Assembly (NCBI RefSeq): GCF_011683955.1
Contig: NZ_JAAQPI010000001.1
Coordinates: forward strand, 682,001 to 746,000
Direction of reading: 5' to 3'
DNA length: 64,000 nucleotides
From: Pseudomaricurvus alkylphenolicus
GTDB taxonomy: Bacteria > Pseudomonadota > Gammaproteobacteria > Pseudomonadales > Cellvibrionaceae
The position numbers were made by a program, and so were the translations under genes. Positions 1 to 64,000 of this stretch are shown piece after piece. Each line of letters begins with the position of its first letter. Within the stretch, counting starts at the first letter, position 1. The notes below the pieces were generated by a model that was not told the origin of the DNA, ran no database searches, and worked only from the letters and a program-made list of their open reading frames with translations.

Positions 1-103
1 CCATGAGAGTCCTGGTAAAAGTATTCTGCATCGTTGACTTCCTGCGTTTATCCGGCTGTTGACTAGGTGTTACCCACTAACATAACACCTCGTTAATGGG
101 GCG

Positions 104-121
104 CCCCCTCCCTTTGGGGGG
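104..121. promoter_or_regulatory. C-tract/G-tract palindrome, copy a
   Basis: Five C, a 7-base spacer and six G form an imperfect palindrome. It is downstream of the receptor terminator, so it cannot serve that gene. On the minus strand a candidate gene start (ATG at 4-2, preceded by AGGA with 5-base spacing) leaves the left edge of the window, and the palindrome lies about 100-117 bases upstream of it. It is the first of six similar elements confined to 1-19,310. Operator function is inferred from position and recurrence. Confidence 0.4.
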
Positions 122-160
122 TAATTACTCCGCGCCAGTTCCCGCCCGTTGCTGCGGCAG

Positions 161-192
161 AAAAAAGGCGCTACTCAGGTAGCGCCTTTTTC
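161..192. terminator. Bidirectional intrinsic terminator
   Basis: A perfect 8-bp stem (GGCGCTAC / GTAGCGCC) with a 4-base loop at 167-186 is flanked by an A-run on the left and a T-run on the right. It can therefore terminate on both strands. It lies just downstream of the TonB-dependent receptor stop codon. Confidence 0.85.
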
Positions 193-214
193 CAGTGCAA
201 ACGACCGCTATAAA

Positions 215-2569
215 TTAAAAATTGTAGGCACCCTGAATACCAAAGGTACGCCCTGGTGCGAATATCCCCCAGTGAGTAACGGACGTTGCCGGATCCTGTT
301 CTGAAGCGATGTAACGCTGGTCCAGGGCGTTGTCCACATACGCAGAGATCTTCCAGTCATCGGTTTTGATGCCAAAACGGAGATCCAGGGTCTCAGGTTC
401 ATCCATCTTATTCACGTTCTCTGCAGCCAGGTAACCGTCTCGCGCCGTGTAATAAGACATAAAGGTGAACAGATCCATGGTGTCATTCAGCGGATAATTG
501 TAACTGACCACACTGGTAAGAGAGTATTTGAAGTTTACCGGTGTGGTGTTGCCACTGAGGTCCTGGCCAAAGATCTCAAACTCCTCGAATTCTGTATCAA
601 GGTATCCCAGCGACAGGCTGACATTCAGTCCCTCAAGCGGTAACGCCTGAAGCTCAAGCTCCAAGCCCTTAACCGTAATCTCACCCGCGTTGACACCCAG
701 GTCGTTGATCGCCATACCTGGGTCCTGCATCAACACCAGCGCATCCTCCCGCACTTGGTAGAAGGTAGCTGCATTCACTTGCACACGGTTGTCCCACCAC
801 TGGCTCTTCAAGCCCAACTCAACGGCATCGGTGGTCTCCGAGTCAAACGGAACCCGTTCCACCGTGCTGGCAATACGATTGAACCCACCGGCCTTGAAGC
901 CCGTTACGTACTTGGCGTAAACCATCACGTCTTCGTTAATAGCGTAATTCACACCCACCGACGGAGACACATTGTCCCAGCTTTCCTCAGCCTGCAGAGC
1001 AACGGTGGCGCTCATACCAAGAGCATTAAACACTTCCTCACAGGCAATAGGACAAGATGCCTGGAAACCCTGACTGAAATCAATCTCCTTGGTATCTTCG
1101 GTATAGCGCACATTGAACCAGACATCGAGTTTATCGGTGACCTGATAACTGGCTTCCAGGAACAGGGCCAGAGAGGACAGTTGCTGATCGTTTTTCCACT
1201 CCGCCGGGAATTGATCACCCAGCGGCCCGCCCCAGCCACCACCATCACCGAGCGTGGATGTCAGCCCCAGGTTGGCCAAACTGGTGCCTACCAGGAAGTT
1301 CGGAATTCCAAGGAAAACTGCCTCCGGACCGATAAGACCGGAGGAATACCAGCTCTCAAAATCGATACCAAACTCCCCGCCCAACAAGCTGTTGATGCCC
1401 AGCGACAGATTTTCTTCCAAAGCCGTTGCACCGATCATCAGATTAACATCACCGATATCCCCGGCCCAACGAATCTCTGCAAAGGTACTTTCCTGGTTGG
1501 AGTCCATATGATGGCGACGCAAATCGATACTGGTACGATCATTATCCACCAGGGTTTCGGCTTCCGTATCCCGATAGGAGAAAATTGCTGTCAAAGTACC
1601 GCCAACCACATCCCAGTTAATCTCCTGAATAAACTGCAGCTGATCGGAAGTATTGATCTGCCTGAAGTTACGCTGCAAATTGTCAGTATCATCGACATCG
1701 GTTCCAGCGACAGGGCCCACGCCGTTGAGGTTTCCCATGGCCGCACGCGGCGCATGTGCAGCTACGCTGAGCCCACCTTCTGTAGAAAAGGTTTCAATGG
1801 TGGTAAGGAATTCCAGATTATCCGTCGGAGTATAAAGAATTTTCAGACGAGCCGACTCATTGGTGCCGGCGTCCAGATATTGATCCTGATTTTCAACGTA
1901 CCCGAAGCCCTCATTCTGATCGAGATACAGGCCACTCAGGCGTACCGCTAGCACATCGTCAATCAGAGTGACGTTGGACGCAACCCGATATTCCTGACGC
2001 TCCTTGCTGCCCAGTTGTGCTTCAATATATCCGTTATGCTCATCAAAACTGGGGCGCGCCGAGCTGATGTTTATCGCACCACCCACCGCATTACGCCCAT
2101 ACAATCCTGCCTGCGGGCCACGCAGTACTTCAAAGCTTTCGACGTCGTAAAAATTGGAAAATGAGGTCAACAGGCCGCCAATATAAACACCATCGCGGTT
2201 GATACCAACACCGGGATCTTCATCGCCACTCAAACGGCCACTGCCACGTATGGAAATATCCGAGCTGGTCCAGCCATCCTGGGGCAGAGCTACGTTGGGT
2301 ACCATTTCCAGGAATTCTTCCATCGCATCCAAGTTGCCATCAGATACGATACTCTGTGGAATCGCTGTGACCGCAACAGGTACATCCTGCATCGATTCGG
2401 TGCGCTTTCTGGCCGTGACTACGATTTCTTCCAGGAAAAGATCAGCCTCTTCATCGGCAATGGTGATACCGCTGTTTACCGTTAAAGCAATGGCGGTGGC
2501 CAATAATGATTTAGCCAGGATCCCACTGCGCTGATGAAGTTTGGAATAGGAGGTATTCGGGTTTTTCAT
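215..2569 (-). CDS. TonB-dependent outer-membrane receptor
   Basis: This 784-residue protein imports a scarce substrate across the outer membrane using TonB/ExbBD energy. It has an N-terminal signal sequence (about residues 15-40) and a TonB box with the typical EEIVVTARKR segment. A plug domain follows, with the family motif VLRGPQAGLYGRNAVGGAIN, then a long beta-barrel ending in the terminal aromatic GAYNF. Length is normal for the family. It ends in a bidirectional terminator, and upstream (2687-2705) lies copy b of the C/G palindrome. The substrate is unknown. Its neighbours (serine hydrolases, M28 peptidase, amino-acid permease) suggest a peptide or peptide-like compound. Confidence 0.93.
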   Translation of the reverse strand: MKNPNTSYSKLHQRSGILAKSLLATAIALTVNSGITIADEEADLFLEEIVVTARKRTESMQDVPVAVTAIPQSIVSDGNLDAMEEFLEMVPNVALPQDGWTSSDISIRGSGRLSGDEDPGVGINRDGVYIGGLLTSFSNFYDVESFEVLRGPQAGLYGRNAVGGAINISSARPSFDEHNGYIEAQLGSKERQEYRVASNVTLIDDVLAVRLSGLYLDQNEGFGYVENQDQYLDAGTNESARLKILYTPTDNLEFLTTIETFSTEGGLSVAAHAPRAAMGNLNGVGPVAGTDVDDTDNLQRNFRQINTSDQLQFIQEINWDVVGGTLTAIFSYRDTEAETLVDNDRTSIDLRRHHMDSNQESTFAEIRWAGDIGDVNLMIGATALEENLSLGINSLLGGEFGIDFESWYSSGLIGPEAVFLGIPNFLVGTSLANLGLTSTLGDGGGWGGPLGDQFPAEWKNDQQLSSLALFLEASYQVTDKLDVWFNVRYTEDTKEIDFSQGFQASCPIACEEVFNALGMSATVALQAEESWDNVSPSVGVNYAINEDVMVYAKYVTGFKAGGFNRIASTVERVPFDSETTDAVELGLKSQWWDNRVQVNAATFYQVREDALVLMQDPGMAINDLGVNAGEITVKGLELELQALPLEGLNVSLSLGYLDTEFEEFEIFGQDLSGNTTPVNFKYSLTSVVSYNYPLNDTMDLFTFMSYYTARDGYLAAENVNKMDEPETLDLRFGIKTDDWKISAYVDNALDQRYIASEQDPATSVTHWGIFAPGRTFGIQGAYNF

Positions 2570-2686
2570 CGTTAGTTGCTCACTCTAGAGAGTCGGTTAT
2601 TGTTTTGTACACAAAAGATCGATGGTCATATAACCATCCACTTAACCTAAACTGCCCCTAAAGTATTGCGGTTTGATCCATGTACG

Positions 2687-2705
2687 CCCCCCCCCCGAAG
2701 GGGGG
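2687..2705. promoter_or_regulatory. C-tract/G-tract palindrome, copy b
   Basis: Ten C, GAA and six G (with TAAG following) lie 118-136 bases upstream of the start codon of the TonB receptor at 2569. The only gene on the other side ends here, so the receptor is the only candidate target. It fits the shared pattern described for the MalT-like regulator at 16,421-19,222. Confidence 0.5.
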
Positions 2706-2794
2706 TAAGCCCGTATCGATCATGACTGAATTAAGTATATTCTAAAATGCTGCGGTGAGAGCGATGTCGGAGGGTTTCGACTCCAACTCACCTG

Positions 2795-4027
2795 TCAATC
2801 AGCTTTCCACGGGATCTGCTGATTCTCCATCAAAAGGTCGAAGGAGGGAACCAGATAGGCAAAGAGACTGTCGGTTCCCTGCTCAATGCTTATAACGGAA
2901 GCTGCGGTTATATCCTCCTTAGGAAAGTGCACCACGAAACTTTGATAGCCAGCAGTGCCGCCTGTATGGCCATAGGCGTAGCTGCCATTGGGAAGTAGGT
3001 AACGGCCAATTCCCAGACCATAGGCATTTCGCCCAAGTATTTCTGGTTCGACGGTATCTACAAATGTCAACATGGTATCCAATGTTGTCGGCTGTTTAAA
3101 AAAAAGACCGTCGAGTAGCGCTTCAATAAACACCGACAGGTCCTCAGCATTCGATACCAACGCATGTCCCCCAGCGGCGCCGGCCATCGATGGGTCAAAC
3201 TCGGAGGTATCCAGCAACTGTCCATTAAAAGACATGTACCCACTGATAAAATTGTTCGGCATTTTCCTGTTGCCCGGTTCAGGCAGCAGAGTATTCCGCA
3301 GCGCTAACCGGTTCAGAATTCGCTGGCGAATATTGTCTCGCCAGGAGATTCCCGTTTTGCTTTCAATAATCAAACCCAGCAGATTGAATTCGGTGTTGTT
3401 GTACCGATAGCTTTCCCCGGGTTTGAAGCGAGTGCCAGCTTTGGCCGCCTTGGCAAACAGCTCTTTGTCCGAGAATATCTTGCCGCTGAAGATACCGCGC
3501 AGCATCTCTTCATCGATTTCCTCGGTCCACTCACCGATACCACTGGTGTGGTTAAGCAGCATTCTGACAGTAATACTGTCTCTGTGCTCGAAAAAGGCCG
3601 TTATCTCTGGCTCCAATAGCTCCGATAATCGATCCTTCAGGGACAGTAGATTCTCTTCAACCAGCTGTAGAATGACAGTGGCAATAAAGGGTTTGATTAC
3701 ACTGCCACAACGAAATTTAGCCCCCGGGTCAATCACGCTGTTGGTAACGATATTGGCCACACCCGAAACCCCGTTCCAGCTACCGGTGGGCGATTGAAGC
3801 CGGAAGATAACTCCTGGATATCTGGAGGACTCGTCTGTTCTTGCAGCATCCAAAATCCGCTGTAATTGAGCAGTTAATGAGGGATCGAGACCCGGTACCT
3901 CAGCATCAGCTTTAACACTAACTCCCGAGCAAGCACCAAGTTGCAGTACGATCAGAGGTAACGAGAGTAACGCGGCCTTATTCATCTGCAATATCAAATT
4001 CGAGCAACCAAGTCTGATTCGCATCAT
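2795..4027 (-). CDS. SxxK serine hydrolase (beta-lactamase family lipoprotein)
   Basis: A 410-residue member of the class C beta-lactamase/DD-peptidase/esterase superfamily. Visible motifs are the nucleophile SVIK (SxxK), a YNN in the Y-x-N position and GHTGG near the C-terminus in the KTG-equivalent position. A hydrophobic segment ending LGAC is a lipobox, so it is probably anchored at the outer membrane or periplasmic face. The start ATG overlaps the stop of the upstream hydrolase (ATGA) and has GAGGG 9 bases ahead. An internal ATG at 3985 would give a tidier lipoprotein signal. It is close in layout to the hydrolase at 13,310-14,512. Substrate could be a D-amino-acid peptide or an ester. 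Confidence 0.85.
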   Translation of the reverse strand: MMRIRLGCSNLILQMNKAALLSLPLIVLQLGACSGVSVKADAEVPGLDPSLTAQLQRILDAARTDESSRYPGVIFRLQSPTGSWNGVSGVANIVTNSVIDPGAKFRCGSVIKPFIATVILQLVEENLLSLKDRLSELLEPEITAFFEHRDSITVRMLLNHTSGIGEWTEEIDEEMLRGIFSGKIFSDKELFAKAAKAGTRFKPGESYRYNNTEFNLLGLIIESKTGISWRDNIRQRILNRLALRNTLLPEPGNRKMPNNFISGYMSFNGQLLDTSEFDPSMAGAAGGHALVSNAEDLSVFIEALLDGLFFKQPTTLDTMLTFVDTVEPEILGRNAYGLGIGRYLLPNGSYAYGHTGGTAGYQSFVVHFPKEDITAASVISIEQGTDSLFAYLVPSFDLLMENQQIPWKAD

Positions 4028-5574
4028 TCCGTTTCACCCTCTGTTTGAGAGGTAAACGAGCGCTTGGCTGCCGGCGCAAACCCACTGGCGATCAACCCGA
4101 AGCCCCAGAACGTCAGCGCCCACGAAATCCAAATAAATGCCGTCGGCCATGGTACCCAAAGAGCGACCACGGGTCTAAAGTGCTCCGGCAAGTCAGGCTC
4201 AACAATGACCTTACCGAGCCCCGAGTACCAAAAAATCCACCACAGCCCTATTGCCGAGGCCAACAAGGTTATGCGCACCACCCTACGTCGAGTGAACTCC
4301 AAAGCCAGGCGGCGGCGCCCGGCCCTCAAACCAGCGGCCACCCAGGCCATATAAATGATCAGAACCAGCACCAGAGCCAGCGCCACCTTATATTGCAGAT
4401 CGCGCATGCCTGCGCCACTTTGGTAAAGGCTGCGAAGGGGGTCCCCGGCAATCTGTCTACTCCAGGCACTTAGTAAATCCAGCTGGTAGCCGAACGTTGA
4501 CGCGCGATCGCTGTTGGACAATATCACAATGCCTTCTTGCATATCTGGCAGAGTCAAGACGATGGCTTCCCAACCTTGGTTATCGCCCCCGTGGAAACCA
4601 ATCGTGGTCTCCCCCGGCACCAGCATATAACCCAGTCCGTTGCGCAAAAGACCTCCAAAGGCCGTGTCGGTGGCGGGTGCGGCTTTCAGCATCAGCTCAA
4701 CGGTTTCTCTGGCCAGTACGCCACGTCCGATCGGCTCCCCGTTGGGTCCGGGCATGCTGGCGGCCACAAATCGCGCCATGTCTTCAGTCGTCGAAAGCAT
4801 GGACGCCGCTGCCTCGGCTCTGAACTTGTAATTGGGCACAGGTTTGCCCCACCAATCATGGCCGGTAGCCAGGTTCTCCAGTAGCATCGGTGGCCGCGCA
4901 AAACTGCTTTTTCTCATTCCGAGAGGGGTTAGAACTTCCCGCTGCATAAAGTCCGAAAACGATTGGCGTGTTACCTCCTCGATCAACAGTTGCAGCAATG
5001 TATAGCCACCTCCGGAGTAGCTCCAGCTGCTACCCGGCTCCTGCACGACACGCACATCGCCCATGAGAACACCCTTACCGGACAGGTTCTGTTCCAATGT
5101 CGGTAGGGGCTGGGCGGGATCTTTTCCCAGGTAGCCTCCCACAGAGGTGCCCGCCGTGTGACTCAGCAAGCGCCGCACCGTAACTTGTGAGTTGTCAAAC
5201 GGCGACGGGGGAAGCTGCCAGCGCGTCAAATAGCTCTCGACGGGTACGTCCAGTTCCAGCTTGCCCTGTTCCACCAGTTTCATAACTCCCCAGGCGGTCA
5301 CCGACTTGGAGACGGAAGCGACCTGGAATACTGACTCACCGTTGACTGGCACATCACCTTCTGTGTCTGCCATGCCATAACTCTTGGACCAAACCACTTC
5401 ACCCTTGCGCACCAGGGCGACGGAAGAGCCCGGCACGCTGTACTGACCCATCAACCGCTTGATTTTCGAGTCAAGTTCTGCGCCCGCGTGCTCTTGAATG
5501 TTGGCCTGAGCCAGATGCCCCAAGAGTACACAAATCGCAGCGACGGCTGCACGTCTTACTTTAGCAAATAACAT
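4024..5574 (-). CDS. SxxK serine hydrolase with C-terminal membrane segments
   Basis: This 516-residue beta-lactamase-family hydrolase starts with a signal peptide (cleavage near LAQA). The SVSK nucleophile motif, YSG in the second motif position and FHGG in the third are all present. After the catalytic domain (about residues 30-370) come three to four hydrophobic segments, an arrangement seen in membrane-tethered penicillin-binding-protein-like esterases. It is followed, with a 4-base overlap, by the second serine hydrolase, so the two are co-transcribed. Copy c of the C/G palindrome lies 77-101 bases upstream. The substrate is not predictable from sequence alone. Confidence 0.85.
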   Translation of the reverse strand: MLFAKVRRAAVAAICVLLGHLAQANIQEHAGAELDSKIKRLMGQYSVPGSSVALVRKGEVVWSKSYGMADTEGDVPVNGESVFQVASVSKSVTAWGVMKLVEQGKLELDVPVESYLTRWQLPPSPFDNSQVTVRRLLSHTAGTSVGGYLGKDPAQPLPTLEQNLSGKGVLMGDVRVVQEPGSSWSYSGGGYTLLQLLIEEVTRQSFSDFMQREVLTPLGMRKSSFARPPMLLENLATGHDWWGKPVPNYKFRAEAAASMLSTTEDMARFVAASMPGPNGEPIGRGVLARETVELMLKAAPATDTAFGGLLRNGLGYMLVPGETTIGFHGGDNQGWEAIVLTLPDMQEGIVILSNSDRASTFGYQLDLLSAWSRQIAGDPLRSLYQSGAGMRDLQYKVALALVLVLIIYMAWVAAGLRAGRRRLALEFTRRRVVRITLLASAIGLWWIFWYSGLGKVIVEPDLPEHFRPVVALWVPWPTAFIWISWALTFWGFGLIASGFAPAAKRSFTSQTEGETE

Positions 5575-5650
5575 TTCCGCATTACTCCTGCGATTAAGAT
5601 CGCAACTGATGACAGGGCGTTATACATAACAATAACACCGCCAGATCACT

Positions 5651-5675
5651 CGCCCCCCCCACATTGGTGGGGGCG
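5651..5675. promoter_or_regulatory. C-tract/G-tract palindrome, copy c (divergent promoter)
   Basis: CGCCCCC and GGGGGCG form perfect inverted arms around a central CCCACATTGGT region. It sits between the divergent serine-hydrolase operon (start 5574) and the permease operon (start 5782), 77-131 bases from each start codon, where one operator could control both directions. It is the most symmetric of the six copies. Confidence 0.55.
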
Positions 5676-5781
5676 ATCGTCTTTATGAGCACCTTACTAT
5701 TGCCAGAGTCGAACAGGGACATCGGGAACCCACCTGACTCCCGGGGATTATATTCCGTGAACATTACTGATTGAGGGTTAT

Positions 5782-7167
5782 ATGGATCGCACGATTGGCT
5801 TATGGGGAACCATTGTCACACTGGTTGGCTTCGTTATAGGTGCCGCCGTTTTCCTTCTCCCCGGTGAACTGGCTGCCATTGCCGGTCCCGGTGTCGTTAT
5901 CGCCTATGCCATCGCTTCGGTGGTTGCAGCCTTTTCCTGTGTCATCGCTGCCCAAATTGGATCGGTTCTGCCCATCAGTGGGGCCAGCTTTGTCTTCGCC
6001 ACCAAGATGACGTCGCCCTTTTTTGGATTTTTGATGACATGGCTCATTATCGCAGGTGTGTCCACTGCGATGGCACTTCTGGGGCACGGATTTGCAGAAT
6101 ATCTCAGTCTTATTATACCTGAAGTGAATAAAACACTGGTCGCGGTAACTGTGGTTATCCTGTTTGGCCTGATTAACCTGTTTGGGGCTCAAGCCACCGT
6201 ACGTGCGCAGGCGATAATGGTCATTCTGTTTATGACCATTTTAGTTGTCTTCTCCGTAACGGGTGTGGCTACCATTGACGCTACCCTGCTTACCCCATTT
6301 GTCCCCAACGGCATGGGCTCTGTGTTCTCGGTTGCCGTTCCAGCCTTTTTTTCCTACGCCGGATTTCTGGTGGTGGTTGAGATTGGCGGTGAAATCAGAA
6401 AACCCCACCGTACCATTCCACTGGCGCTATTGATCAGTTTTTTAATTGTCTGGCTCTGCTACACCGCGGTATCCCTGGCAATCGTTGGTCACGTACCCTG
6501 GCAGCAACTTGCCGGCAACAGCGCGCCGGTGGCCACCGTTGCCGAAATTATCTTCCCGGCCTGGGCACAAACCGTCGTTACTTTTACTATTCTTGCCGCC
6601 GCAGCCACTTCCATGAACAGTCTTTTGCTGGGCTACTCGCGAGACATTTATGTGCTCTCAAGAGTTCGAATATTCCCCAGCATATTATCCCGGACCTCGA
6701 GAAAACACGGAACCCCCTATAACAGCGTGGTTCTGTTGACGGCGTTGTCCGTTATCGCGGTTTTGATCGGTGCGAAGATCTCGCAATACGCAACTGTGAT
6801 TGTATTGGCATTGATGCTGGCCCAGATTCTACTCGGGGTATCTACGCTGCGCTTACCGAGGGTTATGCCGGAGCAATTGAAGAAATCCGAATTTCGATTA
6901 TCGCCTTTCTGGAGAGCATTTTTCAGCACCGGGCTGATCCTCTCATCCGCGATATTTGTCCTTATAGGCGTACGGGGTAGTCCTTCTTCCGCCCAGATGC
7001 TGATCATCATTCTTTTGGCGGGATGCGCCTACTACGGAATCCGAAAGCATCTTCTGAATTCCCGTGAAATAAACATGAGCCATGGTGTCAACGATCACAT
7101 TGAAGAAAGTATTGGGGATTCTTCCGACGGCGTCCTTCGAGAGATCACTGACCCTTTGAAAGGCTGA
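5782..7167 (+). CDS. APC-family amino-acid permease
   Basis: A 461-residue polytopic inner-membrane transporter of the amino acid-polyamine-organocation superfamily. The N-terminal segment GFVIGAAVFLLPG is the APC helix-1 glycine-rich motif. About twelve hydrophobic stretches follow, with a hydrophilic C-terminal tail. GAGGG 5 bases before the ATG supports the start. It heads a four-gene operon with the CoA ligase, SDR and PLP dehydratase, so its substrate is likely an amino acid (threonine or a related hydroxy-amino acid) degraded by the downstream enzymes. That link is inference from context. Confidence 0.88.
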   Translation: MDRTIGLWGTIVTLVGFVIGAAVFLLPGELAAIAGPGVVIAYAIASVVAAFSCVIAAQIGSVLPISGASFVFATKMTSPFFGFLMTWLIIAGVSTAMALLGHGFAEYLSLIIPEVNKTLVAVTVVILFGLINLFGAQATVRAQAIMVILFMTILVVFSVTGVATIDATLLTPFVPNGMGSVFSVAVPAFFSYAGFLVVVEIGGEIRKPHRTIPLALLISFLIVWLCYTAVSLAIVGHVPWQQLAGNSAPVATVAEIIFPAWAQTVVTFTILAAAATSMNSLLLGYSRDIYVLSRVRIFPSILSRTSRKHGTPYNSVVLLTALSVIAVLIGAKISQYATVIVLALMLAQILLGVSTLRLPRVMPEQLKKSEFRLSPFWRAFFSTGLILSSAIFVLIGVRGSPSSAQMLIIILLAGCAYYGIRKHLLNSREINMSHGVNDHIEESIGDSSDGVLREITDPLKG

Positions 7168-7205
7168 AAGCTCCTGTCGAATCAATAGATAACAGAGGTC
7201 ACAAC

Positions 7206-8399
7206 ATGAGTAACAAACTCGACTTTATGAAAGAAAGTCTCGAGACATTGAAAGATATAGGTCTCGATTTTGATATACCGGTAATGAACTCGGGTGCGGA
7301 AGCCCAAATTACGGTCGAAGGCAAATCCATGCTGAACTTTGCTTCCAATAATTACCTGGGCCTGGTCAATCACCCGGAACTGAAAACAGCCGCTAAAGAG
7401 GCGGTGGACCAATGGGGTGTCGGAGCCGGCGCAGTCCGGTATATCGCCGGTACTCTGGATCTGCACATCGAATTGGAGCAACGACTGGCTCGGTTTAAAG
7501 AGACCGAAGCGGCCATGTATGTGCAGACCGGTGTTGTCGCAAACCTGACCGCTATCGCCGGGTTAATGAGTGATGAAGATGTCATTTTCTCCGACCGATT
7601 GAACCACGCCAGCATTATTGATGCGGCCATTCTTTCGAAAGCAAAAGTGGTGGTATACGAGCACTGCGACATGGATGATCTGCAAGCGAAAATTACCGAC
7701 CACCTCCCCCATTACCAACGCGGACTGATCGTCACCGATGGCGTTTTCAGTATGGACGGCGACATTGCACCACTGGACCAGATCTGCGAAATTGCTGAGC
7801 AATACAACCTGTTGACCATGGTGGATGACTCACACGGCGATGGAGTTTTGGGGCAGGGACGCGGAATTGTCCATCATTTTGGGCTTCATGGAAAAATCGA
7901 CATTGAAGTGGGTACCCTCTCAAAAGCCTTTGGTGTTATCGGTGGTGTCATCGCCGGAAAACGCCTGGTTGTCGACTACATCAATGCTCATGGCCGCGCC
8001 CATTCTTTCTCCACCGGAACCACGCCCGCGGATACGGCTGCATGTCTGGCGGCGCTAGACATCCTGGAGCGCTCGACCGAATTGGTGGACAAGCTATGGG
8101 CCAATACCGACTACTTCAGAACCGGCATGCAAGACTTGGGGTTCTCGTTGGGCAACACCCAGACACCTATCACCCCAATCTTGTTGGGTGAGGTGGATCT
8201 TGCCAGACAATTTGCCAAACGCATGCTTGAAGAGGGCATCTTCGCTGCCGCGCAGACCTTCCCTCTCGTTCCTAAAGGAAAGGCCCGTATCCGCTTGATC
8301 AACACAGCCGCACACAGTCGCGAAGATCTGGACTTCGCGCTCTCTGTCTTCGAGAAAATAGGGCTCGAACTTGGCGTTATCAGGAATAGGGAACAATGA
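7206..8399 (+). CDS. kbl: 2-amino-3-ketobutyrate CoA ligase-like (alpha-oxoamine synthase)
   Basis: A 397-residue PLP enzyme, the same length as known glycine C-acetyltransferases. The PLP lysine is K240 in VGTLSKAFG. NHAS at 133-136 and DDSH at 207-210 are the expected cofactor-binding motifs. The family cleaves 2-amino-3-ketobutyrate with CoA into glycine and acetyl-CoA, the second step of the threonine dehydrogenase route. No classical zinc threonine dehydrogenase is adjacent. The SDR 8 bases downstream might provide the oxidation step. 8-Amino-7-oxononanoate synthase is a sister family but is unlikely without bio genes nearby. Confidence 0.82.
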   Translation: MSNKLDFMKESLETLKDIGLDFDIPVMNSGAEAQITVEGKSMLNFASNNYLGLVNHPELKTAAKEAVDQWGVGAGAVRYIAGTLDLHIELEQRLARFKETEAAMYVQTGVVANLTAIAGLMSDEDVIFSDRLNHASIIDAAILSKAKVVVYEHCDMDDLQAKITDHLPHYQRGLIVTDGVFSMDGDIAPLDQICEIAEQYNLLTMVDDSHGDGVLGQGRGIVHHFGLHGKIDIEVGTLSKAFGVIGGVIAGKRLVVDYINAHGRAHSFSTGTTPADTAACLAALDILERSTELVDKLWANTDYFRTGMQDLGFSLGNTQTPITPILLGEVDLARQFAKRMLEEGIFAAAQTFPLVPKGKARIRLINTAAHSREDLDFALSVFEKIGLELGVIRNREQ

Positions 8400-8406
8400 G
8401 GTCAAT

Positions 8407-9180
8407 ATGATGAACAACTATCGATTCACCGACAAAGTCGCCATTGTCACCGGTGGTGCGCGTGGACTCGGTAAAGCCACCGCCCTGTTACTGGCGCAAC
8501 AGGGGGCAGCTGTTGTTATCTGTGATGTTCGTCGTGAACTCGCGGATAACGCCGTGGACGAGATTATCGACAAAGGCGGCCGAGCGTTAAGCTATGCTGC
8601 CGACATCTCCAACGCCAATGATGTTGAGGACCTGGTCGCCTCGACGGTCGACTATTTCGGTACCGTTGACATTCTGGTTAACAATGCCGGGATTATGCGC
8701 ACCACCAGCCCCGCAGAAAGCATCCCGGCGGAAGAGTGGAGCGGGATGTTTGACGTCAACGTTACCGGAGTATTCCAATGCATGAAAGCGGTACTGCCGA
8801 TATTCAAAGAGAGACGCAGTGGCAAGATCGTCAATGTCTCATCCTCGGCAGGACGCAGCATGAGCACATTTAATGGCGCTCACTACACCGCCTGTAAGGC
8901 GGCGGTACTGGGGCTGACCCGGCACATCGCCAATGAAGCCGCCCCCTATAATGTCAATGTCAATGCCGTCGCACCTGGCAGCTTTGCCACTGAAGGAGGG
9001 CTTGAGCTGGTAGCCGGGGCCCCACCGGAAGCACTGGAAGCCGAGGCCAAGAAAATACCCATGCGCCGCTTTGGCAAGCCCGAAGATCATGCCAATCTGG
9101 TGGCATTCCTTTGCTCTGAGGAATCTTCCTACATCACCGGCGCCACCGTTGATATCAATGGTGGCGATCTCATGATGTAA
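8407..9180 (+). CDS. Short-chain dehydrogenase/reductase
   Basis: A 257-residue classical SDR. The Rossmann glycine motif TGGARGLG is at residues 15-22, NNAG at 92-95, the catalytic serine near 147, Tyr160 and Lys164 (YTACK), and a C-terminal VDINGG. The start at 8407 is chosen because GAGG stands 5 bases ahead. An in-frame upstream extension would overlap kbl. The gene begins 8 bases after kbl, so it is co-transcribed. It may oxidise a beta-hydroxy amino acid to the keto acid used by the CoA ligase. The general family annotation would be 3-oxoacyl reductase-like, so substrate assignment is inference. Confidence 0.85.
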   Translation: MMNNYRFTDKVAIVTGGARGLGKATALLLAQQGAAVVICDVRRELADNAVDEIIDKGGRALSYAADISNANDVEDLVASTVDYFGTVDILVNNAGIMRTTSPAESIPAEEWSGMFDVNVTGVFQCMKAVLPIFKERRSGKIVNVSSSAGRSMSTFNGAHYTACKAAVLGLTRHIANEAAPYNVNVNAVAPGSFATEGGLELVAGAPPEALEAEAKKIPMRRFGKPEDHANLVAFLCSEESSYITGATVDINGGDLMM

Positions 9181-9249
9181 ATCAGCCATGCCAGGTAAGA
9201 ATGGCATCGAATTTTCCAATTCTGTTACTAATTTAATTGAGTGAGCGCA

Positions 9250-10236
9250 ATGGTTACCCTGGACGATATCAACAAGGCTCGTTTAACTGTCGAGACGCTG
9301 AATCGAAAGTTAAAGGCCGGTATTCGACATACCCCCCTGATCCCTGCTGACAGATTAAGCAGGATGATCAACAAGAAACTAATCTTTAAGGCAGAGTGCC
9401 TGCAGGTAACGGGTTCGTTTAAGGTTCCTGGTATTCTCAATACCCTGGCAAATGAAGTTGATGATCATTGCCAGGGAATTCTCGGTGTTTCTTCGGGCAA
9501 CCAGGGGCTTTGTATCGCCTATATCGCGGGCCTGATGGGAAAGCAGTCACTGATTTCTGTCCCCCCGGGTGCCTCGGCCGAAAAGCAGGAGCTGATACGC
9601 AGCTACGGCGGCGAGGTCGTGGAAATGAAGTTTCGATCCTTTGATGAGGCTCTAAAGACCTGCACGGATCTCGCCAAGGAAAAGAACTACTACTTCCCCA
9701 ACCTGTTTGAAAACGAGAACTTTATTGCCGGCCACGGAACTCTGGGGGCACAGATCCTGGAGGACCTCCCCGACGCAGACGTGATTGTGATTCCTGGTGG
9801 TTCCGGTGTACTAGCCGCCGGCCTGGCAACGGCGTGCAAGTCCATCAAACCCTCTGTTAAGGTATATGTTGTTGGCGCTGAGAACAGCGCCTGCCTTTAT
9901 AATGCCTACCGGGATAAAAGAGCAGGGGCTCTGGCAAGTATACCCTCTACCATATGCGACGGTCTGCGCAGCCCCGTGGTCACCCAACTGATTCTTGATC
10001 ACGTACTCCACTATGTAGACGACGTTGTCTCAGTGACCGATGATCAGGTAATGGAGGCCATGCGCCTGGTCTGGAGCCATACCAAGCTGCTGTCTGAACC
10101 GTCGGGCGCGGTGACTTTGGCGGCATTGCTCAACGATAAACTGCCCATTGCTGACGGCTCAAATGTAGTGTGTCTTCTGACGGGTGGCAATACCGGCCTG
10201 AAGGACGCGATGAGATATCTGGAAACCGCGTGCTGA
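9250..10236 (+). CDS. PLP-dependent threonine/serine dehydratase-family protein
   Basis: About 328 residues from ATG 9250 (a GTG at 9241 is the alternative; neither has a strong ribosome site). This is fold-type II PLP architecture: GSFK with Lys58 as the Schiff-base lysine, SSGNQG at about 81-86 and a glycine-rich PGGSG phosphate loop. Relatives include catabolic threonine deaminase, serine racemase and threo-3-hydroxyaspartate ammonia-lyase. Being last in the permease-kbl-SDR operon suggests a second route that deaminates the imported hydroxy-amino acid. The phosphate loop departs from the usual GGGGL, so the exact reaction is uncertain. Confidence 0.8.
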   Translation: MVTLDDINKARLTVETLNRKLKAGIRHTPLIPADRLSRMINKKLIFKAECLQVTGSFKVPGILNTLANEVDDHCQGILGVSSGNQGLCIAYIAGLMGKQSLISVPPGASAEKQELIRSYGGEVVEMKFRSFDEALKTCTDLAKEKNYYFPNLFENENFIAGHGTLGAQILEDLPDADVIVIPGGSGVLAAGLATACKSIKPSVKVYVVGAENSACLYNAYRDKRAGALASIPSTICDGLRSPVVTQLILDHVLHYVDDVVSVTDDQVMEAMRLVWSHTKLLSEPSGAVTLAALLNDKLPIADGSNVVCLLTGGNTGLKDAMRYLETAC

Positions 10237-10308
10237 TCGGCCATACTGCTGTCATAGTTTTCAAGAGTAATAGTGCTCATTCAGGAAGTTCTTCTGAAGG
10301 GACTTGAA

Positions 10309-10328
10309 GGTGGCCAGGGATGGCCACC
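10309..10328. terminator. Hairpin between convergent genes
   Basis: A perfect 8-bp stem (GGTGGCCA / TGGCCACC) with a GGGA loop lies between the converging dehydratase and nitronate monooxygenase genes. No T-run follows, so termination is plausible but not certain. Confidence 0.5.
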
Positions 10329-10344
10329 CGGTGGGGGTACAAAC

Positions 10345-11355
10345 TTAAGAATAGAGCCCTTGTACTGCCATACTGGCGTCCAGTGCTTCCTTCGCCATCC
10401 GCTCCAACAGCTCTGCGGTAGTCGGAATATCGTTGATCCGCCCGATAGTCTGTCCGACAGTGTACACACCGAGGTCCACATCGCCAACGATCCAGCCCTT
10501 TTTAGCACGTTGACCGGTCATTAGAGGCATCATCTCATCAAGGCCTCCGTTCGCGGCTTCCACCTTATTGATTTCCTTCACAACGCCGTTACTCAAGGCA
10601 CGGCATTGCAACCCAAGGTTCTTGGCGATCAATTCAGTTTCGTACTCCTGACGCTTGACCAATTCGTTACGAATATTGTCGTGAATTTCACAGCAATCGG
10701 TGGTTGCCATAAAACGTGTGGCCATCATCACGCCGGAGGCACCCAGCGCCAGTGCCGCCGCCATGCTGCGGCCGTCGGCGATGCCGCCAGTAGTCACAAC
10801 CGGAATAGAGAGTTCGTCGGCGAACTTCGGCGTCAACACCATGGTTGAGACATCATCGTTCAGCGGATGCCCCCCCTCTTCGATACCGGCACAATAAACG
10901 CCGTCGTAGCCTACTTTTTGGGCATGTTTTGCATGGCGCAAAGAGCCAACTTTATGGAACAGTCGAACCCCGGCCTCTTTCAAGGCATCCAGGTAATCCA
11001 TACCACAGGCACGATCAATAGGTGCGCCTGAGACTTCAATACCCGGCACTTTCTCCTCCGCACAGACTCGGAGATACATTTTGTGATGTTCATCAGATAC
11101 GGCAATTGATGGCAGGATGGTCACGCCAACCATAAAGGATCGGCCATTGAGGCGCTTTTTGGTCTCAACGACTGCGTCTCTGAACTCTTCTTCCGTTTTA
11201 TAGATCGCTGCAGTAAGCGTACCCATACCACCGGCATCAGCGACAACTTCACACAGCCTTGGGGTACCCAGCCACATCATAGCGCCACAAATAATGGGAT
11301 ACCTCAAATCGAACATTTCGCTGATCGGGGTTTGGATCAAAGGACTAGCTGACAT
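10345..11355 (-). CDS. Nitronate monooxygenase-family FMN protein
   Basis: A 336-residue TIM-barrel flavoprotein of the 2-nitropropane dioxygenase/nitronate monooxygenase family. N-terminal PIICGAMMWLG, the central GIEEGGH and the phosphate-binding VTTGGIADG...GASGVMMATRF stretch are characteristic. GGAG 8 bases ahead of the ATG supports the start. It may detoxify nitronates such as propionate-3-nitronate. The same fold also covers enoyl-ACP reductase FabK and other FMN enzymes, so the reaction is not fixed. It is monocistronic, with copy d of the C/G palindrome 177-192 bases upstream. Confidence 0.85.
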   Translation of the reverse strand: MSASPLIQTPISEMFDLRYPIICGAMMWLGTPRLCEVVADAGGMGTLTAAIYKTEEEFRDAVVETKKRLNGRSFMVGVTILPSIAVSDEHHKMYLRVCAEEKVPGIEVSGAPIDRACGMDYLDALKEAGVRLFHKVGSLRHAKHAQKVGYDGVYCAGIEEGGHPLNDDVSTMVLTPKFADELSIPVVTTGGIADGRSMAAALALGASGVMMATRFMATTDCCEIHDNIRNELVKRQEYETELIAKNLGLQCRALSNGVVKEINKVEAANGGLDEMMPLMTGQRAKKGWIVGDVDLGVYTVGQTIGRINDIPTTAELLERMAKEALDASMAVQGLYS

Positions 11356-11531
11356 AATACAAGCTCCAGATACTCAGTAACTATCGGACATAGCCGCCGG
11401 GCCCAATGATTACCAATACCGGGCACCACAACAACTTTTTGAAGTGAATAGCCCCCCAGACACTTGCACATTTGGGCTCGCCATTGGTTTCGGGGCTATG
11501 GAAATACTCTAAACTCTGCTGCATCCGAGCT

Positions 11532-11547
11532 CCCCCCCTAAACGGGG
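11532..11547. promoter_or_regulatory. C-tract/G-tract palindrome, copy d
   Basis: Seven C, TAAAC and four G lie upstream of the nitronate monooxygenase-family gene. The other neighbour (M28 peptidase) ends on the opposite side, so the flavoprotein is the only candidate target. This is the weakest copy (short G arm) and the most distant from its gene. Confidence 0.4.
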
Positions 11548-11590
11548 AGTATGCACGTCACCAATTCAGTAAATGCCTTCCATTCGTCAG

Positions 11591-13264
11591 TCAATTCCAA
11601 TTTTGGTTTGAATGACCACCAGAAAAATTATCACCGAAGAAACTGCCTTCATGCCAGTAAGGCCTCTGCGGCCGGTTTGCGACTTCTTCGCCGATCAGTA
11701 GACTCAGCTCCGAAAACGTTCTTGCCGCTTGCCAGTCAAAGGACAGTTCCAGATTATCGGTGGGTCGATGGTAGTGGTTCATGGCAAAATCAAGAATCAG
11801 ATCCATGGCGTTGACGTCTGGATCGCTGGATTGAGTCCCTGTTGTCAAGAACACCGAAGGGATCCCCTTGCGCACATACTCGTAATGGTCACTGCGTACA
11901 AAGAGGGCTCTTTCTGGCCAGGGATCCGGCTCCAGCTGCATGTTCAGTTTCGCCAGAACCTGTTCGGCGATTCCCCCCAATGAGGAATGCTCACTGCCAA
12001 AAGCGATAACACTCTTTAAGGGATAAAACAGAAATGGCATGTCCAGGTTGATGGTGGCTACCATCGATCCCGATGGCACCGTTGGATTGTTTACGAAATA
12101 GTCCGCCCCCAGAAGCCCAGCCTCTTCCCCAGTTACCGCCGCGAATAGAATGGAGCGCTTGGGCGGAATACGGCTTTCAGAGAATATTCTGGCCACCTCC
12201 AACATTACCGCTACCCCTGAGGCGTTATCCAATGCGCCATTGTATATCTCACCAGCGCCACTCACTTCAGTCTGCCCGAGATGATCCAGATGAGCATTAT
12301 AGACCACATACTCATTCTTAAGCTCAGGATCACTGCCTTCAATAACCCCCAGAACATTTGAACTGGATATTGAACTGATTGTATTGCTGCTTTTCAGAGA
12401 CATGCTCACAGCGAGATCAAAACCGGCAACCTGTTTGCCTTGTTCAATACTGGAAAAAACATCTTCCAGAGACATCTTTGCACCCACAAACAGTTTTGAG
12501 GCTGGGACTGTATCGATATGTGCCTGAGCCATTATTTCGGGCCAGCCATCAGCGAGACTGTTGTCATCTTTGACCCAACGAAACCTGGGGATGTTCAAAT
12601 ATTGATTTGACGCCTTACTATAAGGAGAACGTTTCTCCATATCCGGCGTTTGTACGGTAACCAGGCCCACCGCCCCCGCCTTGACAGCATTGAGATAGCG
12701 CTCTCGATGGTTCCCAAAATGTGCCCCCTCCTCACTCGGAAACCACCGCGGTTGCCCCGACAAAATCACCACTATTTTTCCCTTGGCATCCAGGTCTCTA
12801 TAATCATGATGATTCAATAGGTCCGACTCAATACCGTAACCCGCAAACACCAGAGGGGCGGAAATATCGATATTCTTGTGACTGGCGCTGGCAATGGGAA
12901 CAAATTCCCCAGGAAACTTCAACTCCGTTTCGTTGTGGCCATCTGCAATAGTCAGCCTCACCGAAGACCGGTCCACCAACGCCCGGCGCATTGGAACACT
13001 TTGAAAGTAACTGCCACCATCCCCGGCAGGCTTGACTTTGAGTTTAGCAAACTCTGCGGCCACGTAGTTGGCAGCGATCTTGTAACCTTTACTGCCTGTG
13101 CCACGGCCTTCCAGGACGTCATCGGCAAGAAATTCTACATGAGCTTTGAGGCGATCGGCATCGGCTTTCGGTGCACTCTGAACCGCTATGTCCGTGTTGA
13201 ACTTGCACCCATAGATTGCGAGGATCATCAACGGTAGCACAACTATTCTCAAGTGGTTTTTCAT
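11591..13264 (-). CDS. M28-family zinc aminopeptidase (lipoprotein) with PA domain
   Basis: A 557-residue exported metallopeptidase. The N-terminal hydrophobic segment ends YGC (probable lipobox). A protease-associated insert occupies roughly residues 130-250. The di-zinc ligands and catalytic residues of M28 are all visible: AHLDHLG, NGALDNASG, TGEEAGLLG, NLDMP and a late HYHRPTDN. It probably releases N-terminal amino acids from imported or periplasmic peptides. It is followed downstream in the same direction of transcription by no gene; upstream (45-base gap) is serine hydrolase 3. The operon order is CPBP protease, serine hydrolase, M28. Confidence 0.9.
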   Translation of the reverse strand: MKNHLRIVVLPLMILAIYGCKFNTDIAVQSAPKADADRLKAHVEFLADDVLEGRGTGSKGYKIAANYVAAEFAKLKVKPAGDGGSYFQSVPMRRALVDRSSVRLTIADGHNETELKFPGEFVPIASASHKNIDISAPLVFAGYGIESDLLNHHDYRDLDAKGKIVVILSGQPRWFPSEEGAHFGNHRERYLNAVKAGAVGLVTVQTPDMEKRSPYSKASNQYLNIPRFRWVKDDNSLADGWPEIMAQAHIDTVPASKLFVGAKMSLEDVFSSIEQGKQVAGFDLAVSMSLKSSNTISSISSSNVLGVIEGSDPELKNEYVVYNAHLDHLGQTEVSGAGEIYNGALDNASGVAVMLEVARIFSESRIPPKRSILFAAVTGEEAGLLGADYFVNNPTVPSGSMVATINLDMPFLFYPLKSVIAFGSEHSSLGGIAEQVLAKLNMQLEPDPWPERALFVRSDHYEYVRKGIPSVFLTTGTQSSDPDVNAMDLILDFAMNHYHRPTDNLELSFDWQAARTFSELSLLIGEEVANRPQRPYWHEGSFFGDNFSGGHSNQNWN

Positions 13265-13309
13265 AACTTTTATCCTGATTCCCAGACGAACACCCTATTG
13301 ACTCAGGGA

Positions 13310-14512
13310 TCAATCATATTTTTTTGAAACTGTCTTGAGGTGCTCTTTGACGATTTTCAGTGTGGGTAACAAGAAGTCAAATCCCGCCCCCTGATGCGCC
13401 GAAAGAACGGAGGCCACAGTGATGTCTTCTTTTGGCAGATGAAAGACGACGGATCTATAACCCGCAGTCATACCCCCATGCCCAATGGCATAACCGCCAT
13501 TGGGCAGAGGAAAGGTCTGTATACCCAGGCCGTAGGCTGATCCCGCTTCTCCCATATCGACGAAACTCAGCATCTTTGACAGGGTCTCCTGATTTCTGAA
13601 TAAGACTCCGTCCAGAAGCGCCCTGATAAAAATTGACAGATCTTCGGTATTGGTTACGAGTGCATGTCCTCCCGCTGCGCCGGCCAGCGAAGGATCCACC
13701 TCAGTGGTATCGGTAAATTCACCACTGAAGTCACTGTAACCACTGATAAATGGTTGACTCATGGTCAGATGGCCAGACTCTGGTAGAAAGGTATTCTTCA
13801 GATCCAGAGGTGCCAGAACACGCTGACGAATGTTATCTCGCCAGGATTGTCCCGTCACCTTTTCAATAACTAAACCCAGAAGATTATACCCCGTATTATT
13901 GTACTGCCATTGACTTCCCGCATCAAAATACTGTCCCTGAGAAGCGGCCATCTCAAGTAACTCTTCTACCGGCCAGGGTCTGATCTGCTGGTTGTCCCGG
14001 AAAATGGCTTCATAGAGTTCCTTCTCTTCTTCACTGTTACTCCCCGTCCAGTCGCCAATGCCGCTGGTATGGTTAAGCAACATTTTGAGGGTAATACTGG
14101 CGCTGTCGTTGAACTTACGTGTGGTGCTATGGGGCAGAAAATCTGTCAGTCGATCATCCAGGGACAGCTTCTTTTCTTCCATTAACTGCAAGACAACCGT
14201 TGCGATAAACGGCTTTAGTATGCTACCCGCACGAAACTTGGCGGCGGGGACTACCGCATCTCTGTTGACCACGTTGGCCACGCCAGTGGTCCCCTCCCAT
14301 ATGCCTGCCAACGTTTGTATTCGAAGAATTGAACCGGGGTATATGGCAGACTGATCAACGGACGCAGTGTCCAATTGCTTTTGTAAAAGCAAGGATGTTT
14401 CTGAAGGAAAACTGATTTTGTTCTCGTTGCTTCCTATACTGGAGCAACCGCTGATCAGAACGACTGCCAGCAACATAGAAACAAGCAGGGTCGTATCGGA
14501 AAAAATGGACAT
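13310..14512 (-). CDS. SxxK serine hydrolase (beta-lactamase family lipoprotein)
   Basis: 400 residues from ATG 14512, chosen because GAGGGG precedes it by 7-8 bases and a compact lipoprotein signal ending LISGC follows. A longer frame to 14569 lacks these. The catalytic motifs are SILK, YNN and GHGG. It resembles the lipoprotein hydrolase at 2795-4027 through most of its length, including the shared GMLLNHTSGIG-like and AGAAGGHAL stretches, so the two are paralogues. It sits between the CPBP protease and the M28 peptidase in one operon, consistent with periplasmic peptide processing. Confidence 0.87.
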   Translation of the reverse strand: MSIFSDTTLLVSMLLAVVLISGCSSIGSNENKISFPSETSLLLQKQLDTASVDQSAIYPGSILRIQTLAGIWEGTTGVANVVNRDAVVPAAKFRAGSILKPFIATVVLQLMEEKKLSLDDRLTDFLPHSTTRKFNDSASITLKMLLNHTSGIGDWTGSNSEEEKELYEAIFRDNQQIRPWPVEELLEMAASQGQYFDAGSQWQYNNTGYNLLGLVIEKVTGQSWRDNIRQRVLAPLDLKNTFLPESGHLTMSQPFISGYSDFSGEFTDTTEVDPSLAGAAGGHALVTNTEDLSIFIRALLDGVLFRNQETLSKMLSFVDMGEAGSAYGLGIQTFPLPNGGYAIGHGGMTAGYRSVVFHLPKEDITVASVLSAHQGAGFDFLLPTLKIVKEHLKTVSKKYD

Positions 14513-14600
14513 GTGGGCACCCCTCAAAAAACTACGCTGCATAGCATCTACTCCAAAAAATGGTGGCATCCGGCTGGGCTAAGACTGCTCAATAAAATCT

Positions 14601-15428
14601 TCAAAAGGCCGCACCAGTTACGACCGCAAAGACGAGCGCAAGCACCATTAGTCCCTCTATGGCGTGCACGATAATACCGAACCAACTGCAACGAAAGCGG
14701 CGGGAAGTCCAGAAACCTGCGAGACTGACCACTGTATTTAACAGTATACTCAAAGGCTTGTGGAGGTGGTAAGAAGCAAACAATACGGCACCGGCAACCC
14801 AGTCCCACTTTCCAAAAACGCCTTGTAGTTTCGGTAACAACACTCCCCGGAACAAAAATTCTTCACCCAAGAAATAGTTGAACGCGTGTGAGACCAGCAC
14901 TAAGGGTATCAACCACCAGGCCCCGACAAATTCTGTCGATTTCAATTCTTCGATACTGGTCGGTTCCGGGATAAAGGGAAACAGGTTGTCAACCAGTGAT
15001 ATCAACGGGCCGCTGAGGGTAAGCATAACCAGGCCATTAAACGCAATGGCAGGAACCAACCACCAAAACAGTTTTGCATTTGCGTCACCTGTAAGAGGAT
15101 CACGGGGCATATTCAGCCAGGTGCGCTTTTTGATAGAAGACCAACTCAGTGTTCCCAATTCATCGTACATAACCCATAGCGCAACGACGAACTGCCAAGC
15201 CATTCCTGCAATCATAAGCAACCAGAATACGATAGCGGGATTCAGATTGGTGTCCGGAGATATCACCGGGGCAACAACAAACGCCAATATTGGCATCGGC
15301 AGCGATACGACCGCCCAGATGCCAAGTATCTTCCTGAGGGAATATTGGGACTCCGATAGAGGTAAAGTTGAGGGATTGCACTCCGAGCCCGGATCAATCG
15401 GTGGCTGAGAATTCGTGGCGCTGGTCAA
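14601..15428 (-). CDS. CPBP-family intramembrane metalloprotease
   Basis: A 275-residue polytopic membrane protein. The EEFLFRG motif (EExxxR) and a following SYHLHKP histidine define the CPBP (Rce1-like) glutamic protease family. Seven or so hydrophobic segments are visible. Translation appears to begin at TTG 15428, because AAGGAG stands exactly 6 bases before it and no ATG fits. It heads the CPBP-hydrolase-M28 operon, with copy e of the C/G palindrome 74-93 bases upstream. Its substrate is unknown. Family members are involved in peptide maturation or immunity. Confidence 0.85.
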   Translation of the reverse strand: MTSATNSQPPIDPGSECNPSTLPLSESQYSLRKILGIWAVVSLPMPILAFVVAPVISPDTNLNPAIVFWLLMIAGMAWQFVVALWVMYDELGTLSWSSIKKRTWLNMPRDPLTGDANAKLFWWLVPAIAFNGLVMLTLSGPLISLVDNLFPFIPEPTSIEELKSTEFVGAWWLIPLVLVSHAFNYFLGEEFLFRGVLLPKLQGVFGKWDWVAGAVLFASYHLHKPLSILLNTVVSLAGFWTSRRFRCSWFGIIVHAIEGLMVLALVFAVVTGAAF

Positions 15429-15501
15429 AGGTTGTCTCCTTTATCCGCATTGGTTGTTGTCACTGTTATGGTCAACTGTAGCGGTGGTCCAGCCTTCTAT
15501 T

Positions 15502-15521
15502 CCCCCCCCCATTTGAGGGGG
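15502..15521. promoter_or_regulatory. C-tract/G-tract palindrome, copy e (divergent promoter)
   Basis: Nine C, ATTTGA and five G lie between the divergent CPBP operon (start 15428) and the solute-binding protein (start about 15635). Like copy c it could control both directions. Confidence 0.5.
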
Positions 15522-15634
15522 AAATGGAGTTACCGCCCAGTATCCGAGATCTCACCCCTGGACCTACCAGAATTGGGGGTGCGTTGCCCATTGATCTCCC
15601 TAGAATCAGAACGACTTTGATCAGGATGCCCCCC

Positions 15635-16375
15635 GTGAACCTAGCGAGACCCCTCTTCTTATATCTTGTCACCATGATTAGCTGCTACGAGTACGCCTTG
15701 GCCGATAATAAGGTTATACGTTTCTACGCTGTCGATTCCTACCCCTGGGGTTACAGGGCTGACGGGGAGGATAAAGGCATCATCGTGGATTGGGGCAAAG
15801 CAATCATGAGCTATGCGGAACTGCCTATAGAAATAACACTCGCTCCGCTATCGCGGATTCTGGCAGACATGTCCACCGGAAGGGCAGACGCAACCATACA
15901 CTTTGCTGATGACCGGTTTATGAAAGTGTCCGTTCTTGCCGGTAGCACTCCGGCTCAACGGTCAGGCTTTATCACCCTTAGAGGAAATCCCATTGGTTCT
16001 ATGGAAGACTTGTACGGTAAAGTGGTTTGTCAAAATCTGGGCAGTATTTATGGCGAGGCCTATGACTCGGAGAAGCGCATAAGTCGGTTATACATTGGCT
16101 CTTATACCCAGATCATCAAGCTGGTTTATCGTAAGCGCTGTGACGCCGGGGTCGGTCTGATCAGAGGCCTGTTCACAAAGATCCAGGCTCTGAATTTGCC
16201 GAAAGACACATTCGACAACCCATTATATATCGACCAGGAACTGTCCGGCGGTCTATTATTATCCAAATCTACCATCGACCAGAAAACTGCAGGGCATCTG
16301 AAACGCGTGATGAGAAGCCTGCATGCACGAAACGAGTTCGAGCGCATTCAAGAAAGGTATTTTACTTCCGACTGA
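15635..16375 (+). CDS. Periplasmic solute-binding protein, family 3-like
   Basis: About 246 residues from GTG 15635, which has AGGA 8 bases ahead and opens directly into a signal peptide ending near YALA. ATG 15626 is the alternative. The mature part resembles amino-acid-type periplasmic binding proteins (SBP_bac_3): an early YPWGY, GIIVDW in lobe 1 and a hinge region, compact for the family. No ABC permease or ATPase is nearby, so it may act as a ligand sensor or scavenger rather than transport component. Copy e of the palindrome is upstream, and it converges on the MalT-like regulator. Confidence 0.75.
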   Translation: MNLARPLFLYLVTMISCYEYALADNKVIRFYAVDSYPWGYRADGEDKGIIVDWGKAIMSYAELPIEITLAPLSRILADMSTGRADATIHFADDRFMKVSVLAGSTPAQRSGFITLRGNPIGSMEDLYGKVVCQNLGSIYGEAYDSEKRISRLYIGSYTQIIKLVYRKRCDAGVGLIRGLFTKIQALNLPKDTFDNPLYIDQELSGGLLLSKSTIDQKTAGHLKRVMRSLHARNEFERIQERYFTSD

Positions 16376-16420
16376 GATCCTAAAACCGAAGTTAGGTTTA
16401 CGAGATTTACGATCTGGACA

Positions 16421-19222
16421 CTAACGCAGGATTTTCATCTCGCGAGCCTTAATACTGGCTTCAGTTCTGTTGTGAACGTCAAGTTTGGTATAGATATTTT
16501 TGATATGCCAGCGCACGCTGGACTCGGCGATCAATAGCTCCTCGGCCACTTCGCGATTTTTCAATCCTTTGGCCACTTGTTCTAAAACCTGGATTTCTCT
16601 TGGCGTCAAGGAATCTGTTTCTTGCTGCCCGGCAGATGCTGGAGAGCCACCAGTTACCGGCGCCTGGGAGGTACTGATCGCGCTCATCTCCCCTTCCGAG
16701 ATTGCAAGAAGGTGATGAATGTGGCTGATAACCGGATCCTGAAGCTCCTCCCTGTCCTTTGACGTACGCAAGCGGTAATACCCTTCCAGCAGTCTGACAA
16801 ATTCGTTACCCAGATCGAGAACGCTGCGCGCCAGCCCGACCTCAGTCGCCATCACCATAATATCCCTGATCAATCTAATCGCTGCTTCAGGCTGCTCCTG
16901 ATTGGCCAGCATGACAGCCAATAGCCCACTGATCATGACTACGGAAGGCAGGCGACTGCTGCTTTCCGCATTTCTGAGCAGATGACGCAACCAGGCGCCG
17001 GCCTGCTTGTAGCTGCCAACAGCTATCCAATAACGACACATTGCCAGATAGAAAATCTCTGCCTCCGGGCTGGCATGAAATCCAGGGGCGGGACGGGGCT
17101 TGTCAAGAGGCATCTCACATTGGCGCAAAATGGCTTCCGCCGAAGAAAGATCCTCGCCCTCTATCAAATACCAGGCCTGGTATGCTCGAATCTGGTTCAA
17201 TAACCTTGGTGTGCCCCGGCTCGATACCTTTCTCTCTGCTTCGTACAACCTGTCGACAACGTCTTTGGGACCACGTTCCAGACCAACTAATTTTGCACTG
17301 AGTATTTCTGTTTCCGCCAACAGAACTGGATCACTGCTGAGCGGATACAGCTCTATCGATTTCCTCAGGCTGTCCCGGCACGTATCCAGATCATTGGCTT
17401 CATAGCTGAGTTGCGCGAGCGTTAAGTCGAAACGCCCAGCCGCAGGAAGCGGTTGCTGTGATTCATCAATGGCATCCTTCATGCCCTGGCGGCATAGATT
17501 TTGGCCATCTGTCAAACGGCCCTGCAATCTGCGCACAAATGCCATGACTTGGGTGGCCATACTGACCACAAAAGCATTGGGCACAGCCCGACCATAGGCG
17601 TGCCCATCCTGAAAAGCGGCGTAAGCGTTGTCCAACTTGTCCTGGTGAAGATAAATATAACCCAATTCGACCTCGGTCACGGCGCGAATAAATACCCAGT
17701 CTGGGTCCAGGGAATCCTTCAGTGCCAGTAGCGGCTTAGGGTCATCCCACTGGTCATTGGAAATACGTTTGGTGAACTGATCGATGACACCCAGCTCAGC
17801 CAAGTATTCGGGGATCCGCCGTCGGTCTTCCTCTTCCAGAAGGTCGAATTGTTCACGATAGAGCCGTTCGGCAATCTTTGTCGATTTCTTGGCAGCCTGT
17901 ATTTGATGTGTCAGTAGCTGGCACCAGATCAGATGCGTCAGAAGCTGCGGAGAACGGGATATGATTTTCTCGGGCAATAACGTCAACCATCCCAGCAGAC
18001 GACTGACCTGGCCAGCGCGTATCACTTCCACTACCGAAGCGTTAATGACCGTGGTCACATACTGGATATCACCACTGGCAATGCCATGATCCACTGCTTC
18101 CTCCAGCATGCCATTATCCAGGTACCATCTGCTGGCGCGCTTGTGGATCTCCGCACGATCCAGAGACGCCTCCTGAGACAGCAACCCCCCTAGAAATTCT
18201 GAAAACAGGGAATGGTATCGATACCATTTGCCCTCTGCATCCAGAGGGTTGAGAAACAGGTTTTCCCTTGCCAGCTTGCCAATCTGTTCAGAGGCATTAT
18301 CCTGTTGGGTGACGGCATTACACAGATCTACCGTAAGGCGTCCCAAGGGTGCGGTTTGCAACAGGAAACGCCTGGTTTCAGCGCCGTGTTTATTAAGTAC
18401 CGCCTCCGTCAGGTAGTCAACCAGAGCATAGTGACTGCCGGTGATCAACTTCTGCACCTGATGCTCCGAGCCACCCACGTCAAGGGACATCACCGCCAAC
18501 TTGATGGCCGTGATCCATCCTTCGGTGTGCGCTGAGAATTCGGTCAAATTTTCAGAGGCCAGCTCCAGATTTCCCGCGTTTTTCAAATATTGTGCTGTTT
18601 CTTCAGCAGTAAAACGCAGAGCATTTCGATCAAGAGTTACCACTTTGCCCTTTTCTTCCAGACGATTAAATGCAAACGGTGGTCGAGTTCTGGAGGCAAC
18701 AATGCTGCATATGCTCTTTGGAAGATTACTCAACAGGAAAAATACGGCATTGTGTACATCCGGACTGCTGATTTCGTGATAGTCGTCCAGAATAAGAGTT
18801 GCGCCCGACTCAAACCGTTCCAAACTGTGTATCAAGGCTGAAATTATGTCCTCGACAGGGTAAGGCGGTGTCGCCGAAAAATAGACCGCCATTTCCTGAT
18901 CAATTGCCGGATCCAGAATACCAAATGCCGCTGAAATATGTTCGATGGCCCTGATGGGATCGTTTTCAGTGTGGCAGAGTGTCAGCCAGGCTGCCTGCAA
19001 ACCGGCATGCTGAAAGTGTCGTGTCAATTGCTTTAAGAGCGTGGTTTTGCCGTAGCCGGCTGGCGCCTGAATCAACATAAGGGCCAATTCTGGAATTTCA
19101 GCGGGATCCGGCAACAGCCTGGAGCGCAGCTCCATACCCTGTTGCTCAACAGGCGGGGTTATTTTGGACTTCAGAATAAAGGAAGATCGCCGCAAAATCG
19201 GCTCCTTGGAGGCCTTACTCAT
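16421..19222 (-). CDS. MalT-like ATP-dependent LuxR-family transcriptional activator
   Basis: 933 residues from ATG 19222; the in-frame extension to 19294 lacks a ribosome site and would run into the palindrome. The N-terminal STAND-type ATPase has Walker A APAGYGKTT, a Walker B-like TLILDDYHE, and then a winged-helix/helical region. TPR-like helices fill the middle. The C-terminus is a GerE/LuxR HTH beginning DSLTPREIQVLEQVAKG. MalT-type proteins bind a small inducer and ATP, multimerise, and activate promoters at G-rich boxes. Copy f of the C/G palindrome lies just upstream, and five more precede the other region-1 operons, so this is the likely regulon master. The inducer is unknown. Confidence 0.92.
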   Translation of the reverse strand: MSKASKEPILRRSSFILKSKITPPVEQQGMELRSRLLPDPAEIPELALMLIQAPAGYGKTTLLKQLTRHFQHAGLQAAWLTLCHTENDPIRAIEHISAAFGILDPAIDQEMAVYFSATPPYPVEDIISALIHSLERFESGATLILDDYHEISSPDVHNAVFFLLSNLPKSICSIVASRTRPPFAFNRLEEKGKVVTLDRNALRFTAEETAQYLKNAGNLELASENLTEFSAHTEGWITAIKLAVMSLDVGGSEHQVQKLITGSHYALVDYLTEAVLNKHGAETRRFLLQTAPLGRLTVDLCNAVTQQDNASEQIGKLARENLFLNPLDAEGKWYRYHSLFSEFLGGLLSQEASLDRAEIHKRASRWYLDNGMLEEAVDHGIASGDIQYVTTVINASVVEVIRAGQVSRLLGWLTLLPEKIISRSPQLLTHLIWCQLLTHQIQAAKKSTKIAERLYREQFDLLEEEDRRRIPEYLAELGVIDQFTKRISNDQWDDPKPLLALKDSLDPDWVFIRAVTEVELGYIYLHQDKLDNAYAAFQDGHAYGRAVPNAFVVSMATQVMAFVRRLQGRLTDGQNLCRQGMKDAIDESQQPLPAAGRFDLTLAQLSYEANDLDTCRDSLRKSIELYPLSSDPVLLAETEILSAKLVGLERGPKDVVDRLYEAERKVSSRGTPRLLNQIRAYQAWYLIEGEDLSSAEAILRQCEMPLDKPRPAPGFHASPEAEIFYLAMCRYWIAVGSYKQAGAWLRHLLRNAESSSRLPSVVMISGLLAVMLANQEQPEAAIRLIRDIMVMATEVGLARSVLDLGNEFVRLLEGYYRLRTSKDREELQDPVISHIHHLLAISEGEMSAISTSQAPVTGGSPASAGQQETDSLTPREIQVLEQVAKGLKNREVAEELLIAESSVRWHIKNIYTKLDVHNRTEASIKAREMKILR

Positions 19223-19280
19223 CGTTACCTGTGCTCCTTTAACGCTGCCCGAGACTATAGCATTCATTAAAAAGTGCAAC

Positions 19281-19310
19281 GGGGGGGCTGCCACCCCCCG
19301 AATGGGGGGG
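19281..19310. promoter_or_regulatory. C-tract/G-tract palindrome, copy f (regulator promoter)
   Basis: Seven G, then CTGCCAC-type spacer, six C, GAAT and seven G: a double version of the shared palindrome. It lies 59-88 bases upstream of the MalT-like regulator and suggests autoregulation. No comparable element was seen between 19,311 and 64,000 apart from the much longer hairpin at 21,013. Confidence 0.55.
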
Positions 19311-19641
19311 CAACCTAGAGGATAGTAATAGAGCTGAAGCTATTCAAATTCATTTTTGCGTGAGGTTTATACTAGGCGTTCCTTAAGTAGCAAGTAGTGT
19401 GATTTGCATAAATGATTTGTTCAGACCTTAATGCCAGGGATTAGCCCAAATATTCTCCCATTTTCTGGCCTCCAGTAGCGATTTGTGAAAGAAAGACATC
19501 CATCTTTCTTCATCCCCTTAATCCGGGTTGGTTTTAGACCGATATGGTGACCTTGATCAAGGTAGTAGGACCAAATTTGATGTTCCCCTCCCGATTGCAG
19601 ACCAAAGGTCTATTGTAGCTCGAGGCTAATTCTCAAATAGG
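19311..19641. other. Intergenic, no gene seen
   Basis: No reading frame with a plausible ribosome site or recognisable protein was found. A TATACT near 19,367 could be a -10 box for + strand transcription into the structured region that follows, but no convincing -35 at standard spacing was seen. Confidence 0.4.
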
Positions 19642-21058
19642 GATCGGCGATTATTTTGTGAGAACACGCCAGCCTGCTTAAGAGTCTTCGAATTCCAGCT
19701 CACCAATCGCCGGTCAGGAATACCGTAGTAGTCGTTTGATGGTGCACTCGATTTACCTTGTCAGTCATACCATCGCAGGTGGTTCATACAATTCATCATG
19801 GTTCCCGAAGACAGTTCGTCCGACAACCAGCACTTTATCAAGACCTCTGGATATTTCGTATTCCATGTTCGTATGCCAATAAGCCGATACCCAATTACCA
19901 CCAGTCTTAGGATCTTAGCCCGGTTGGCTTGGGTGCCATGACCACCATCGCGATTATGAAGGCACAGTTGTTTGAGTTGGTATTCCAGATCGCGCATAGT
20001 GTAGTCTCTTCGGTTAGTGTTTATGGCTACCTCCCGGATCTGCTCCGAAATGGTACCGCTGAAGCGGAAATGCCTGGGGACACCACGCCCCTCGATCTGA
20101 CACGCCTAGCCGCAGGCACGCAGCTTCTCCCCAGTTGAGGAACCCACTGCGACAGTTTCTCAAGGCTCGTAGAGCCCCACCAACGGGTGAAAAGTTCACC
20201 TCCTTCAAACATGCGGAACCGTTGGTCTGACACAGTCAGTCCGCATTGAGTTTTATAGCCATCCGAAGACGACTGAGTGGATGTATACGACACGGGAAGT
20301 TCCAAGCCGCGAATTTCAAACGAGTTACCGTCTGTTGTCCGGAAAACCTCCCGAACGGTAATGGTGGAATGGATACCTCCAGAATACGGCACCATTCGTC
20401 CGTATTGCGTTTTAGGGATAACCGCACGGTTATCGAGTTGATTGACATGACACTGAACGATCAGTGTCGGTGAGTTTTGGACACTGTTCTGTCCATGATT
20501 CGAGGAAATCCGAATCAAGTGGTTATGAACCTCCTTAACGCTTCACCACGGGGATTCGCGCCTGAATTATGGAACCATCGAACGACGATTGGATTGAGTG
20601 AACGACACCGGATTACCGGCATCATCGAAAGACGCAGTCATGAGACCACGGTTGACCAAGCGAGAGTTCGCTTAGCGTCTTTGGAATACGCGACGTGGTG
20701 TCCGCGTGAACTTAGATGGCAGGCCACCCCGTTGCTTGGAATCGAATGACACGGACTCCGAGTCGCTATTGGCCGCCGAGTTTTTTGAAATGACCCACAA
20801 CCCGAAAGTTGCTTGCGCTATTTAATCTACGGGTCAAGCTGCGCGGTTTTCCGTTTTTGCCAGTTACGATGGCAAGGGCGAAACCCCTCATCCACATTAT
20901 CGCTGTGGCCGCGTTTGGAGTCGTTTACCTAGTGATGGAGCCCAGTATAGTTAGACAGAACTCCAATTCCACTTTGAAATCTGTTCTGGAAGCCGCGTAA
21001 TTCCTGAGCTGGCCGCCCCCGTCACTACACCACATTGTGGTTGTAGTGACGGGGGCGG
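19642..21058 (+). ncRNA. Candidate large structured non-coding RNA
   Basis: No credible gene is present, but stem-loops are packed end to end. Examples: 19642-19652 with 19705-19715 (11 bp, one G-U); 20056-20067 (CCGCT/AGCGG); 20164-20176; 20186-20200 (6 bp, 3-base loop); 20211-20246 (nested stems); 20325-20361; 20383-20406 (7 bp); 20417-20434 (GATAACC/GGTTATC); 20449-20468 (perfect 8 bp, ACGA loop); 20479-20494; 20496-20517 (7 bp); 20630-20680 (GACGC stem enclosing AAGCGA/TCGCTT); 20688-20707; and a 46-base hairpin at 21013-21058. The wobble pairs noted (T19644, G20324) pair only on the + strand, favouring that orientation. Large island-borne RNAs (GOLLD/ROOL type) are precedents; family membership is not claimed, and ends are approximate. 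Confidence 0.42.
21013..21058. repeat. 46-base near-perfect palindrome
   Basis: A 17-bp arm pair (CCGCCCCCGTCACTACA / TGTAGTGACGGGGGCGG) encloses a smaller CCACA/TGTGG palindrome with a single unpaired T. There is no T-run, so it is not a standard terminator. It may close the structured RNA region or be a protein-binding or replication-related hairpin. Confidence 0.7.
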
Positions 21059-21945
21059 ATGATGGTTGAGCCGGTAGCCAATGTACAAAGTAAGAGCATA
21101 AACCCTTGTTCGGGCATGATCCGAGCCAGTGGATACACTGTCACCGCAAAAGCATCCTTCGCCGAGCAATCCACTTTGCATTAATTACTCCAGGGGCTGC
21201 AGTCCATTTTTCTGGATCCTTTGGCCAATTTTTCTACACTGATTGCTATTTTGGTGTTGGGCTTGGAGCCCCGTTTCAATTGGCGTCGCTAAATACCTCA
21301 CTTCGATTGAAATTCACACAGAAAGCGATTACGGTAGAGGATGCTTTGATTGCGCCGAAATCAATCGCTGGTGTACGCAGCAAAGCAGACAGGGGCAGGT
21401 AGGCCAGTAGTAACAAGCCGAATGTGGCAAGGACCTTCCGATAGTTGGTACGCCGCCAAACAGCCTGCCCTAAGTGAAATGTATTCACGGTAGAAACCGT
21501 GATTCTTTCCGCGAGTCCCCTGCTCCAGGAACTCTCGCGGAAATTACAGAAAGGAAAGGACTACACCATGACTACGTGAACTTGATGTAATCGCCACCCC
21601 CCGGTGCTACCAACACCGAGAGATGGCTAACCCCCCCGATATCCTATCTATCGACGAGGCTGCATGCATCATACGTCAGGGCCCCTATTGTCTTCAATAA
21701 TGTTACTGTTGAAGATGAGTATTTCTAACCACTCCCGCCACAGGCGCCGGAGTGCGGCATGGCGTACCACGTTGATCGGCGTTTTCCTTTACTTCAGTCG
21801 TGCACCCCCGCCTTCCTGCTCAATTTTCACTCAGCCAATGCAAGGAGTTTTCTTACTAAGGAATATGTCTGCCGCTATGAGTCCTGGCCGAGAAAACTCG
21901 GACCATTGACATTCATGCGACAGTCAAATCAAGGAGCAATTACTG
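21059..21945. other. Non-coding stretch with further hairpins
   Basis: No supported gene. More perfect small hairpins occur: 21127-21140 (CAGTG/CACTG), 21485-21502 (TCACGGT/ACCGTGA, AGAA loop), 21509-21540 (CCGCGAG/CTCGCGG) and one near 21601-21617 (CGGTG/CACCG). A minus-strand frame at 21276-21488 contains a possible membrane helix, but it starts inside a hairpin without a ribosome site and is not called. Confidence 0.4.
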
Positions 21946-22206
21946 ATGCCGATATTTCCATGCCGCTTATATCAACCGGTTCACCTGGGCGAATACTTCA
22001 CCATTACTCCCATATCGATCGGTGAAGGAGTCGTAAACCTTCAGGTCGTCCCGACACGAGGTGATCGCCTGATGAGAGCTGAGCGTTTTTTGCAGATGCT
22101 GGACGAAGCCTGGGCCCAGGAGGAAATCCAGACCTTGCAATCATCTACCCATGGAGAGGCCCCCCGGAATCCAGATGACTCTTCAGAAAACGAGGCCAAC
22201 AGCTAG
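21946..22206 (+). CDS. Small protein, possibly remote CsrA-like
   Basis: 86 residues, with AAGGAG 9 bases ahead of the ATG. Residues about 13-55 (LGEYFTITPISIGEG then VVNLQVV) run like the beta-strand core of CsrA: GE start, alternating hydrophobics, G-x-V, and a basic/acidic helix after it. The terminal RNA-binding residues are not clearly kept, and a polar tail follows. If CsrA-like, it would be an RNA-binding regulator, interesting because it directly follows a candidate structured RNA. Equally it may be an unrelated island hypothetical. Codon use and the ribosome site support it being a real gene. Confidence 0.5.
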   Translation: MPIFPCRLYQPVHLGEYFTITPISIGEGVVNLQVVPTRGDRLMRAERFLQMLDEAWAQEEIQTLQSSTHGEAPRNPDDSSENEANS

Positions 22207-22514
22207 CCGACAATGTACAACCTGCGGTGGGGTGCCTACCTCACCGCAATCCTTTCCCTACTGACTAAATTAGAAGACTACCCCCGAACCGAGTGATTAG
22301 TTTCCTCATCGCTATACGTAGACAGATCTCCTTTCGGGTCCGTCAATATAAAGGGTTCACTGTAAACACAGAAACTGCCTTTCCCACCGTTCTCGATAAA
22401 AATATCCGAACCTTAATCGGCAACATTTTCGCTTTCGATTTTCGAGTGTTTTCTTACACTTCTTCGAGCCGCTAATACGCGAGCGATTGTGAAAAAATCT
22501 GAGAGGAATTAACA
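22207..22514. other. Intergenic with terminator-like hairpin
   Basis: A hairpin at 22223-22248 (11-bp stem with one G-U pair on the + strand, GCCT loop) lies 17 bases after the small gene's stop. It is terminator-like, without a T-run. The rest of the interval, up to the ribosome site of the excisionase-like gene, shows nothing recognisable. Confidence 0.5.
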
Positions 22515-22793
22515 ATGAACCAACTAAACGATTTGGAAGCATCTTCAAGCAAGCGAAAGGAACTGGGACCAATTGACTACGATCAGCTGGCTGATCTGAT
22601 CTTCCAGAAACTTCGAAAAACTCCGCTTGATAAAGACGTGATATGGAATGCTGATGACTGCGCCGAGTACCTCAGGGTGAAACGCAGGCAGTTCATCGAT
22701 CGAATATCGAAGAAACCTGGCTTTCCTATGCCACTGAACTGCGGTTGCAAATGGTTAAAATCCGAAGTGATAGCCTGGGTCAAGAAACGATAG
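22515..22793 (+). CDS. AlpA/excisionase-like MerR-type HTH protein
   Basis: 92 residues with GAGAGGA ahead of the ATG. The second half (about residues 43-92: DCAEYLRVKRRQFIDRIS ... WLKSEVIAWVKKR) matches the small winged-helix fold of AlpA/excisionase proteins, which bend DNA or activate integrase genes. It converges on the tyrosine recombinase, separated by a bidirectional hairpin. That arrangement is typical of an island recombination-directionality module. The acidic, polar N-terminus is unassigned. Confidence 0.75.
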   Translation: MNQLNDLEASSSKRKELGPIDYDQLADLIFQKLRKTPLDKDVIWNADDCAEYLRVKRRQFIDRISKKPGFPMPLNCGCKWLKSEVIAWVKKR

Positions 22794-22796
22794 TTC

Positions 22797-22830
22797 TGGC
22801 GGGTTCCATCACCATCAATGAAACCCGCCA
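22797..22830. terminator. Hairpin between excisionase-like gene and integrase
   Basis: A 9-bp perfect stem (TGGCGGGTT / AACCCGCCA) with a 16-base loop begins 3 bases after the HTH gene and ends 10 bases from the integrase stop. It suits bidirectional termination of convergent genes. Confidence 0.65.
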
Positions 22831-22839
22831 CTCACTGCT

Positions 22840-23823
22840 TCAATCCAACAATTCTGCAATGTGATGCGCTTTCTTGTTGTAGTAGGTCATCAGCTGGCGA
22901 ATGTCTTTGTGCCCTGTAACACGAGCCAGATCCATTACCTCCAACTTCTGGGCCAAACGAGTCGTCCCCTCATGGCGTGAGTCATGAAACGTCAGATCAT
23001 CGAGGCCCGCCTGTTCCCTGGCTTTACGAAAGAGCGTACTGAGTGTACCCGAAGAAAGTCGGAACACCGGATCATCCGTTGGGAATGGCTCCAACCGCTT
23101 CAACAACCGAACAGCCTCTGTCGACAATGGAACGGTTCGCGGATGGCCGTTTTTGGTTTTCGGCAGGAATACGGTCCGCTTCTTGAAATCGATATCTGCC
23201 GCTCGAATAGCGCAGATTTCCCCTGCACGCATTGCCGTTTCAAACGCAAACAACAGCGCTACCGCGACACGTTGGCACTGCATGGTCACCGCCCAATCCT
23301 CGCTATAGCTAAGCGGAATCAGCAATGCCTCGATTTCCTCTGGTTCGAACAAGCGCTCACGATGCGGTGGGTTCGAGGGGCACTTCAGATCTCGAAACGG
23401 ATTGTGCTCCATTAGATTCCAACGACGAGCTTGCGTCATCGTGTGGCGCAATAAATTCAGTTCGCGATTCACCGTTGAGGACTGAACCGTTTTGAGCCTG
23501 TCCTCAATATAGTCTTCGAAATCCTCTCGCTTGAGGTCGACCAATCGTTTTTCAGCGATCGGTAATTCCCGGAACTTGTCGATTCGACCCTGTTCCCAAT
23601 CAGCCCCACCTTTAGTCGGCGAAATTTCTTTGGCATATCGATTGAGTAGCTGATTGAACGTAGCCCGCAGGTCCACATTATCGCCGAGTAATGACAAGTC
23701 CTGCTCGGTCTCTCTGGCCCAGGCGCTGGCCTGTGATTTAGTCTGAAAAGTCTTGCTTTTGCGGTGGCCATTCAAAGTGATTTGCACCTGCCACTTGTCG
23801 CCCCGCTTCCGTACAGTCGCCAT
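22840..23823 (-). CDS. Phage/island-type tyrosine recombinase (integrase)
   Basis: 327 residues. An N-terminal Arm-like region and SAM-like core-binding domain (about 55-145) precede the catalytic domain. All active-site residues are visible: R199 (TAMRAGE), K224 (KTKNG), H280 and R283 (FHDSRH), H305 (TGHKD) and Y314 (MTYYN). It lies about 170 bases from a tRNA-Leu 3'-end fragment and is transcribed away from it, the usual P4-type arrangement of att core followed by int. No frameshift is seen, so it looks functional. Confidence 0.93.
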   Translation of the reverse strand: MATVRKRGDKWQVQITLNGHRKSKTFQTKSQASAWARETEQDLSLLGDNVDLRATFNQLLNRYAKEISPTKGGADWEQGRIDKFRELPIAEKRLVDLKREDFEDYIEDRLKTVQSSTVNRELNLLRHTMTQARRWNLMEHNPFRDLKCPSNPPHRERLFEPEEIEALLIPLSYSEDWAVTMQCQRVAVALLFAFETAMRAGEICAIRAADIDFKKRTVFLPKTKNGHPRTVPLSTEAVRLLKRLEPFPTDDPVFRLSSGTLSTLFRKAREQAGLDDLTFHDSRHEGTTRLAQKLEVMDLARVTGHKDIRQLMTYYNKKAHHIAELLD

Positions 23824-24369
23824 AATTCAAAATCCCTCTAATGTCGCTTTTTTGTCGCGAATTTGTCGCGCCAGTCGCGGATATTATAGGGAATTTTGGG
23901 GTTGTCTGTGTTTTCTGAAACGACAAAATTACGCTGAAACCCGCGTGAAACGGGGAGTTGCGAGAAGCCGAGATTTAGCAGAAAAGGGTGATGGTACCGG
24001 AGGCCGGAATTGAACAGGCTGACTGCATCCAGTACAACCTGAAACCCAAACCAGGAATACAGAAGTTCTGGAATAAAGGTTCAACAAGCTATTTCATCAA
24101 TAATGTGCAGATCGATCTTTGTCGATGAGTATGGGATAACTCAGGTTATTATCTCTCTGAGACTTTCGACTATCAGCCGCGCCTCGCCTAGAGACCTTAG
24201 TTTGGGTAAAAACGAAATCCGTCAGTCGTTGATCGCAGAGAAACATGCACCGTAGTGCCAGGCTGAAAGGGGTTTCTGATATTGCATTGGCGGTTTATAC
24301 TGATTCGAATTCCATCCCTGGACTCCTACACAAAAAGGGACGGGTCATACGCTAGAAAGGAGAACGAGA
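23824..24369. other. Integrase upstream region and island junction
   Basis: No gene. It contains the integrase promoter region (with short TTGTCGC repeats near 23,850-23,870), the tRNA-Leu-like core at 23,993-24,016, and unassigned sequence up to the AAAGGAG ribosome site of the secreted-protein gene. Confidence 0.5.
23993..24016 (-). other. Probable attachment core: tRNA-Leu 3'-end fragment
   Basis: Read on the minus strand, 24 bases comprise a T-loop (GTTCAATTC), the 3' T-arm strand, an acceptor strand CTCCGGT, A73 and CCA, matching the end of a tRNA-Leu with G1-U72. The 5' T-arm strand carries one mismatch, and no tRNA body precedes it, so this is a fragment. Such fragments are the duplicated cores left by tyrosine-recombinase islands. 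No second copy was found in the window. Confidence 0.55.
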
Positions 24370-24726
24370 ATGAAAAAGGTGCTGGTGCTAGGGCTTTTGA
24401 TGACAGCGGTTTCGTACACTTGGGCCGATAAGAACGCGGAGTTCCAACAGGCGTACCAGATTGCCTGTGAAAAAATGAAGTCTTGCGCGCTGCTGAAAAT
24501 ACAGCAACAGGATCTACCACCAGAGGCCAAAACTATGGTTACCCAGATGATGGATAAAACCTGCCTGCAGATGAAAGATCGTTTCAGCGCCGGACTGGTT
24601 AAGAACTCGCTGTTCGAGGCATCGGTTGCTTGCATGCGCTCGATTGGCAGCCTGTCTTGTTCCCAGATTGACAACGCCGGTGATGACATTACCCCAGAGT
24701 GTGCAAACCTGAAAAACTATCAGTGA
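24370..24726 (+). CDS. Small secreted cysteine-containing protein, unknown function
   Basis: 118 residues with a strong ribosome site (AAAGGAG, 7-8 bases). A signal peptide with cleavage near TWA is followed by a mature domain of about 98 residues. It carries six cysteines at regular spacing, predicted helical and probably disulfide-linked in the periplasm. I do not recognise the family. It converges on the 99-residue/AhpD-like pair, overlapping the end of the former by 7 bases. Confidence 0.7.
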   Translation: MKKVLVLGLLMTAVSYTWADKNAEFQQAYQIACEKMKSCALLKIQQQDLPPEAKTMVTQMMDKTCLQMKDRFSAGLVKNSLFEASVACMRSIGSLSCSQIDNAGDDITPECANLKNYQ

Positions 24727-25019
24727 TGAGGGTCAGTATCGCTGCGATCAGTACCCGCTTCCACCACCGGCAGCATAAACTCGACCAGGTCGACCAACTG
24801 ATTCTCAGTCACGCTATCACCCAGCACCTCGTGCAACGCCATAACGATAGGCAAGCGTAAATCCGTTCCGGACTCACCCCGGGACACCAACTCGCCGGCG
24901 GCACGGGCCAGTGCACCGTGCCAGCGACGGGTGGGCTGCCCATCTTTGAGCGAAAACAGGCCCGCCTGCTGCAGCAACTCTGCCGCAGGGTGTGACGGGT
25001 CCGGTTGCGGCGAATGCAT
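24720..25019 (-). CDS. Hypothetical protein coupled to AhpD-like gene
   Basis: 99 residues, start overlapping the stop of the AhpD-like gene (ATGA), so translation is probably coupled. Mostly helical and soluble, with no motif I recognise. Its close tie to a carboxymuconolactone decarboxylase-family protein suggests a partner or accessory role. The 3' end overlaps the convergent secreted-protein gene by 7 bases. Confidence 0.6.
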   Translation of the reverse strand: MHSPQPDPSHPAAELLQQAGLFSLKDGQPTRRWHGALARAAGELVSRGESGTDLRLPIVMALHEVLGDSVTENQLVDLVEFMLPVVEAGTDRSDTDPHH

Positions 25020-25444
25020 CAGTGCGCCGCAGGGCGGGTAGAGTCGGTCTGGGTTTGCGCCATTGACTGATTCTTGACGTATTGGACGATCTCCATGGTT
25101 TCGCGACGGAATTCGTCGTAGTCGATCTGCTGGGCATTAATAAAGGTGCTGCCGGCCATAGTAGTGGCCGCCATGGCACTGGCTTCGGCGATTTCGGCGT
25201 CCGTGGCGCCGTAAACCCTGGCAATTTCCGTGTGGAACAGGGCACAGTAGCGACAGCGGGTGGCGCCGGCCAGAGCAATTCCGATGAGTTCTTTGTATTT
25301 ACCGGGTATTTGAGTGTCAGCAAGCCAGAAATCGCGTGCATTGGCCCAGAATCCTTCCAAAGCGCCATCCGGCATTTGCGCCATCCAGCCTGGCACCTGT
25401 CCCAATTTCTGTTCGATTTCACGGCGGGTTTGTTCAATATTCAT
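25019..25444 (-). CDS. Carboxymuconolactone decarboxylase/AhpD-family protein
   Basis: 141 residues. The AhpD-type active-site pattern is visible: a Glu in KELIGIAL, then CRYC with a following His (CxxCxxxH) near residue 70, in an all-helical protein. Members are alkylhydroperoxidase-like disulfide reductases. The decarboxylase subgroup lacks the cysteines, so peroxide or thiol chemistry is more likely than ring-pathway decarboxylation. It is first in a two-gene operon at the left border of the aromatic cluster. Confidence 0.82.
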   Translation of the reverse strand: MNIEQTRREIEQKLGQVPGWMAQMPDGALEGFWANARDFWLADTQIPGKYKELIGIALAGATRCRYCALFHTEIARVYGATDAEIAEASAMAATTMAGSTFINAQQIDYDEFRRETMEIVQYVKNQSMAQTQTDSTRPAAH

Positions 25445-25732
25445 ATCACACCTCCAGAGAGTTCACAGGACTGCTGGTCGCCCGTGTTGCCGAGTGGCCA
25501 ACACCTCACGGGGCTGTATGTAGAGCCCGGGGCCTCAAGTATAGTCAGTCCCGGCCCACCCCACTTTGGCTGGATTAGACTGAATTCGCATGACCGCCGT
25601 AGTCCATAGATGGCTAAATTCCTTTGAGATTTTGTTGAATAGGCATGAGCTTTCATCAGCCAAGATGTTGCTGTGGCCCCAGCCGTGATCTAATGGTTAG
25701 TTGTATAGATCCAACAGAAATCCCTTTATCAT

Positions 25733-26176
25733 TTGATCAATGCCAAAATGACACTGTTCCAGCGCATTAGGAGACGCTTCGCTCCGCCCAAGCAAGCCGT
25801 AATCATCGTCGGCGTGGAGTATGACAGTTACCAGATCCACAATGCCATCAAGCAACATAGCCAGCGCTACTTCACCGCGTTCTTTATTGACGATGAACCC
25901 TGGAATCATCGCAATGAAATTGATGGCGCCCAGCTTCGATATCCGGTGGAGTGGCGGGCACTGTGCAGAAACTACGAGGTGGTGGCGGTGATTTGTCCCT
26001 CTGCCGAAGCCAGGGAGGAACTGCTGGGCGTGGAGGATGGGGATCGCCGAATATTGACGACCCGGCTGTTGGTCATCCCCCCAGCGGAGATCCCACAACA
26101 AGCTGATATCGATCAATGGCTGACACGCCAGATAGAAGATGCAGACTCAATAAGGCCCGACCAACAGGAAAGTTGA
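25733..26176 (+). CDS. Stand-alone Rossmann-type (CoA_binding_3-like) protein
   Basis: 147 residues. VIIVGVEYDSYQIHNAI followed by FFIDDEPWNHRNEIDGAQL resembles the N-terminal nucleotide-binding half of PglF/FlaA1-type sugar dehydratases and polyprenyl transferases, but no catalytic domain follows. It may be a small regulatory nucleotide-binding protein. Either Met1 or Met6 (25748) could start it. The gene converges on the dienelactone hydrolase gene 14 bases away. Function unknown. Confidence 0.6.
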   Translation: MINAKMTLFQRIRRRFAPPKQAVIIVGVEYDSYQIHNAIKQHSQRYFTAFFIDDEPWNHRNEIDGAQLRYPVEWRALCRNYEVVAVICPSAEAREELLGVEDGDRRILTTRLLVIPPAEIPQQADIDQWLTRQIEDADSIRPDQQES

Positions 26177-26190
26177 CGATTTGAGGTGTT

Positions 26191-26850
26191 TTACTGAGCC
26201 AAAAACTCCAGAGTTCTTTGCCAGGCCAATTCGGCTGACTCCGGATGATAGTTAGGTCGGTCGGCATTGGAGAATGCGTGGCCCGCCTCCGGGTAGACAA
26301 GAACCTGCTGATCGGGGTTGGCAGCCTGAATCTCCGCCACATGTTCAGGTTTGATGATGGGATCCTTGCCGCCAAAGTGAAATAAGACCGGGCTGCTGGC
26401 GTTTTTATCCAGTTGCTCAACAATGCGAGTGCCGTAGTACGCCACAGCGGAAGTAATATCCAGTTCGCAGGCACTCAGATAAGCGTAGGTGCCTCCCCAA
26501 CAGTATCCCACTACAGAAACCCGGTCGCCCACTTTGGCCCGATCCGCAGCCGCCTGTATGTCCATAAGCACTTTTTCCGGATCACACTTTTCGGCCAGGG
26601 CCCGACCTTGCTCTGCGTCCTGGTAGGATACGACAGCATTCGGAGAAACCTGATCGAATAATGCCGGAACGACCGCGCGATAACCCTGCTCGGCAAAGTG
26701 CCCAGCCAGTGACTTCATATGATCCGTTACCCCGAATATTTCCTGCAGAATAACCACGCCGCCTTTGGGCTTTGTTTTTGGTTCCACCAGGTAGGCATTG
26801 ATTGATCGACCGTCTGCAGTGCTAAGGGAGATTGAAATTCGGGGGAGCAT
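26191..26850 (-). CDS. Dienelactone hydrolase-family protein
   Basis: 219 residues, alpha/beta hydrolase with the dienelactone hydrolase triad Cys117 (GYCWGG), Asp163 (GGKDP) and His191 (AGHAF). Length is close to known carboxymethylenebutenolidases, which open dienelactones formed from (chloro)catechols. With a reductive dehalogenase and ring-cleavage enzymes in the same cluster, action on a lactone from halogenated aromatics is possible. Many family members have other ester substrates. It is monocistronic. Confidence 0.85.
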   Translation of the reverse strand: MLPRISISLSTADGRSINAYLVEPKTKPKGGVVILQEIFGVTDHMKSLAGHFAEQGYRAVVPALFDQVSPNAVVSYQDAEQGRALAEKCDPEKVLMDIQAAADRAKVGDRVSVVGYCWGGTYAYLSACELDITSAVAYYGTRIVEQLDKNASSPVLFHFGGKDPIIKPEHVAEIQAANPDQQVLVYPEAGHAFSNADRPNYHPESAELAWQRTLEFLAQ

Positions 26851-26962
26851 ATTGCCTCGCTATGTAATAACTTCTTACATGGAAACCATCATCTTAAACC
26901 GCGATGCCGGTGTGGCAATGCTTGTGGAGAAAAACTCATGAATACCCAAGTGAAGTTCATAG

Positions 26963-27086
26963 TGACCGGTCGCCCTCAGAGATTCTATGGTAATTTTCAA
27001 TAGCTCCACGCTCACTGTAGCAGCGCGCTCTGAGCGCGACCGGTGCGAGGTGCCAAAACCAGTCGCCCTCGGAGCGAGGCTGCTAC
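26963..27086. repeat. REP-like palindrome cluster A, locus 1
   Basis: Units related to GTAGCAGC...GAGGGCGACCGGT occur at 26963-26980 (partial), 27017-27044 and, inverted, 27058-27086, between the dienelactone hydrolase and an AraC regulator. The same family recurs at three other intergenic loci in the window. Confidence 0.75.
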
Positions 27087-27137
27087 AGGGAATAGTGCCA
27101 ATGTGGCTTAAGTAAGCGCTATTGGTTTATTTGACAA

Positions 27138-28025
27138 TTAATCTTTGACAGGGGTGTTGCCCTCTCTGTGACGCTTCGCAAATTCCCCCGGTGACAGCCC
27201 GGTATGTTTTTTAAAGAATCGGGAAAAATATGCCGGATCGGTAAAACCCAGCTCATAACAAACCATCGTCGCGGGCATCATGGTATAAATCAGTAACCGC
27301 TTCGCTTCCTGTATAAGCGCATCTTGTATATAGCGCGAGGGGCTTACGTCTGCAATGGTACGACAGGCACGGTACAGGCGGCGTTCTCCTACCCCCAACC
27401 GACTGCAGTATTCGCTCACCGGAAGGTGTTGTGTCAGGCTTTCATTAACACGCAGCCGAAACTGTTCAAACAGATGCAGATACTCCTTCCCCTCCGGTAC
27501 TTGTTCGGGTCGAAGTTGACGAAGTCGCCCCAGCTCCACAAAGAACAGGCAAATCCACGCTGTCACTGCAGCAACACGGCCAACGCGTTTGTTACGTGAC
27601 TCCTCTTCAACACGTTGAAGATATTGAACGATGTCGGCGGATTCTTCCTTTAACTCCAGATAGTGCACTTGATCAAGCAGCTTGGTGGGCCAACGAGGGC
27701 TTAACGAAATCACCCGCTGCATCATAGCCGCGGAAACCGTAACGATCGAGCCGGCTGCCGAGGGTTCATAAGCAAAGCCGTGAACCTTGCCGGCCGGTAC
27801 CAGCGTAACACTGGGTGAGCACAACAGGATATTCTCTGTCTCGAGTTGCGCCTCCACTTGTCCTGCACGAAGCCAAAATACCTGATGCAGATTGTCGTGC
27901 CGGTGAGGACTGATTTCCCAGTTCTGCTGTTCAATCCGGTTGAACATCGGCTCACAGTGTACAAAGTTCAACTCACTGCCGTCGCCCTCGTCCCCGTAGA
28001 GCTGATAGTGTGGAATGTGCTTCAT
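27138..28025 (-). CDS. AraC-family regulator of ligAB (module 1)
   Basis: 295 residues from ATG 28025, preceded by GAGGAGG; a longer frame lacks a ribosome site, and the paralogue at 55,180 starts at the same residue (IPHYxLYG). An N-terminal cupin sensor (HRHDNLHQVFWL, VPAGKVHGF) is followed by two C-terminal HTH motifs ending FTDPAYFSRFFKKHTGLSPGEF, as in PobR/HpaA-type regulators of aromatic acids. It is divergent from ligAB with 110 bases between, containing an 18-bp motif shared with the module-4 intergenic region. Probably activates ligAB in response to the ring substrate. Confidence 0.88.
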   Translation of the reverse strand: MKHIPHYQLYGDEGDGSELNFVHCEPMFNRIEQQNWEISPHRHDNLHQVFWLRAGQVEAQLETENILLCSPSVTLVPAGKVHGFAYEPSAAGSIVTVSAAMMQRVISLSPRWPTKLLDQVHYLELKEESADIVQYLQRVEEESRNKRVGRVAAVTAWICLFFVELGRLRQLRPEQVPEGKEYLHLFEQFRLRVNESLTQHLPVSEYCSRLGVGERRLYRACRTIADVSPSRYIQDALIQEAKRLLIYTMMPATMVCYELGFTDPAYFSRFFKKHTGLSPGEFAKRHREGNTPVKD

Positions 28026-28037
28026 GGCGGCCTCCTC

Positions 28038-28055
28038 AGTGTCTGAATAGTACAA
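28038..28055 (-). promoter_or_regulatory. Putative AraC operator, module 1
   Basis: On the minus strand, TTGTACTATTCAGACACT. It matches 15 of 18 positions with the motif at 55,091-55,108 in the other ligAB/AraC intergenic region. It lies 81 bases from the ligA start (87 in the other copy) and points away from ligA in both cases. Confidence 0.55.
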
Positions 28056-28135
28056 TTTATCGACGAGACCTGTCCATTCTGCACTAAGGCCTCTAGCTCT
28101 AAAATTTTCAATACAAGCTGACAGGAGCAAACGCC

Positions 28136-28543
28136 ATGAGCACCATAAGAGAGCCCCGTGAATTTGATGATATCCCGGGCACATTCGTATTTGACGGGCA
28201 GCGCAATCACCAGGGCTATCATCTGAATATGTTCTGTAAGTCATTGGATATAAAAGAGAATAGGGAGGTGTTCCGCCAGAGTCCGGCTGCCTATTTGAAT
28301 CGCTTCCCTATGACGGGGGAACAGCGCGAGGCGGTATTGCAACGCCGGTTCAACCGCCTGCTAGAGCTTGGCGGCAACATCTACTACACCTGGAAAATAG
28401 CCGCATTTGACAGGGTCTCCATGCAGGCAGCAGGAGCTGCCATGTCCGATGAGGGCATGACCGAGCAGGAGTTCCGGGACATGATGCTGGCCGGCGGACG
28501 TCCCATGAAAGGCAATCGCAGTAAATCAGACAAGAATCGATAA
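28136..28543 (+). CDS. ligA: Protocatechuate 4,5-dioxygenase alpha subunit (LigA-type)
   Basis: 135 residues, the normal size for a LigA small subunit. The opening DDIPGTFVFDGQ, HLNMFCKSL and NRFPMTGEQREAVLQR helices are characteristic; this chain caps the active site of the beta subunit. AGGAG precedes the ATG. ligB follows after 14 bases. The pair cleaves the ring of protocatechuate-type catechols between C4 and C5. Very similar in layout to the alpha subunit at 54,594-55,004, so substrate ranges may be related but distinct. Confidence 0.9.
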   Translation: MSTIREPREFDDIPGTFVFDGQRNHQGYHLNMFCKSLDIKENREVFRQSPAAYLNRFPMTGEQREAVLQRRFNRLLELGGNIYYTWKIAAFDRVSMQAAGAAMSDEGMTEQEFRDMMLAGGRPMKGNRSKSDKNR

Positions 28544-28557
28544 CAGGAGAAACGATT

Positions 28558-29394
28558 ATGGCGAAGATCATTGCAGGTGTGGGCACTTCCCATGTACCGG
28601 CCATTGGTGCTGCCGTGGACAATGGCAAGACCGGTAACGACTATTGGGCGCCGTTGTTTCAAAAGTTCGAGCCCGCGAGAGCCTGGATCGACGAAGTAAA
28701 ACCGGATGTCTGTATCATCGTTTACAACGATCACGCCCATGCGTTTGATCTGAGTTCAATCTCTACTTTCTCTATCGGCACTTGTGAGTCGTTCAAGTCG
28801 TCTGACGAAGGTTACGGCCCTCGCCCTATCCCCGATGTTGTCGGTGATCCGCGTTTGGCCTGGCATTTATGCGAATCATTGATTATGGATGAGTTTGATA
28901 TCACCATTGTTAACGATATGACGGTGGACCACGGGCTCACGGTGCCGCTCTCCATTATGTACGACCAACCGGAGGCCTGGCCCTGCAAAGTCATTCCACT
29001 GGCGGTGAATGTCGTGCAGTATCCACAGCCGAAGGGCACACGCTGCCTGGCACTGGGAAAAGCTTTGCGCAAGGCCGTCGAGGCCTATGATCAGGATTTA
29101 AAAGTGGCGATCTTCGGTACCGGCGGTTTAAGTCATCAGTTGCAGGGCCCCAGGGCCGGATTGATCAACGCCGAGTACGACGAGAAGTTCCTCAATGATC
29201 TTGCCACCGACCCCCAGGCGGTGGCCGAGATTACCCACACGGAGTGGCTGCGTGAAAGCGGCTCAGAAGGCATTGAGGCGGTTATGTGGCTGGTTATGCG
29301 CGGTGCGCTTGGCGACAAGGTGGACGAGGTTTACCGCTTCACCCACTGTGCCGCCTCCAACACCAACTATGGAATGACGATTCTCACGGATTAA
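28558..29394 (+). CDS. ligB: Protocatechuate 4,5-dioxygenase beta subunit (LigB-type)
   Basis: 278 residues. Iron ligands expected for LigB are present: His12 (TSHVPA), His59 (YNDH) and a Glu in RESGSEGIE. The catalytic-base histidine is in GGLSHQLQGPRAG. VDHGLTVPLS and the QYPQP segment match protocatechuate-type rather than gallate-type enzymes. AGGAG before ATG. It is cytoplasmic and uses Fe(II) and O2 to form a 4-carboxy-2-hydroxymuconate semialdehyde-type product. It converges on the SDR gene 20 bases away. Confidence 0.92.
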   Translation: MAKIIAGVGTSHVPAIGAAVDNGKTGNDYWAPLFQKFEPARAWIDEVKPDVCIIVYNDHAHAFDLSSISTFSIGTCESFKSSDEGYGPRPIPDVVGDPRLAWHLCESLIMDEFDITIVNDMTVDHGLTVPLSIMYDQPEAWPCKVIPLAVNVVQYPQPKGTRCLALGKALRKAVEAYDQDLKVAIFGTGGLSHQLQGPRAGLINAEYDEKFLNDLATDPQAVAEITHTEWLRESGSEGIEAVMWLVMRGALGDKVDEVYRFTHCAASNTNYGMTILTD

Positions 29395-29414
29395 AGTGTG
29401 GCCTGGTGTCGTAA

Positions 29415-30197
29415 CTAGATCAGACCATGCATCTCGCATTGCACGTGCGAGAGCATGCCACCATCGCAGGGGATGTTGGTGCCGCGTATCCATCCACTGG
29501 AATCAGAGCAAAGGAATGCAATGACAGGGGCAATGTCCTTTGGCGTCGCGTTTCTGTCCATCAATCTCCGGTTCTTCTCTGCCTTTTCGCCCAGGGACTT
29601 GAGAAAATCGGCGTGTATGGGTGTCTCCACCGCCCCCGGGCTGACGCAGTTCATGCGGATTCCGCGGTCTCGCCAAGTCCAACAGTTTTGCATGGTCCAG
29701 GCGATAACGACTTCTTTGGAGAAAAAGTAGCTTCGCTGGTCGTCTACACCCAGTTGATCACAAATGGATTCTACGTTGTCAAAATCAGCGGCTTCCTGGA
29801 ACTTCAATATTTGCTCGGTGGCGGCCGGCCAGCCCGCCCCAGCCAAGGAAGTTACATTGACAATGGATCCACCATTATTCATTTTATCCAGTACTGCCCC
29901 GGTAAGCGCTTGCAGTCCAAGTACATTCACTTTCATAACGGGCACCACACCCGCCGTGGGCGGCACACCGGCAATGTTGCACAGTGCGTCGATACCTTCG
30001 GGCAGTGCGGCAACCGCATCGCCAATACTTAACGGATCGGATAGATCCACCGCGACAAATTGATCAACGTTCTCGGATACCTCATTTCGGTCCATACCAA
30101 TGACCTTGGCCCCCAGGCGTTTAAGCTGCCGGGCTGTCTCAGCACCAATTCCAGATGCCGCTCCTGTGACGATGATATTCTTACCCTCTAAACTCAT
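29415..30197 (-). CDS. Coniferyl-alcohol dehydrogenase-like SDR (module 1)
   Basis: 260 residues. TGAASGIG at 11-18, Tyr157 and Lys161 (YFFSK), and a C-terminal segment WIRGTNIPCDGG ending in HGLI match the CalA coniferyl-alcohol dehydrogenase type, which oxidises aryl allylic alcohols to aldehydes. The same fold and motifs occur in the paralogue at 42,253-43,032. It follows the aldehyde dehydrogenase by 11 bases, so alcohol-to-aldehyde-to-acid oxidation by this pair is the simplest reading. Confidence 0.83.
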   Translation of the reverse strand: MSLEGKNIIVTGAASGIGAETARQLKRLGAKVIGMDRNEVSENVDQFVAVDLSDPLSIGDAVAALPEGIDALCNIAGVPPTAGVVPVMKVNVLGLQALTGAVLDKMNNGGSIVNVTSLAGAGWPAATEQILKFQEAADFDNVESICDQLGVDDQRSYFFSKEVVIAWTMQNCWTWRDRGIRMNCVSPGAVETPIHADFLKSLGEKAEKNRRLMDRNATPKDIAPVIAFLCSDSSGWIRGTNIPCDGGMLSHVQCEMHGLI

Positions 30198-30208
30198 GCG
30201 TTACCTCT

Positions 30209-31708
30209 TCACAATAACCAGTGCGCAGGGGCCGAAATCGAGTGCTGCTCCTGAAACTGTATAATTCCATCATAGCCCAGGTTTCGACCGATGCCTGAAT
30301 CCCTGAATCCGCCGAAGGGTGCACGGCTGTCCTGTGCCGTGGGTCCGTGGGCATTAATATAGGTGTAGCCAGCTTCGATCTGGCGCGCGAGTTTCACCGC
30401 ACGTTCACGGTCTTGCGTCCACACCGATGAACAAAGCCCGAAATTGGAATCGTTGGCGTAGGCTACGGCTTCTCCTTCGGTATCAAACGGCATAATGGGA
30501 AGCAGCGGCCCAAACTGCTCTTCACACACGACTCGCAACCTTTTATCCGGATTATAGACCAGCGTGGGCTTCTGAAAGTATCCGCCGGCATAAAGCGCTT
30601 GATCGGGAACCTGTCCACACTCTTTTACTTCCGCTCCCGCAGCCCGCGCCTCGGCAATCATATCGGTAACCACTTGCAGCTGTCTGCTGTTGTTTACCGG
30701 CCCCATATCAGTCGCACCAAGTAAGCCGTCCCCGACCACCATGCTCTCACACAAGGCGGTCAGTTGTTCGATCACCTCGTCGTAGCGGGAACGATGGACA
30801 TAGAGACGTTTAAGCGCCATGCAGATTTGGCCGGATGACATAAACGTGCCCTTGTACATTCGCATAAAAGCCGCTTCGTCCAGTTCGGCATCTTCCAAAA
30901 CCAGTGCGGCGTCGTTACCACCGAGCTCCAACGTCACCGGGGTCAGGTTCTTCGATGCCATACTCATAACATGTTTACCCACCCTCACCGAGCCGGTGAA
31001 GTTGATAAATCGAACCAACGGGTGCGTGGTCAGTGAGTCCCCGATTTTTTCTGATGACCCGGTAATTACGTTTACCACCCCTGGCGGCAACAGGCTGGCT
31101 ATCTTTAGTAGAGTCAAAGTAGGAGCGAGTGTGGAATTTTCCGCAGGCTTGACCACAACCGTGTTTCCCGCCATCAGGGCCTGTGGCAGCTTTGCCCCTA
31201 GAATCGATAGCGGCCAGTTCCAGGGAACGATCAAGGCAGCCACACCACGAGGCTGTCGAGTTACGATAGTATCAAAAGGAGGACCGGGTATAATTTCATC
31301 AGCGGCCAATCGTTCCGCGTAGGAAGCCGACAGCCGGAATCGGTCCCCCAGCCTCTCCATTTCGAGCAAGGTTTCCTTAAGGATTTTTCCATGCTCACGA
31401 CAAAAGAGTCGGGAACGATATTTGACGTCGTCCTCATCGGACACCAGATGGTCAGCAATTCTGTTTAAATAGTCAGCCCGTTCAGCGTAGCTAAGTGCCG
31501 CCCAATCCGGAAAGGCTTTGTGAGCCGCCGCAACTGCCAGATCGACGTCATCGATCGTTGCACTGGCCGCATGCCCTACCAATTCTTCGGGTCTTGCCGG
31601 ATTATGGACGGCGTAAACTTCGTTGGTCGAAGCCAGTCGTATGTCACCATCAATATAGAGTTGAGTTTCAATCGGTTTGTCCCAATCAGACTCGGGTATA
31701 TTGTTCAT
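30209..31708 (-). CDS. Aldehyde dehydrogenase, aryl-type (module 1)
   Basis: 499 residues. Catalytic Cys296 (SSGQICMALKR), general base Glu261 (LELGGND), and an NAD-binding PWNWPLSILGAKLPQALMAGN segment. It is close to the dehydrogenase at 59,371-60,846 throughout, sharing MALKR-YVHRSRYDE and NAHGP/NGHGP stretches, so the two are paralogues. Together with the adjacent coniferyl-alcohol-type SDR it likely oxidises an aromatic aldehyde to the acid. REP-like repeats separate it from the upstream TonB receptor. Confidence 0.9.
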   Translation of the reverse strand: MNNIPESDWDKPIETQLYIDGDIRLASTNEVYAVHNPARPEELVGHAASATIDDVDLAVAAAHKAFPDWAALSYAERADYLNRIADHLVSDEDDVKYRSRLFCREHGKILKETLLEMERLGDRFRLSASYAERLAADEIIPGPPFDTIVTRQPRGVAALIVPWNWPLSILGAKLPQALMAGNTVVVKPAENSTLAPTLTLLKIASLLPPGVVNVITGSSEKIGDSLTTHPLVRFINFTGSVRVGKHVMSMASKNLTPVTLELGGNDAALVLEDAELDEAAFMRMYKGTFMSSGQICMALKRLYVHRSRYDEVIEQLTALCESMVVGDGLLGATDMGPVNNSRQLQVVTDMIAEARAAGAEVKECGQVPDQALYAGGYFQKPTLVYNPDKRLRVVCEEQFGPLLPIMPFDTEGEAVAYANDSNFGLCSSVWTQDRERAVKLARQIEAGYTYINAHGPTAQDSRAPFGGFRDSGIGRNLGYDGIIQFQEQHSISAPAHWLL

Positions 31709-31767
31709 CGCAGTAATTCTCCGTAGCAGCCCGCATGTATAGTAATTATCAAGGCTAAATGCTCACC

Positions 31768-31841
31768 GTAGCAGCAGGCTCTGAGAGCCTGCCTCGCTTT
31801 ATCGGGTACCGCGACCGGTCGCCCTCGGAGCGGGCTGCTAC
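31768..31841. repeat. REP-like palindrome cluster A, locus 2
   Basis: Inverted pair: a GTAGCAGC-type unit at 31768-31793 and its complementary form ending GCTGCTAC at 31813-31841, between the aldehyde dehydrogenase and the TonB receptor. Confidence 0.75.
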
Positions 31842-31905
31842 AGTGAGTTCAAGCTTTGAGTTATCGTTATGTAAGTGTCATCCGGTTCAATGCCCCAATC
31901 CTGGC

Positions 31906-34185
31906 TCAGTAGTTGTAGCTAAATTGCAGCATTACTTCGCGCGGTGCATTGGGCGCAATATATTGGGTAAATCCACCCGTTAATCCCCAAGCCATCACAT
32001 ACTCTTCGGTGAGGTTTTTGCCAACCAGTCCAATGGCGAATTTCTCGTCGGGCGAAGTCAATCGAACGCTGGCACCCCAGGTGGTGTAGGAGTCCTGATG
32101 TAAACGCTCGTCGTAGTTAATCTCGACATAATAGTCATCAGAATAATTGGCATCGACACGAGAACTCAAATCCCATTCACCGACAATATCCTCTGCATCG
32201 TATTGAACATAGACAGCAGCTTTGTACTCAGGAGCGTAAATAAGTGGCACTCCCTCGTAGTTACAGAGCCCGGCTTCCAGGTTGCCTCCTACCTCGGGAC
32301 AAGACTCCGCCGCTCCGGGAAAATCGTCGTAGGTCGCATCCGTATAGGCGAAATTACCACCCAGGATCCAGTTTTCATTCAAAGCCCAGCGGGCATCAAA
32401 TTCGACCCCTTGACTGGTGGCTTCTGCGGCATTCTTCACCTCAAACTGGGTTGTTTCACCCGGCAGCGTCCTCGCCACCTGAAGATCTTCGATAGCCATG
32501 TGGAATATCGCAAGGTTGGTTTCCAGATTACCGTCAAGCCAGATACCTTTCATACCAAATTCCAGGGTGGTATTGGTTTCGGCATCAAACTCGATATCGT
32601 CCTGAATACGGTCGCTATAACCACCGGTTTTATGGCCCTGTGCGTAGCTGGCGAAAAACATTAGCTCTTCATTCGGTTCGTAGCGCAAGGTGAAGGACGG
32701 CGTGAATTTCTTTTCCGAACGGGACTCATCGTATCTGTGATCCACTTCGGTTAACGGGTCCTCCTGAAACTCCACGTGAGCAATTTCAAAGACAAAATCC
32801 TTGTCCTCTTGTGACCAGCGACCACCTGCAATAGCAGACCACTGGTCATTAATGTGGTAGCGTAACTGACCGAAAAGCGCCAGGGTTTTGGTATCCTGAA
32901 TCCAGTCTTCCCGTTCACTGAACAAGGGTCCTCCGCCAACAAACTCCGGGATATTAAAGTCAGAAGGTTGCAACCGCTCCAGCGAGCTGTCTTCGAAGTA
33001 GAAACCAGCGATATAGTCGTATTTTTCAAACTCTTCAGAGGTCAGCCGGACTTCCTGGCTGAAGCCCTCGAACTCCTCATCGCGAGTCGCCCGCAGGGAC
33101 CCACCAACGACTCCCATATCAACGGCGACGAATTGATGGTTATATTCGTACTGTTGAAACGCCGAGACGGATGTAATCGTGCCCAAGCCTTCGATTTCAT
33201 GATCAACGTTTAATGTAACATTTTGAGAGTACTGATCCCTGCTGGGACAGAAGGTCTCACCATTTTGCTCATAGGCACAGTTGATGTGCGAGGTCCAATC
33301 CTTTTTGTAGGTGAGCTGTGGAGCGAACTGCTGCCAGAAACTTTCCGGAATCGATTGACCTGCAAAAGGACCGCCAGGAAAGTTACCGCCGACGATTTGA
33401 GCGGGTGTTTGCCCTTCTTCCTCATATTCCATGTATTCAAGTTTTAGCCCGACGGTAGTATTTCTCCCCGCGTCCCATTCAAACTTTAAACGCGCACCAG
33501 AGTCGTCCCGAGTTCCGCCATCAGGTCCAGGCAGAAGGTTCTCTATGTAGCCGTCTTTTTCTTTCCACTGATAGGCAAAGCGCGCACGCAGGTTATCCGT
33601 CAAGGCACCGGAAATAAAGCCTTCAATGTGTTTTGAACCACCTGTGGTGCTGAAATTGCTGGCACTCAGATCCAAGCCTACCGACAGCTCGTCCGTTGGC
33701 TCCGCCGTATGAACAATCATGGCTCCGCCCAGAGTATTTTTGCCAAACAGCGTTCCCTGCGGGCCGCGCAGGACTTCAACGCTGGCGATATCCATAAAAC
33801 CGTGCAGGTTGATTGCAGCACGCCCTATATATACGTCATCAATAAAACGACCCACCGACTGTTCGATGGAATGAGTGGTTCCCGAACCAATACCCCGCAC
33901 ATAAAGGTTCGGCAGGATACTTGCGTCAGACACCTCGAAATTTGGAATCTGGGCGGAAATCTGGGCCATATCGGTTATGCCCATGGCTTTCATGGTTTCA
34001 GAGTCTATCGCCGCTACGGAAACGGGAACATCCTGTATACTCTCCGCACGCTTGGTAGCGGTCACTACTACCTCTTCAAGCTCATAGGCTTGCAGCGGCA
34101 TTGCCAACGGCATCAGACAAGCGGAAAAAAGTGCGGTACGTTGAAATGAAGAAAACAGCTTTTTAGAACTTGTGGTTATTGTCAT
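31906..34185 (-). CDS. TonB-dependent outer-membrane receptor (module 1)
   Basis: 759 residues. Signal peptide, TonB box in LEEVVVTATKR, plug with VEVLRGPQGTLFGKNTLGGA and a barrel ending in QFSYNY. Length is normal. It precedes the aldehyde dehydrogenase and SDR genes in the same direction and probably imports the aromatic substrate or an oligomer of it, though the family more often handles siderophores. Specificity cannot be read from sequence. Confidence 0.93.
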   Translation of the reverse strand: MTITTSSKKLFSSFQRTALFSACLMPLAMPLQAYELEEVVVTATKRAESIQDVPVSVAAIDSETMKAMGITDMAQISAQIPNFEVSDASILPNLYVRGIGSGTTHSIEQSVGRFIDDVYIGRAAINLHGFMDIASVEVLRGPQGTLFGKNTLGGAMIVHTAEPTDELSVGLDLSASNFSTTGGSKHIEGFISGALTDNLRARFAYQWKEKDGYIENLLPGPDGGTRDDSGARLKFEWDAGRNTTVGLKLEYMEYEEEGQTPAQIVGGNFPGGPFAGQSIPESFWQQFAPQLTYKKDWTSHINCAYEQNGETFCPSRDQYSQNVTLNVDHEIEGLGTITSVSAFQQYEYNHQFVAVDMGVVGGSLRATRDEEFEGFSQEVRLTSEEFEKYDYIAGFYFEDSSLERLQPSDFNIPEFVGGGPLFSEREDWIQDTKTLALFGQLRYHINDQWSAIAGGRWSQEDKDFVFEIAHVEFQEDPLTEVDHRYDESRSEKKFTPSFTLRYEPNEELMFFASYAQGHKTGGYSDRIQDDIEFDAETNTTLEFGMKGIWLDGNLETNLAIFHMAIEDLQVARTLPGETTQFEVKNAAEATSQGVEFDARWALNENWILGGNFAYTDATYDDFPGAAESCPEVGGNLEAGLCNYEGVPLIYAPEYKAAVYVQYDAEDIVGEWDLSSRVDANYSDDYYVEINYDERLHQDSYTTWGASVRLTSPDEKFAIGLVGKNLTEEYVMAWGLTGGFTQYIAPNAPREVMLQFSYNY

Positions 34186-34328
34186 GTTGCTCTGCCTCTC
34201 AGGCTATTTGATTATAGTGTAGGAGTAGTTCATGGTAAGTCACCTTACTCGGATCGGTTATCACCAAAGCGAGACATGATCCAAAAAGCGCAACCGAATT
34301 TACCTGCTTATGGGATACATTGCAGGCC

Positions 34329-35561
34329 TTAAGAACTTAGCGCCGGCTCGGGATTCAGATCTGACTGCGGGTATCGACCCAGCGCCAGGAACAGGAGTAT
34401 TGACAGCATAAGCAAGGCTATGGATATATCGAGAACCATACCGTAACCTTGCCACATCTGGGCGCCCGCTCCGTAGAATGAGGGCGCAAGCCCCGCACCG
34501 ACGGTAAAGAACGCGAAGATGGTTCCGAATATCTCGGGATAGTGAGCCGAGCCAAAGTACTTTCCGGTAAGATAGGCGAGCAGATCCAGCTCTGCCCCAG
34601 CAGCAAGTCCAACGGCAATACCGACTGCCAATCCTGCCGAGAAAGACACGTCACCAAACTGAATCAATAAAACACCAAAAACGGGCATTAAGAAAAACAA
34701 GGCTGCAATGCCCGGCGCCCAGAATTTGTCAATCAGCACGCCGACCAAAAGCCTCCCCACGATCACCGCCAGGCCCATGGCAGCAGCAATCACGGCTATC
34801 GTATTTCGCTCGAAGCCTTTAGCACTCATGATTCGCTCGAAGTTTGAAAGCAAACCGACAATCACGAAAACCGTCACAAACAGAACAGCGCCCAACATCC
34901 AGAACCGGAGCGTGCGAAGTGCTTGCGCCCGCGTCATTCCCCGGGCGCCCACATCACTCCCGTGGGAGGTTTGAGCCTCAAGTGCCGTTTTCTCGCGAAA
35001 AAGAGCCAGAACAATAGGCAAAGACACGCATAAGGCGCCCGTCCCAATGGCCCGGTAGGCTACCCGCCAGCCATAGTTTTCGATAAAGAACTCAACGATT
35101 GGCGGCAGAATGAAAGCCCCCATTCCGGTGCCGGCCATGATAATACCTATGGCCTTTCCCCGGTGTTTGACGAAGTAGCCGTTAAGCACACTGGTCCAGA
35201 TAATCGGCAGTGATCCGGCGCCGAGAACAGCCAGGAGTGAAAAACTGGCGTACCATAGGAACAATGACCCGTTGTTCAAGGAAATCATCCAATAGGCAAG
35301 GGCGTGGCCAACCAACCCAGCTATACCCAACAGCCGAATGCCGTACTTACCGGCCAGAGATCCCACCAGTGGCCCGGAGATCAGGCCCACACACATCATC
35401 ACCGTAAAACCCAGGAAGAACTGCGGCGGCGTCCAGCCAAGATCCGCCGTTACCGGGCCAACGAAGAATCCCTGCGAGTAGTTCGTTATTGTCAGCAAAC
35501 CGCACATAGTGCCTATAGTTGCAGCAAGCAAGGGCCCGTAACCCTCTCGGAATTCGTTCAT
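34329..35561 (-). CDS. Major facilitator superfamily transporter
   Basis: About 410 residues from ATG 35561, preceded by GAGGG at 7 bases; a GTG at 35591 that touches the ligB stop is the alternative. Twelve hydrophobic segments, a loop with GKYGIRLLG between helices 2 and 3, and a hydrophilic central loop (about 195-215) give a standard MFS profile, near the monocarboxylate/oxalate-formate subgroup. It is last in the ligA-ligB-MFS operon of module 2, so uptake of the aromatic acid cleaved by that dioxygenase is likely. Confidence 0.85.
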   Translation of the reverse strand: MNEFREGYGPLLAATIGTMCGLLTITNYSQGFFVGPVTADLGWTPPQFFLGFTVMMCVGLISGPLVGSLAGKYGIRLLGIAGLVGHALAYWMISLNNGSLFLWYASFSLLAVLGAGSLPIIWTSVLNGYFVKHRGKAIGIIMAGTGMGAFILPPIVEFFIENYGWRVAYRAIGTGALCVSLPIVLALFREKTALEAQTSHGSDVGARGMTRAQALRTLRFWMLGAVLFVTVFVIVGLLSNFERIMSAKGFERNTIAVIAAAMGLAVIVGRLLVGVLIDKFWAPGIAALFFLMPVFGVLLIQFGDVSFSAGLAVGIAVGLAAGAELDLLAYLTGKYFGSAHYPEIFGTIFAFFTVGAGLAPSFYGAGAQMWQGYGMVLDISIALLMLSILLFLALGRYPQSDLNPEPALSS

Positions 35562-35590
35562 TAGAGAACCCTCATTGGTATTGTTGATCA

Positions 35591-36445
35591 CTAAGCGGCT
35601 TCCGTGGTGTCATCCTCCAGTACGGTCAGGGCCATACCCGTGAGCATGGGCAGGTAGTAGAAACGGTGGATTTTCTTGACCTTGGGGGTCATAGCCCCGC
35701 GCATGGCCAGCCACATGGTCATCTCCACAGACTCGGCACCACCTCTCTCCATCCAGGTGTCATGAGGGAGGTCGATTAAGGCTTCCGGATTATCCTCGAT
35801 AAGATCGAGGAATTCGTGATCCCAGGCCTCGTTCATATGCCCAAAACGATTTCCGTGCAGCTGATGGGACAGCCCCCCGGTGCCTATTACTGCAACACGT
35901 GCGTCTTGCGGATAGGATTCAACCGCTTTTCTCAGGCCCTGCCCCAGTTTCCATAATCGTCGTGCGGTCGGCAGGGGATGCTGTAGAACATTAACATTGA
36001 GAGGCACGGTTTTTACGTCCCAGTCCGGATCATGATCAAACAAGAAGGGGTGAGGAGACAGGAGACCGTGATCCACCTCCAGCTGCTGGCAGATGGTCAG
36101 ATCAAACTCGCTCTCCTTGACCAGGGAGTTTGCCAGGTGCCAGGAGAAATCGCTGTCGCCCTTTACAGAGGGAAGGTTGCGGGGACCCCAGCCCTCGTCG
36201 CCAATCGGATATTCATCGGCGGCGCCCATGGCAAAGGTCGGATACTTGTCGTAAAAGAAATCGGTACCGTGATCATTGTAAATCACAATGGCGTGAGTCA
36301 CGCCGATCTCCTTCAACCAAGCCTTGGCGGGGGCATAGCCTTCAAATACCGGAGCCCACTTGGGGTTGTCCTGTTGATTCGTGTCGTAAGCAACGCCATA
36401 GGAAGGTACGTGAGAGGTTCCAACGCCTGCTACAATTTTTCCCAT
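35591..36445 (-). CDS. Gallate-type extradiol dioxygenase, beta subunit (LigB-like, module 2)
   Basis: 284 residues. His12 (TSHVP), His59 (YNDH), the catalytic histidine in GTGGLSHQLHG and a late Glu conserve the LigB active site. The stretches LQHPLPTARRLWKLG and NEAWDHEFL, and the YLPMLT near the end, are like those of DesB/GalA gallate dioxygenases rather than the other two LigB proteins here. Gallate dioxygenases usually fuse the alpha and beta parts in one chain of over 400 residues; here they are separate genes. If it takes gallate or 3-O-methylgallate, its product reaches the lower pathway without LigC. Confidence 0.85.
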   Translation of the reverse strand: MGKIVAGVGTSHVPSYGVAYDTNQQDNPKWAPVFEGYAPAKAWLKEIGVTHAIVIYNDHGTDFFYDKYPTFAMGAADEYPIGDEGWGPRNLPSVKGDSDFSWHLANSLVKESEFDLTICQQLEVDHGLLSPHPFLFDHDPDWDVKTVPLNVNVLQHPLPTARRLWKLGQGLRKAVESYPQDARVAVIGTGGLSHQLHGNRFGHMNEAWDHEFLDLIEDNPEALIDLPHDTWMERGGAESVEMTMWLAMRGAMTPKVKKIHRFYYLPMLTGMALTVLEDDTTEAA

Positions 36446-36474
36446 TATCTAATCCTCAATTGATGTCGTTTGAA

Positions 36475-36843
36475 TTAAGCGTTTTCCCGCAATACCACGT
36501 TGCGGGTTTTCAGGAACTCCTCCTGTGTTTCCCCGCGCATTTGCGCGCCGAGATCAGTCAGTCCCGCACTGGTGACCGCGCACATTTTCAACAGCATGTA
36601 GACGCTGCCACCCCCCTCTTCAATCAGGCTTTTCCAATCCCCCTCCAGAATCCTGGTTTTCTCCCATTGGGAAAGGCCACAGCTGTCCATATAGCCCTCA
36701 GGATCTTTCAAATAGGCCTCCCGGTTATTGGCCTCGTGCAGAGAATAGGCAAACCGATTGAGATTAAGCCCCTTTCGGGATCTTTGCCCTGTAAAGACAA
36801 AGGTTCCTGGAATGTGATCAGAGTGACCCGTCTCTTTGCTCAT
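36475..36843 (-). CDS. LigA-like small subunit (module 2)
   Basis: About 122 residues from ATG 36843 (AAGGGG upstream); the frame extends to 36867. HIPGTFVFTGQ and NLNRFAYSLHEANNREAYL match LigA. The C-terminal half is more diverged than in the other two alpha subunits. Located 29 bases before the LigB-like gene and divergent from an AraC regulator. It likely completes the active site of the gallate-type dioxygenase. Confidence 0.82.
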   Translation of the reverse strand: MSKETGHSDHIPGTFVFTGQRSRKGLNLNRFAYSLHEANNREAYLKDPEGYMDSCGLSQWEKTRILEGDWKSLIEEGGGSVYMLLKMCAVTSAGLTDLGAQMRGETQEEFLKTRNVVLRENA

Positions 36844-36931
36844 GATGCAATGCCCCTTTTTCAACAAGGTTTTGTCGTTCAGATAATCAGGTGCACAGGT
36901 TATGCGATGGGGCGGCTCAACAGTTATCAGA

Positions 36932-36960
36932 TAAGCGCGGCTCTATCCGCTAAGCGCAGC
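36932..36960. promoter_or_regulatory. Direct repeat, possible AraC operator (module 2)
   Basis: TAAGCGCGGC at 36932-36941 and TAAGCGCAGC at 36951-36960 repeat with 19-base spacing, in the middle of the divergent ligA-like/AraC region. Direct repeats about two helical turns apart are the usual AraC-family operator layout. It differs from the operator of modules 1 and 4. Confidence 0.35.
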
Positions 36961-37049
36961 ATTATTTTTGCTGCGATTGCGGGGGGCTGGCTGTGTTTTC
37001 TATCGCCGTATGCTATAAATGAGGGGTTACACATGATCACAGAGAAATC

Positions 37050-38129
37050 ATGCATACCAAGAATTCACCTCCCCCCAACCCCTTAGCACGATTTGCACTA
37101 AAACTAGATTCAGATATAACGGAACTACTGGGGCTGCGCAGCGATCAACTCCCCGTTTCGAGCTATTGCCTCTATCAGGGCAACCGCTTTGAAGAAGCCG
37201 GCAAGAGCACCGGCAAGCTTACCGAGGCCAGGGTCTTTGAAGCCCTGGATGAGAAAGAGGCCTCCAAGGCGCATATTCAAATCCATCGTGCGCACTTTAG
37301 CTATTCTCAGATCGGTGTCTCCTTCTGCAATATTGCTTCGCGGCTGTTTACCGTAAACGACGCCAAGCAATTCAACCTCGTTATCCCGCTGCTGGGATCG
37401 GCTGAGTTTCACTCTCCGAAGGGAGTCACGACCGCAGAGTGCGGTGAGGCCATGCTCTGTTCTCCGTACCAACAGTTTGATTTTCGACGCAGCCCGATTC
37501 ACGCATTTCTGATCGCATCAATCTCGGTAGCGGGCTGGGAACACTTTTTGGGGGAGGAGATACTGCAGGAAGACGGCTCTTACAAACCCTTTGTGCGCAA
37601 GGTGAATATCGCCGATGAACGCTTTAGAACGGTTACGGGAATTCTGGGGCTTTTGTGCCACGAGTTGGAGTTCTCACGCACCAATAACTTTCGCCAGGAC
37701 ATGGTAATTTCCCGGTTGGAAGAGGCGCTTTGGCTCAGTATTTTCGACGCCTTTGAAGAACATACAGACCGCAATGATACATTGGCACCCGCCCTGGGCA
37801 TGCCGGCACATGTTAAACGCGCTGTGGATTTTATCCGCGAACAGGCGCACCGGGAAATTCACCTGAAGGAATTGCTACAGGTAGCAAACACCTCTTCGCG
37901 CTCCCTGCAAACGGGATTCAGGGATTGTTTTTCCATGAGCCCGATGGCCTACGTAAAAAAAGTGAAACTCGGACAGGTTCGCCATGCGCTCCTGGCGCCG
38001 GAAAACCGTGATCGCTACGTTGCCGATATCGCGGCTGACTGGGGCTTTTTCCATCTGGGCAATTTTGCCAAGTACTACCGCCAGGAGTTTGGTGAATTGC
38101 CGTCGGAAACGCAGAAGCGAATTGCCTGA
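37050..38129 (+). CDS. AraC-family regulator (module 2)
   Basis: 359 residues. The N-terminal domain (about 60-230; FNLVIPLLGSAEFHSP) is of the AraC_binding_2/FeaR-like type, unlike the cupin form in the other dioxygenase modules. The C-terminal HTH pair includes HLKELLQVANTSSRSLQTGFRDCFSMSP and a degenerate final FHLGNFAKYYRQEFGELP. Divergent from the ligA-like gene by 206 bases, so it is the likely regulator of the ligA-ligB-MFS operon. The start ATG has only a weak ribosome site. Confidence 0.85.
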   Translation: MHTKNSPPPNPLARFALKLDSDITELLGLRSDQLPVSSYCLYQGNRFEEAGKSTGKLTEARVFEALDEKEASKAHIQIHRAHFSYSQIGVSFCNIASRLFTVNDAKQFNLVIPLLGSAEFHSPKGVTTAECGEAMLCSPYQQFDFRRSPIHAFLIASISVAGWEHFLGEEILQEDGSYKPFVRKVNIADERFRTVTGILGLLCHELEFSRTNNFRQDMVISRLEEALWLSIFDAFEEHTDRNDTLAPALGMPAHVKRAVDFIREQAHREIHLKELLQVANTSSRSLQTGFRDCFSMSPMAYVKKVKLGQVRHALLAPENRDRYVADIAADWGFFHLGNFAKYYRQEFGELPSETQKRIA

Positions 38130-38187
38130 GCAGCAGTACCAATAAATATCGACAAATTGCAAAAGCATCAGATGCCCTAAAAATCTC

Positions 38188-39315
38188 TTAGCCGTTTTCA
38201 ACGATGGCGACCTGAGCCTCGATAGTTTGCGAACGCTTGATAGGCCAAAAATCAAAAGCACCGGCAACTATATTGATCACAGGGAAGGTAATTCCCAGCA
38301 TGGCGGTTGCAATCCAAATCTCCTGTGCGTAGTTTGCCTCGGGCCCAGCCCCGAGCGGGTGCCCCACAAAGAGCGGCAATGCCAATGCGTAGAGATGGTA
38401 CATGACCACGGCGCCAATCAGGCAGACACCGGTCTTTGCAAATCCTTTAAGTGGTTGTTTAAGGCGGGCAAACAGCTGGAACTGCATCAGGTTGTCGACC
38501 AGAAAAGCGCCAAAGATTACACATACCGGCCCCCTGACCATAAAGTCCATGGGCTCCATACCCAGCGCGAATACACTGGTACCGTAGAATAACGCCGTCA
38601 CCAGCAATACCAATAGGGTGCCCACCAGACCAAACAGTGGCTGTGAACCATTCTTGACGAACAAGGGCACGGGCCACATTTCGAACATTGCCAGTACCAT
38701 TACCAATGCAACTGCCGTTACGGCAAAGGTCAAGGCGGTAATCCCATTAAATAACCCATTGGGATCAAGGCCGGGGCTGTAGAAAGGCGCACCTGAAAAA
38801 AAATCGTAGTTGTAAAAAGCCTTAAAGATAACGAAATTCAGCAGGTAGCAGTAACATAGCGTTCCCAACCCCAACAGCAGTTTATTGTCTGTCATCTTGC
38901 TCACTGGCCAACAACCAAACACAATGATCACCAACAGACTTATGCCCACAGATTGAATCACGTAGTGAACAAAAATGGGAGTCAGAACACCTTGACCCAC
39001 TGTAAACAAGAGAACAGGCATGATGATCGCACCGGCAAGCACAAACATTGCGGTTAAAACCAATCCTCTACAGGGCTGCTCCAATCGACCCAGACGATCA
39101 GGGAACCGGTTTTCCCAGACCACCGCCATCATAATTTGAAAGGGAGTGGCGCACATAAAAAAGGTACCTGCCCAATCGATAAAGAATGCAAGCCCTCCCA
39201 ACCGGATGAAAGTCGCAATGAGTAAACCGGCGATCATTAGTACAAGGATGGTCGCGAGCACGCCGGTTTGAATAAAACCAGGCAAAGCCTGCGGGCTGGA
39301 TTGAACGTCGCTCAT
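38188..39315 (-). CDS. Uncharacterised polytopic membrane protein
   Basis: About 375 residues from ATG 39315 (AGGGG, 8 bases); a frame runs further to 39366. Ten or eleven hydrophobic segments of normal length are visible, with short loops, two of which contain FWPIK or MWPVP. No MFS, APC or TRAP signature was recognised. Located between two AraC regulator genes in the catabolic cluster, it may be a transporter for an aromatic compound or a membrane-bound sensor, but this is only context. The family is not identified. Confidence 0.7.
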   Translation of the reverse strand: MSDVQSSPQALPGFIQTGVLATILVLMIAGLLIATFIRLGGLAFFIDWAGTFFMCATPFQIMMAVVWENRFPDRLGRLEQPCRGLVLTAMFVLAGAIIMPVLLFTVGQGVLTPIFVHYVIQSVGISLLVIIVFGCWPVSKMTDNKLLLGLGTLCYCYLLNFVIFKAFYNYDFFSGAPFYSPGLDPNGLFNGITALTFAVTAVALVMVLAMFEMWPVPLFVKNGSQPLFGLVGTLLVLLVTALFYGTSVFALGMEPMDFMVRGPVCVIFGAFLVDNLMQFQLFARLKQPLKGFAKTGVCLIGAVVMYHLYALALPLFVGHPLGAGPEANYAQEIWIATAMLGITFPVINIVAGAFDFWPIKRSQTIEAQVAIVENG

Positions 39316-39458
39316 GATTGGCGCCCCTGTTTGGCTATAGGAATTCGAGTTGGTAACGACTACCAACGAATTGGCACTATATACCGGCGTTATTCAGGAG
39401 GCTGGTTTGAGGGTGTTCAATTGGTGGTTTCAAAGTGCAATAGGGAAAGGGGTGTCGA

Positions 39459-40439
39459 TTACCGATTGGAGCCGCGTTCCATCCGATAGGCCCGAGGACT
39501 CATGGCGAACTCGCGCTTAAAAGCATGGCCGAAATGGGAGGCGTCCTTAAAACCCCACATATGAGCAATTTCGGTAATAGTGAGCCCCTGATGCTTACCC
39601 GAGGACAACATGGTGCAGCACTGCTGCAGGCGCCGCTGCATGATATAACCGGCTATCGACTGCCCATCGTCTTTAAACAACTTGTGGGCGTAGCGCAGAG
39701 AAATGCATGCTGCTGCTGCAACCTCGGCAGGAGTCAGGGCGCCATCACTCAGGTTGTCGTCAATAAAGCGCTTCATGCGCACCAGGTGCCCCGTTCGGGC
39801 AGCGGACTCCGCGTTACCGGACATAGCTCCGGTACTGTTGAGCGCCAGGGACAACAGATCCAGTACCTGATTACCCAGTTGTGGTGCGAGTTCTTCGTTT
39901 ATGCCCCCACGTCTCTCCCAGACGTTAATAACAAACTGTGAGACAAGTTGGCCCATATCGCTGCTGTTATCGATAAAACTACCCGCCAGCTCGTGTACAT
40001 TGGACACTCTTTGCGCCAAAGCAGCGTGAGGAATCCGGAGCACCAACATTTCATGCAGCGGAGAATTATCCCCCGAAATACGCAGTCGATAGGGTTGAGT
40101 GCAGTCGCAGATCTCGATATCGCCTTTTTTAAGGTCAAGCTCGCGGCCGTTGTGCCAGATATTGGACTTTCCGCGGTATTGCAGATGCATCAGCAGAAAC
40201 TCTTCATCAGCACTGGCAATGCCTTCACGGGTGAGCTGCACTTCACTCTCCTGAGCCAGAGCGGAGGTAATTGAGATCTGACCAAAGGAGGCCTGGGACA
40301 ATCTCCCCCGAAACCCCTTCTCAGCATGGTCGATTTTATTGATCTGAAGCTTGGTCAATGTCCTGCAAACATAGTCCGCCCAGTACTCCAGCTGGGAGGC
40401 CTGGTCAATTTTGCTGGTGTCATATACCAAGTCCAACAT
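39459..40439 (-). CDS. AraC-family regulator, FeaR-like
   Basis: 326 residues from ATG 40439 (GGAAG ahead); the open frame to 40661 overlaps the aldehyde dehydrogenase stop and is unlikely. The sensor half (MLDLVYDTSK to about 180) is of the AraC_binding_2 type found in FeaR, which activates phenylacetaldehyde dehydrogenase. The HTH pair near the C-terminus contains TITEIAHMWGFKDASHFGHAFKREF. Lies downstream of the vanillin-type aldehyde dehydrogenase, as FeaR-type genes often neighbour their targets. Confidence 0.85.
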   Translation of the reverse strand: MLDLVYDTSKIDQASQLEYWADYVCRTLTKLQINKIDHAEKGFRGRLSQASFGQISITSALAQESEVQLTREGIASADEEFLLMHLQYRGKSNIWHNGRELDLKKGDIEICDCTQPYRLRISGDNSPLHEMLVLRIPHAALAQRVSNVHELAGSFIDNSSDMGQLVSQFVINVWERRGGINEELAPQLGNQVLDLLSLALNSTGAMSGNAESAARTGHLVRMKRFIDDNLSDGALTPAEVAAAACISLRYAHKLFKDDGQSIAGYIMQRRLQQCCTMLSSGKHQGLTITEIAHMWGFKDASHFGHAFKREFAMSPRAYRMERGSNR

Positions 40440-40618
40440 AATGTCTTCCGAGATCGAAACCTTCGAGTTTTTATTCTTAGCCGTTCTATCAGAACTTCGA
40501 TGATAGAAGGAATCTCTCGGAAATTGTCGACCGAAGTCAGCATCTTCCCTCAAATTCCTTGAGGGATTATTGCCTTGCTCAGGGTTCAGGTCAAGCGAGG
40601 ACATAAGCGTACCTGGGG

Positions 40619-42061
40619 CTAGAAGGGGTATTGTTGTTGACCAGTCTGTATGGTCACCCACTTGAGCTCCGTAAACTCCTCCATGGCAAATCGCCCTCCT
40701 TCCCGGCCAAAGCCACTGTCTTTTACTCCACCAAACGGCACCACGGCCTCATCCCTCACCGTCGGGCCGTTGATGTGAACCATGCCCGTCTCCAGGCTCT
40801 CTGAGCAGTGGAGTGCCTTTTGCAGGTCGTTGGTGAGCACCGCTGAAGACAGGCCGTAATCACTGTCATTGGCCAACGTCAGAGCGTGCAGGTAGTCGTC
40901 AGCTTTGATGATCGACATAACCGGTCCGAAACACTCTGTGCGGAAGATGCTCATATTCTCGGTTACGTCGGCAAGAACCGTCGGCAAGTAGTAGCTGCCT
41001 TCGTATTTGCCTCCGGTTAACAACCTGGCTCCGTCGTCGACTGCGGATTCTACCTGCTCCTGAATAAATGCCGGTTGCGTCGGGCGTATCAGTGGACCGA
41101 TAACAACGCCGGGTTCCCTGGGTGAGCCGGTTTTCAGAGCAGCCACTTTGGCGGCGACCCGTCGGCAAAATTCGTCATAGAGTCCGGCTTCAACGATAAC
41201 CCGAGAGCCCGTCATGCAGATTTGGCCCTGGTGCATAAAATTGCTGAAGGTCGCGGTATTAACGGCATAGTCGAGATCTGCGTCTTCAAGAATAACCAGC
41301 GGGTTTTTGCCCCCCAACTCCAAGGTGAACTTCTTCAGGTTAGCAGCCGCTTTGGCAGCGATCATCTTGCCCACTTCGCTGGAGCCGGTGAAGGTGATCT
41401 TTTTGACCCTGGGATCAGCGAGCAAGGCGTCGCCCATATCCGACGCCCGGCCGGGAATCACGTTCAGAACCCCATCGGGCAAGCCCGCTTGCTGGAAAAT
41501 TTCCGCTATCTTTAAACCCACAACGGGGGTTTCCTCAGACGGCTTCAACACAACGCTATTACCCGCCGCCATCGCCCAACCGATTTTTCGCAGTCCCAGC
41601 AGCAGTGGAAAATTAAACGGAGATATGGCCACCACCACCCCCAATGGTCGGCGAATGGAATAGGATTTTACGCCCGCATAGTCGGAGCTGTAGGTTTCAC
41701 CGGTGACACGCCGACATTCGCCAGCCATGCCCCGCAGGAACGCTGCCGCATGATGAACTTCGTAGCCAGCTTTGATCAAGGTGGAGCCGGACTCGTCAAT
41801 CAACAAGTCGCGCAGCTCTTGTGCTCTTTCGTCGACGACATCCGCCGCCTTCAGGAAGACGGCTTCCCGCTGTGAAGGCAGTACTTGTTTCCAACCGTTG
41901 AACGCGCATTGCGCCGCTTCCAGTGCCCGCAATACATCACTTTCACCGGCCTGTTGAACAGTTGCCAATACTTCGCCGTTGGCCGGATTGAGGGAGGGAG
42001 CCCTAAGACCGGACTCGGCGGCTTGGTAGCGCCCGCCAATATGAAGTTGATATTCGCTCAT
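40619..42061 (-). CDS. Vanillin/benzaldehyde-type aldehyde dehydrogenase
   Basis: 480 residues. Catalytic Cys282 (HQGQICMTGSR), Glu248 (LELGGKNP) and NAD-binding SPFNFPLLLGLRKI with KPSEETP. The HQGQICM motif and overall length place it with Vdh/LigV/XylC rather than with the other two aldehyde dehydrogenases in this window. It would convert vanillin or a similar benzaldehyde to the benzoate that feeds ring cleavage. REP-like repeats separate it from the upstream coniferyl-alcohol-type SDR. Confidence 0.87.
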   Translation of the reverse strand: MSEYQLHIGGRYQAAESGLRAPSLNPANGEVLATVQQAGESDVLRALEAAQCAFNGWKQVLPSQREAVFLKAADVVDERAQELRDLLIDESGSTLIKAGYEVHHAAAFLRGMAGECRRVTGETYSSDYAGVKSYSIRRPLGVVVAISPFNFPLLLGLRKIGWAMAAGNSVVLKPSEETPVVGLKIAEIFQQAGLPDGVLNVIPGRASDMGDALLADPRVKKITFTGSSEVGKMIAAKAAANLKKFTLELGGKNPLVILEDADLDYAVNTATFSNFMHQGQICMTGSRVIVEAGLYDEFCRRVAAKVAALKTGSPREPGVVIGPLIRPTQPAFIQEQVESAVDDGARLLTGGKYEGSYYLPTVLADVTENMSIFRTECFGPVMSIIKADDYLHALTLANDSDYGLSSAVLTNDLQKALHCSESLETGMVHINGPTVRDEAVVPFGGVKDSGFGREGGRFAMEEFTELKWVTIQTGQQQYPF

Positions 42062-42104
42062 CTTTTCTTTCTCTGATTCGTTTTAGTGTTGAAGCTGATT
42101 CTTT

Positions 42105-42225
42105 GTAGCAGTCTGCAGCAAGGGCGACAGGCTGTGGCAATATTGGTTTAACCCTGGTCGCGCTCAGAGCGCGCTGCTACGGGGCCCGGTTAAATCTGTA
42201 GCAGCCCGCTCCGAGGGCGACTGGT
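42105..42225. repeat. REP-like palindrome cluster A, locus 3
   Basis: Three units: a diverged one at 42105-42129, an inverted one ending GCGCTGCTAC at 42156-42180 and a good copy starting GTAGCAGCCCGCTCC at 42198-42225, between the aldehyde dehydrogenase and SDR genes. Confidence 0.75.
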
Positions 42226-42252
42226 TTTGTCTAGGGTATGGACAAGAACACC

Positions 42253-43032
42253 TTAGAATCCATAAATCTGCCCCATCACATGCGCTTCCATACCGCCGTC
42301 CGTGGCGATATTGGTTCCATTAATCCAGCTACTGTCGGAGCTACAGAGAAAGACAACCGCCGCCGCAATTTCGCTGGACTCGCCGGCCCGTCCCATCACA
42401 CGCATATCCTCTTCAGCCCGCTCACCCAAGGTATCGAGAAAATCCTGAAGAATCGGGGTTTCGACCGGACCCGGGCTAATACTGTTGATGCGAATGCCTC
42501 GGTCGCGCCAAGTGTTCCAATTCTGCATCGTCCAGACACGCAGGACTTCCTTGGAGAAAAAGTAGCAACGCTCCTGATCAATACCGAGTTCCGTGCTGAG
42601 CGCATCGACGTTATCGAAATCCGCCTCCGCAATGAAACGTTTGATGCCGTCAATGGCACCCGACCAGCCAATACCCGCCAGGGAGGCGACATTCACGATG
42701 GACGCACCCGGCGATAACTTGTCCAGCATTCTCTCGGTAAAACGCCGAAGTCCTACAAAGTTGACCGCCATCACTTTGTTGATGGGTGCTGTTGGCGGCA
42801 GGCCGGCGACGTTGCAAAGTGCATCGGCCTGGCCGCTAAAGTTGTCTACGGCTTTGTCGATGGATACCGGGTCCATCAAATCCACCTCGATAAACCCGTC
42901 AAGATTGTCCTCGGGACGGTTGCGGTCAAAGCCGATCACCCTGGCGCCACGCTCCATAAGAATTCTCGCCGTTTCACGACCAATCCCGGACGCCGCGCCA
43001 GTTACAATGACAGTTTTGTTTTCTACACTCAC
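42253..43032 (-). CDS. Coniferyl-alcohol dehydrogenase-like SDR (module 2)
   Basis: 259 residues, paralogue of the SDR at 29,415: TGAASGIG at 11-18, Tyr157/Lys161 (YFFSK) and WINGTNIATDGG near the end. The N-terminal cofactor region has DRNRP after the second strand, suggesting NAD(H). It follows the TonB receptor by 24 bases, so they are co-transcribed. Likely oxidises a lignin-type aryl alcohol. Confidence 0.83.
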   Translation of the reverse strand: MSVENKTVIVTGAASGIGRETARILMERGARVIGFDRNRPEDNLDGFIEVDLMDPVSIDKAVDNFSGQADALCNVAGLPPTAPINKVMAVNFVGLRRFTERMLDKLSPGASIVNVASLAGIGWSGAIDGIKRFIAEADFDNVDALSTELGIDQERCYFFSKEVLRVWTMQNWNTWRDRGIRINSISPGPVETPILQDFLDTLGERAEEDMRVMGRAGESSEIAAAVVFLCSSDSSWINGTNIATDGGMEAHVMGQIYGF

Positions 43033-43056
43033 GGTTTAGCCCTCATCCGTCGTCAA

Positions 43057-45498
43057 TTAGAATTCCATCCCGGCCTGAACCCGGTAGGTGCGTTCGCCTT
43101 CGTTGGGCATGCAGTAGTAGGTACCGGTGATGGCATCGAGATTTTCCTTCTGCATGCAATACTGTTCTTCAGTGATATTGTCGACATACAGGCCAATCCG
43201 ATACTGCTCTTCGTCGCCGAACGTATAGATGGCTCGTGCACTGACCTCAAAGCGCGAATCGTATTCGTCTACTGGCGGATTATCTTCCATCTTGACCTTG
43301 GACTCGCCCTGATAGCGGAAGTCCGTTTGCAGTGTCAAAGCACCCACATTAAGTTCCACATCCCGGGAGATCAGGAGATTGGCAGTAACCTCGGGGGTCA
43401 GAGGTAACTCATGACCTTCTGCGGCCACCGCGATGCCGGTGGCATCCTTGATTTCACTGTCGATCAAACCCAGACCACCCTGCAAGAGCCAGTCTGCATT
43501 AGGTGCCCATTTGACCTCCATCTCCAATCCCATGATCTGAGATTCGGGCAGGTTCAAGAACTCGGGTCCCTGGGAGCCTACATTAAAGACCTGCTGATCC
43601 TGCCAAACGGAATAGAATACGGCGCCGTTTAACTGCAGCGTGTCATCGAGGAGATCGCTCTTAAAGCCCAGCTCAAACGCGTCCAGGGTTTCTACGTCAA
43701 CGGGATCATCGGGAAACGGCGTGGAGCGGGTGTGCAGAAACTCGATATCGTACTTGCCCGACTTAAAGCCACGGGAGTAACTGGCAAACAGCAACGTGGT
43801 GTCATTAAGCTGGTAATCCAGTCCCAGCTTGCCGCCAAATTCCTGAAACTCCAGATTCTCACGGGTGGTCACATCCGACGCACACATGGAAAACGGCGCT
43901 TGAGTCGGCCCGATCTCTGGGCACTCAGACAAGGTACCGGCCAAAGCCATCACAACATCGCGTGAATAGAAAACCGCGGGGTCCATGCCACTCTTGTCGT
44001 AAGCGCCACCAAAGTAAGATGGGTTTTTCTTGGTGTCGTCGGTATAACGCAATCCGAAAGTGAGCGTAAGGTCGTCGGATAAATCAAACTCAGTGTGGAT
44101 ATAGGGTGAAATCACCTCATTCTCCAATTGCGCCACACTAAAAGACACGGTGTTGCCATAGGGGTTGGGAATACTATCAATCGCTGAAATGGGTACGCCG
44201 GTAACCGGGTTTAAGGCCGGATGGAACGCCAACACACCGCCGGCACCAAAGCGAATGTTTTGGCTCAGAGTGGAATCTTCCTTGAAGTAATAGAGACCGG
44301 CAATCCAGCGGAAGCTTTCATCCGGGCTTGAAGCCAAGCGCAACTCCTGACTGATCTGACGATATTCCTGATCCATATCGATAATCAGGGTATCGAAAGT
44401 ATCGCCATTGCCCGCAGCCTGACTCATGGCCCGGGCTCGCACGTTGCCGGTCAGACCATCGTCTTCGGTGTAGAGCGTGTGTACATCGTCATAGGAGGTG
44501 ATACTGGTAAACGTCAGCTCGTCAAAGTCATGCTGGATTTTAAGGTAGCCACCGCGAACATCGATATTGGATTTATTGGCGCCAGTTTTACGGATATCGT
44601 GCCAATCGTCCGTCGAAGGGTTCACACCGGAGGTATTGACGGTGTCGTAATGCCGCTCAAAGTCCACCATCCTGTCAGTCAACGTGATATCGGTGGCCCG
44701 CAGCGGGGCATTGTTGGCCAGTGCACCCACAGCACGGGTTGGCAGCGACTCCGCAGTTTGGTTGGCATCGTGGAAGTTCAGTGTGATTTTGGTGGTGTCT
44801 GTGGGTTCCCACACCAGAGTCGCACGCAGTGATCCTCTGGACATATCGCCGTATTCGTCGTTGTCGGTATCGATATTGTTCCAGATACCGTCTCGATCGT
44901 AGCTGTTGCCCGCCACGCGCAATGCGGCGGTTTCCCCCAGTGGCAGAGACACGGCGCCCTCCACCTCCAAGCGGTTATGACTGCCATAGGTGCCGTTGAT
45001 ATAGCCCTCTATCTCGCCACCCACCTCCGGCTGCCTGGAGATATAGTTAATGGCGCCGCCGGTGGTGTTGCGGCCAAACAGACTGTTTTGTGGCCCACGC
45101 AGCACTTCAACGCGCTCCATATCGTAAAGGCCCAGGCCGCCCAAAAAGGGCGCGCTCATGGTCACTTCGTCCATATACAACCCGACTGAGCCTGGAGCAT
45201 TGCCAAAGAAGTCATTGGTGCCCACACCACGGATAACAATCTGCTGGCTCATGGCGTTCTGGGTAGCAATATTCAAGTTGGGGGCCATCTTGGTAACGTC
45301 AGAGGCCTTTTCGATACCAAAATCCTTCATTTGATCACCGGTAAAGGCCTGCATGGAGATAGGCACCTCCTGCAGGGACTCCTGGCGTTTTTGTGCGGTA
45401 ACCACAATCTCCTCGATCTGTGCCTGGGCGATACCAGTGTGTATGGCGGCCAGGGCAACAGCCATGATGTTTATCATTGGTTTTTTTATCGTATTCAT
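43057..45498 (-). CDS. TonB-dependent outer-membrane receptor (module 2)
   Basis: 813 residues. Signal peptide (IHTGIAQA), TonB box region IEEIVVTAQKR, plug with VEVLRGPQNSLFGRNTTGGAIN, and a barrel ending RVQAGMEF. Full length. It leads the receptor-SDR pair upstream of the vanillin-type dehydrogenase and presumably brings in the aryl substrate. Its specificity is unknown. Confidence 0.93.
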   Translation of the reverse strand: MNTIKKPMINIMAVALAAIHTGIAQAQIEEIVVTAQKRQESLQEVPISMQAFTGDQMKDFGIEKASDVTKMAPNLNIATQNAMSQQIVIRGVGTNDFFGNAPGSVGLYMDEVTMSAPFLGGLGLYDMERVEVLRGPQNSLFGRNTTGGAINYISRQPEVGGEIEGYINGTYGSHNRLEVEGAVSLPLGETAALRVAGNSYDRDGIWNNIDTDNDEYGDMSRGSLRATLVWEPTDTTKITLNFHDANQTAESLPTRAVGALANNAPLRATDITLTDRMVDFERHYDTVNTSGVNPSTDDWHDIRKTGANKSNIDVRGGYLKIQHDFDELTFTSITSYDDVHTLYTEDDGLTGNVRARAMSQAAGNGDTFDTLIIDMDQEYRQISQELRLASSPDESFRWIAGLYYFKEDSTLSQNIRFGAGGVLAFHPALNPVTGVPISAIDSIPNPYGNTVSFSVAQLENEVISPYIHTEFDLSDDLTLTFGLRYTDDTKKNPSYFGGAYDKSGMDPAVFYSRDVVMALAGTLSECPEIGPTQAPFSMCASDVTTRENLEFQEFGGKLGLDYQLNDTTLLFASYSRGFKSGKYDIEFLHTRSTPFPDDPVDVETLDAFELGFKSDLLDDTLQLNGAVFYSVWQDQQVFNVGSQGPEFLNLPESQIMGLEMEVKWAPNADWLLQGGLGLIDSEIKDATGIAVAAEGHELPLTPEVTANLLISRDVELNVGALTLQTDFRYQGESKVKMEDNPPVDEYDSRFEVSARAIYTFGDEEQYRIGLYVDNITEEQYCMQKENLDAITGTYYCMPNEGERTYRVQAGMEF

Positions 45499-46096
45499 GA
45501 TTGCTTATTCTCTCTTTTTGGCGGTCACATTGCTGTGCTTTGCACCGTGCGAGCGATTTTCGGTCACGCTGCGTCGATACAGGAACCATGGTAGTTTTTG
45601 AACAGAGAGAGGGCTGGTCTGGGAGGGTCTAATCTCTGGATTGAGAGTGCACTGGGGGCTATGTTATTGATAACGTTATTGAAAAGGAGCCTTAAGGGTA
45701 TTTCTGACCTGCTTTGACTCAGGCTCGCAGTGGAAATGTCTCATTGGTGCCATAACCGGTCTTAGAAATTCGCAGGATTGGTACTCTGACGGCGTTGTTT
45801 ATGCGTAGGGCGGATTAGGCGCTTGCGCCGTAATCCGCCGGTTCTGCCGGTTCTGCCGGAGATGTTCGTTGGCTTCGGCCCGGTTTTTAACACCCTTGAA
45901 TGTGCCTGCAACAGGTGATTTATACACGGCCGCCGCCAATTTAAACCTTCGGCGGATCGGTGGATTACGAAGCGCAAGGCGCTTCTAATCCACCCTACGT
46001 CGTGCGGCCGTTGCGGACATCATCGAAGGCCCATGGTGCCCTGAACCAGGATTATTAATTTCCGGTTATGGCACCTTGCTGACTATTACTACTGCG
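45499..46096. other. Intergenic, receptor promoter and REP-B pair
   Basis: No gene seen in 598 bases. The left part would hold the promoter of the TonB receptor starting at 45,498. The centre carries two REP-B palindromes, and short CTGCCGGTT repeats near 45,840-45,856. The right part downstream of the DUF2218 gene shows nothing else. Confidence 0.5.
45805..45998. repeat. REP-like palindrome family B, pair
   Basis: Units with GTAGG, GGATTA..CGCTTGCG..TAATCC arms: 45805-45839 and 45959-45998. The same family recurs at 52291-52330. Similar GGATTA/TAATCC elements near GTAGG occur widely in proteobacterial intergenic DNA. Confidence 0.75.
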
Positions 46097-46381
46097 CTAT
46101 CGCCGCTGCCAAACGACCTTGAGCTCATCCTTGGCGGCAAAACGTTCCATATGGCTGCCGGCAACTTGTTCCGCTCGGTCGATATTCTCGACCGAACTGG
46201 CGCTCAGGGAGAGAGTCAATTCTTCTCCCTGTGCAACAACTGTGCAATCACCAAACGGGAATTCCACGGAGCCATTGTGATCATCAAATTCCACTGTCAA
46301 CTTGTGAGCAAAGTGACGACAAAACTTTTTCAGATAAATACTGGCTTTGTCGGTATTCAAAACGGCAATAGACTGAATCAT
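46097..46381 (-). CDS. DUF2218 family protein
   Basis: 94 residues from ATG 46381; upstream in-frame codons overlap ligJ and are not needed. Pattern IYLKKFCRHFAHKLTV, GDCTVVAQGEELTLSLSA and VENIDRAEQVAGSHMERFA matches DUF2218, a small alpha/beta domain of unknown function often found near redox or metal-uptake genes. It is last in the lower-pathway operon, 34 bases after ligJ. Confidence 0.75.
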   Translation of the reverse strand: MIQSIAVLNTDKASIYLKKFCRHFAHKLTVEFDDHNGSVEFPFGDCTVVAQGEELTLSLSASSVENIDRAEQVAGSHMERFAAKDELKVVWQRR

Positions 46382-46415
46382 GCAATTACTCCATTTCCAA
46401 TGCAGAACTCTCGGA

Positions 46416-47432
46416 TCAGACAATCTTGTTGAGTCGGCTAAATACCTTGCGGGCATTACCCTCAAAGATTTTCCGACGATCCTCATCACTCAACGTCTGA
46501 TTACCATCGATATAACGCTTGGTATCATCAAAGAAATGACCACTCTCCGGATCAACACCACGCACCGCTCCAATCATTTCCGATGCAAACAGAATATTGT
46601 CCACGGGAATAATATCCAGCAACAGATCAATGCCACGCTGATGATAGACGCAGGTATCAAAAAACACATTATTGAGCATGCGCTCGTGCAAATTGCCCAG
46701 GCCTTTATCCTGGGCGATACCACGGAAGCGCCCCCAGTGGTAAGGCACTGCCCCACCACCGTGGGGAATGATCAACTTCAATGTGGGAAAATCCTTAAAC
46801 ACATCCGAGAACATCAGCTGATCAAAGGCCGTGGTATCGGCACCCAGATAATGTGAGCCAGTGGTGGTAAAGCAACTGTTACAGGCGGCACTGACGTGAA
46901 TCATTGCCGGCACGTCCAACTCCACCATTTTTTCGTAGAACGGATACCAGGATTTGTCCGCCAGAGAGGCGTCTTTCCAGTAACCGCCCGTCGTATCCGG
47001 ATTGAGATTACAACCAATAAAACCCATTTCCTCTACACAGCGAACCAGTTCGGCAATGGATTTACTGGGGTCGACACCAGGAGACTGGGGCAACTGTGCG
47101 ACCGGCGCGAAATTTTTCGGATACAAATCACACACGCGGCGAATCAGATCATTCTGGTGCTCTGTCCAGAATCGGCTGGTATTTTCGTTACCCACATGGT
47201 GTCCCATCCAGCTGGCACGGGGCGAAAAGATGGTGAGATCGGTACCTCGTTCGCGCTGCAACCGCAACTGATTACTTTCGAGACTTTCTCGAATTTGGTC
47301 ATCGCTGACATTGATAACGCCCTTTTCCCCAACAAACAAGGGATCGGCGGCAACGGCCTGCTTTTGCGCCTCGCGGTATTCGCCCACCTCAGGTGGTGTG
47401 GTGGTGTAGTGTCCGTGACAATCGATAATCAT
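46416..47432 (-). CDS. ligJ: 4-Oxalomesaconate hydratase
   Basis: 338 residues of the amidohydrolase superfamily, close to SYK-6 LigJ in length and in many blocks: DCHGHYT, TIFSPRASWMGHHVG, GFIGCNLNPD, PAMIHVS, IPHGGGAVPYHWGRFRG and GAVRGVDPESGHFFDDTKRYID. It hydrates 4-oxalomesaconate to 4-carboxy-4-hydroxy-2-oxoadipate using a divalent metal held by the early HGH and later histidine/acid residues. In an operon 6 bases after ligK. Confidence 0.93.
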   Translation of the reverse strand: MIIDCHGHYTTTPPEVGEYREAQKQAVAADPLFVGEKGVINVSDDQIRESLESNQLRLQRERGTDLTIFSPRASWMGHHVGNENTSRFWTEHQNDLIRRVCDLYPKNFAPVAQLPQSPGVDPSKSIAELVRCVEEMGFIGCNLNPDTTGGYWKDASLADKSWYPFYEKMVELDVPAMIHVSAACNSCFTTTGSHYLGADTTAFDQLMFSDVFKDFPTLKLIIPHGGGAVPYHWGRFRGIAQDKGLGNLHERMLNNVFFDTCVYHQRGIDLLLDIIPVDNILFASEMIGAVRGVDPESGHFFDDTKRYIDGNQTLSDEDRRKIFEGNARKVFSRLNKIV

Positions 47433-47438
47433 ATTAAC

Positions 47439-48137
47439 CTATGCCTCCAAATCCGCCAGAGAATCAACATATTCAAAACCATGCTCCTGCAGGCGCGGGC
47501 GCATATTGTAGAGGTCTATACCCAGCACCCCCGAGGCCAGCTTCTGGCGCTTTTCCTCTTCCAGCGCTTCGCGGGCGCGACCCGCCTCCAATACAGTTGC
47601 CGTGATCTTGCGCTCCACCACAGTGACACCGTCATCGTCGGCAACCACTACGTCACCGGGGTTGATCACCTGACCGGCACACACCACCGGCACATTGACC
47701 GCACCCAAGGTGTTCTTGACGGTACCCTTGGCGGAAACGGCTCGGGACCAAACGGGAAAGTCCATCTCTTGCAGATCGCGCAGATCGCGACAACCGGCAT
47801 CAATAATCAGCCCCTTAACACCACGAGCTTTGGCAGACGTGGCGAGCAAGTCACCAAACATACCGTCGGTATTGTCTGTGGTGCAGGCAACCACCAGCAC
47901 ATCGCCCGGCTGACATAACTCGATGGCCACATGAATCATCCAGTTATCACCGGGTTGGGCAAGGATGGTCACGGCGGTACCGCCGATACGGGCACCGGGA
48001 TAGATGGGACGCATGTAAGGCTTTAGCAAACCAATTCGACCCTGGGCTTCGTGCACAGTGGCCACGCCCAATTTGCCCAATTCAGTAGCAACTTCGGTAT
48101 TGGCTCGTTCAATATTGCGTACGGCAACGGTTTTCAT
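47439..48137 (-). CDS. ligK: 4-Carboxy-4-hydroxy-2-oxoadipate aldolase
   Basis: 232 residues from ATG 48137 (GAGGTATC upstream; an extension to 48221 overlaps ligI). RraA-like fold with GGTAVTI, the conserved [14 protein letters not shown] active-site loop (Arg and Asp) and [11 protein letters not shown]. It splits the C9 oxoadipate into pyruvate and oxaloacetate, the final step of the 4,5-cleavage pathway. The long C-terminal helix with [11 protein letters not shown] is typical of LigK/HMG aldolases rather than RraA. Confidence 0.92.
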
Positions 48138-48147
48138 TGTTGATACC

Positions 48148-49017
48148 TCAGTCTTCAAATTCGTAAAGGCGTGCGGGATTATCCACCAGCAGTTTCTGTT
48201 GTAACTCTGCCGTGGGCGCAATCAGGGGGATGCTGTCCACCAGGGCGCCATCGTCGGGCATATGGGATTTCATATTGGGGTGCGGCCAGTCAGTACCCCA
48301 AAGCACCTGATCCGGAAAGGTCTCAACAAAATGCCGCGCGAAGGGAATCACATCGAGATAAGGCGGCTCCTGCCGCGTTATACGCTCAAGGCACCCCACC
48401 TTGACCCAAGTATCCGGCCGCTGAGCAACCAACTCACAGATGCGTTCAAAATCCGGATGTTCCATGCCTTTGTCGACATCGGGGCGGCCCATATGATCGA
48501 TGGCAATGGGCGTTGGCAGGTCCATCAGCAGACTGGCAATATCCGGCAGCTCCTGGGACTCGAAGTAGACAATAATGTGCCATCCGAAAGGAGCAATCAG
48601 TTCGGCCATCTTGTGATAGAAGGCGGCCGGCTTAACGTCTACTAGGCGTTTAACGAAGTTAAAGCGAATCCCCCGCACCCCAGCCTCGTGCATACGCTGC
48701 ACTTCTTCGCGGGTCAGCTCTTCACCCACAACGGCAACACCGCGATAGCGACCCTCGCCGTGCTCCAGCATATCAATCATGGCACTGTTGTCGGTGCCGT
48801 GGCAGCTGGCCTGGACCAGCACGCTGCGCTCAAAGCCCAGATGCTTGTGCAAGGCAAACAACTGCTCCTTGGGAGCATCTACCGGGGTGTACTTTCTCTC
48901 AGGCGCGTAGGGGAATTGATCCGCCGGACCGAACACATGGCAGTGGGCGTCGCAGGCTTTGGCCGGCAAAATAAAATCCGGCTTTTTGGGGTTTGGATGT
49001 ACGGGCAGAAACGACAT
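48148..49017 (-). CDS. ligI: 2-Pyrone-4,6-dicarboxylate lactonase
   Basis: 289 residues, amidohydrolase fold. [10 protein letters not shown] at the start, [19 protein letters not shown] and [11 protein letters not shown] are the blocks of LigI. It hydrolyses the pyrone lactone to 4-oxalomesaconate. Its presence implies that pyrone dicarboxylate is an intermediate, made either through LigC (not found here) or directly from gallate-type cleavage. 10 bases precede ligK. Confidence 0.92.
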
Positions 49018-49049
49018 GGTATCAGCTCTTCTCTTTAACTTTGTTGGAT

Positions 49050-50156
49050 TCAGTAATTGAGGGGCACAAACACTTCACCCCGACTCAATAAGCGTGCAGT
49101 GCGCAAGAGCCCCGCCTTGAGCACTGTCGGAGCGGCCATCGCTCCTGTGTTACCTTGATCGATGGAGGCTGGATCCAGCTCGAAGCTGACCGCAAATTCT
49201 CCTGATGGATGTTCCACTTTTAACTGAAGCCAGGCATCCAGGCTCGGTAACCGGGCAATGCCCTCAGCGACTGAGCCCGGCAGGATACAGGCAGTGGACA
49301 CCGACACAGCTCCCAACACGCCAATCGCACTGTGGCACTTGTAAGGTATAAACGTGCGTGTGTTTACCACGCCATCCTCTTGTGGTTCCGAGATCAAACA
49401 CATCTTCGGTACGGCGGCGCCGTCCACATCCCCCAGGTTCATTTTCGGCCCCAGTTGCAGCCTGATGGATTGCAGGCGGGCTTTGAGTTGTTCGTTGGCG
49501 TTGAGCTCAGAGGGTGTTTCCACACCACTGATGCCCAGATCCCGGGCTCGCAACACCACAACCGGCATACCGTTATCGATACAGGTGACCTCTACGCCAT
49601 CGACCACATCGACGAGATTGCCGGTGGGCAACAGGGCTCCGCAGGCCGACCCAGCCAGATCCATATAGTTGCAGATAACCGGCGCAGAGGTGCCGGGCAC
49701 CCCGTCGATGCTGGCATTGCCTTCGTAGCAGACCTCACCGGCGGGGGTCTGTAACACCAGCTCGCAGACCTTGCCACTATTGACCATATGTACGTTGACC
49801 CGGGTTTCGGGGTCGCCCGCTTCTATCAGGCCCCGCTCGACGGCAAAGGCCCCAACTCCGGCCAGAATATTGCCGCAATTGGGTGTGGTATCGACCCGAT
49901 TCTCACCGACCACCACTTGCACAAACAGGTAATCGACGTCCGCATCGGCCCGACTGGAGGGGCCCACCACCGCCACTTTACTGGTCAGCGGATCGGCCCC
50001 GCCGAGGCCATCGATCTGGCGATCATCCCGCCCCACGGCGGCCAGCAGTACCTGATCCCGCGCTTGTTCGTCGCTGGGGAGATCTGATGCCAAAAAATAG
50101 AGCCCCTTGGAACTGCCGCCGCGAAGTTGCATATAGGGTACGGACGTTTGAGGCAT
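49050..50156 (-). CDS. galD: 4-Oxalomesaconate tautomerase (GalD/LigU type)
   Basis: 368 residues, PrpF/diaminopimelate-epimerase-like double-domain fold. MQLRGGSSKG at the start, QIDGLGGADPLTSKVA and TTPNCGNILAGVG are diagnostic of GalD-type tautomerases, which convert the keto and enol forms of 4-oxalomesaconate so the hydratase can act. First gene of the galD-ligI-ligK-ligJ-DUF2218 operon, divergent from the double-HTH LysR regulator (238 bases between). Confidence 0.9.
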   Translation of the reverse strand: MPQTSVPYMQLRGGSSKGLYFLASDLPSDEQARDQVLLAAVGRDDRQIDGLGGADPLTSKVAVVGPSSRADADVDYLFVQVVVGENRVDTTPNCGNILAGVGAFAVERGLIEAGDPETRVNVHMVNSGKVCELVLQTPAGEVCYEGNASIDGVPGTSAPVICNYMDLAGSACGALLPTGNLVDVVDGVEVTCIDNGMPVVVLRARDLGISGVETPSELNANEQLKARLQSIRLQLGPKMNLGDVDGAAVPKMCLISEPQEDGVVNTRTFIPYKCHSAIGVLGAVSVSTACILPGSVAEGIARLPSLDAWLQLKVEHPSGEFAVSFELDPASIDQGNTGAMAAPTVLKAGLLRTARLLSRGEVFVPLNY

Positions 50157-50394
50157 AGGGAAGCTGCTCCAGCTGGATCTATAGGGGTGTATTATTAACT
50201 TCGAAATCTAGGGTTAAGGGCCAACTGTGGTTCAGTATGGCTTTCGAGGGTTGTCAGCGCCAATGGGTAATGCTTGTCCAGCCATGCAAAAAAGTAACAG
50301 CATCTATCCTTCATCGCCCCATACTCCCTGTAATTACAATGGTTGCCATGACAAAAGATAAGCCTTAGAGTTATAACTTTGGATCAGAGCCCCC

Positions 50395-51642
50395 TTGAGA
50401 TCAGCAGCTTTGAAAACAGGCGTGGACATTCCCGAACTCAGTTTGCGACATATGAAGGCGATGTTGCAGGTGCACCGCAGCCGCAATCTGACCAAGGCGG
50501 CGCAGCAGCTTAATCGCTCGCAAACCGCTATTACCAAGGCCATCAACGAGCTGGAAAACGATCTTGGTGTCGCTCTGTTCGACCGCACCACAACCGGTAT
50601 GTTACCCACGGTATATGGTGATGCCCTCGCCAAGCGGGTCGAAGAGGCCGAAGCAGAATTTCACAGCGCCGGAGAGATATACCTGACCTTCAAAAAGGAT
50701 CGCAGTAGCTATCAGAGCATCCCGGTGTTTTCTATGGAGATCAGCTACAAACGGCTGGCCTCCTTTATTGCCTTATTCGATACCCGCGATGTCAACGCCG
50801 CCGCAGAGCGATTGGGCATCACCCGAGCGGCCATCTACAACTCCGTACGACAATTGGAAGATCTGCTGGATCTGCCCCTGTTCGAGCGTGACCCCGGTGG
50901 TTACACCAGCACCAGCTTTGGTACAGTTCTGGCCCGTCACTTTAAATTGGCCTTCGCCCAGATTCGGCACGCCCTTGATGATTTGGCCAGCCTTGACGGA
51001 TACACGGGCGGGCGGGTCCGCATTGGCACCCTACCCTATACCCGCACTATTCTGACCCCACGCGCCATCAACCACCTCTTGGAGCACCAGCCACAACTGG
51101 ATGTCTCCACCCAGGAAGGCACCTACGAACAACTGGAACGGGCGCTGCGCTGCGGTGAACTGGATTGTATTGTTGGTGCTATCCGCCCCGTAGATGAACA
51201 CTCACGCTTGATTACCGAGACCCTGTTTGAAGACCAGTTGTCGGTGATTGTTCGCAAAGGGCATCCGCTGGAGTCCCGAAAGACACTCAGGTTAGAGGAC
51301 CTTATGGGCTATTCTTGGGTTCTGCCGGGGCGCAATACCCCTTCACGGGCGCTGTTTGATCGAGTGCTGCAAAATCAAGAACTCACAACTCCGGAGCATG
51401 TGGTGGAGACCAGTTCGCTCTCCACCGTTCGTGGGCTGCTGCTTGAGAGTGACCGGCTTGCGTTGTTGTCTGAGCATCAGATCTATTATGACAAGCGCTA
51501 TGGCTTGTTGACTGCTTTACCCCTGCAGCTGGCAGATACCTATCGGCCTATCGGGGTGACGCTGCGCGCGCAGACAGAGCCCTCGCCTGCGGCGCGGTTG
51601 TTTTTGCAGAGCCTCCGGCATGTGGCGGGGAATCTTGGATGA
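50395..51642 (+). CDS. LysR-family regulator with two tandem HTH domains
   Basis: Up to 415 residues; starts near TTG 50395, with GTG 50422 or ATG 50452 also possible since none has a strong ribosome site. HTH 1 occupies about 16-75 (NLTKAAQQLNRSQTAITKAI, LGVALFDR) and HTH 2 about 117-178 (DVNAAAERLGITRAAIYNSV, LDLPLFER). The usual effector domain follows from about 206. Ordinary LysR proteins have one HTH and about 300 residues. Divergent from the lower-pathway operon, so it probably controls it with muconate-like inducers. The frame is uninterrupted across both domains. Confidence 0.9.
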   Translation: MRSAALKTGVDIPELSLRHMKAMLQVHRSRNLTKAAQQLNRSQTAITKAINELENDLGVALFDRTTTGMLPTVYGDALAKRVEEAEAEFHSAGEIYLTFKKDRSSYQSIPVFSMEISYKRLASFIALFDTRDVNAAAERLGITRAAIYNSVRQLEDLLDLPLFERDPGGYTSTSFGTVLARHFKLAFAQIRHALDDLASLDGYTGGRVRIGTLPYTRTILTPRAINHLLEHQPQLDVSTQEGTYEQLERALRCGELDCIVGAIRPVDEHSRLITETLFEDQLSVIVRKGHPLESRKTLRLEDLMGYSWVLPGRNTPSRALFDRVLQNQELTTPEHVVETSSLSTVRGLLLESDRLALLSEHQIYYDKRYGLLTALPLQLADTYRPIGVTLRAQTEPSPAARLFLQSLRHVAGNLG

Positions 51643-51955
51643 ATCCTCAAACTTAGCGGCTCAACTTCGCCGCAAATGGAACTGTTTTCTGAATGATGTG
51701 GGAGCCCGATAAAATAACTTTGTTCTATCGGGCCAGGTCCAGTGATTTTGCATGGTCCAAACAATCAACGCTTCATTTCCGAAGAAATAACTTCAAGAGT
51801 CGTCGATATGAGTTGGTCAGTGAAGGAGATTCTGTGTAAGCACTGAAGATGACAACTATTCGTGGGAAAAGTGCCATCCCTTTTAGTCGTCCCAGTCAGT
51901 AAACTGAGCAACGAATATAACGAATATACTGAAACTCACAAACAGGAGGACAACT
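51643..51955. other. Intergenic after LysR gene
   Basis: Contains the hairpin at 51704-51733 (GCCCGATA / TATCGGGC with 14-base loop), a likely terminator of the LysR gene, and then the ferredoxin promoter region with AGGAGG close to the ferredoxin start. Nothing else was seen. Confidence 0.55.
51704..51733 (+). terminator. Hairpin after LysR gene
   Basis: GCCCGATA and TATCGGGC form an 8-bp perfect stem 61 bases past the stop codon. It has no clear T-run, so the terminator call is tentative. Confidence 0.45.
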
Positions 51956-52276
51956 ATGCCGCTAGTGAAATTTGTTGAGGCGGATGGCCGAGAATACGAC
52001 ATTGATATTGCCGAGGGCGATAGCGTGATGCAGGGAGCCGTGGATAATATGGTCGAGGGCATACTTGCCGAGTGTGGCGGAGCCTGCTCCTGTGCCACTT
52101 GCCATTGTTATGTGGATGAAGCCTGGCAGCAAAAAATTGCCGGCGCCGATGAAATGGAAGAAGAGATGCTGGATGCCGTGATGGATCAGCGTCCCAACAG
52201 CCGCTTGAGCTGTCAGATTCAGGTGACGGCGGACATGGATGGACTCGTTATTCGCTTGCCAGAATCGCAGTATTGA
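51956..52276 (+). CDS. [2Fe-2S] ferredoxin, putidaredoxin type
   Basis: 106 residues with a strong AGGAGG site. Cluster cysteines Cys40, Cys46, Cys49 and Cys86 follow the C-x5-C-x2-C...C spacing of adrenodoxin/putidaredoxin ferredoxins, which pass electrons to bacterial P450s. Convergent with the P450 gene, it is the likely electron donor. No dedicated flavin reductase gene is adjacent; one must lie elsewhere or be the fused reductase of the dehalogenase, which is unlikely. Confidence 0.92.
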   Translation: MPLVKFVEADGREYDIDIAEGDSVMQGAVDNMVEGILAECGGACSCATCHCYVDEAWQQKIAGADEMEEEMLDAVMDQRPNSRLSCQIQVTADMDGLVIRLPESQY

Positions 52277-52290
52277 TATTGAGACGTAAT

Positions 52291-52330
52291 GTTGGATTAC
52301 GAAGCGCAAAGCGCTTCTAATCCAACCTAC
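52291..52330. repeat. REP-like palindrome family B, single copy
   Basis: GTTGGATTACGAAGCGC and GCGCTTCTAATCCAAC arms pair closely, located between the converging ferredoxin and P450 genes. It can also form a terminator-like hairpin. Confidence 0.7.
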
Positions 52331-52412
52331 GCGGGAAGTTTGCCGATTATCCAATGTGGCAACGGCTGTCAGCACATCACATTGAATGCTGTTGGCGAAT
52401 TGAAGACCTTTC

Positions 52413-53576
52413 CTATCCGTGTTGCAATTTGAGAGCCAATGGCGCCCGGAACGTGGTCGAAGAAATCCACTCCAGTGTTTGATCTGCCTTACGAAGATCA
52501 GGAATTCGCTTCAGCAGCTCTTCCATGGAGGTTTTTACCAATAGGCGGGCAATCGGAGCACCAAGACACATGTGCTTACCGGTACCCATTCCTAGATGAC
52601 CGCGGGGTTTACGATCGAGATCGTATACTTCTGGGTTGGGAAACTTACGCTCGTCCCGATTGGCAGCGCCCCAACATAGCAGAACCTTGTCACCCGCTTT
52701 CAGCGTCTGACCGTGCAGCTCTTTATCACAGGTCAGTGTACGTCTGAATCTCTGGGCGGAAGTATTAAAGCGTAGAGATTCTTCAATGGCGTCCGTTAGC
52801 CGATTGGGGTCTTCCACCAGACGCTCCATGACTTGCGGGTGATCCACCAGGTTCATCATCAAATTGGTCATAAAACTGGACGCTGACTCGACACCCGCCA
52901 TAATCAATGTTGTGGTGGTCATCAATACTTCTTCATCTGAGAGCTTGTCTCCCTCAATTTCCGCCTGCATCAAGTGAGTCAACAGATCGTCCTGAGGATT
53001 TTTCCGGCGCTCTTCCAGCATATTGGCAGCGTAGTCTTTTAACCATTGGAAGGCAGCAATATTCTCCGGCCCCTTCTGGTTGGTTTCCGGGTCCGCCTGT
53101 AAGGCCAGCACTACATTTTTCCGAATCTCTCTGTGCGCTTCCTTGGGTATCCCCAACAGGTGGGATAAGGTGGCAACAGTAACGGGACTGGAAAAGTCAC
53201 CGATAAACTCAAACTCACGCTTATCGATAATTTTGTCTATTTCTTCGTTGGCGATTGCCCGAATCGGCTCAATCAAATAATTGACATTTTTGCGGGAAAA
53301 GGCCGCTTGAGCCAGAGAGCGCAGGTGGTCATGTCGTGGTGCATCTGTGGTACCCAGAGTCCTGCCGGTTCGTTCGGGAAAATCGTCCAACATATTCCCT
53401 TTAGCCGAAGAGAAAGCTTCCCAGTTCTGAGCGGCGGCGTAGACATCCTCATAGCGGGTTAGCACCCAGCACTGGCCGTTCTCACTCCAATAACAAGGGT
53501 AGTCATCCCGCAGAGTTTTGTAGAAAGGAAATGGATCGACGTCCACCTCTCGGGAGTAGGGGTTAAATTCGAACAT
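52413..53576 (-). CDS. Cytochrome P450
   Basis: 387 residues, soluble class I type. Heme ligand Cys337 in GTGKHMCLGAP, ExxR at Glu266-Arg269, and I-helix AGVES at 227-231, where Ser replaces the usual Thr of the oxygen-activation acid-alcohol pair. GAGGA precedes ATG. It follows ligB of module 4 by 157 bases in the same direction. Together with the putidaredoxin-type ferredoxin it may O-demethylate or hydroxylate a methoxyphenol to a catechol that LigAB can cleave; the substrate is inference. Confidence 0.9.
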   Translation of the reverse strand: MFEFNPYSREVDVDPFPFYKTLRDDYPCYWSENGQCWVLTRYEDVYAAAQNWEAFSSAKGNMLDDFPERTGRTLGTTDAPRHDHLRSLAQAAFSRKNVNYLIEPIRAIANEEIDKIIDKREFEFIGDFSSPVTVATLSHLLGIPKEAHREIRKNVVLALQADPETNQKGPENIAAFQWLKDYAANMLEERRKNPQDDLLTHLMQAEIEGDKLSDEEVLMTTTTLIMAGVESASSFMTNLMMNLVDHPQVMERLVEDPNRLTDAIEESLRFNTSAQRFRRTLTCDKELHGQTLKAGDKVLLCWGAANRDERKFPNPEVYDLDRKPRGHLGMGTGKHMCLGAPIARLLVKTSMEELLKRIPDLRKADQTLEWISSTTFRAPLALKLQHG

Positions 53577-53733
53577 GTACGCTTCCTCTTCAACGTTGTT
53601 TTACAGTTATCTTAGAGGAGTCGCAGAGGGCGCTGAATGCACATTTGCCAGCTTCAATGGTACATTTAAGATTGATGGTGAATGGCCCATTGTCTCTAAT
53701 TCAGCGGAAACAATGGACCCGGTATTTGAACTG

Positions 53734-54576
53734 TTATTCCTTGTTTTCGAGAATCGTCAGTCCATAAGCCGTATTGGAAACCGGGATATGGTAAAAGCGG
53801 TATTTTTCGTCGACTTCCTTATCCATGGCGCCCCTCATGATCAGCCACATAATCAACTCAATACCTTCGGAGCCGGATTCTCGCAGGTATTCAGTATGGT
53901 CAATAGTGGTCAATGCCTCGGGGTCATCCACCAACTTGTTCAGAAAATCGATGTCAAATTCCTTGTTGACCAGACCCGCACGTTCTCCCTGTAATTGGTG
54001 AGACATACCGCCGGTACCAAATACCGCTACGGTGATATCCCGATCGTAGGAATCGATCGCTTTACGCAGCGCCTTACCCAATTGGTAACAGCGGTTAGCC
54101 GTGGGCTGAGGATATTGAATAACGTTGACACAAAATGGAATCACTTCACACGGCCACTCTTGCGGCTGATCGTAGGCAATCGACAATGGCACCGTCAGAC
54201 CGTGATCAACGGGCATTTCATTGCAAATCGTCATATCGAATTCGTCGAGAATCAATGACTCTGCGATGTGCCAGGCGAATTCCGAATTGCCTTTGACGAC
54301 GGGTACCTTTCGAGGACCATAGCCTTCATCGGCGGGCTGAAACTCCGGTGCAACACCGATGGAGAAGGTAGAAATATTCTCCAGGGAAAACGCGGAGGCG
54401 TGATCGTTGTACACAATAATGCAGACATCCGGTTTGGTGGCTTCGATGTACTCCCTGGCGGGCTCAATACCGGCAAAGAAAGGCTGCCAGTAAGGTTCGT
54501 TCTGCTTGCCGTGATCCACAGCGGCACCAATAGCCGGTACGTGGGCCGTTCCAATTCCTGCAATAATTTTTGCCAT
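53734..54576 (-). CDS. ligB: Protocatechuate 4,5-dioxygenase beta subunit (LigB-type, module 4)
   Basis: 280 residues, paralogue of the beta subunit at 28,558. His12 (TAHVP), His59 (YNDH), the catalytic histidine in GGMSHQLQGERAG and Glu in RESGSEGIE are retained. The VDHGLTVPLS and QYPQP blocks are shared with module 1 rather than module 2. GAGAGGAG lies ahead of ATG. ligA lies 17 bases upstream and the P450 gene downstream, so ring-cleavage and oxidation are transcribed together. Confidence 0.92.
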   Translation of the reverse strand: MAKIIAGIGTAHVPAIGAAVDHGKQNEPYWQPFFAGIEPAREYIEATKPDVCIIVYNDHASAFSLENISTFSIGVAPEFQPADEGYGPRKVPVVKGNSEFAWHIAESLILDEFDMTICNEMPVDHGLTVPLSIAYDQPQEWPCEVIPFCVNVIQYPQPTANRCYQLGKALRKAIDSYDRDITVAVFGTGGMSHQLQGERAGLVNKEFDIDFLNKLVDDPEALTTIDHTEYLRESGSEGIELIMWLIMRGAMDKEVDEKYRFYHIPVSNTAYGLTILENKE

Positions 54577-54593
54577 TGTTCAGATCTCTCCTC

Positions 54594-55004
54594 TTACTTG
54601 CTCTGGTCTGCTTTGCTGCGGTTACCTTTGATGGAACGCCCCCCGTCCAGCATCATCTGCTGGAACTCTTCGAAAGTCGTACCGTTGCCGGACATGGCCG
54701 CTCCTGCCTGCTGCATGTTAAGACCGTCAAAAATAGCGATTTTGAAGGTGTAGTAGATATTTCCGCCCAGGCGAAGCATTCCCAGCCAGTCCCGCTCCAA
54801 CACGGCAGTGCGCTGCGCCTCTGTCATTGGGAACTGCTGCAGATAGGCGGCTTCATCCTTGCAGAACTCGTCGCGGTTCTCGGCCTTGTTCAGGCTCATA
54901 CAGAACATATTCAAGTGATACCCCTTGCGCGAGTGCTCTCCATCAAACACATAAGTTCCCGGAATATCGTCATAGTCGCGCCACGCTCTAGATCTGCTCA
55001 CCAT
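54594..55004 (-). CDS. ligA: Protocatechuate 4,5-dioxygenase alpha subunit (LigA-type, module 4)
   Basis: 136 residues, paralogue of the subunit at 28,136 (shared DDIPGTYVFDG, GYHLNMFCMSL, LQQFPMTEAQRTAVLER and a lysine/arginine-rich GNRSK end). AGGAG before ATG. Divergent from an AraC regulator by 175 bases that hold the shared operator motif. Confidence 0.9.
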   Translation of the reverse strand: MVSRSRAWRDYDDIPGTYVFDGEHSRKGYHLNMFCMSLNKAENRDEFCKDEAAYLQQFPMTEAQRTAVLERDWLGMLRLGGNIYYTFKIAIFDGLNMQQAGAAMSGNGTTFEEFQQMMLDGGRSIKGNRSKADQSK

Positions 55005-55050
55005 TGAATGCTCCTGTTATCTTTGTGAACTAAGCGCTTCAGTATAGCGA

Positions 55051-55064
55051 GAGGGTCAACCCTC
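55051..55064. promoter_or_regulatory. Perfect palindrome in ligA/AraC region
   Basis: GAGGGT-CA-ACCCTC, 47-60 bases upstream of ligA of module 4. It has no equivalent in the module-1 region, so it might bind another regulator or be chance. Confidence 0.3.
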
Positions 55065-55090
55065 CGACATGCACAGTTCCTGGCAAAGAC

Positions 55091-55108
55091 TTGTACATTT
55101 CGGACACT
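55091..55108 (+). promoter_or_regulatory. Putative AraC operator, module 4
   Basis: TTGTACATTTCGGACACT, 15 of 18 matches to the motif at 28,038-28,055 on the other strand. Distance to ligA is 87 bases (81 in module 1) and the orientation relative to ligA is the same. A weaker TTGTACTTT occurs again at about 55,148, followed by its inverted AAAGTAC. Confidence 0.55.
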
Positions 55109-55179
55109 TGGGCACTCCCATGACAGCGGCGCAAAAACACAGTATTCTTGTACTTTAGGCCAAAAGTACGGCAAAAATC

Positions 55180-56061
55180 ATGAAATCATCCATCCCGCAC
55201 TACTACCTCTATGGCGAAGACGATCCCGTCAACGAGCTGGAGTTTCTCCACATAGAAACCATTGCCGAACGCAATCACGAACACCATTGGGAGATAGAGG
55301 CCCACCGGCACGATAGCCTGGGCCAGTTGCTGTTTGTCCGCGAAGGCTATATCGAAGCAACTCTGGACACTGAACAGCATCACTGCTACGGCCCTGCGAT
55401 TGTCTGGGTTCCTCCGACGATTGTACATGGCTTTCGCCCCAAGCCTGGCACTCAAGGCCATGTGCTCACTCTGGCGGAGAGTTTTTTGCTGCAGGTATTG
55501 TCGACGGCGGAGCGGGAGGAGTTTCCCCAGCTTATGCATACCCCCCTGGCTCAGCAGTTGGACACGGAAGACCATCTCAGTACTGAGCTGTCGAGATTGG
55601 TGCGCTCGATTGAACAGGAATTTCGTTGGCCCAAGGCCGGTCGGGTTGCCATGATCAGCGCCTACTTAAAAGCGCTGATCATCAATATCGGCCGATTGGA
55701 ACTGCATCAAACCGACAGATCGAGCGATGCCTCTCCCCAGGTACGCACTTTCGAGAACTTTCGCAAGTTGGTGGAGCACCATTTTAAAGAGCATTGGTCA
55801 GTGCAACAGTACGCCCAGCAATTGGGCATGACCGAGAGCCGTTTGAATAGCCTATGCCGCAAGGTGGTGGATTTGTCACCCTCTCAGATCATCCACAAGC
55901 GTCTGGTGATGGAGGCTAAACGCATATTGGTTTATACTTCCATGCCCGTGAGCACCATCGCCTATGAGTTGGGATTTAAAGACCCAGCGTATTTCTCCCG
56001 CTACTTTGCCAAGCAGACTGGTGAGGCTGCCAGCCAGTTTCGGGAGAAGTACGTTGTTTAA
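55180..56061 (+). CDS. AraC-family regulator of ligAB (module 4)
   Basis: 293 residues, paralogue of the regulator at 27,138: same opening IPHYYLYGE, cupin sensor (HRHDSLGQLLFV, VPPTIVHGF) and HTH pair ending FKDPAYFSRYFAKQTGEAASQF. The sequence is clearly diverged in the sensor half, so its inducer may differ. No strong ribosome site is visible. Probably activates the ligA-ligB-P450 operon via the motif at 55,091. Confidence 0.88.
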   Translation: MKSSIPHYYLYGEDDPVNELEFLHIETIAERNHEHHWEIEAHRHDSLGQLLFVREGYIEATLDTEQHHCYGPAIVWVPPTIVHGFRPKPGTQGHVLTLAESFLLQVLSTAEREEFPQLMHTPLAQQLDTEDHLSTELSRLVRSIEQEFRWPKAGRVAMISAYLKALIINIGRLELHQTDRSSDASPQVRTFENFRKLVEHHFKEHWSVQQYAQQLGMTESRLNSLCRKVVDLSPSQIIHKRLVMEAKRILVYTSMPVSTIAYELGFKDPAYFSRYFAKQTGEAASQFREKYVV

Positions 56062-56072
56062 TGTTGCCACAA

Positions 56073-56148
56073 CCTGTCGCGGTCGGAGCCCGCTGCTACG
56101 GGTTCCTGGCAATTGAGTCTAGCATAGGTAGCAGTGGGCTCCGACCGC
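56073..56148. repeat. REP-like palindrome cluster A, locus 4
   Basis: An inverted pair: 56073-56099 ending GCTGCTAC and 56128-56148 beginning GTAGCAG, between the converging AraC and dehalogenase genes. Confidence 0.75.
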
Positions 56149-56155
56149 TCCCCCT

Positions 56156-59100
56156 TTAGATATTGAGAACTATCTCCCCTTGCGGCTCAGCCGCCCGTGA
56201 ACAGCACAGTACCATCTTCTGCTGGCGCTGGGCTTTGCTCAGAACGAAATCCCGGTGCTCGATATCGCCATCAACATAGTCGGTTGCACAAACACCGCAT
56301 ATGCCGTCCGAACACTTTGTATCCACGGCATAACCCGCGTCTGCGAGTGCCTCTGTGGCTTTTTTGTCCTTCGGTACTTCAATCTCGATGCCCGATTGCT
56401 TCAATATCAATTTAAACGCGTGATTTTCGTACTCTTCGCCCGTCGGTGCAGAGAAGTATTCTCGGTGCAGGTTATCCTCTTCCCATCCCTGTGCCAGAGC
56501 GGAATCGAACACCGCATCCATAAACGCCGCCGGCCCGCAGGTATAGAGGTGATCACCCGGTTGATAATCACCAAGCACGTCCGCTACATTCAAGCGGTTT
56601 TCGTCGCTGAAGAAAAAATGCACCTTGTGCGCCCAGGGAACCTGTTGCAGCTCATCAACGAAACCGGCACCAGCGCGGGTTGAAGCTTTGTAATAAAAGA
56701 TAAACTCTTTGTCCTGTGCATGCAGCTCATGGGCCATGGCGATCATCGGTGTCACGCCGATACCACCTGCCATCAGCAGCGAACGCTTGGCGCCCGCGAT
56801 TAACGGAAAGTGATTTCTGGGCCGGGAAATCAATACCGGCTTACCTTCGCGCAGCATGCCATGAATACGCTTTGACCCGCCGCGGCCATCATCCTCGCGC
56901 AGCACACCAATCACATAGCGGGAGGGATCCGCTGGATCGCCACACAGACTGTATTGGCGAATAAACTGCGGCACCGGCATTACGTCGATGTGAGCACCTG
57001 CTTCGAACGGCGGTAGAGGTGATCCGTCCATCGAAACAAACTCGAATTTCACCACTTTGCCGTCCGTAGAGGTTTCTGTACGCGTTTGTAGTTTCACCAT
57101 CATCACCGGCGGCAGTCCTTTCGGCACTCTGTATTGGGGTACCAAGTCCTCCGTCTCTCCTTTCATTACCCGTTCTTTATGGGCTTTTGGCGTGAGCATG
57201 GCGTCGTAGGCCAGAATGCCTGCTTCCCGGTCAATGGGGGACGGCACCGGATAGGGAGGTGGTGCCAAATCCGCCGGGTAACACGCCAGGGTCTGCTCCT
57301 CAGCCTTTACTTCAATGTCGGTATTGAGATCCCGTTGGTTGGTGTCGGTTGCTATCAGGGTTGCACCGGTTTTGTCGGTACGCAGATCCCACCACCACTT
57401 TTTAACCGGATTAATGCCGCCGTTGCCGAGCCAGCCGTCTATTTTCGTGATCCAGGGCGCCGTTGTTGGAAAACGCGTTGCCAGCCATCGATAGGGCGCT
57501 TCTTTAAAAATGCCCTCAAGATTCCAGGGGCAGGTTTTCATACAGCGCCCGCACATGGAACCGGAGTCATTGGTCATGCGGTAACGGGCGCACTTCTCGG
57601 CGTCCGGCTTCCAGATTTCGTAGCCGTTGAACATACGTTTTTCACCGGCGGTAATCGCACCTGAGGGACATTCTCGGGCGCACTTACTGCAGTTACTGCA
57701 AAACTCCTGCAGACCAAAGTCAATGGGTTTATCCACCTGCATGGGGAAATCGGTGGTCACGACACCGCATTTCAGTCGGGGCCCCAGATGTGGATTGAGA
57801 ATCAGATCGCCAATGCGACTGATCTCGCCCAGTCCTGATAGCAGCATCAACGGTGGCTGCAAAACATCACCATCCGCCGCGGTATGATTGGTCGCCGGGA
57901 ATCCCAGATTGCGCAAATGCTGAGCCACCACACCGCCAACCAAAGAAGCGCGCATATAGGAGCGCATACTCTGTGCCGCCGAAATCCAATCGTCTCCGCT
58001 GGCCCCTTCCATGGTCTCATGACCTTGATCCACTAAAGTGGTAATAGCGTATTTGTGGGCGGGCTTGAGAGGTTTTCCATCGGGTGAGTGAGAGTACCAG
58101 ACCCAGTCCGGCGCCTCAGAAATACCGATCATGTCGGCACCCAAAAAGTGTAAGGTGGCTTTGATGGTATCGGCGTTAGTGATCGGGTCGTCGTAACCCG
58201 TTGCCCGCTCTTTGTTTTCTTCAGCTCGTTGCAATATCGCGTAACTGTTAAGACTGGAAGCCAACGTTTTACCCATGGGGTTTTTCATCACCGAAAAACC
58301 ATCCACGGAGGCTTGCTGTGGCACTTCGCCCAAATCGCCTAGGGCAATGCGGACAAAGAATTCCGTGCGCTTCGGAACTCGCGGGATTCGTTCAGCGTCG
58401 ATATAAGAGGTAGTCTCATCCACCCGTTTCACTTTTTCCATCGGATAGAGACTGTCTTTGAATTGCCGACGTGCAAACGGTTTGTGGTCCCATGCGCTTT
58501 TGCGGGAGCCATAACCCACCCACCAGGCGGGGCCCTTGCTGCGAATCCGGTCTGCCAGGCTCTGAAGTGCCAGAGGCAAATCAGGCTCCAGTTCCAGCGA
58601 TGTTGTCACCACCGACAGGCCGAAATTTCGACCGATATAAGGATGACTGAGGTTGCCCTCACTATCGAGTTCAACGACACCTGCGGCGAGAGCAACTTTG
58701 TTGATATCAATATCCGAACTGGTCGCCGTATGTGCCCGCGCTTTAAAACCCAAGGTACGAAGATACAGCGCCATGACTGTGGCTGTTTCGGCGGCGCGCA
58801 GAGCCGCTCTTTGTTGTTGCATACCCGCGATCCATTGTGTGCCCGGCTCATCGGGTCGCGGATCTCTTGGGTATTCCACCAAATACACCAGTGCGTGCTT
58901 GAATTGATCCAGCGGCTGCTTACTGGCCTTAATCGCGGCCTCCATGTTCTGGTAGATCATCGCCAGATTCAATCGCAGATGCACCTTGTTGGATTCACCT
59001 TTCTTCAGCCACTGATCGATATTCGGATGAAGAAAGTGCTGCTGCAAATACATGTCCGGTGTCAGTTCGCAGGCACCGACCACCGCACTATCGAGGAAGT

Positions 59101-59374
59101 AGCCTGCCGCCTTCAGGTGCTGGCTGCGCTCGCGATGGCTGCCAGGAATAGCGGCGGGCTTGAGTTGCACATGGCCGTCACGCAGGGAATCCATTAACGA
59201 CATGTAATCATCCATGGCCCTGGCAATCGACTGCGAATCATTGTCCGGGATCATATTGAAAGGCTGCAGCGAAGGCAATCGTGCCAGATCCGGCTTGGTT
59301 TCCGTACGACCCAATTTTTCCAGAGGATAGGGCCCCAGGTGAACCGGTCGGTTGCGATAAGAAAACAGCTTCAT
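56156..59374 (-). CDS. Self-sufficient reductive dehalogenase (RdhA fused to FMN/NAD/[2Fe-2S] reductase)
   Basis: 1072 residues. Residues about 1-540 form the corrinoid-dependent dehalogenase core without a Tat signal, so the enzyme is cytoplasmic. Tyr427 (WVWYS) falls where the catalytic tyrosine of the Nitratireductor enzyme is expected. Two [4Fe-4S] motifs follow: Cys559/562/565/569 and Cys595/608/611/615. A linker leads to a phthalate-dioxygenase-reductase-like module: RQYSLCGDP for FMN (806-814), MAGGIGVTP for NAD (868-876) and a plant-type [2Fe-2S] with Cys1021, 1026, 1029 and about 1057. This is the BhbA-like aerobic catabolic type that removes bromine or chlorine from phenols. Its start overlaps the aldehyde dehydrogenase stop (ATGA), so translation is coupled. 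Confidence 0.92.
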   Translation of the reverse strand: MKLFSYRNRPVHLGPYPLEKLGRTETKPDLARLPSLQPFNMIPDNDSQSIARAMDDYMSLMDSLRDGHVQLKPAAIPGSHRERSQHLKAAGYFLDSAVVGACELTPDMYLQQHFLHPNIDQWLKKGESNKVHLRLNLAMIYQNMEAAIKASKQPLDQFKHALVYLVEYPRDPRPDEPGTQWIAGMQQQRAALRAAETATVMALYLRTLGFKARAHTATSSDIDINKVALAAGVVELDSEGNLSHPYIGRNFGLSVVTTSLELEPDLPLALQSLADRIRSKGPAWWVGYGSRKSAWDHKPFARRQFKDSLYPMEKVKRVDETTSYIDAERIPRVPKRTEFFVRIALGDLGEVPQQASVDGFSVMKNPMGKTLASSLNSYAILQRAEENKERATGYDDPITNADTIKATLHFLGADMIGISEAPDWVWYSHSPDGKPLKPAHKYAITTLVDQGHETMEGASGDDWISAAQSMRSYMRASLVGGVVAQHLRNLGFPATNHTAADGDVLQPPLMLLSGLGEISRIGDLILNPHLGPRLKCGVVTTDFPMQVDKPIDFGLQEFCSNCSKCARECPSGAITAGEKRMFNGYEIWKPDAEKCARYRMTNDSGSMCGRCMKTCPWNLEGIFKEAPYRWLATRFPTTAPWITKIDGWLGNGGINPVKKWWWDLRTDKTGATLIATDTNQRDLNTDIEVKAEEQTLACYPADLAPPPYPVPSPIDREAGILAYDAMLTPKAHKERVMKGETEDLVPQYRVPKGLPPVMMVKLQTRTETSTDGKVVKFEFVSMDGSPLPPFEAGAHIDVMPVPQFIRQYSLCGDPADPSRYVIGVLREDDGRGGSKRIHGMLREGKPVLISRPRNHFPLIAGAKRSLLMAGGIGVTPMIAMAHELHAQDKEFIFYYKASTRAGAGFVDELQQVPWAHKVHFFFSDENRLNVADVLGDYQPGDHLYTCGPAAFMDAVFDSALAQGWEEDNLHREYFSAPTGEEYENHAFKLILKQSGIEIEVPKDKKATEALADAGYAVDTKCSDGICGVCATDYVDGDIEHRDFVLSKAQRQQKMVLCCSRAAEPQGEIVLNI

Positions 59375-60846
59375 AGTAACCAGCCCGCCGGCGCCGAAAT
59401 TGCGTGTGGCTCCTGAAACGCTTGTATCCCCTCAAAACCAAGGTTACGTCCAATACCACTGCTCTTGAAACCTCCAAAGGGCGCGCGACCATCCTGTGCC
59501 AGAGGTCCGTGTCCATTGAGGTAGGTGTACCCGGCTTCCAACTTGCGAGCGATATTCATGGCACGCTCTCTGTCGGGTGTCCAGACCGAGGAGCAAAGAC
59601 CAAACTCGGAATCGTTGGCAAAGCCAATGGCCTCCTCTTCCGTATCGAAGGGTATGATCGGTACCGCCGGCCCGAATTGCTCCTCTTTTACAATATCCAA
59701 TGCCGCATCAGGATTAAGCACCAAAGTGGGTTTTTGAAAATAGCCTCTGTCGTAGAGATCCTGATCTGGAACCTGTCCCAACTCCCGAACTTCGGCTCCG
59801 GCCCTTTTGGCTTGCTCAATCATCCCAATCACAATGTCGTACTGCCCACGATTGTTGACGGGACCCATGGTTGTCTCAGGCAAGAGTCCATCACCCACCA
59901 CCTGTTGGGAACACACGGCACTCAGGCCGTCTACCAATTCGTCATAGCGGCTGCGGTGAACATAAATACGTTTCAAGGCCATGCAGATCTGGCCTGAAGA
60001 CATAAATGATGCCAGGTACATACGGCGAAAGGCATCTGCGTCGAGCTCAGCATCTTCCAGTATCAATCCGGCATCATTACCCCCAAGCTCCAGGGTGACC
60101 GGAACCAGATTGTCGGCCGCCATCTTCATTACATGGCGACCCACAGGCACACTGCCGGTAAAGTTAATGGTTCTGACCAATGGATGAGTCAGTAACGGAT
60201 CTCCGATACGTGACGACGAACCGGTGACCAAATTAACCACCCCAGCCGGTAGCACCTCAGCTACCCGGCCGATGGTCAACGCAGGTGCCAAAGCCGATTC
60301 CTTCGACGGTTTTATCACTACCGTATTGCCGGCCATCAAGGCCTGGGGCAACTTGGCCCCCAGGATCGATATTGGCCAGTTCCAGGGAACCACCAGGGCC
60401 GCCACCCCACGTGCCTGCCTCGTAATCACCGTATCAAACGGGGGGCCCTGTAATTGCTCGTCTTGTTCAAGCCGCTCGGCATAGTCTGCACACAGTAGAA
60501 AGCGGTCACCAAAGCGGCGCATTTCAATGCTGGCTTCCTGCAGAATTTTACCGTGCTCGCGGGTGAACAGGCTGATACGCTTTTCCAACTCCACTGCATC
60601 AGCTACAAGATGCTCGGCAACACGATGCAGATAAGCCGCTCGTTCCTGATAAGACAACGACGACCACTGGGGAAACGCAGCGGCAGCTGATTCACAGGCT
60701 GCATCAATATCTGCAACGTTACCATTGGCAGCAAAGCCAACCACTTCGTCCGGTCGTGCCGGGTTGCAGATGCTGAACTCCTCCCCCGACAGAGAATCCT
60801 GCCACTGTCCGCCGATAAAAAGCTGAGTATGTGTCACATCTGTCAT
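59371..60846 (-). CDS. Aldehyde dehydrogenase, aryl-type (module 4)
   Basis: 491 residues, paralogue of the dehydrogenase at 30,209. Glu253 (LELGGND) and Cys288 (SSGQICMALKR) are the catalytic pair; PWNWPISILGAKLPQ binds NAD. Its stop codon TGA overlaps the ATG of the dehalogenase, and no gene separates them, so the two enzymes are made in fixed proportion. A halogenated aromatic aldehyde oxidised to the acid before dehalogenation is the simplest reading. Divergent from the LysR gene. Confidence 0.9.
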   Translation of the reverse strand: MTDVTHTQLFIGGQWQDSLSGEEFSICNPARPDEVVGFAANGNVADIDAACESAAAAFPQWSSLSYQERAAYLHRVAEHLVADAVELEKRISLFTREHGKILQEASIEMRRFGDRFLLCADYAERLEQDEQLQGPPFDTVITRQARGVAALVVPWNWPISILGAKLPQALMAGNTVVIKPSKESALAPALTIGRVAEVLPAGVVNLVTGSSSRIGDPLLTHPLVRTINFTGSVPVGRHVMKMAADNLVPVTLELGGNDAGLILEDAELDADAFRRMYLASFMSSGQICMALKRIYVHRSRYDELVDGLSAVCSQQVVGDGLLPETTMGPVNNRGQYDIVIGMIEQAKRAGAEVRELGQVPDQDLYDRGYFQKPTLVLNPDAALDIVKEEQFGPAVPIIPFDTEEEAIGFANDSEFGLCSSVWTPDRERAMNIARKLEAGYTYLNGHGPLAQDGRAPFGGFKSSGIGRNLGFEGIQAFQEPHAISAPAGWLL

Positions 60847-60997
60847 AAGAACACCTTGTTGTTAGATTCTATTTCAATAGGCAGCTATTGAGGTGAAGTG
60901 CCATGTTGCAATCAGATTAGCAATCCACCATTATTACTGGAAGTGAATAGGTAGAATACGCATTATGAATGATATCGATCGAGCCAAAATCTGAACC

Positions 60998-61897
60998 ATG
61001 AGCAACCTCGATATAGCAAAAGTCGATCTCAATCTGCTGAAATCCCTGCGTGCATTGCTCTCGGAACGGCACGTCGGCCGAGCGGCAAAAAGCCTGCATG
61101 TCAGCCAGTCAGCCATGAGTCATACCCTGGCCAGATTGCGTGACACCTTCGACGATCCACTGTTCGTACGCACCGCCACCGGTCTGGAACCGACATCGCG
61201 TGCTTTGGCGCTGGCCCCCAAGCTGACTACGATACTCGACGATATCAGCTCCATGCTGACGCCGGAGAGCTTCGACCCGGCTAATATCAAAACCCGTTTT
61301 CGCCTGCACACACACAGTTTTATTCTAGCCAGTTACCTGGCACCGTTTTTCCATAAAATGCATCTGCTGGCTCCCAATCTTATTTTCGAAACCAGCGGTT
61401 TTTCAGAATACAGTTACCAGCAGCTGGACAAAGGCAATGTTGATCTGATTGTGGCCGCCGGGCTGCAGGCACCATCGCGCTATATGCAGCGGCGCATCGT
61501 AGAGGAAGATCGCGTATGTCTGGTGGACGAGAAGCATCCGGCGCAAAGCCACTGGGGGCCGGACATTTTTCTTAACTACCCGCACGTGAAGAACACGCTG
61601 CTGGACGACAAGGAAGATCCCATCGCTGTTGGTTTGCGGGAACATAAACTGCCGGCGCGTACCATAGGCTTTTATACCGACGACATGCTGGCCCAAGCAG
61701 TCGTACTCAAGGACTCTGAGCTAATCGCCACACTGCCCAGGTCCATAGCCGAGATCGGCCACAGGCAGTTTGGGCACTCTATTCTGCCCTGCCCTTTCGA
61801 ATTGCCCAACGTGGTGATCAAAGCCATCTGGCATGAACGCAGCCAGAATGATCAGGTCCACCAGTGGTTACGAGAACAACTGGCGTCGGGTTTGTAA
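60998..61897 (+). CDS. LysR-family regulator, NahR/NodD-like
   Basis: 299 residues, single HTH (about 9-67: LNLLKSLRALLSERHVGRAAKSL, VSQSAMSHTLARLR, DPLFVR). The DLNLL opening and effector region resemble NahR/NodD-type regulators that respond to aromatic compounds. Divergent (151 bases) from the aldehyde dehydrogenase-dehalogenase operon, which it probably controls. No good ribosome site was noticed. Its 3' end faces a TonB receptor 118 bases away. Confidence 0.9.
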   Translation: MSNLDIAKVDLNLLKSLRALLSERHVGRAAKSLHVSQSAMSHTLARLRDTFDDPLFVRTATGLEPTSRALALAPKLTTILDDISSMLTPESFDPANIKTRFRLHTHSFILASYLAPFFHKMHLLAPNLIFETSGFSEYSYQQLDKGNVDLIVAAGLQAPSRYMQRRIVEEDRVCLVDEKHPAQSHWGPDIFLNYPHVKNTLLDDKEDPIAVGLREHKLPARTIGFYTDDMLAQAVVLKDSELIATLPRSIAEIGHRQFGHSILPCPFELPNVVIKAIWHERSQNDQVHQWLREQLASGL

Positions 61898-62015
61898 GTC
61901 CTGTACATCACCGCTTCCGGCATCCATGCCTCCCGCGGCATACCGTACATCCTGTACATAAAAGACCGCGAGCTGGAACACCAGCCCACGGAAACCACTT
62001 TACGTGCAGACCGCC

Positions 62016-64000
62016 TCAGAATTTGTACCCCAGCGTCACGCCCACCTGGCGGGGGGCATTATAAGTAACGAATTCCTGGCCACCACAACCGGCACAATCC
62101 ATAAAGCCAATACCCCGAAGAACATTGCCTTCCTGAACTTCGTCCGTCAGGTTGGTTGCAAACAACTCGGCAGTGAACTTCTCTTCCTGGCTTGTCCAAT
62201 GCAAGCGTAGATTAACGTTGGTATAGTCGTCCGCACGATCCCCTTCGCGATTCAGGAATGCATAGTAAATCTCGTCGGTGTAGGAGCCTTCCAGTCGCAG
62301 ACGCAGGCTTCCGCTGTTGAAATCCCAGTTACCCGTAACGCCGAGACTGTAAGTCAGCTCTGGGGATCGCGTGAGTTCATTGCCCGAATAGTCTTCGTCA
62401 ATGCCGTCACCATTGACATCGAACACCAGCGTTTCGTACTCGCTGTCCATAAAGCCGGCGCTGGCATCGATGGCCCAAATCTCGCTAAGCAACGCCTGCA
62501 GCTCTACCTCTAAACCGTTGACGGTGGCCTCACCGGCATTACCCGCCGCGGGGCCACTGTTCTGGAATACCTGGAATTGCAGGTCGGAATAATCATTGGT
62601 ATATGCCGAGACATTCAGCTGTAAACGGTCATCCAAGAGTCTCGATTTGAGTCCCACTTCCAATGTATCGACAAATTCGGGGTCGTATACGGCGTCGCGA
62701 CCAGCAGACACGATGGCGACCTGATTGATGCCACCACTCTTATAACCGCGAGCGAGGGAGGCGTATAGCATGGAGTCTTCCGAGAATTTCCAGTCGAAGG
62801 ACAGCTTTCCGGTGACTTCCTGCGAGTCCACAGCGACTTCGTCGACGAACTCCGGTCCAAACAGAATATTTTTGTTCGTGCCTTCCTTTTCATCATCGGT
62901 ATAACGTAACCCCAAGGTCACAGCGACCTTATCGTTGATATCGTAAGTCCCCTGTGCGAACACGGCCCAGGAAGTCGTTTCGACATCGCCGCCCAGTTTG
63001 ACACCCGCTTCGGTGCCATTCAAACCGGCAATGATGTCAAATCGGCTTTCGTAGAAAGTTGAGTAGCGGGTTCCCTTTTCCTTAAAGTAGTAGAGACCGC
63101 CGATCCAGCGCAGATCCCCTCCGGTATCGGAAATCAACTGGATTTCCTGGGAAAACTGTTCCGCATTTTCCGTCAGTACCAGCTCGCCCAGCGCCTTTTC
63201 AGAACTGTCGGTATCCTGATGAGATTCAAACTCCGATTCGCCGTAGGCAGTGATGGATTTAATGGAGAAATTATCGAAATCCCAATCCAGGGTGCCTGAA
63301 ACCAGAACAAACTCATTGTCCTGAGACTCTCTTAGACCTTTTGCTTCTTTGAAGGGGCGCTGGTCATTAACCAAGGTCTCGCCATCCAGTACAAAATCCA
63401 CGGTGCCGGGAATGGGAGGGCCTGCCAGGGTTTGAGGATAGGCCTCTCGCACCTCGGCCTGAGTGCCGACGCCGCCGTTTTTGACGTAACTGGCAGACAG
63501 CAGAAAACTCGCCGAATCATTGATATCGAACGACACGTGGCTCCGGAGTCCGTAGTTGTCGGCGTCGTTGGCATCGGTTCCGCCTGGCACGGAATTTTCC
63601 GTATAGCCGTCGCGCTCTTCGTTAAAGGCAACCACTCGTGCACTCACGCTTTCGCTGATTGGTAAGTTAACCGCGCCCCTGATCTGACGCAAGTTGTAGT
63701 CGCCCAGCGTCGCCTCTATTTCCCCTTCAAACTCGTCCCCGGGTTTGCGGGTAATCAGATTAATCGAGCCTCCCGTTGCATTACGCCCGTAGAGCGTACC
63801 CTGAGGACCGCGCAACACTTCCACCCGCTCAGTATCAAATGCAGTGAACAAGGAGCCTACCGGGCGGCCTATATAGACGCCGTCGAGATGCATGGCGACG
63901 CCAGGATCACCACCGGCTGTAGTATTTTCCATCCCGATGCCACGAATGGCCACGAAAGCCACCGGACCAAAATTTCCGAACTGCAACGAGGGCACCATAT
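62016..64000 (-). CDS. TonB-dependent outer-membrane receptor (module 4), N-terminus beyond window
   Basis: At least 660 residues are visible; the signal peptide, TonB box and first part of the plug lie past the right edge. RVEVLRGPQGTLYGRNATGGSIN (split here as its two halves, plug motif) and a complete barrel ending GVTLGYKF are seen. It converges on the LysR gene. Its position beside the dehalogenase suggests it imports the halogenated aromatic, by inference. Confidence 0.9.
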   Translation of the reverse strand, partial: MVPSLQFGNFGPVAFVAIRGIGMENTTAGGDPGVAMHLDGVYIGRPVGSLFTAFDTERVEVLRGPQGTLYGRNATGGSINLITRKPGDEFEGEIEATLGDYNLRQIRGAVNLPISESVSARVVAFNEERDGYTENSVPGGTDANDADNYGLRSHVSFDINDSASFLLSASYVKNGGVGTQAEVREAYPQTLAGPPIPGTVDFVLDGETLVNDQRPFKEAKGLRESQDNEFVLVSGTLDWDFDNFSIKSITAYGESEFESHQDTDSSEKALGELVLTENAEQFSQEIQLISDTGGDLRWIGGLYYFKEKGTRYSTFYESRFDIIAGLNGTEAGVKLGGDVETTSWAVFAQGTYDINDKVAVTLGLRYTDDEKEGTNKNILFGPEFVDEVAVDSQEVTGKLSFDWKFSEDSMLYASLARGYKSGGINQVAIVSAGRDAVYDPEFVDTLEVGLKSRLLDDRLQLNVSAYTNDYSDLQFQVFQNSGPAAGNAGEATVNGLEVELQALLSEIWAIDASAGFMDSEYETLVFDVNGDGIDEDYSGNELTRSPELTYSLGVTGNWDFNSGSLRLRLEGSYTDEIYYAFLNREGDRADDYTNVNLRLHWTSQEEKFTAELFATNLTDEVQEGNVLRGIGFMDCAGCGGQEFVTYNAPRQVGVTLGYKF

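Follow-up and report, generated by a model that had tools for sequence, protein, structure and literature searches.

The rdhA gene in the 64-kb window (the whole stretch of DNA that was analysed) probably encodes a BhbA-clade reductive dehalogenase that is cytoplasmic, catabolic and self-sufficient and that would act on 3-halo- or 3,5-dihalo-4-hydroxybenzoate and deliver its product to protocatechuate 4,5-cleavage. The anatomy of the protein, its key residues, its neighbours and its clade are established by the sequence; from these we infer the substrate, the halogen, oxygen tolerance and the place of the aldehyde step in the order of reactions. The gene and its parts are:

56156..59374, minus strand: rdhA, BhbA-clade reductive dehalogenase of the self-sufficient RdhA-PDOR type, 1072 aa, intact ORF
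57155..59374, minus strand: dehalogenase part, residues 1-740, matched by approximately the whole length of NpRdhA (phmmer, alignment, Foldseek)
58904..59062, minus strand: insert of ca. 50 residues (105-157), missing in NpRdhA
57530..57700, minus strand: two [4Fe-4S] cluster motifs, Cys559/562/565/569 and Cys595/608/611/615
56159..57106, minus strand: phthalate dioxygenase reductase module, residues 757-1072 (2pia match and motifs)

The ORF runs from 59374 to 56156 with no internal stops, and its product scores 220.3 bits against the reductive dehalogenase family TIGR02486 (cut-off 160.35, E 5e-65). NpRdhA (4ras) matches residues 1-107 and 158-737 (phmmer, E 5e-165); by phmmer and Foldseek coverage the dehalogenase part has the length of NpRdhA, as expected with a second, vestigial core domain. 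The phthalate dioxygenase reductase 2pia matches residues 773-1070 (E 1e-59), and this module contains RQYS (806-809) and GGIGVT (870-875), which we take to be the FMN- and NAD-binding motifs of the reductase family, together with the [2Fe-2S] cysteines 1021, 1026, 1029 and 1057. All eight cysteines of the [4Fe-4S] motifs are invariant across 39 sequences. Judged by their scores, chance is excluded as the source of these matches, and the preliminary description was right to place a dehalogenase core, two [4Fe-4S] motifs and a complete FMN/NAD/[2Fe-2S] reductase in a single chain. A structure model of the protein matches NpRdhA in Foldseek (TMt 0.86-0.88) and also 2pia, although it is weak near the Fe-S clusters and in part of the active site (pLDDT <50 at residues 454-460, 565-577, and 606-614). 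The N-terminus, MKLFSYRNRPVHLG, was inspected directly and is without a twin-arginine signal, and no rdhB was found among the annotated neighbour genes (ORFs <120 aa were covered only at 51600-52450 and 60800-62050). A respiratory RdhA serving organohalide respiration was ruled out on the absent Tat motif, the failure to find rdhB among these neighbours and the fused NAD(P)H reductase.

The closest described counterpart is BhbA of Comamonas sp. 7D-2 (WP_015585978), encoded on plasmid pBHB, which is the same fusion from end to end (55.8% identity over residues 1-1072) and has been reported to convert 3,5-dibromo-4-hydroxybenzoate to 4-hydroxybenzoate (PMC13101508), within a cluster described as enabling aerobic bromoxynil breakdown as far as the ring-cleavage product (PMC10463259). 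It is this end-to-end match, together with the pocket, the neighbours and the position in the BhbA clade, that leads us to expect a 3-halo- or 3,5-dihalo-4-hydroxybenzoate as substrate. NpRdhA of Nitratireductor pacificus (4RAS, 6ZXU) shares the dehalogenase fold and catalytic residues at 42% identity over 690 aligned residues, but possesses neither the reductase nor the insert. An insert has been reported for JtRdhA of Jhaorihella thermophila and related fusions (PMC10463259); JtRdhA is likewise an RdhA-PDOR fusion. By its authors' account, no other fused enzyme had been examined in detail as of 2023; JtRdhA turned over bromo- and iodophenols and not the chlorophenols tried, and the authors left open whether the fused type is confined to brominated substrates (PMC10463259). 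The statement that few self-sufficient enzymes have been characterised is fair, although their homologues are common: one scan of a collection gave 376 stretches related to RdhA at E 1e-3, and the 80 that were kept all align over nearly the entire protein. For the larger class outside the BhbA clade the name “JtRdhA-type” was dropped because the JtRdhA sequence is absent from these 80 loci.

The loss of catalytic residues on alignment had been named beforehand as an argument against dehalogenation. Six positions were checked and all are kept: F291, S422, M423, Y426, K488, and R552 of NpRdhA recur in the window RdhA and in all 92 aligned rows (four of which are second copies of genes already included), with Y473, K535, and R599 corresponding to Y426, K488, and R552. 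The variable pocket positions read FSSVAA in the window RdhA and FSSVSA in BhbA; among the 74 larger-class rows, 42 show MAYxVV. The pocket rule was defined post hoc with the alignment already seen. Five of the six variable positions (F339, S356, S361, V362, and A499) are thus shared with BhbA, and A466 is Ser there. K307, P311, and N452 of the NpRdhA pocket differ in the window RdhA, as does F310 in one of two alignments, its counterpart being F360 by phmmer and S361 by the other alignment.

In a quick tree without bootstrap the window RdhA groups with BhbA in a clade of 12 rows (SH-aLRT 98). Its nearest relative is that of SAR92 H231, where pobA directly follows rdhA. Searched at E 1e-150, 58 related genomes gave the protein in only three (its own among them), and five other genomes of the genus gave none. 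This patchy spread would suit an RdhA that is detoxifying, is a side activity or has switched to a substrate without halogen, with neighbours that serve plain 4-hydroxybenzoate. We consider this extremely improbable, since the six catalytic and binding residues are invariant and the overlap of rdhA with a conserved aldehyde dehydrogenase gene argues for a dedicated step. As to the genome as a whole, it encodes three fused RdhAs, the window one included, and one without a reductase that lies beside a 2-oxoacid:acceptor oxidoreductase.

The genes surrounding rdhA in the window are:

62016..64000, minus strand: TonB-dependent receptor, 737 aa, extending beyond the window end
60998..61897, plus strand: LysR regulator, divergent from the aldehyde dehydrogenase-rdhA pair
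59371..60846, minus strand: aldehyde dehydrogenase, 491 aa, upstream of rdhA with an ATGA overlap
55180..56061, plus strand: AraC regulator with an HpaA-like match below cut-off; transcribed divergently from ligA-ligB-P450, convergently to rdhA
54594..55004, minus strand: ligA, protocatechuate 4,5-dioxygenase alpha (TIGR02792, 141.6 bits, cut-off 108.6)
53734..54576, minus strand: ligB, protocatechuate 4,5-dioxygenase beta (NF009903, 445 bits, cut-off 317)
52413..53576, minus strand: cytochrome P450, CYP203A-like (8fbc, P450-T2, E 1e-131)
51956..52276, plus strand: [2Fe-2S] ferredoxin of putidaredoxin type, 106 aa (PF00111), convergent with the P450
50395..51642, plus strand: LysR-type regulator carrying two HTH_1 stretches and divergent from the tautomerase
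49050..50156, minus strand: 4-oxalomesaconate tautomerase (NF033377, 506 bits, cut-off 440)
48148..49017, minus strand: amidohydrolase, probable 2-pyrone-4,6-dicarboxylate hydrolase, LigI (PF04909)
47439..48221, minus strand: ligK, 4-carboxy-4-hydroxy-2-oxoadipate aldolase (TIGR02798, 374 bits, cut-off 304.5)
46416..47432, minus strand: amidohydrolase, probable 4-oxalomesaconate hydratase, LigJ (PF04909)
42253..43032, minus strand: SDR, coniferyl-alcohol dehydrogenase family (a homologue flanks rdhA directly in NOR5-3)
40619..42061, minus strand: second aldehyde dehydrogenase (a homologue likewise flanks rdhA directly in NOR5-3)

The P450, LigA, LigB and the TonB receptor thus lie where they had first been placed, and the ATGA coupling of rdhA to the aldehyde dehydrogenase gene can be read in the DNA (stop TGA 59373-59371, start ATG 59374-59372). 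That this is an aldehyde dehydrogenase holds, but “aryl” is a matter of interpretation, as no NCBIfam family exceeded its cut-off among the 25 of 41 matches listed. The divergent LysR regulator at 60998..61897 has a 72% identical counterpart at the corresponding site in SAR92 H231, and no riboswitches or other RNAs were found in the window at gathering scores. LigA, LigB, LigK and the tautomerase each exceed their family cut-off, which identifies a protocatechuate 4,5-cleavage cluster. We presume, from knowledge of the pathway, that the amidohydrolase at 48148..49017 is LigI (59-61% to counterparts in NOR5-3 and Nitratireductor OM-1) and that the one at 46416..47432 is LigJ (66% to the corresponding protein of the NOR5-3 cluster). 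Neither pobA nor ligC was found in the 64-kb window; in the genome, just one pobA passes the cut-off and just one ligC match is strong, and both are ca. 320 kb distant, next to a second fused RdhA paralogue. Of the “complete aerobic breakdown” proposed in the preliminary description, the link between a self-sufficient, catabolic-type RdhA and protocatechuate 4,5-cleavage stands, but the window alone appears not to hold the complete route.

The arrangement of rdhA, ligAB and an aldehyde dehydrogenase gene is already known from a herbicide-degrading bacterium, i.e., from bhbA on pBHB. Near bhbA lie ligA, ligB, an aldehyde dehydrogenase 63% identical to that of the window, and a pobA-like sequence that was seen by tblastn and is absent from the PLSDB gene table. 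The window differs in that its aldehyde dehydrogenase gene is upstream of and overlaps rdhA, in that a P450 with its ferredoxin, and not PobA, is the hydroxylase close to ligAB, and in its location on a 1.39-Mb contig, whereas pBHB is an IncP plasmid. Within 10 kb, an aldehyde dehydrogenase resembling that of the window (at least 400 bits) accompanies 7 of the 12 BhbA-clade genes (window included) vs. 1 of 74 others, PobA 8 of 12 vs. 4 of 74, and LigB 7 of 12 vs. 2 of 74, counts that are inflated by a single shared clade, four close Nitratireductor rows and short flanks at many loci. Two BhbA-clade loci whose flanks reach 10 kb to either side (L011 and L012) had none of the 15 counted neighbour types within 10 kb, and PobA was the sole counted neighbour at a third with short flanks (L016). 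Gene orders at rdhA loci vary between alpha-, beta-, and gammaproteobacteria, which we count in support of the BhbA-type reading. For the larger class, clustering revealed no neighbour common to many loci; the largest neighbour cluster besides RdhA itself covered 11 of 84 loci, and its representative coincides with a place annotated as TRAP permease in L090.

The proximity of rdhA to ligAB, and not to pobA, raises the question whether the substrate could instead be a halogenated catechol-type or vanillyl acid that yields protocatechuate without PobA, e.g., brominated 3,4-dihydroxybenzoate or 5-halovanillate formed from alcohols and aldehydes of algal or lignin origin, with the SDR and the two aldehyde dehydrogenases acting upstream. 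The SDR, rdhA and second aldehyde dehydrogenase genes adjoin in NOR5-3, and brominated dihydroxybenzyl alcohols are reported among algal bromophenols (PMC7459620). However, the RdhA pocket is close to that of BhbA, which is described as acting on 4-hydroxybenzoates (PMC13101508), and in SAR92 H231 pobA comes straight after rdhA, so that this alternative seems unlikely.

The P450, putatively of CYP203A type, has its best solved-structure match in 8fbc (P450-T2), termed CYP203A by its authors; it is 62% identical to the P450 near rdhA of NOR5-3. The convergent ferredoxin matches 3hui (E 4e-36) and putidaredoxins (from E 1e-28), is 57% identical to the ferredoxin beside the P450 homologue of Azospirillum TSH58, and is probably the electron donor of the window P450. 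Because P450 and pobA co-occur in all three P450-bearing genomes among nine searched, the P450 need not replace PobA. A strict replacement had been attractive, since P450 and pobA do not occur together within 10 kb at any of the 12 BhbA-clade loci and since the Azospirillum TSH58 homologue lies in a protocatechuate cluster where pobA is not listed. It was dropped as a firm claim: NOR5-3, G007 and the window genome hold pobA elsewhere in addition to the P450, and G006 holds neither. The co-occurrence of P450 and pobA in three genomes, and the grouping of P450, SDR, rdhA and aldehyde dehydrogenase in NOR5-3, would also suit a P450 that O-demethylates halogenated p-methoxybenzoates (chlorinated anisyl compounds) upstream, the diet then being methoxylated halo-aromatics. 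This is highly improbable in our view: CYP203A1, from what appears to be the nearest named family, reportedly binds 4-hydroxybenzoate as well as a chlorophenol (PMC7780096), and the Azospirillum TSH58 homologue sits with a ferredoxin, a reductase and protocatechuate genes in a 17-kb stretch where pobA is not listed. Both the ligands and this context point to a free phenol as the P450 substrate.

For the dehalogenation of halogenated 4-hydroxybenzoates that we favour, the following route may be envisaged. The co-translated aldehyde dehydrogenase would oxidise a halogenated 4-hydroxybenzaldehyde to the acid. NAD(P)H would donate hydride to FMN in the reductase module, from which single electrons would pass via the [2Fe-2S] and both [4Fe-4S] clusters and reach a base-off corrinoid that removes the halogen ortho to the phenol of the 3-halo- or 3,5-dihalo-4-hydroxybenzoate. 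By roles carried over from NpRdhA and JtRdhA, Tyr473 would be the proton donor with Lys535 as helper, and Lys535, Arg599, and Ser469 would hold the substrate phenol. The resulting 4-hydroxybenzoate would be hydroxylated to protocatechuate by the PobA whose gene lies outside the window, perhaps with a contribution from the local P450 and ferredoxin, after which LigAB would open the ring and LigI, the tautomerase, LigJ, LigK, and LigC from the second locus would complete the route. Oxygen tolerance of the enzyme, and naturally halogenated phenolics as the diet, may be supposed from the enzyme family.

Pocket classes with differing neighbourhoods would provide a testable rule for substrate prediction in a widespread family (376 stretches, 80 examined). 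The window RdhA offers a natural comparison, as it belongs to the BhbA clade, has a different pocket and comes from a genome that also holds larger-class paralogues. It is conceivable, though rather doubtful, that the host is a halophenol specialist whose four catabolic RdhAs are divided by substrate and electron supply. Two of them, with different pockets, would then feed protocatechuate cleavage and the third fused enzyme another route; the fourth, with a fused-type insert and no reductase, would receive low-potential electrons from the adjacent 2-oxoacid:acceptor oxidoreductase and not from NAD(P)H. The CYP203A-type P450 of the window with its own ferredoxin would be a second 4-hydroxybenzoate 3-hydroxylase.

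Cobalamin uptake or synthesis in the genome had been proposed as a check. Two families of corrin-ring synthesis were searched for in the genome and gave no gene. Uptake is indicated by a B12 riboswitch with a BtuB-like match starting 136 bases below it. Should dependence on imported cobalamin be confirmed, halogen removal would be tied to B12 from other microbes.

The preliminary description had placed a reductive dehalogenase and its reductase in one chain, and both are indeed encoded by a single gene:

56156-59374, minus strand: rdhA, 1072 codons in one open reading frame

The protein scores above the cut-off of the reductive dehalogenase family TIGR02486 (NCBIfam). In a search against solved structures, NpRdhA, the Nitratireductor pacificus enzyme without reductase, aligns with residues 1-107 and 158-737, leaving an insert of ca. 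50 residues between the two stretches, and phthalate dioxygenase reductase (PDOR) aligns with residues 773-1070. The structure prediction and comparison with NpRdhA that had been proposed gave a concordant result: with a model built from 39 sequences (mean pLDDT 79.9, pTM 0.77), the top 14 Foldseek hits were NpRdhA chains only (TMt 0.86-0.88), followed by 2pia. Because confidence is low near the Fe-S clusters, this model supports the fold level only.

Neither the type of enzyme nor the kind of cluster around its gene is new. In the literature, BhbA of Comamonas sp. 7D-2 is described as the first catabolic RdhA, its gene belonging to a plasmid-borne cluster that serves the aerobic degradation of bromoxynil; a PDOR domain is present in most catabolic RdhAs, and the fused JtRdhA of Jhaorihella thermophila is driven by NADPH in air and turns over bromo- and iodophenols but not the tested chlorophenols (PMC10463259). 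Homologues of bhbA are reported to be widespread in the Roseobacter clade (PMC13101508). The preliminary description is sound as an observation and largely correct in its reading. No prior work on this locus or on RdhA pocket classes was found by titles and abstract starts, with most subscription journals outside coverage. Several points were not met in the literature searched: the placement of the window protein in the BhbA clade together with its pocket, a pathway divided between two RdhA loci, the pairing of the P450 with a ferredoxin and a P450 link common to NOR5-3, the presence of four RdhAs in one genome, and the evidence for B12 uptake.

Six NpRdhA residues whose roles are described in passages of PMC7565698 (section 18 among them), i.e., Y426, K488, R552, S422, M423, and F291 (numbering of the reference from the N. 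pacificus genome), align with Y473, K535, R599, S469, M470, and F340 of the window protein and are identical in 92/92 aligned rows (88 rows once four second copies are removed). Since all six are kept, the alignment gives no ground for doubting the dehalogenase on account of missing catalytic residues. In the substrate pocket, six variable columns were compared (NpRdhA 290, 307, 310, 311, 419, and 452). Their residues are F S S V A A in the window protein, the counterpart of 310 being ambiguous by one residue between two alignments, F S S V S A in BhbA, and M A Y x V V in 42 of the 74 rows of the larger class. Serine at 307 with alanine at 452 versus valine at 452, a rule set post hoc with the alignment already seen, splits the 88 rows into groups of 12 and 74 and leaves two, NpRdhA and L041, unassigned. 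All 12 Ser307/Ala452 rows fall on the same side of a tree branch with an SH-aLRT of 98 (a quick method without bootstrap, in a tree where the NpRdhA branch is very long); among them are the window protein, BhbA, SAR92 H231, NOR5-3, and four Nitratireductor rows.

Neighbors within 10 kb of rdhA were counted for this BhbA clade and for the larger class: an aldehyde dehydrogenase (7/12 versus 1/74 in the larger class), PobA (8/12 versus 4/74), LigB (7/12 versus 2/74), and any protocatechuate 4,5-cleavage gene (8/12 versus 3/74). If only loci flanked by 9 kb or more on each side are considered, the counts are 5/8 versus 1/42, 5/8 versus 3/42, and 4/8 versus 0/42 for the first three. One-sided Fisher values are ~1e-6, but they are not independent evidence because the 12 rows belong to a single clade. 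A stronger argument is that gene order differs among Comamonas, Nitratireductor, and the gammaproteobacteria while much of the gene content is kept. Counting against the association, two clade members (L011 and L012) lack every one of the counted neighbor types.

The window itself likely holds three transcription units, as judged from gene layout, each accompanied by a divergent regulator gene: aldehyde dehydrogenase-rdhA (LysR), ligA-ligB-P450 (AraC), and tautomerase, putative LigI, LigK, and putative LigJ (LysR). The reported ATGA overlap between the aldehyde dehydrogenase gene and rdhA is real, but SAR92 H231 and the four Nitratireductor rows do not share it and instead have gaps of 32 or 155-167 bases between the two matches. 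A review of algal bromophenols tables 3,5-dibromo-4-hydroxybenzaldehyde, possibly as a natural compound (PMC7459620). A LysR-type regulator of 415 residues (50395-51642) contains two HTH_1 stretches and has homologues in the Nitratireductor and NOR5-3 clusters that align over almost the full length. Another LigB-type extradiol dioxygenase (35591-36445; 412 bits to NF009902, cut-off 299) adjoins an MFS transporter in a separate aromatic cluster some 20 kb away from rdhA. An open reading frame at 38188-39366 (392 residues, TTG start) matches nothing in NCBIfam or Pfam at E 1e-5 and may be no gene.

The P450 matches 8FBC (P450-T2) at E 1e-131. P450-T2 is a CYP203A member according to its authors, and CYP203A1 reportedly binds 4-hydroxybenzoic acid, 3,4-dichlorophenol, and chlorinated benzenes (PMC7780096). 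The P450 may be a 4-hydroxybenzoate hydroxylase, but it is present in 3/9 genomes searched, and all three also carry pobA. Convergent with it lies a gene below the 120-aa size limit for open reading frames:

51956-52276, plus strand: putidaredoxin-type [2Fe-2S] ferredoxin of 106 residues, adjoining the P450 gene

In Azospirillum TSH58 a P450 homologue (55%) is followed by a ferredoxin 57% identical to that of the window, with a reductase and protocatechuate genes alongside, and NOR5-3 has a 62% P450 homologue two genes upstream of rdhA. No protocatechuate genes were listed near the homologues of Novosphingobium EMRT-2 and Celeribacter indicus (with TSH58, the 3 of 13 plasmid matches inspected).

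The proposal of a complete breakdown route at this locus stands in part: ligAB and downstream genes are local, but the strong ligC match and pobA of the genome (8.88 Mb, 70 contigs, completeness 99.59, contamination 2.1) lie at a second RdhA locus. This genome encodes three fused RdhAs, in the window, at C11:1055007 (54%), and at C45:229002 (48%), and one without reductase (C70:198845, 758 residues, 49%). The C11 RdhA has the larger-class pocket and stands with ligA, ligB, the only pobA over cut-off, and the genome's one strong match to ligC of Nitratireductor OM-1. On the same contig, a 415-residue TIGR02486 protein (L105:9840-11087; 194 bits, cut-off 160) keeps the catalytic tyrosine and Fe-S cysteines but has arginine for Lys488 and tryptophan for Arg552; a ferredoxin-like match (L105:9496-9804) follows on the same strand. 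The C70 RdhA (L104:10346-12622) has retained the catalytic residues examined as well as an insert and stops at the start of the linker. It lies 373 bases downstream of genes for two subunits of a 2-oxoacid:acceptor oxidoreductase (L104:6880-9972; alpha subunit over its cut-off, beta below). Its insert is of the fused type, and the adjacent oxidoreductase may be an alternative electron supply. RdhA matches at E 1e-150 are sparse, i.e., in 3/58 related genomes (host included) and 0/5 other genomes of the genus (4.0-5.7 Mb), which suggests that rdhA was gained horizontally.

Of the two cobalamin sources that were to be checked, the genome offers signs of uptake, and the two synthesis families searched gave no match over cut-off. 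One of three cobalamin riboswitches over cut-off (C34:361552-361806) precedes a BtuB-like match by 136 bases (C34:359544-361415; 416 bits, short of the 600 set as equivalog cut-off), while cobJ/cbiH yielded two weak matches, none over cut-off, and CbiC no match. Judged from these sequences, with synthesis covered by those two families, the window enzyme very probably needs cobamide taken up from outside the cell. TonB receptors are very numerous in this genome: their TonB-B12 model has 88 matching stretches at E 0.001 or lower, with some genes matched twice.
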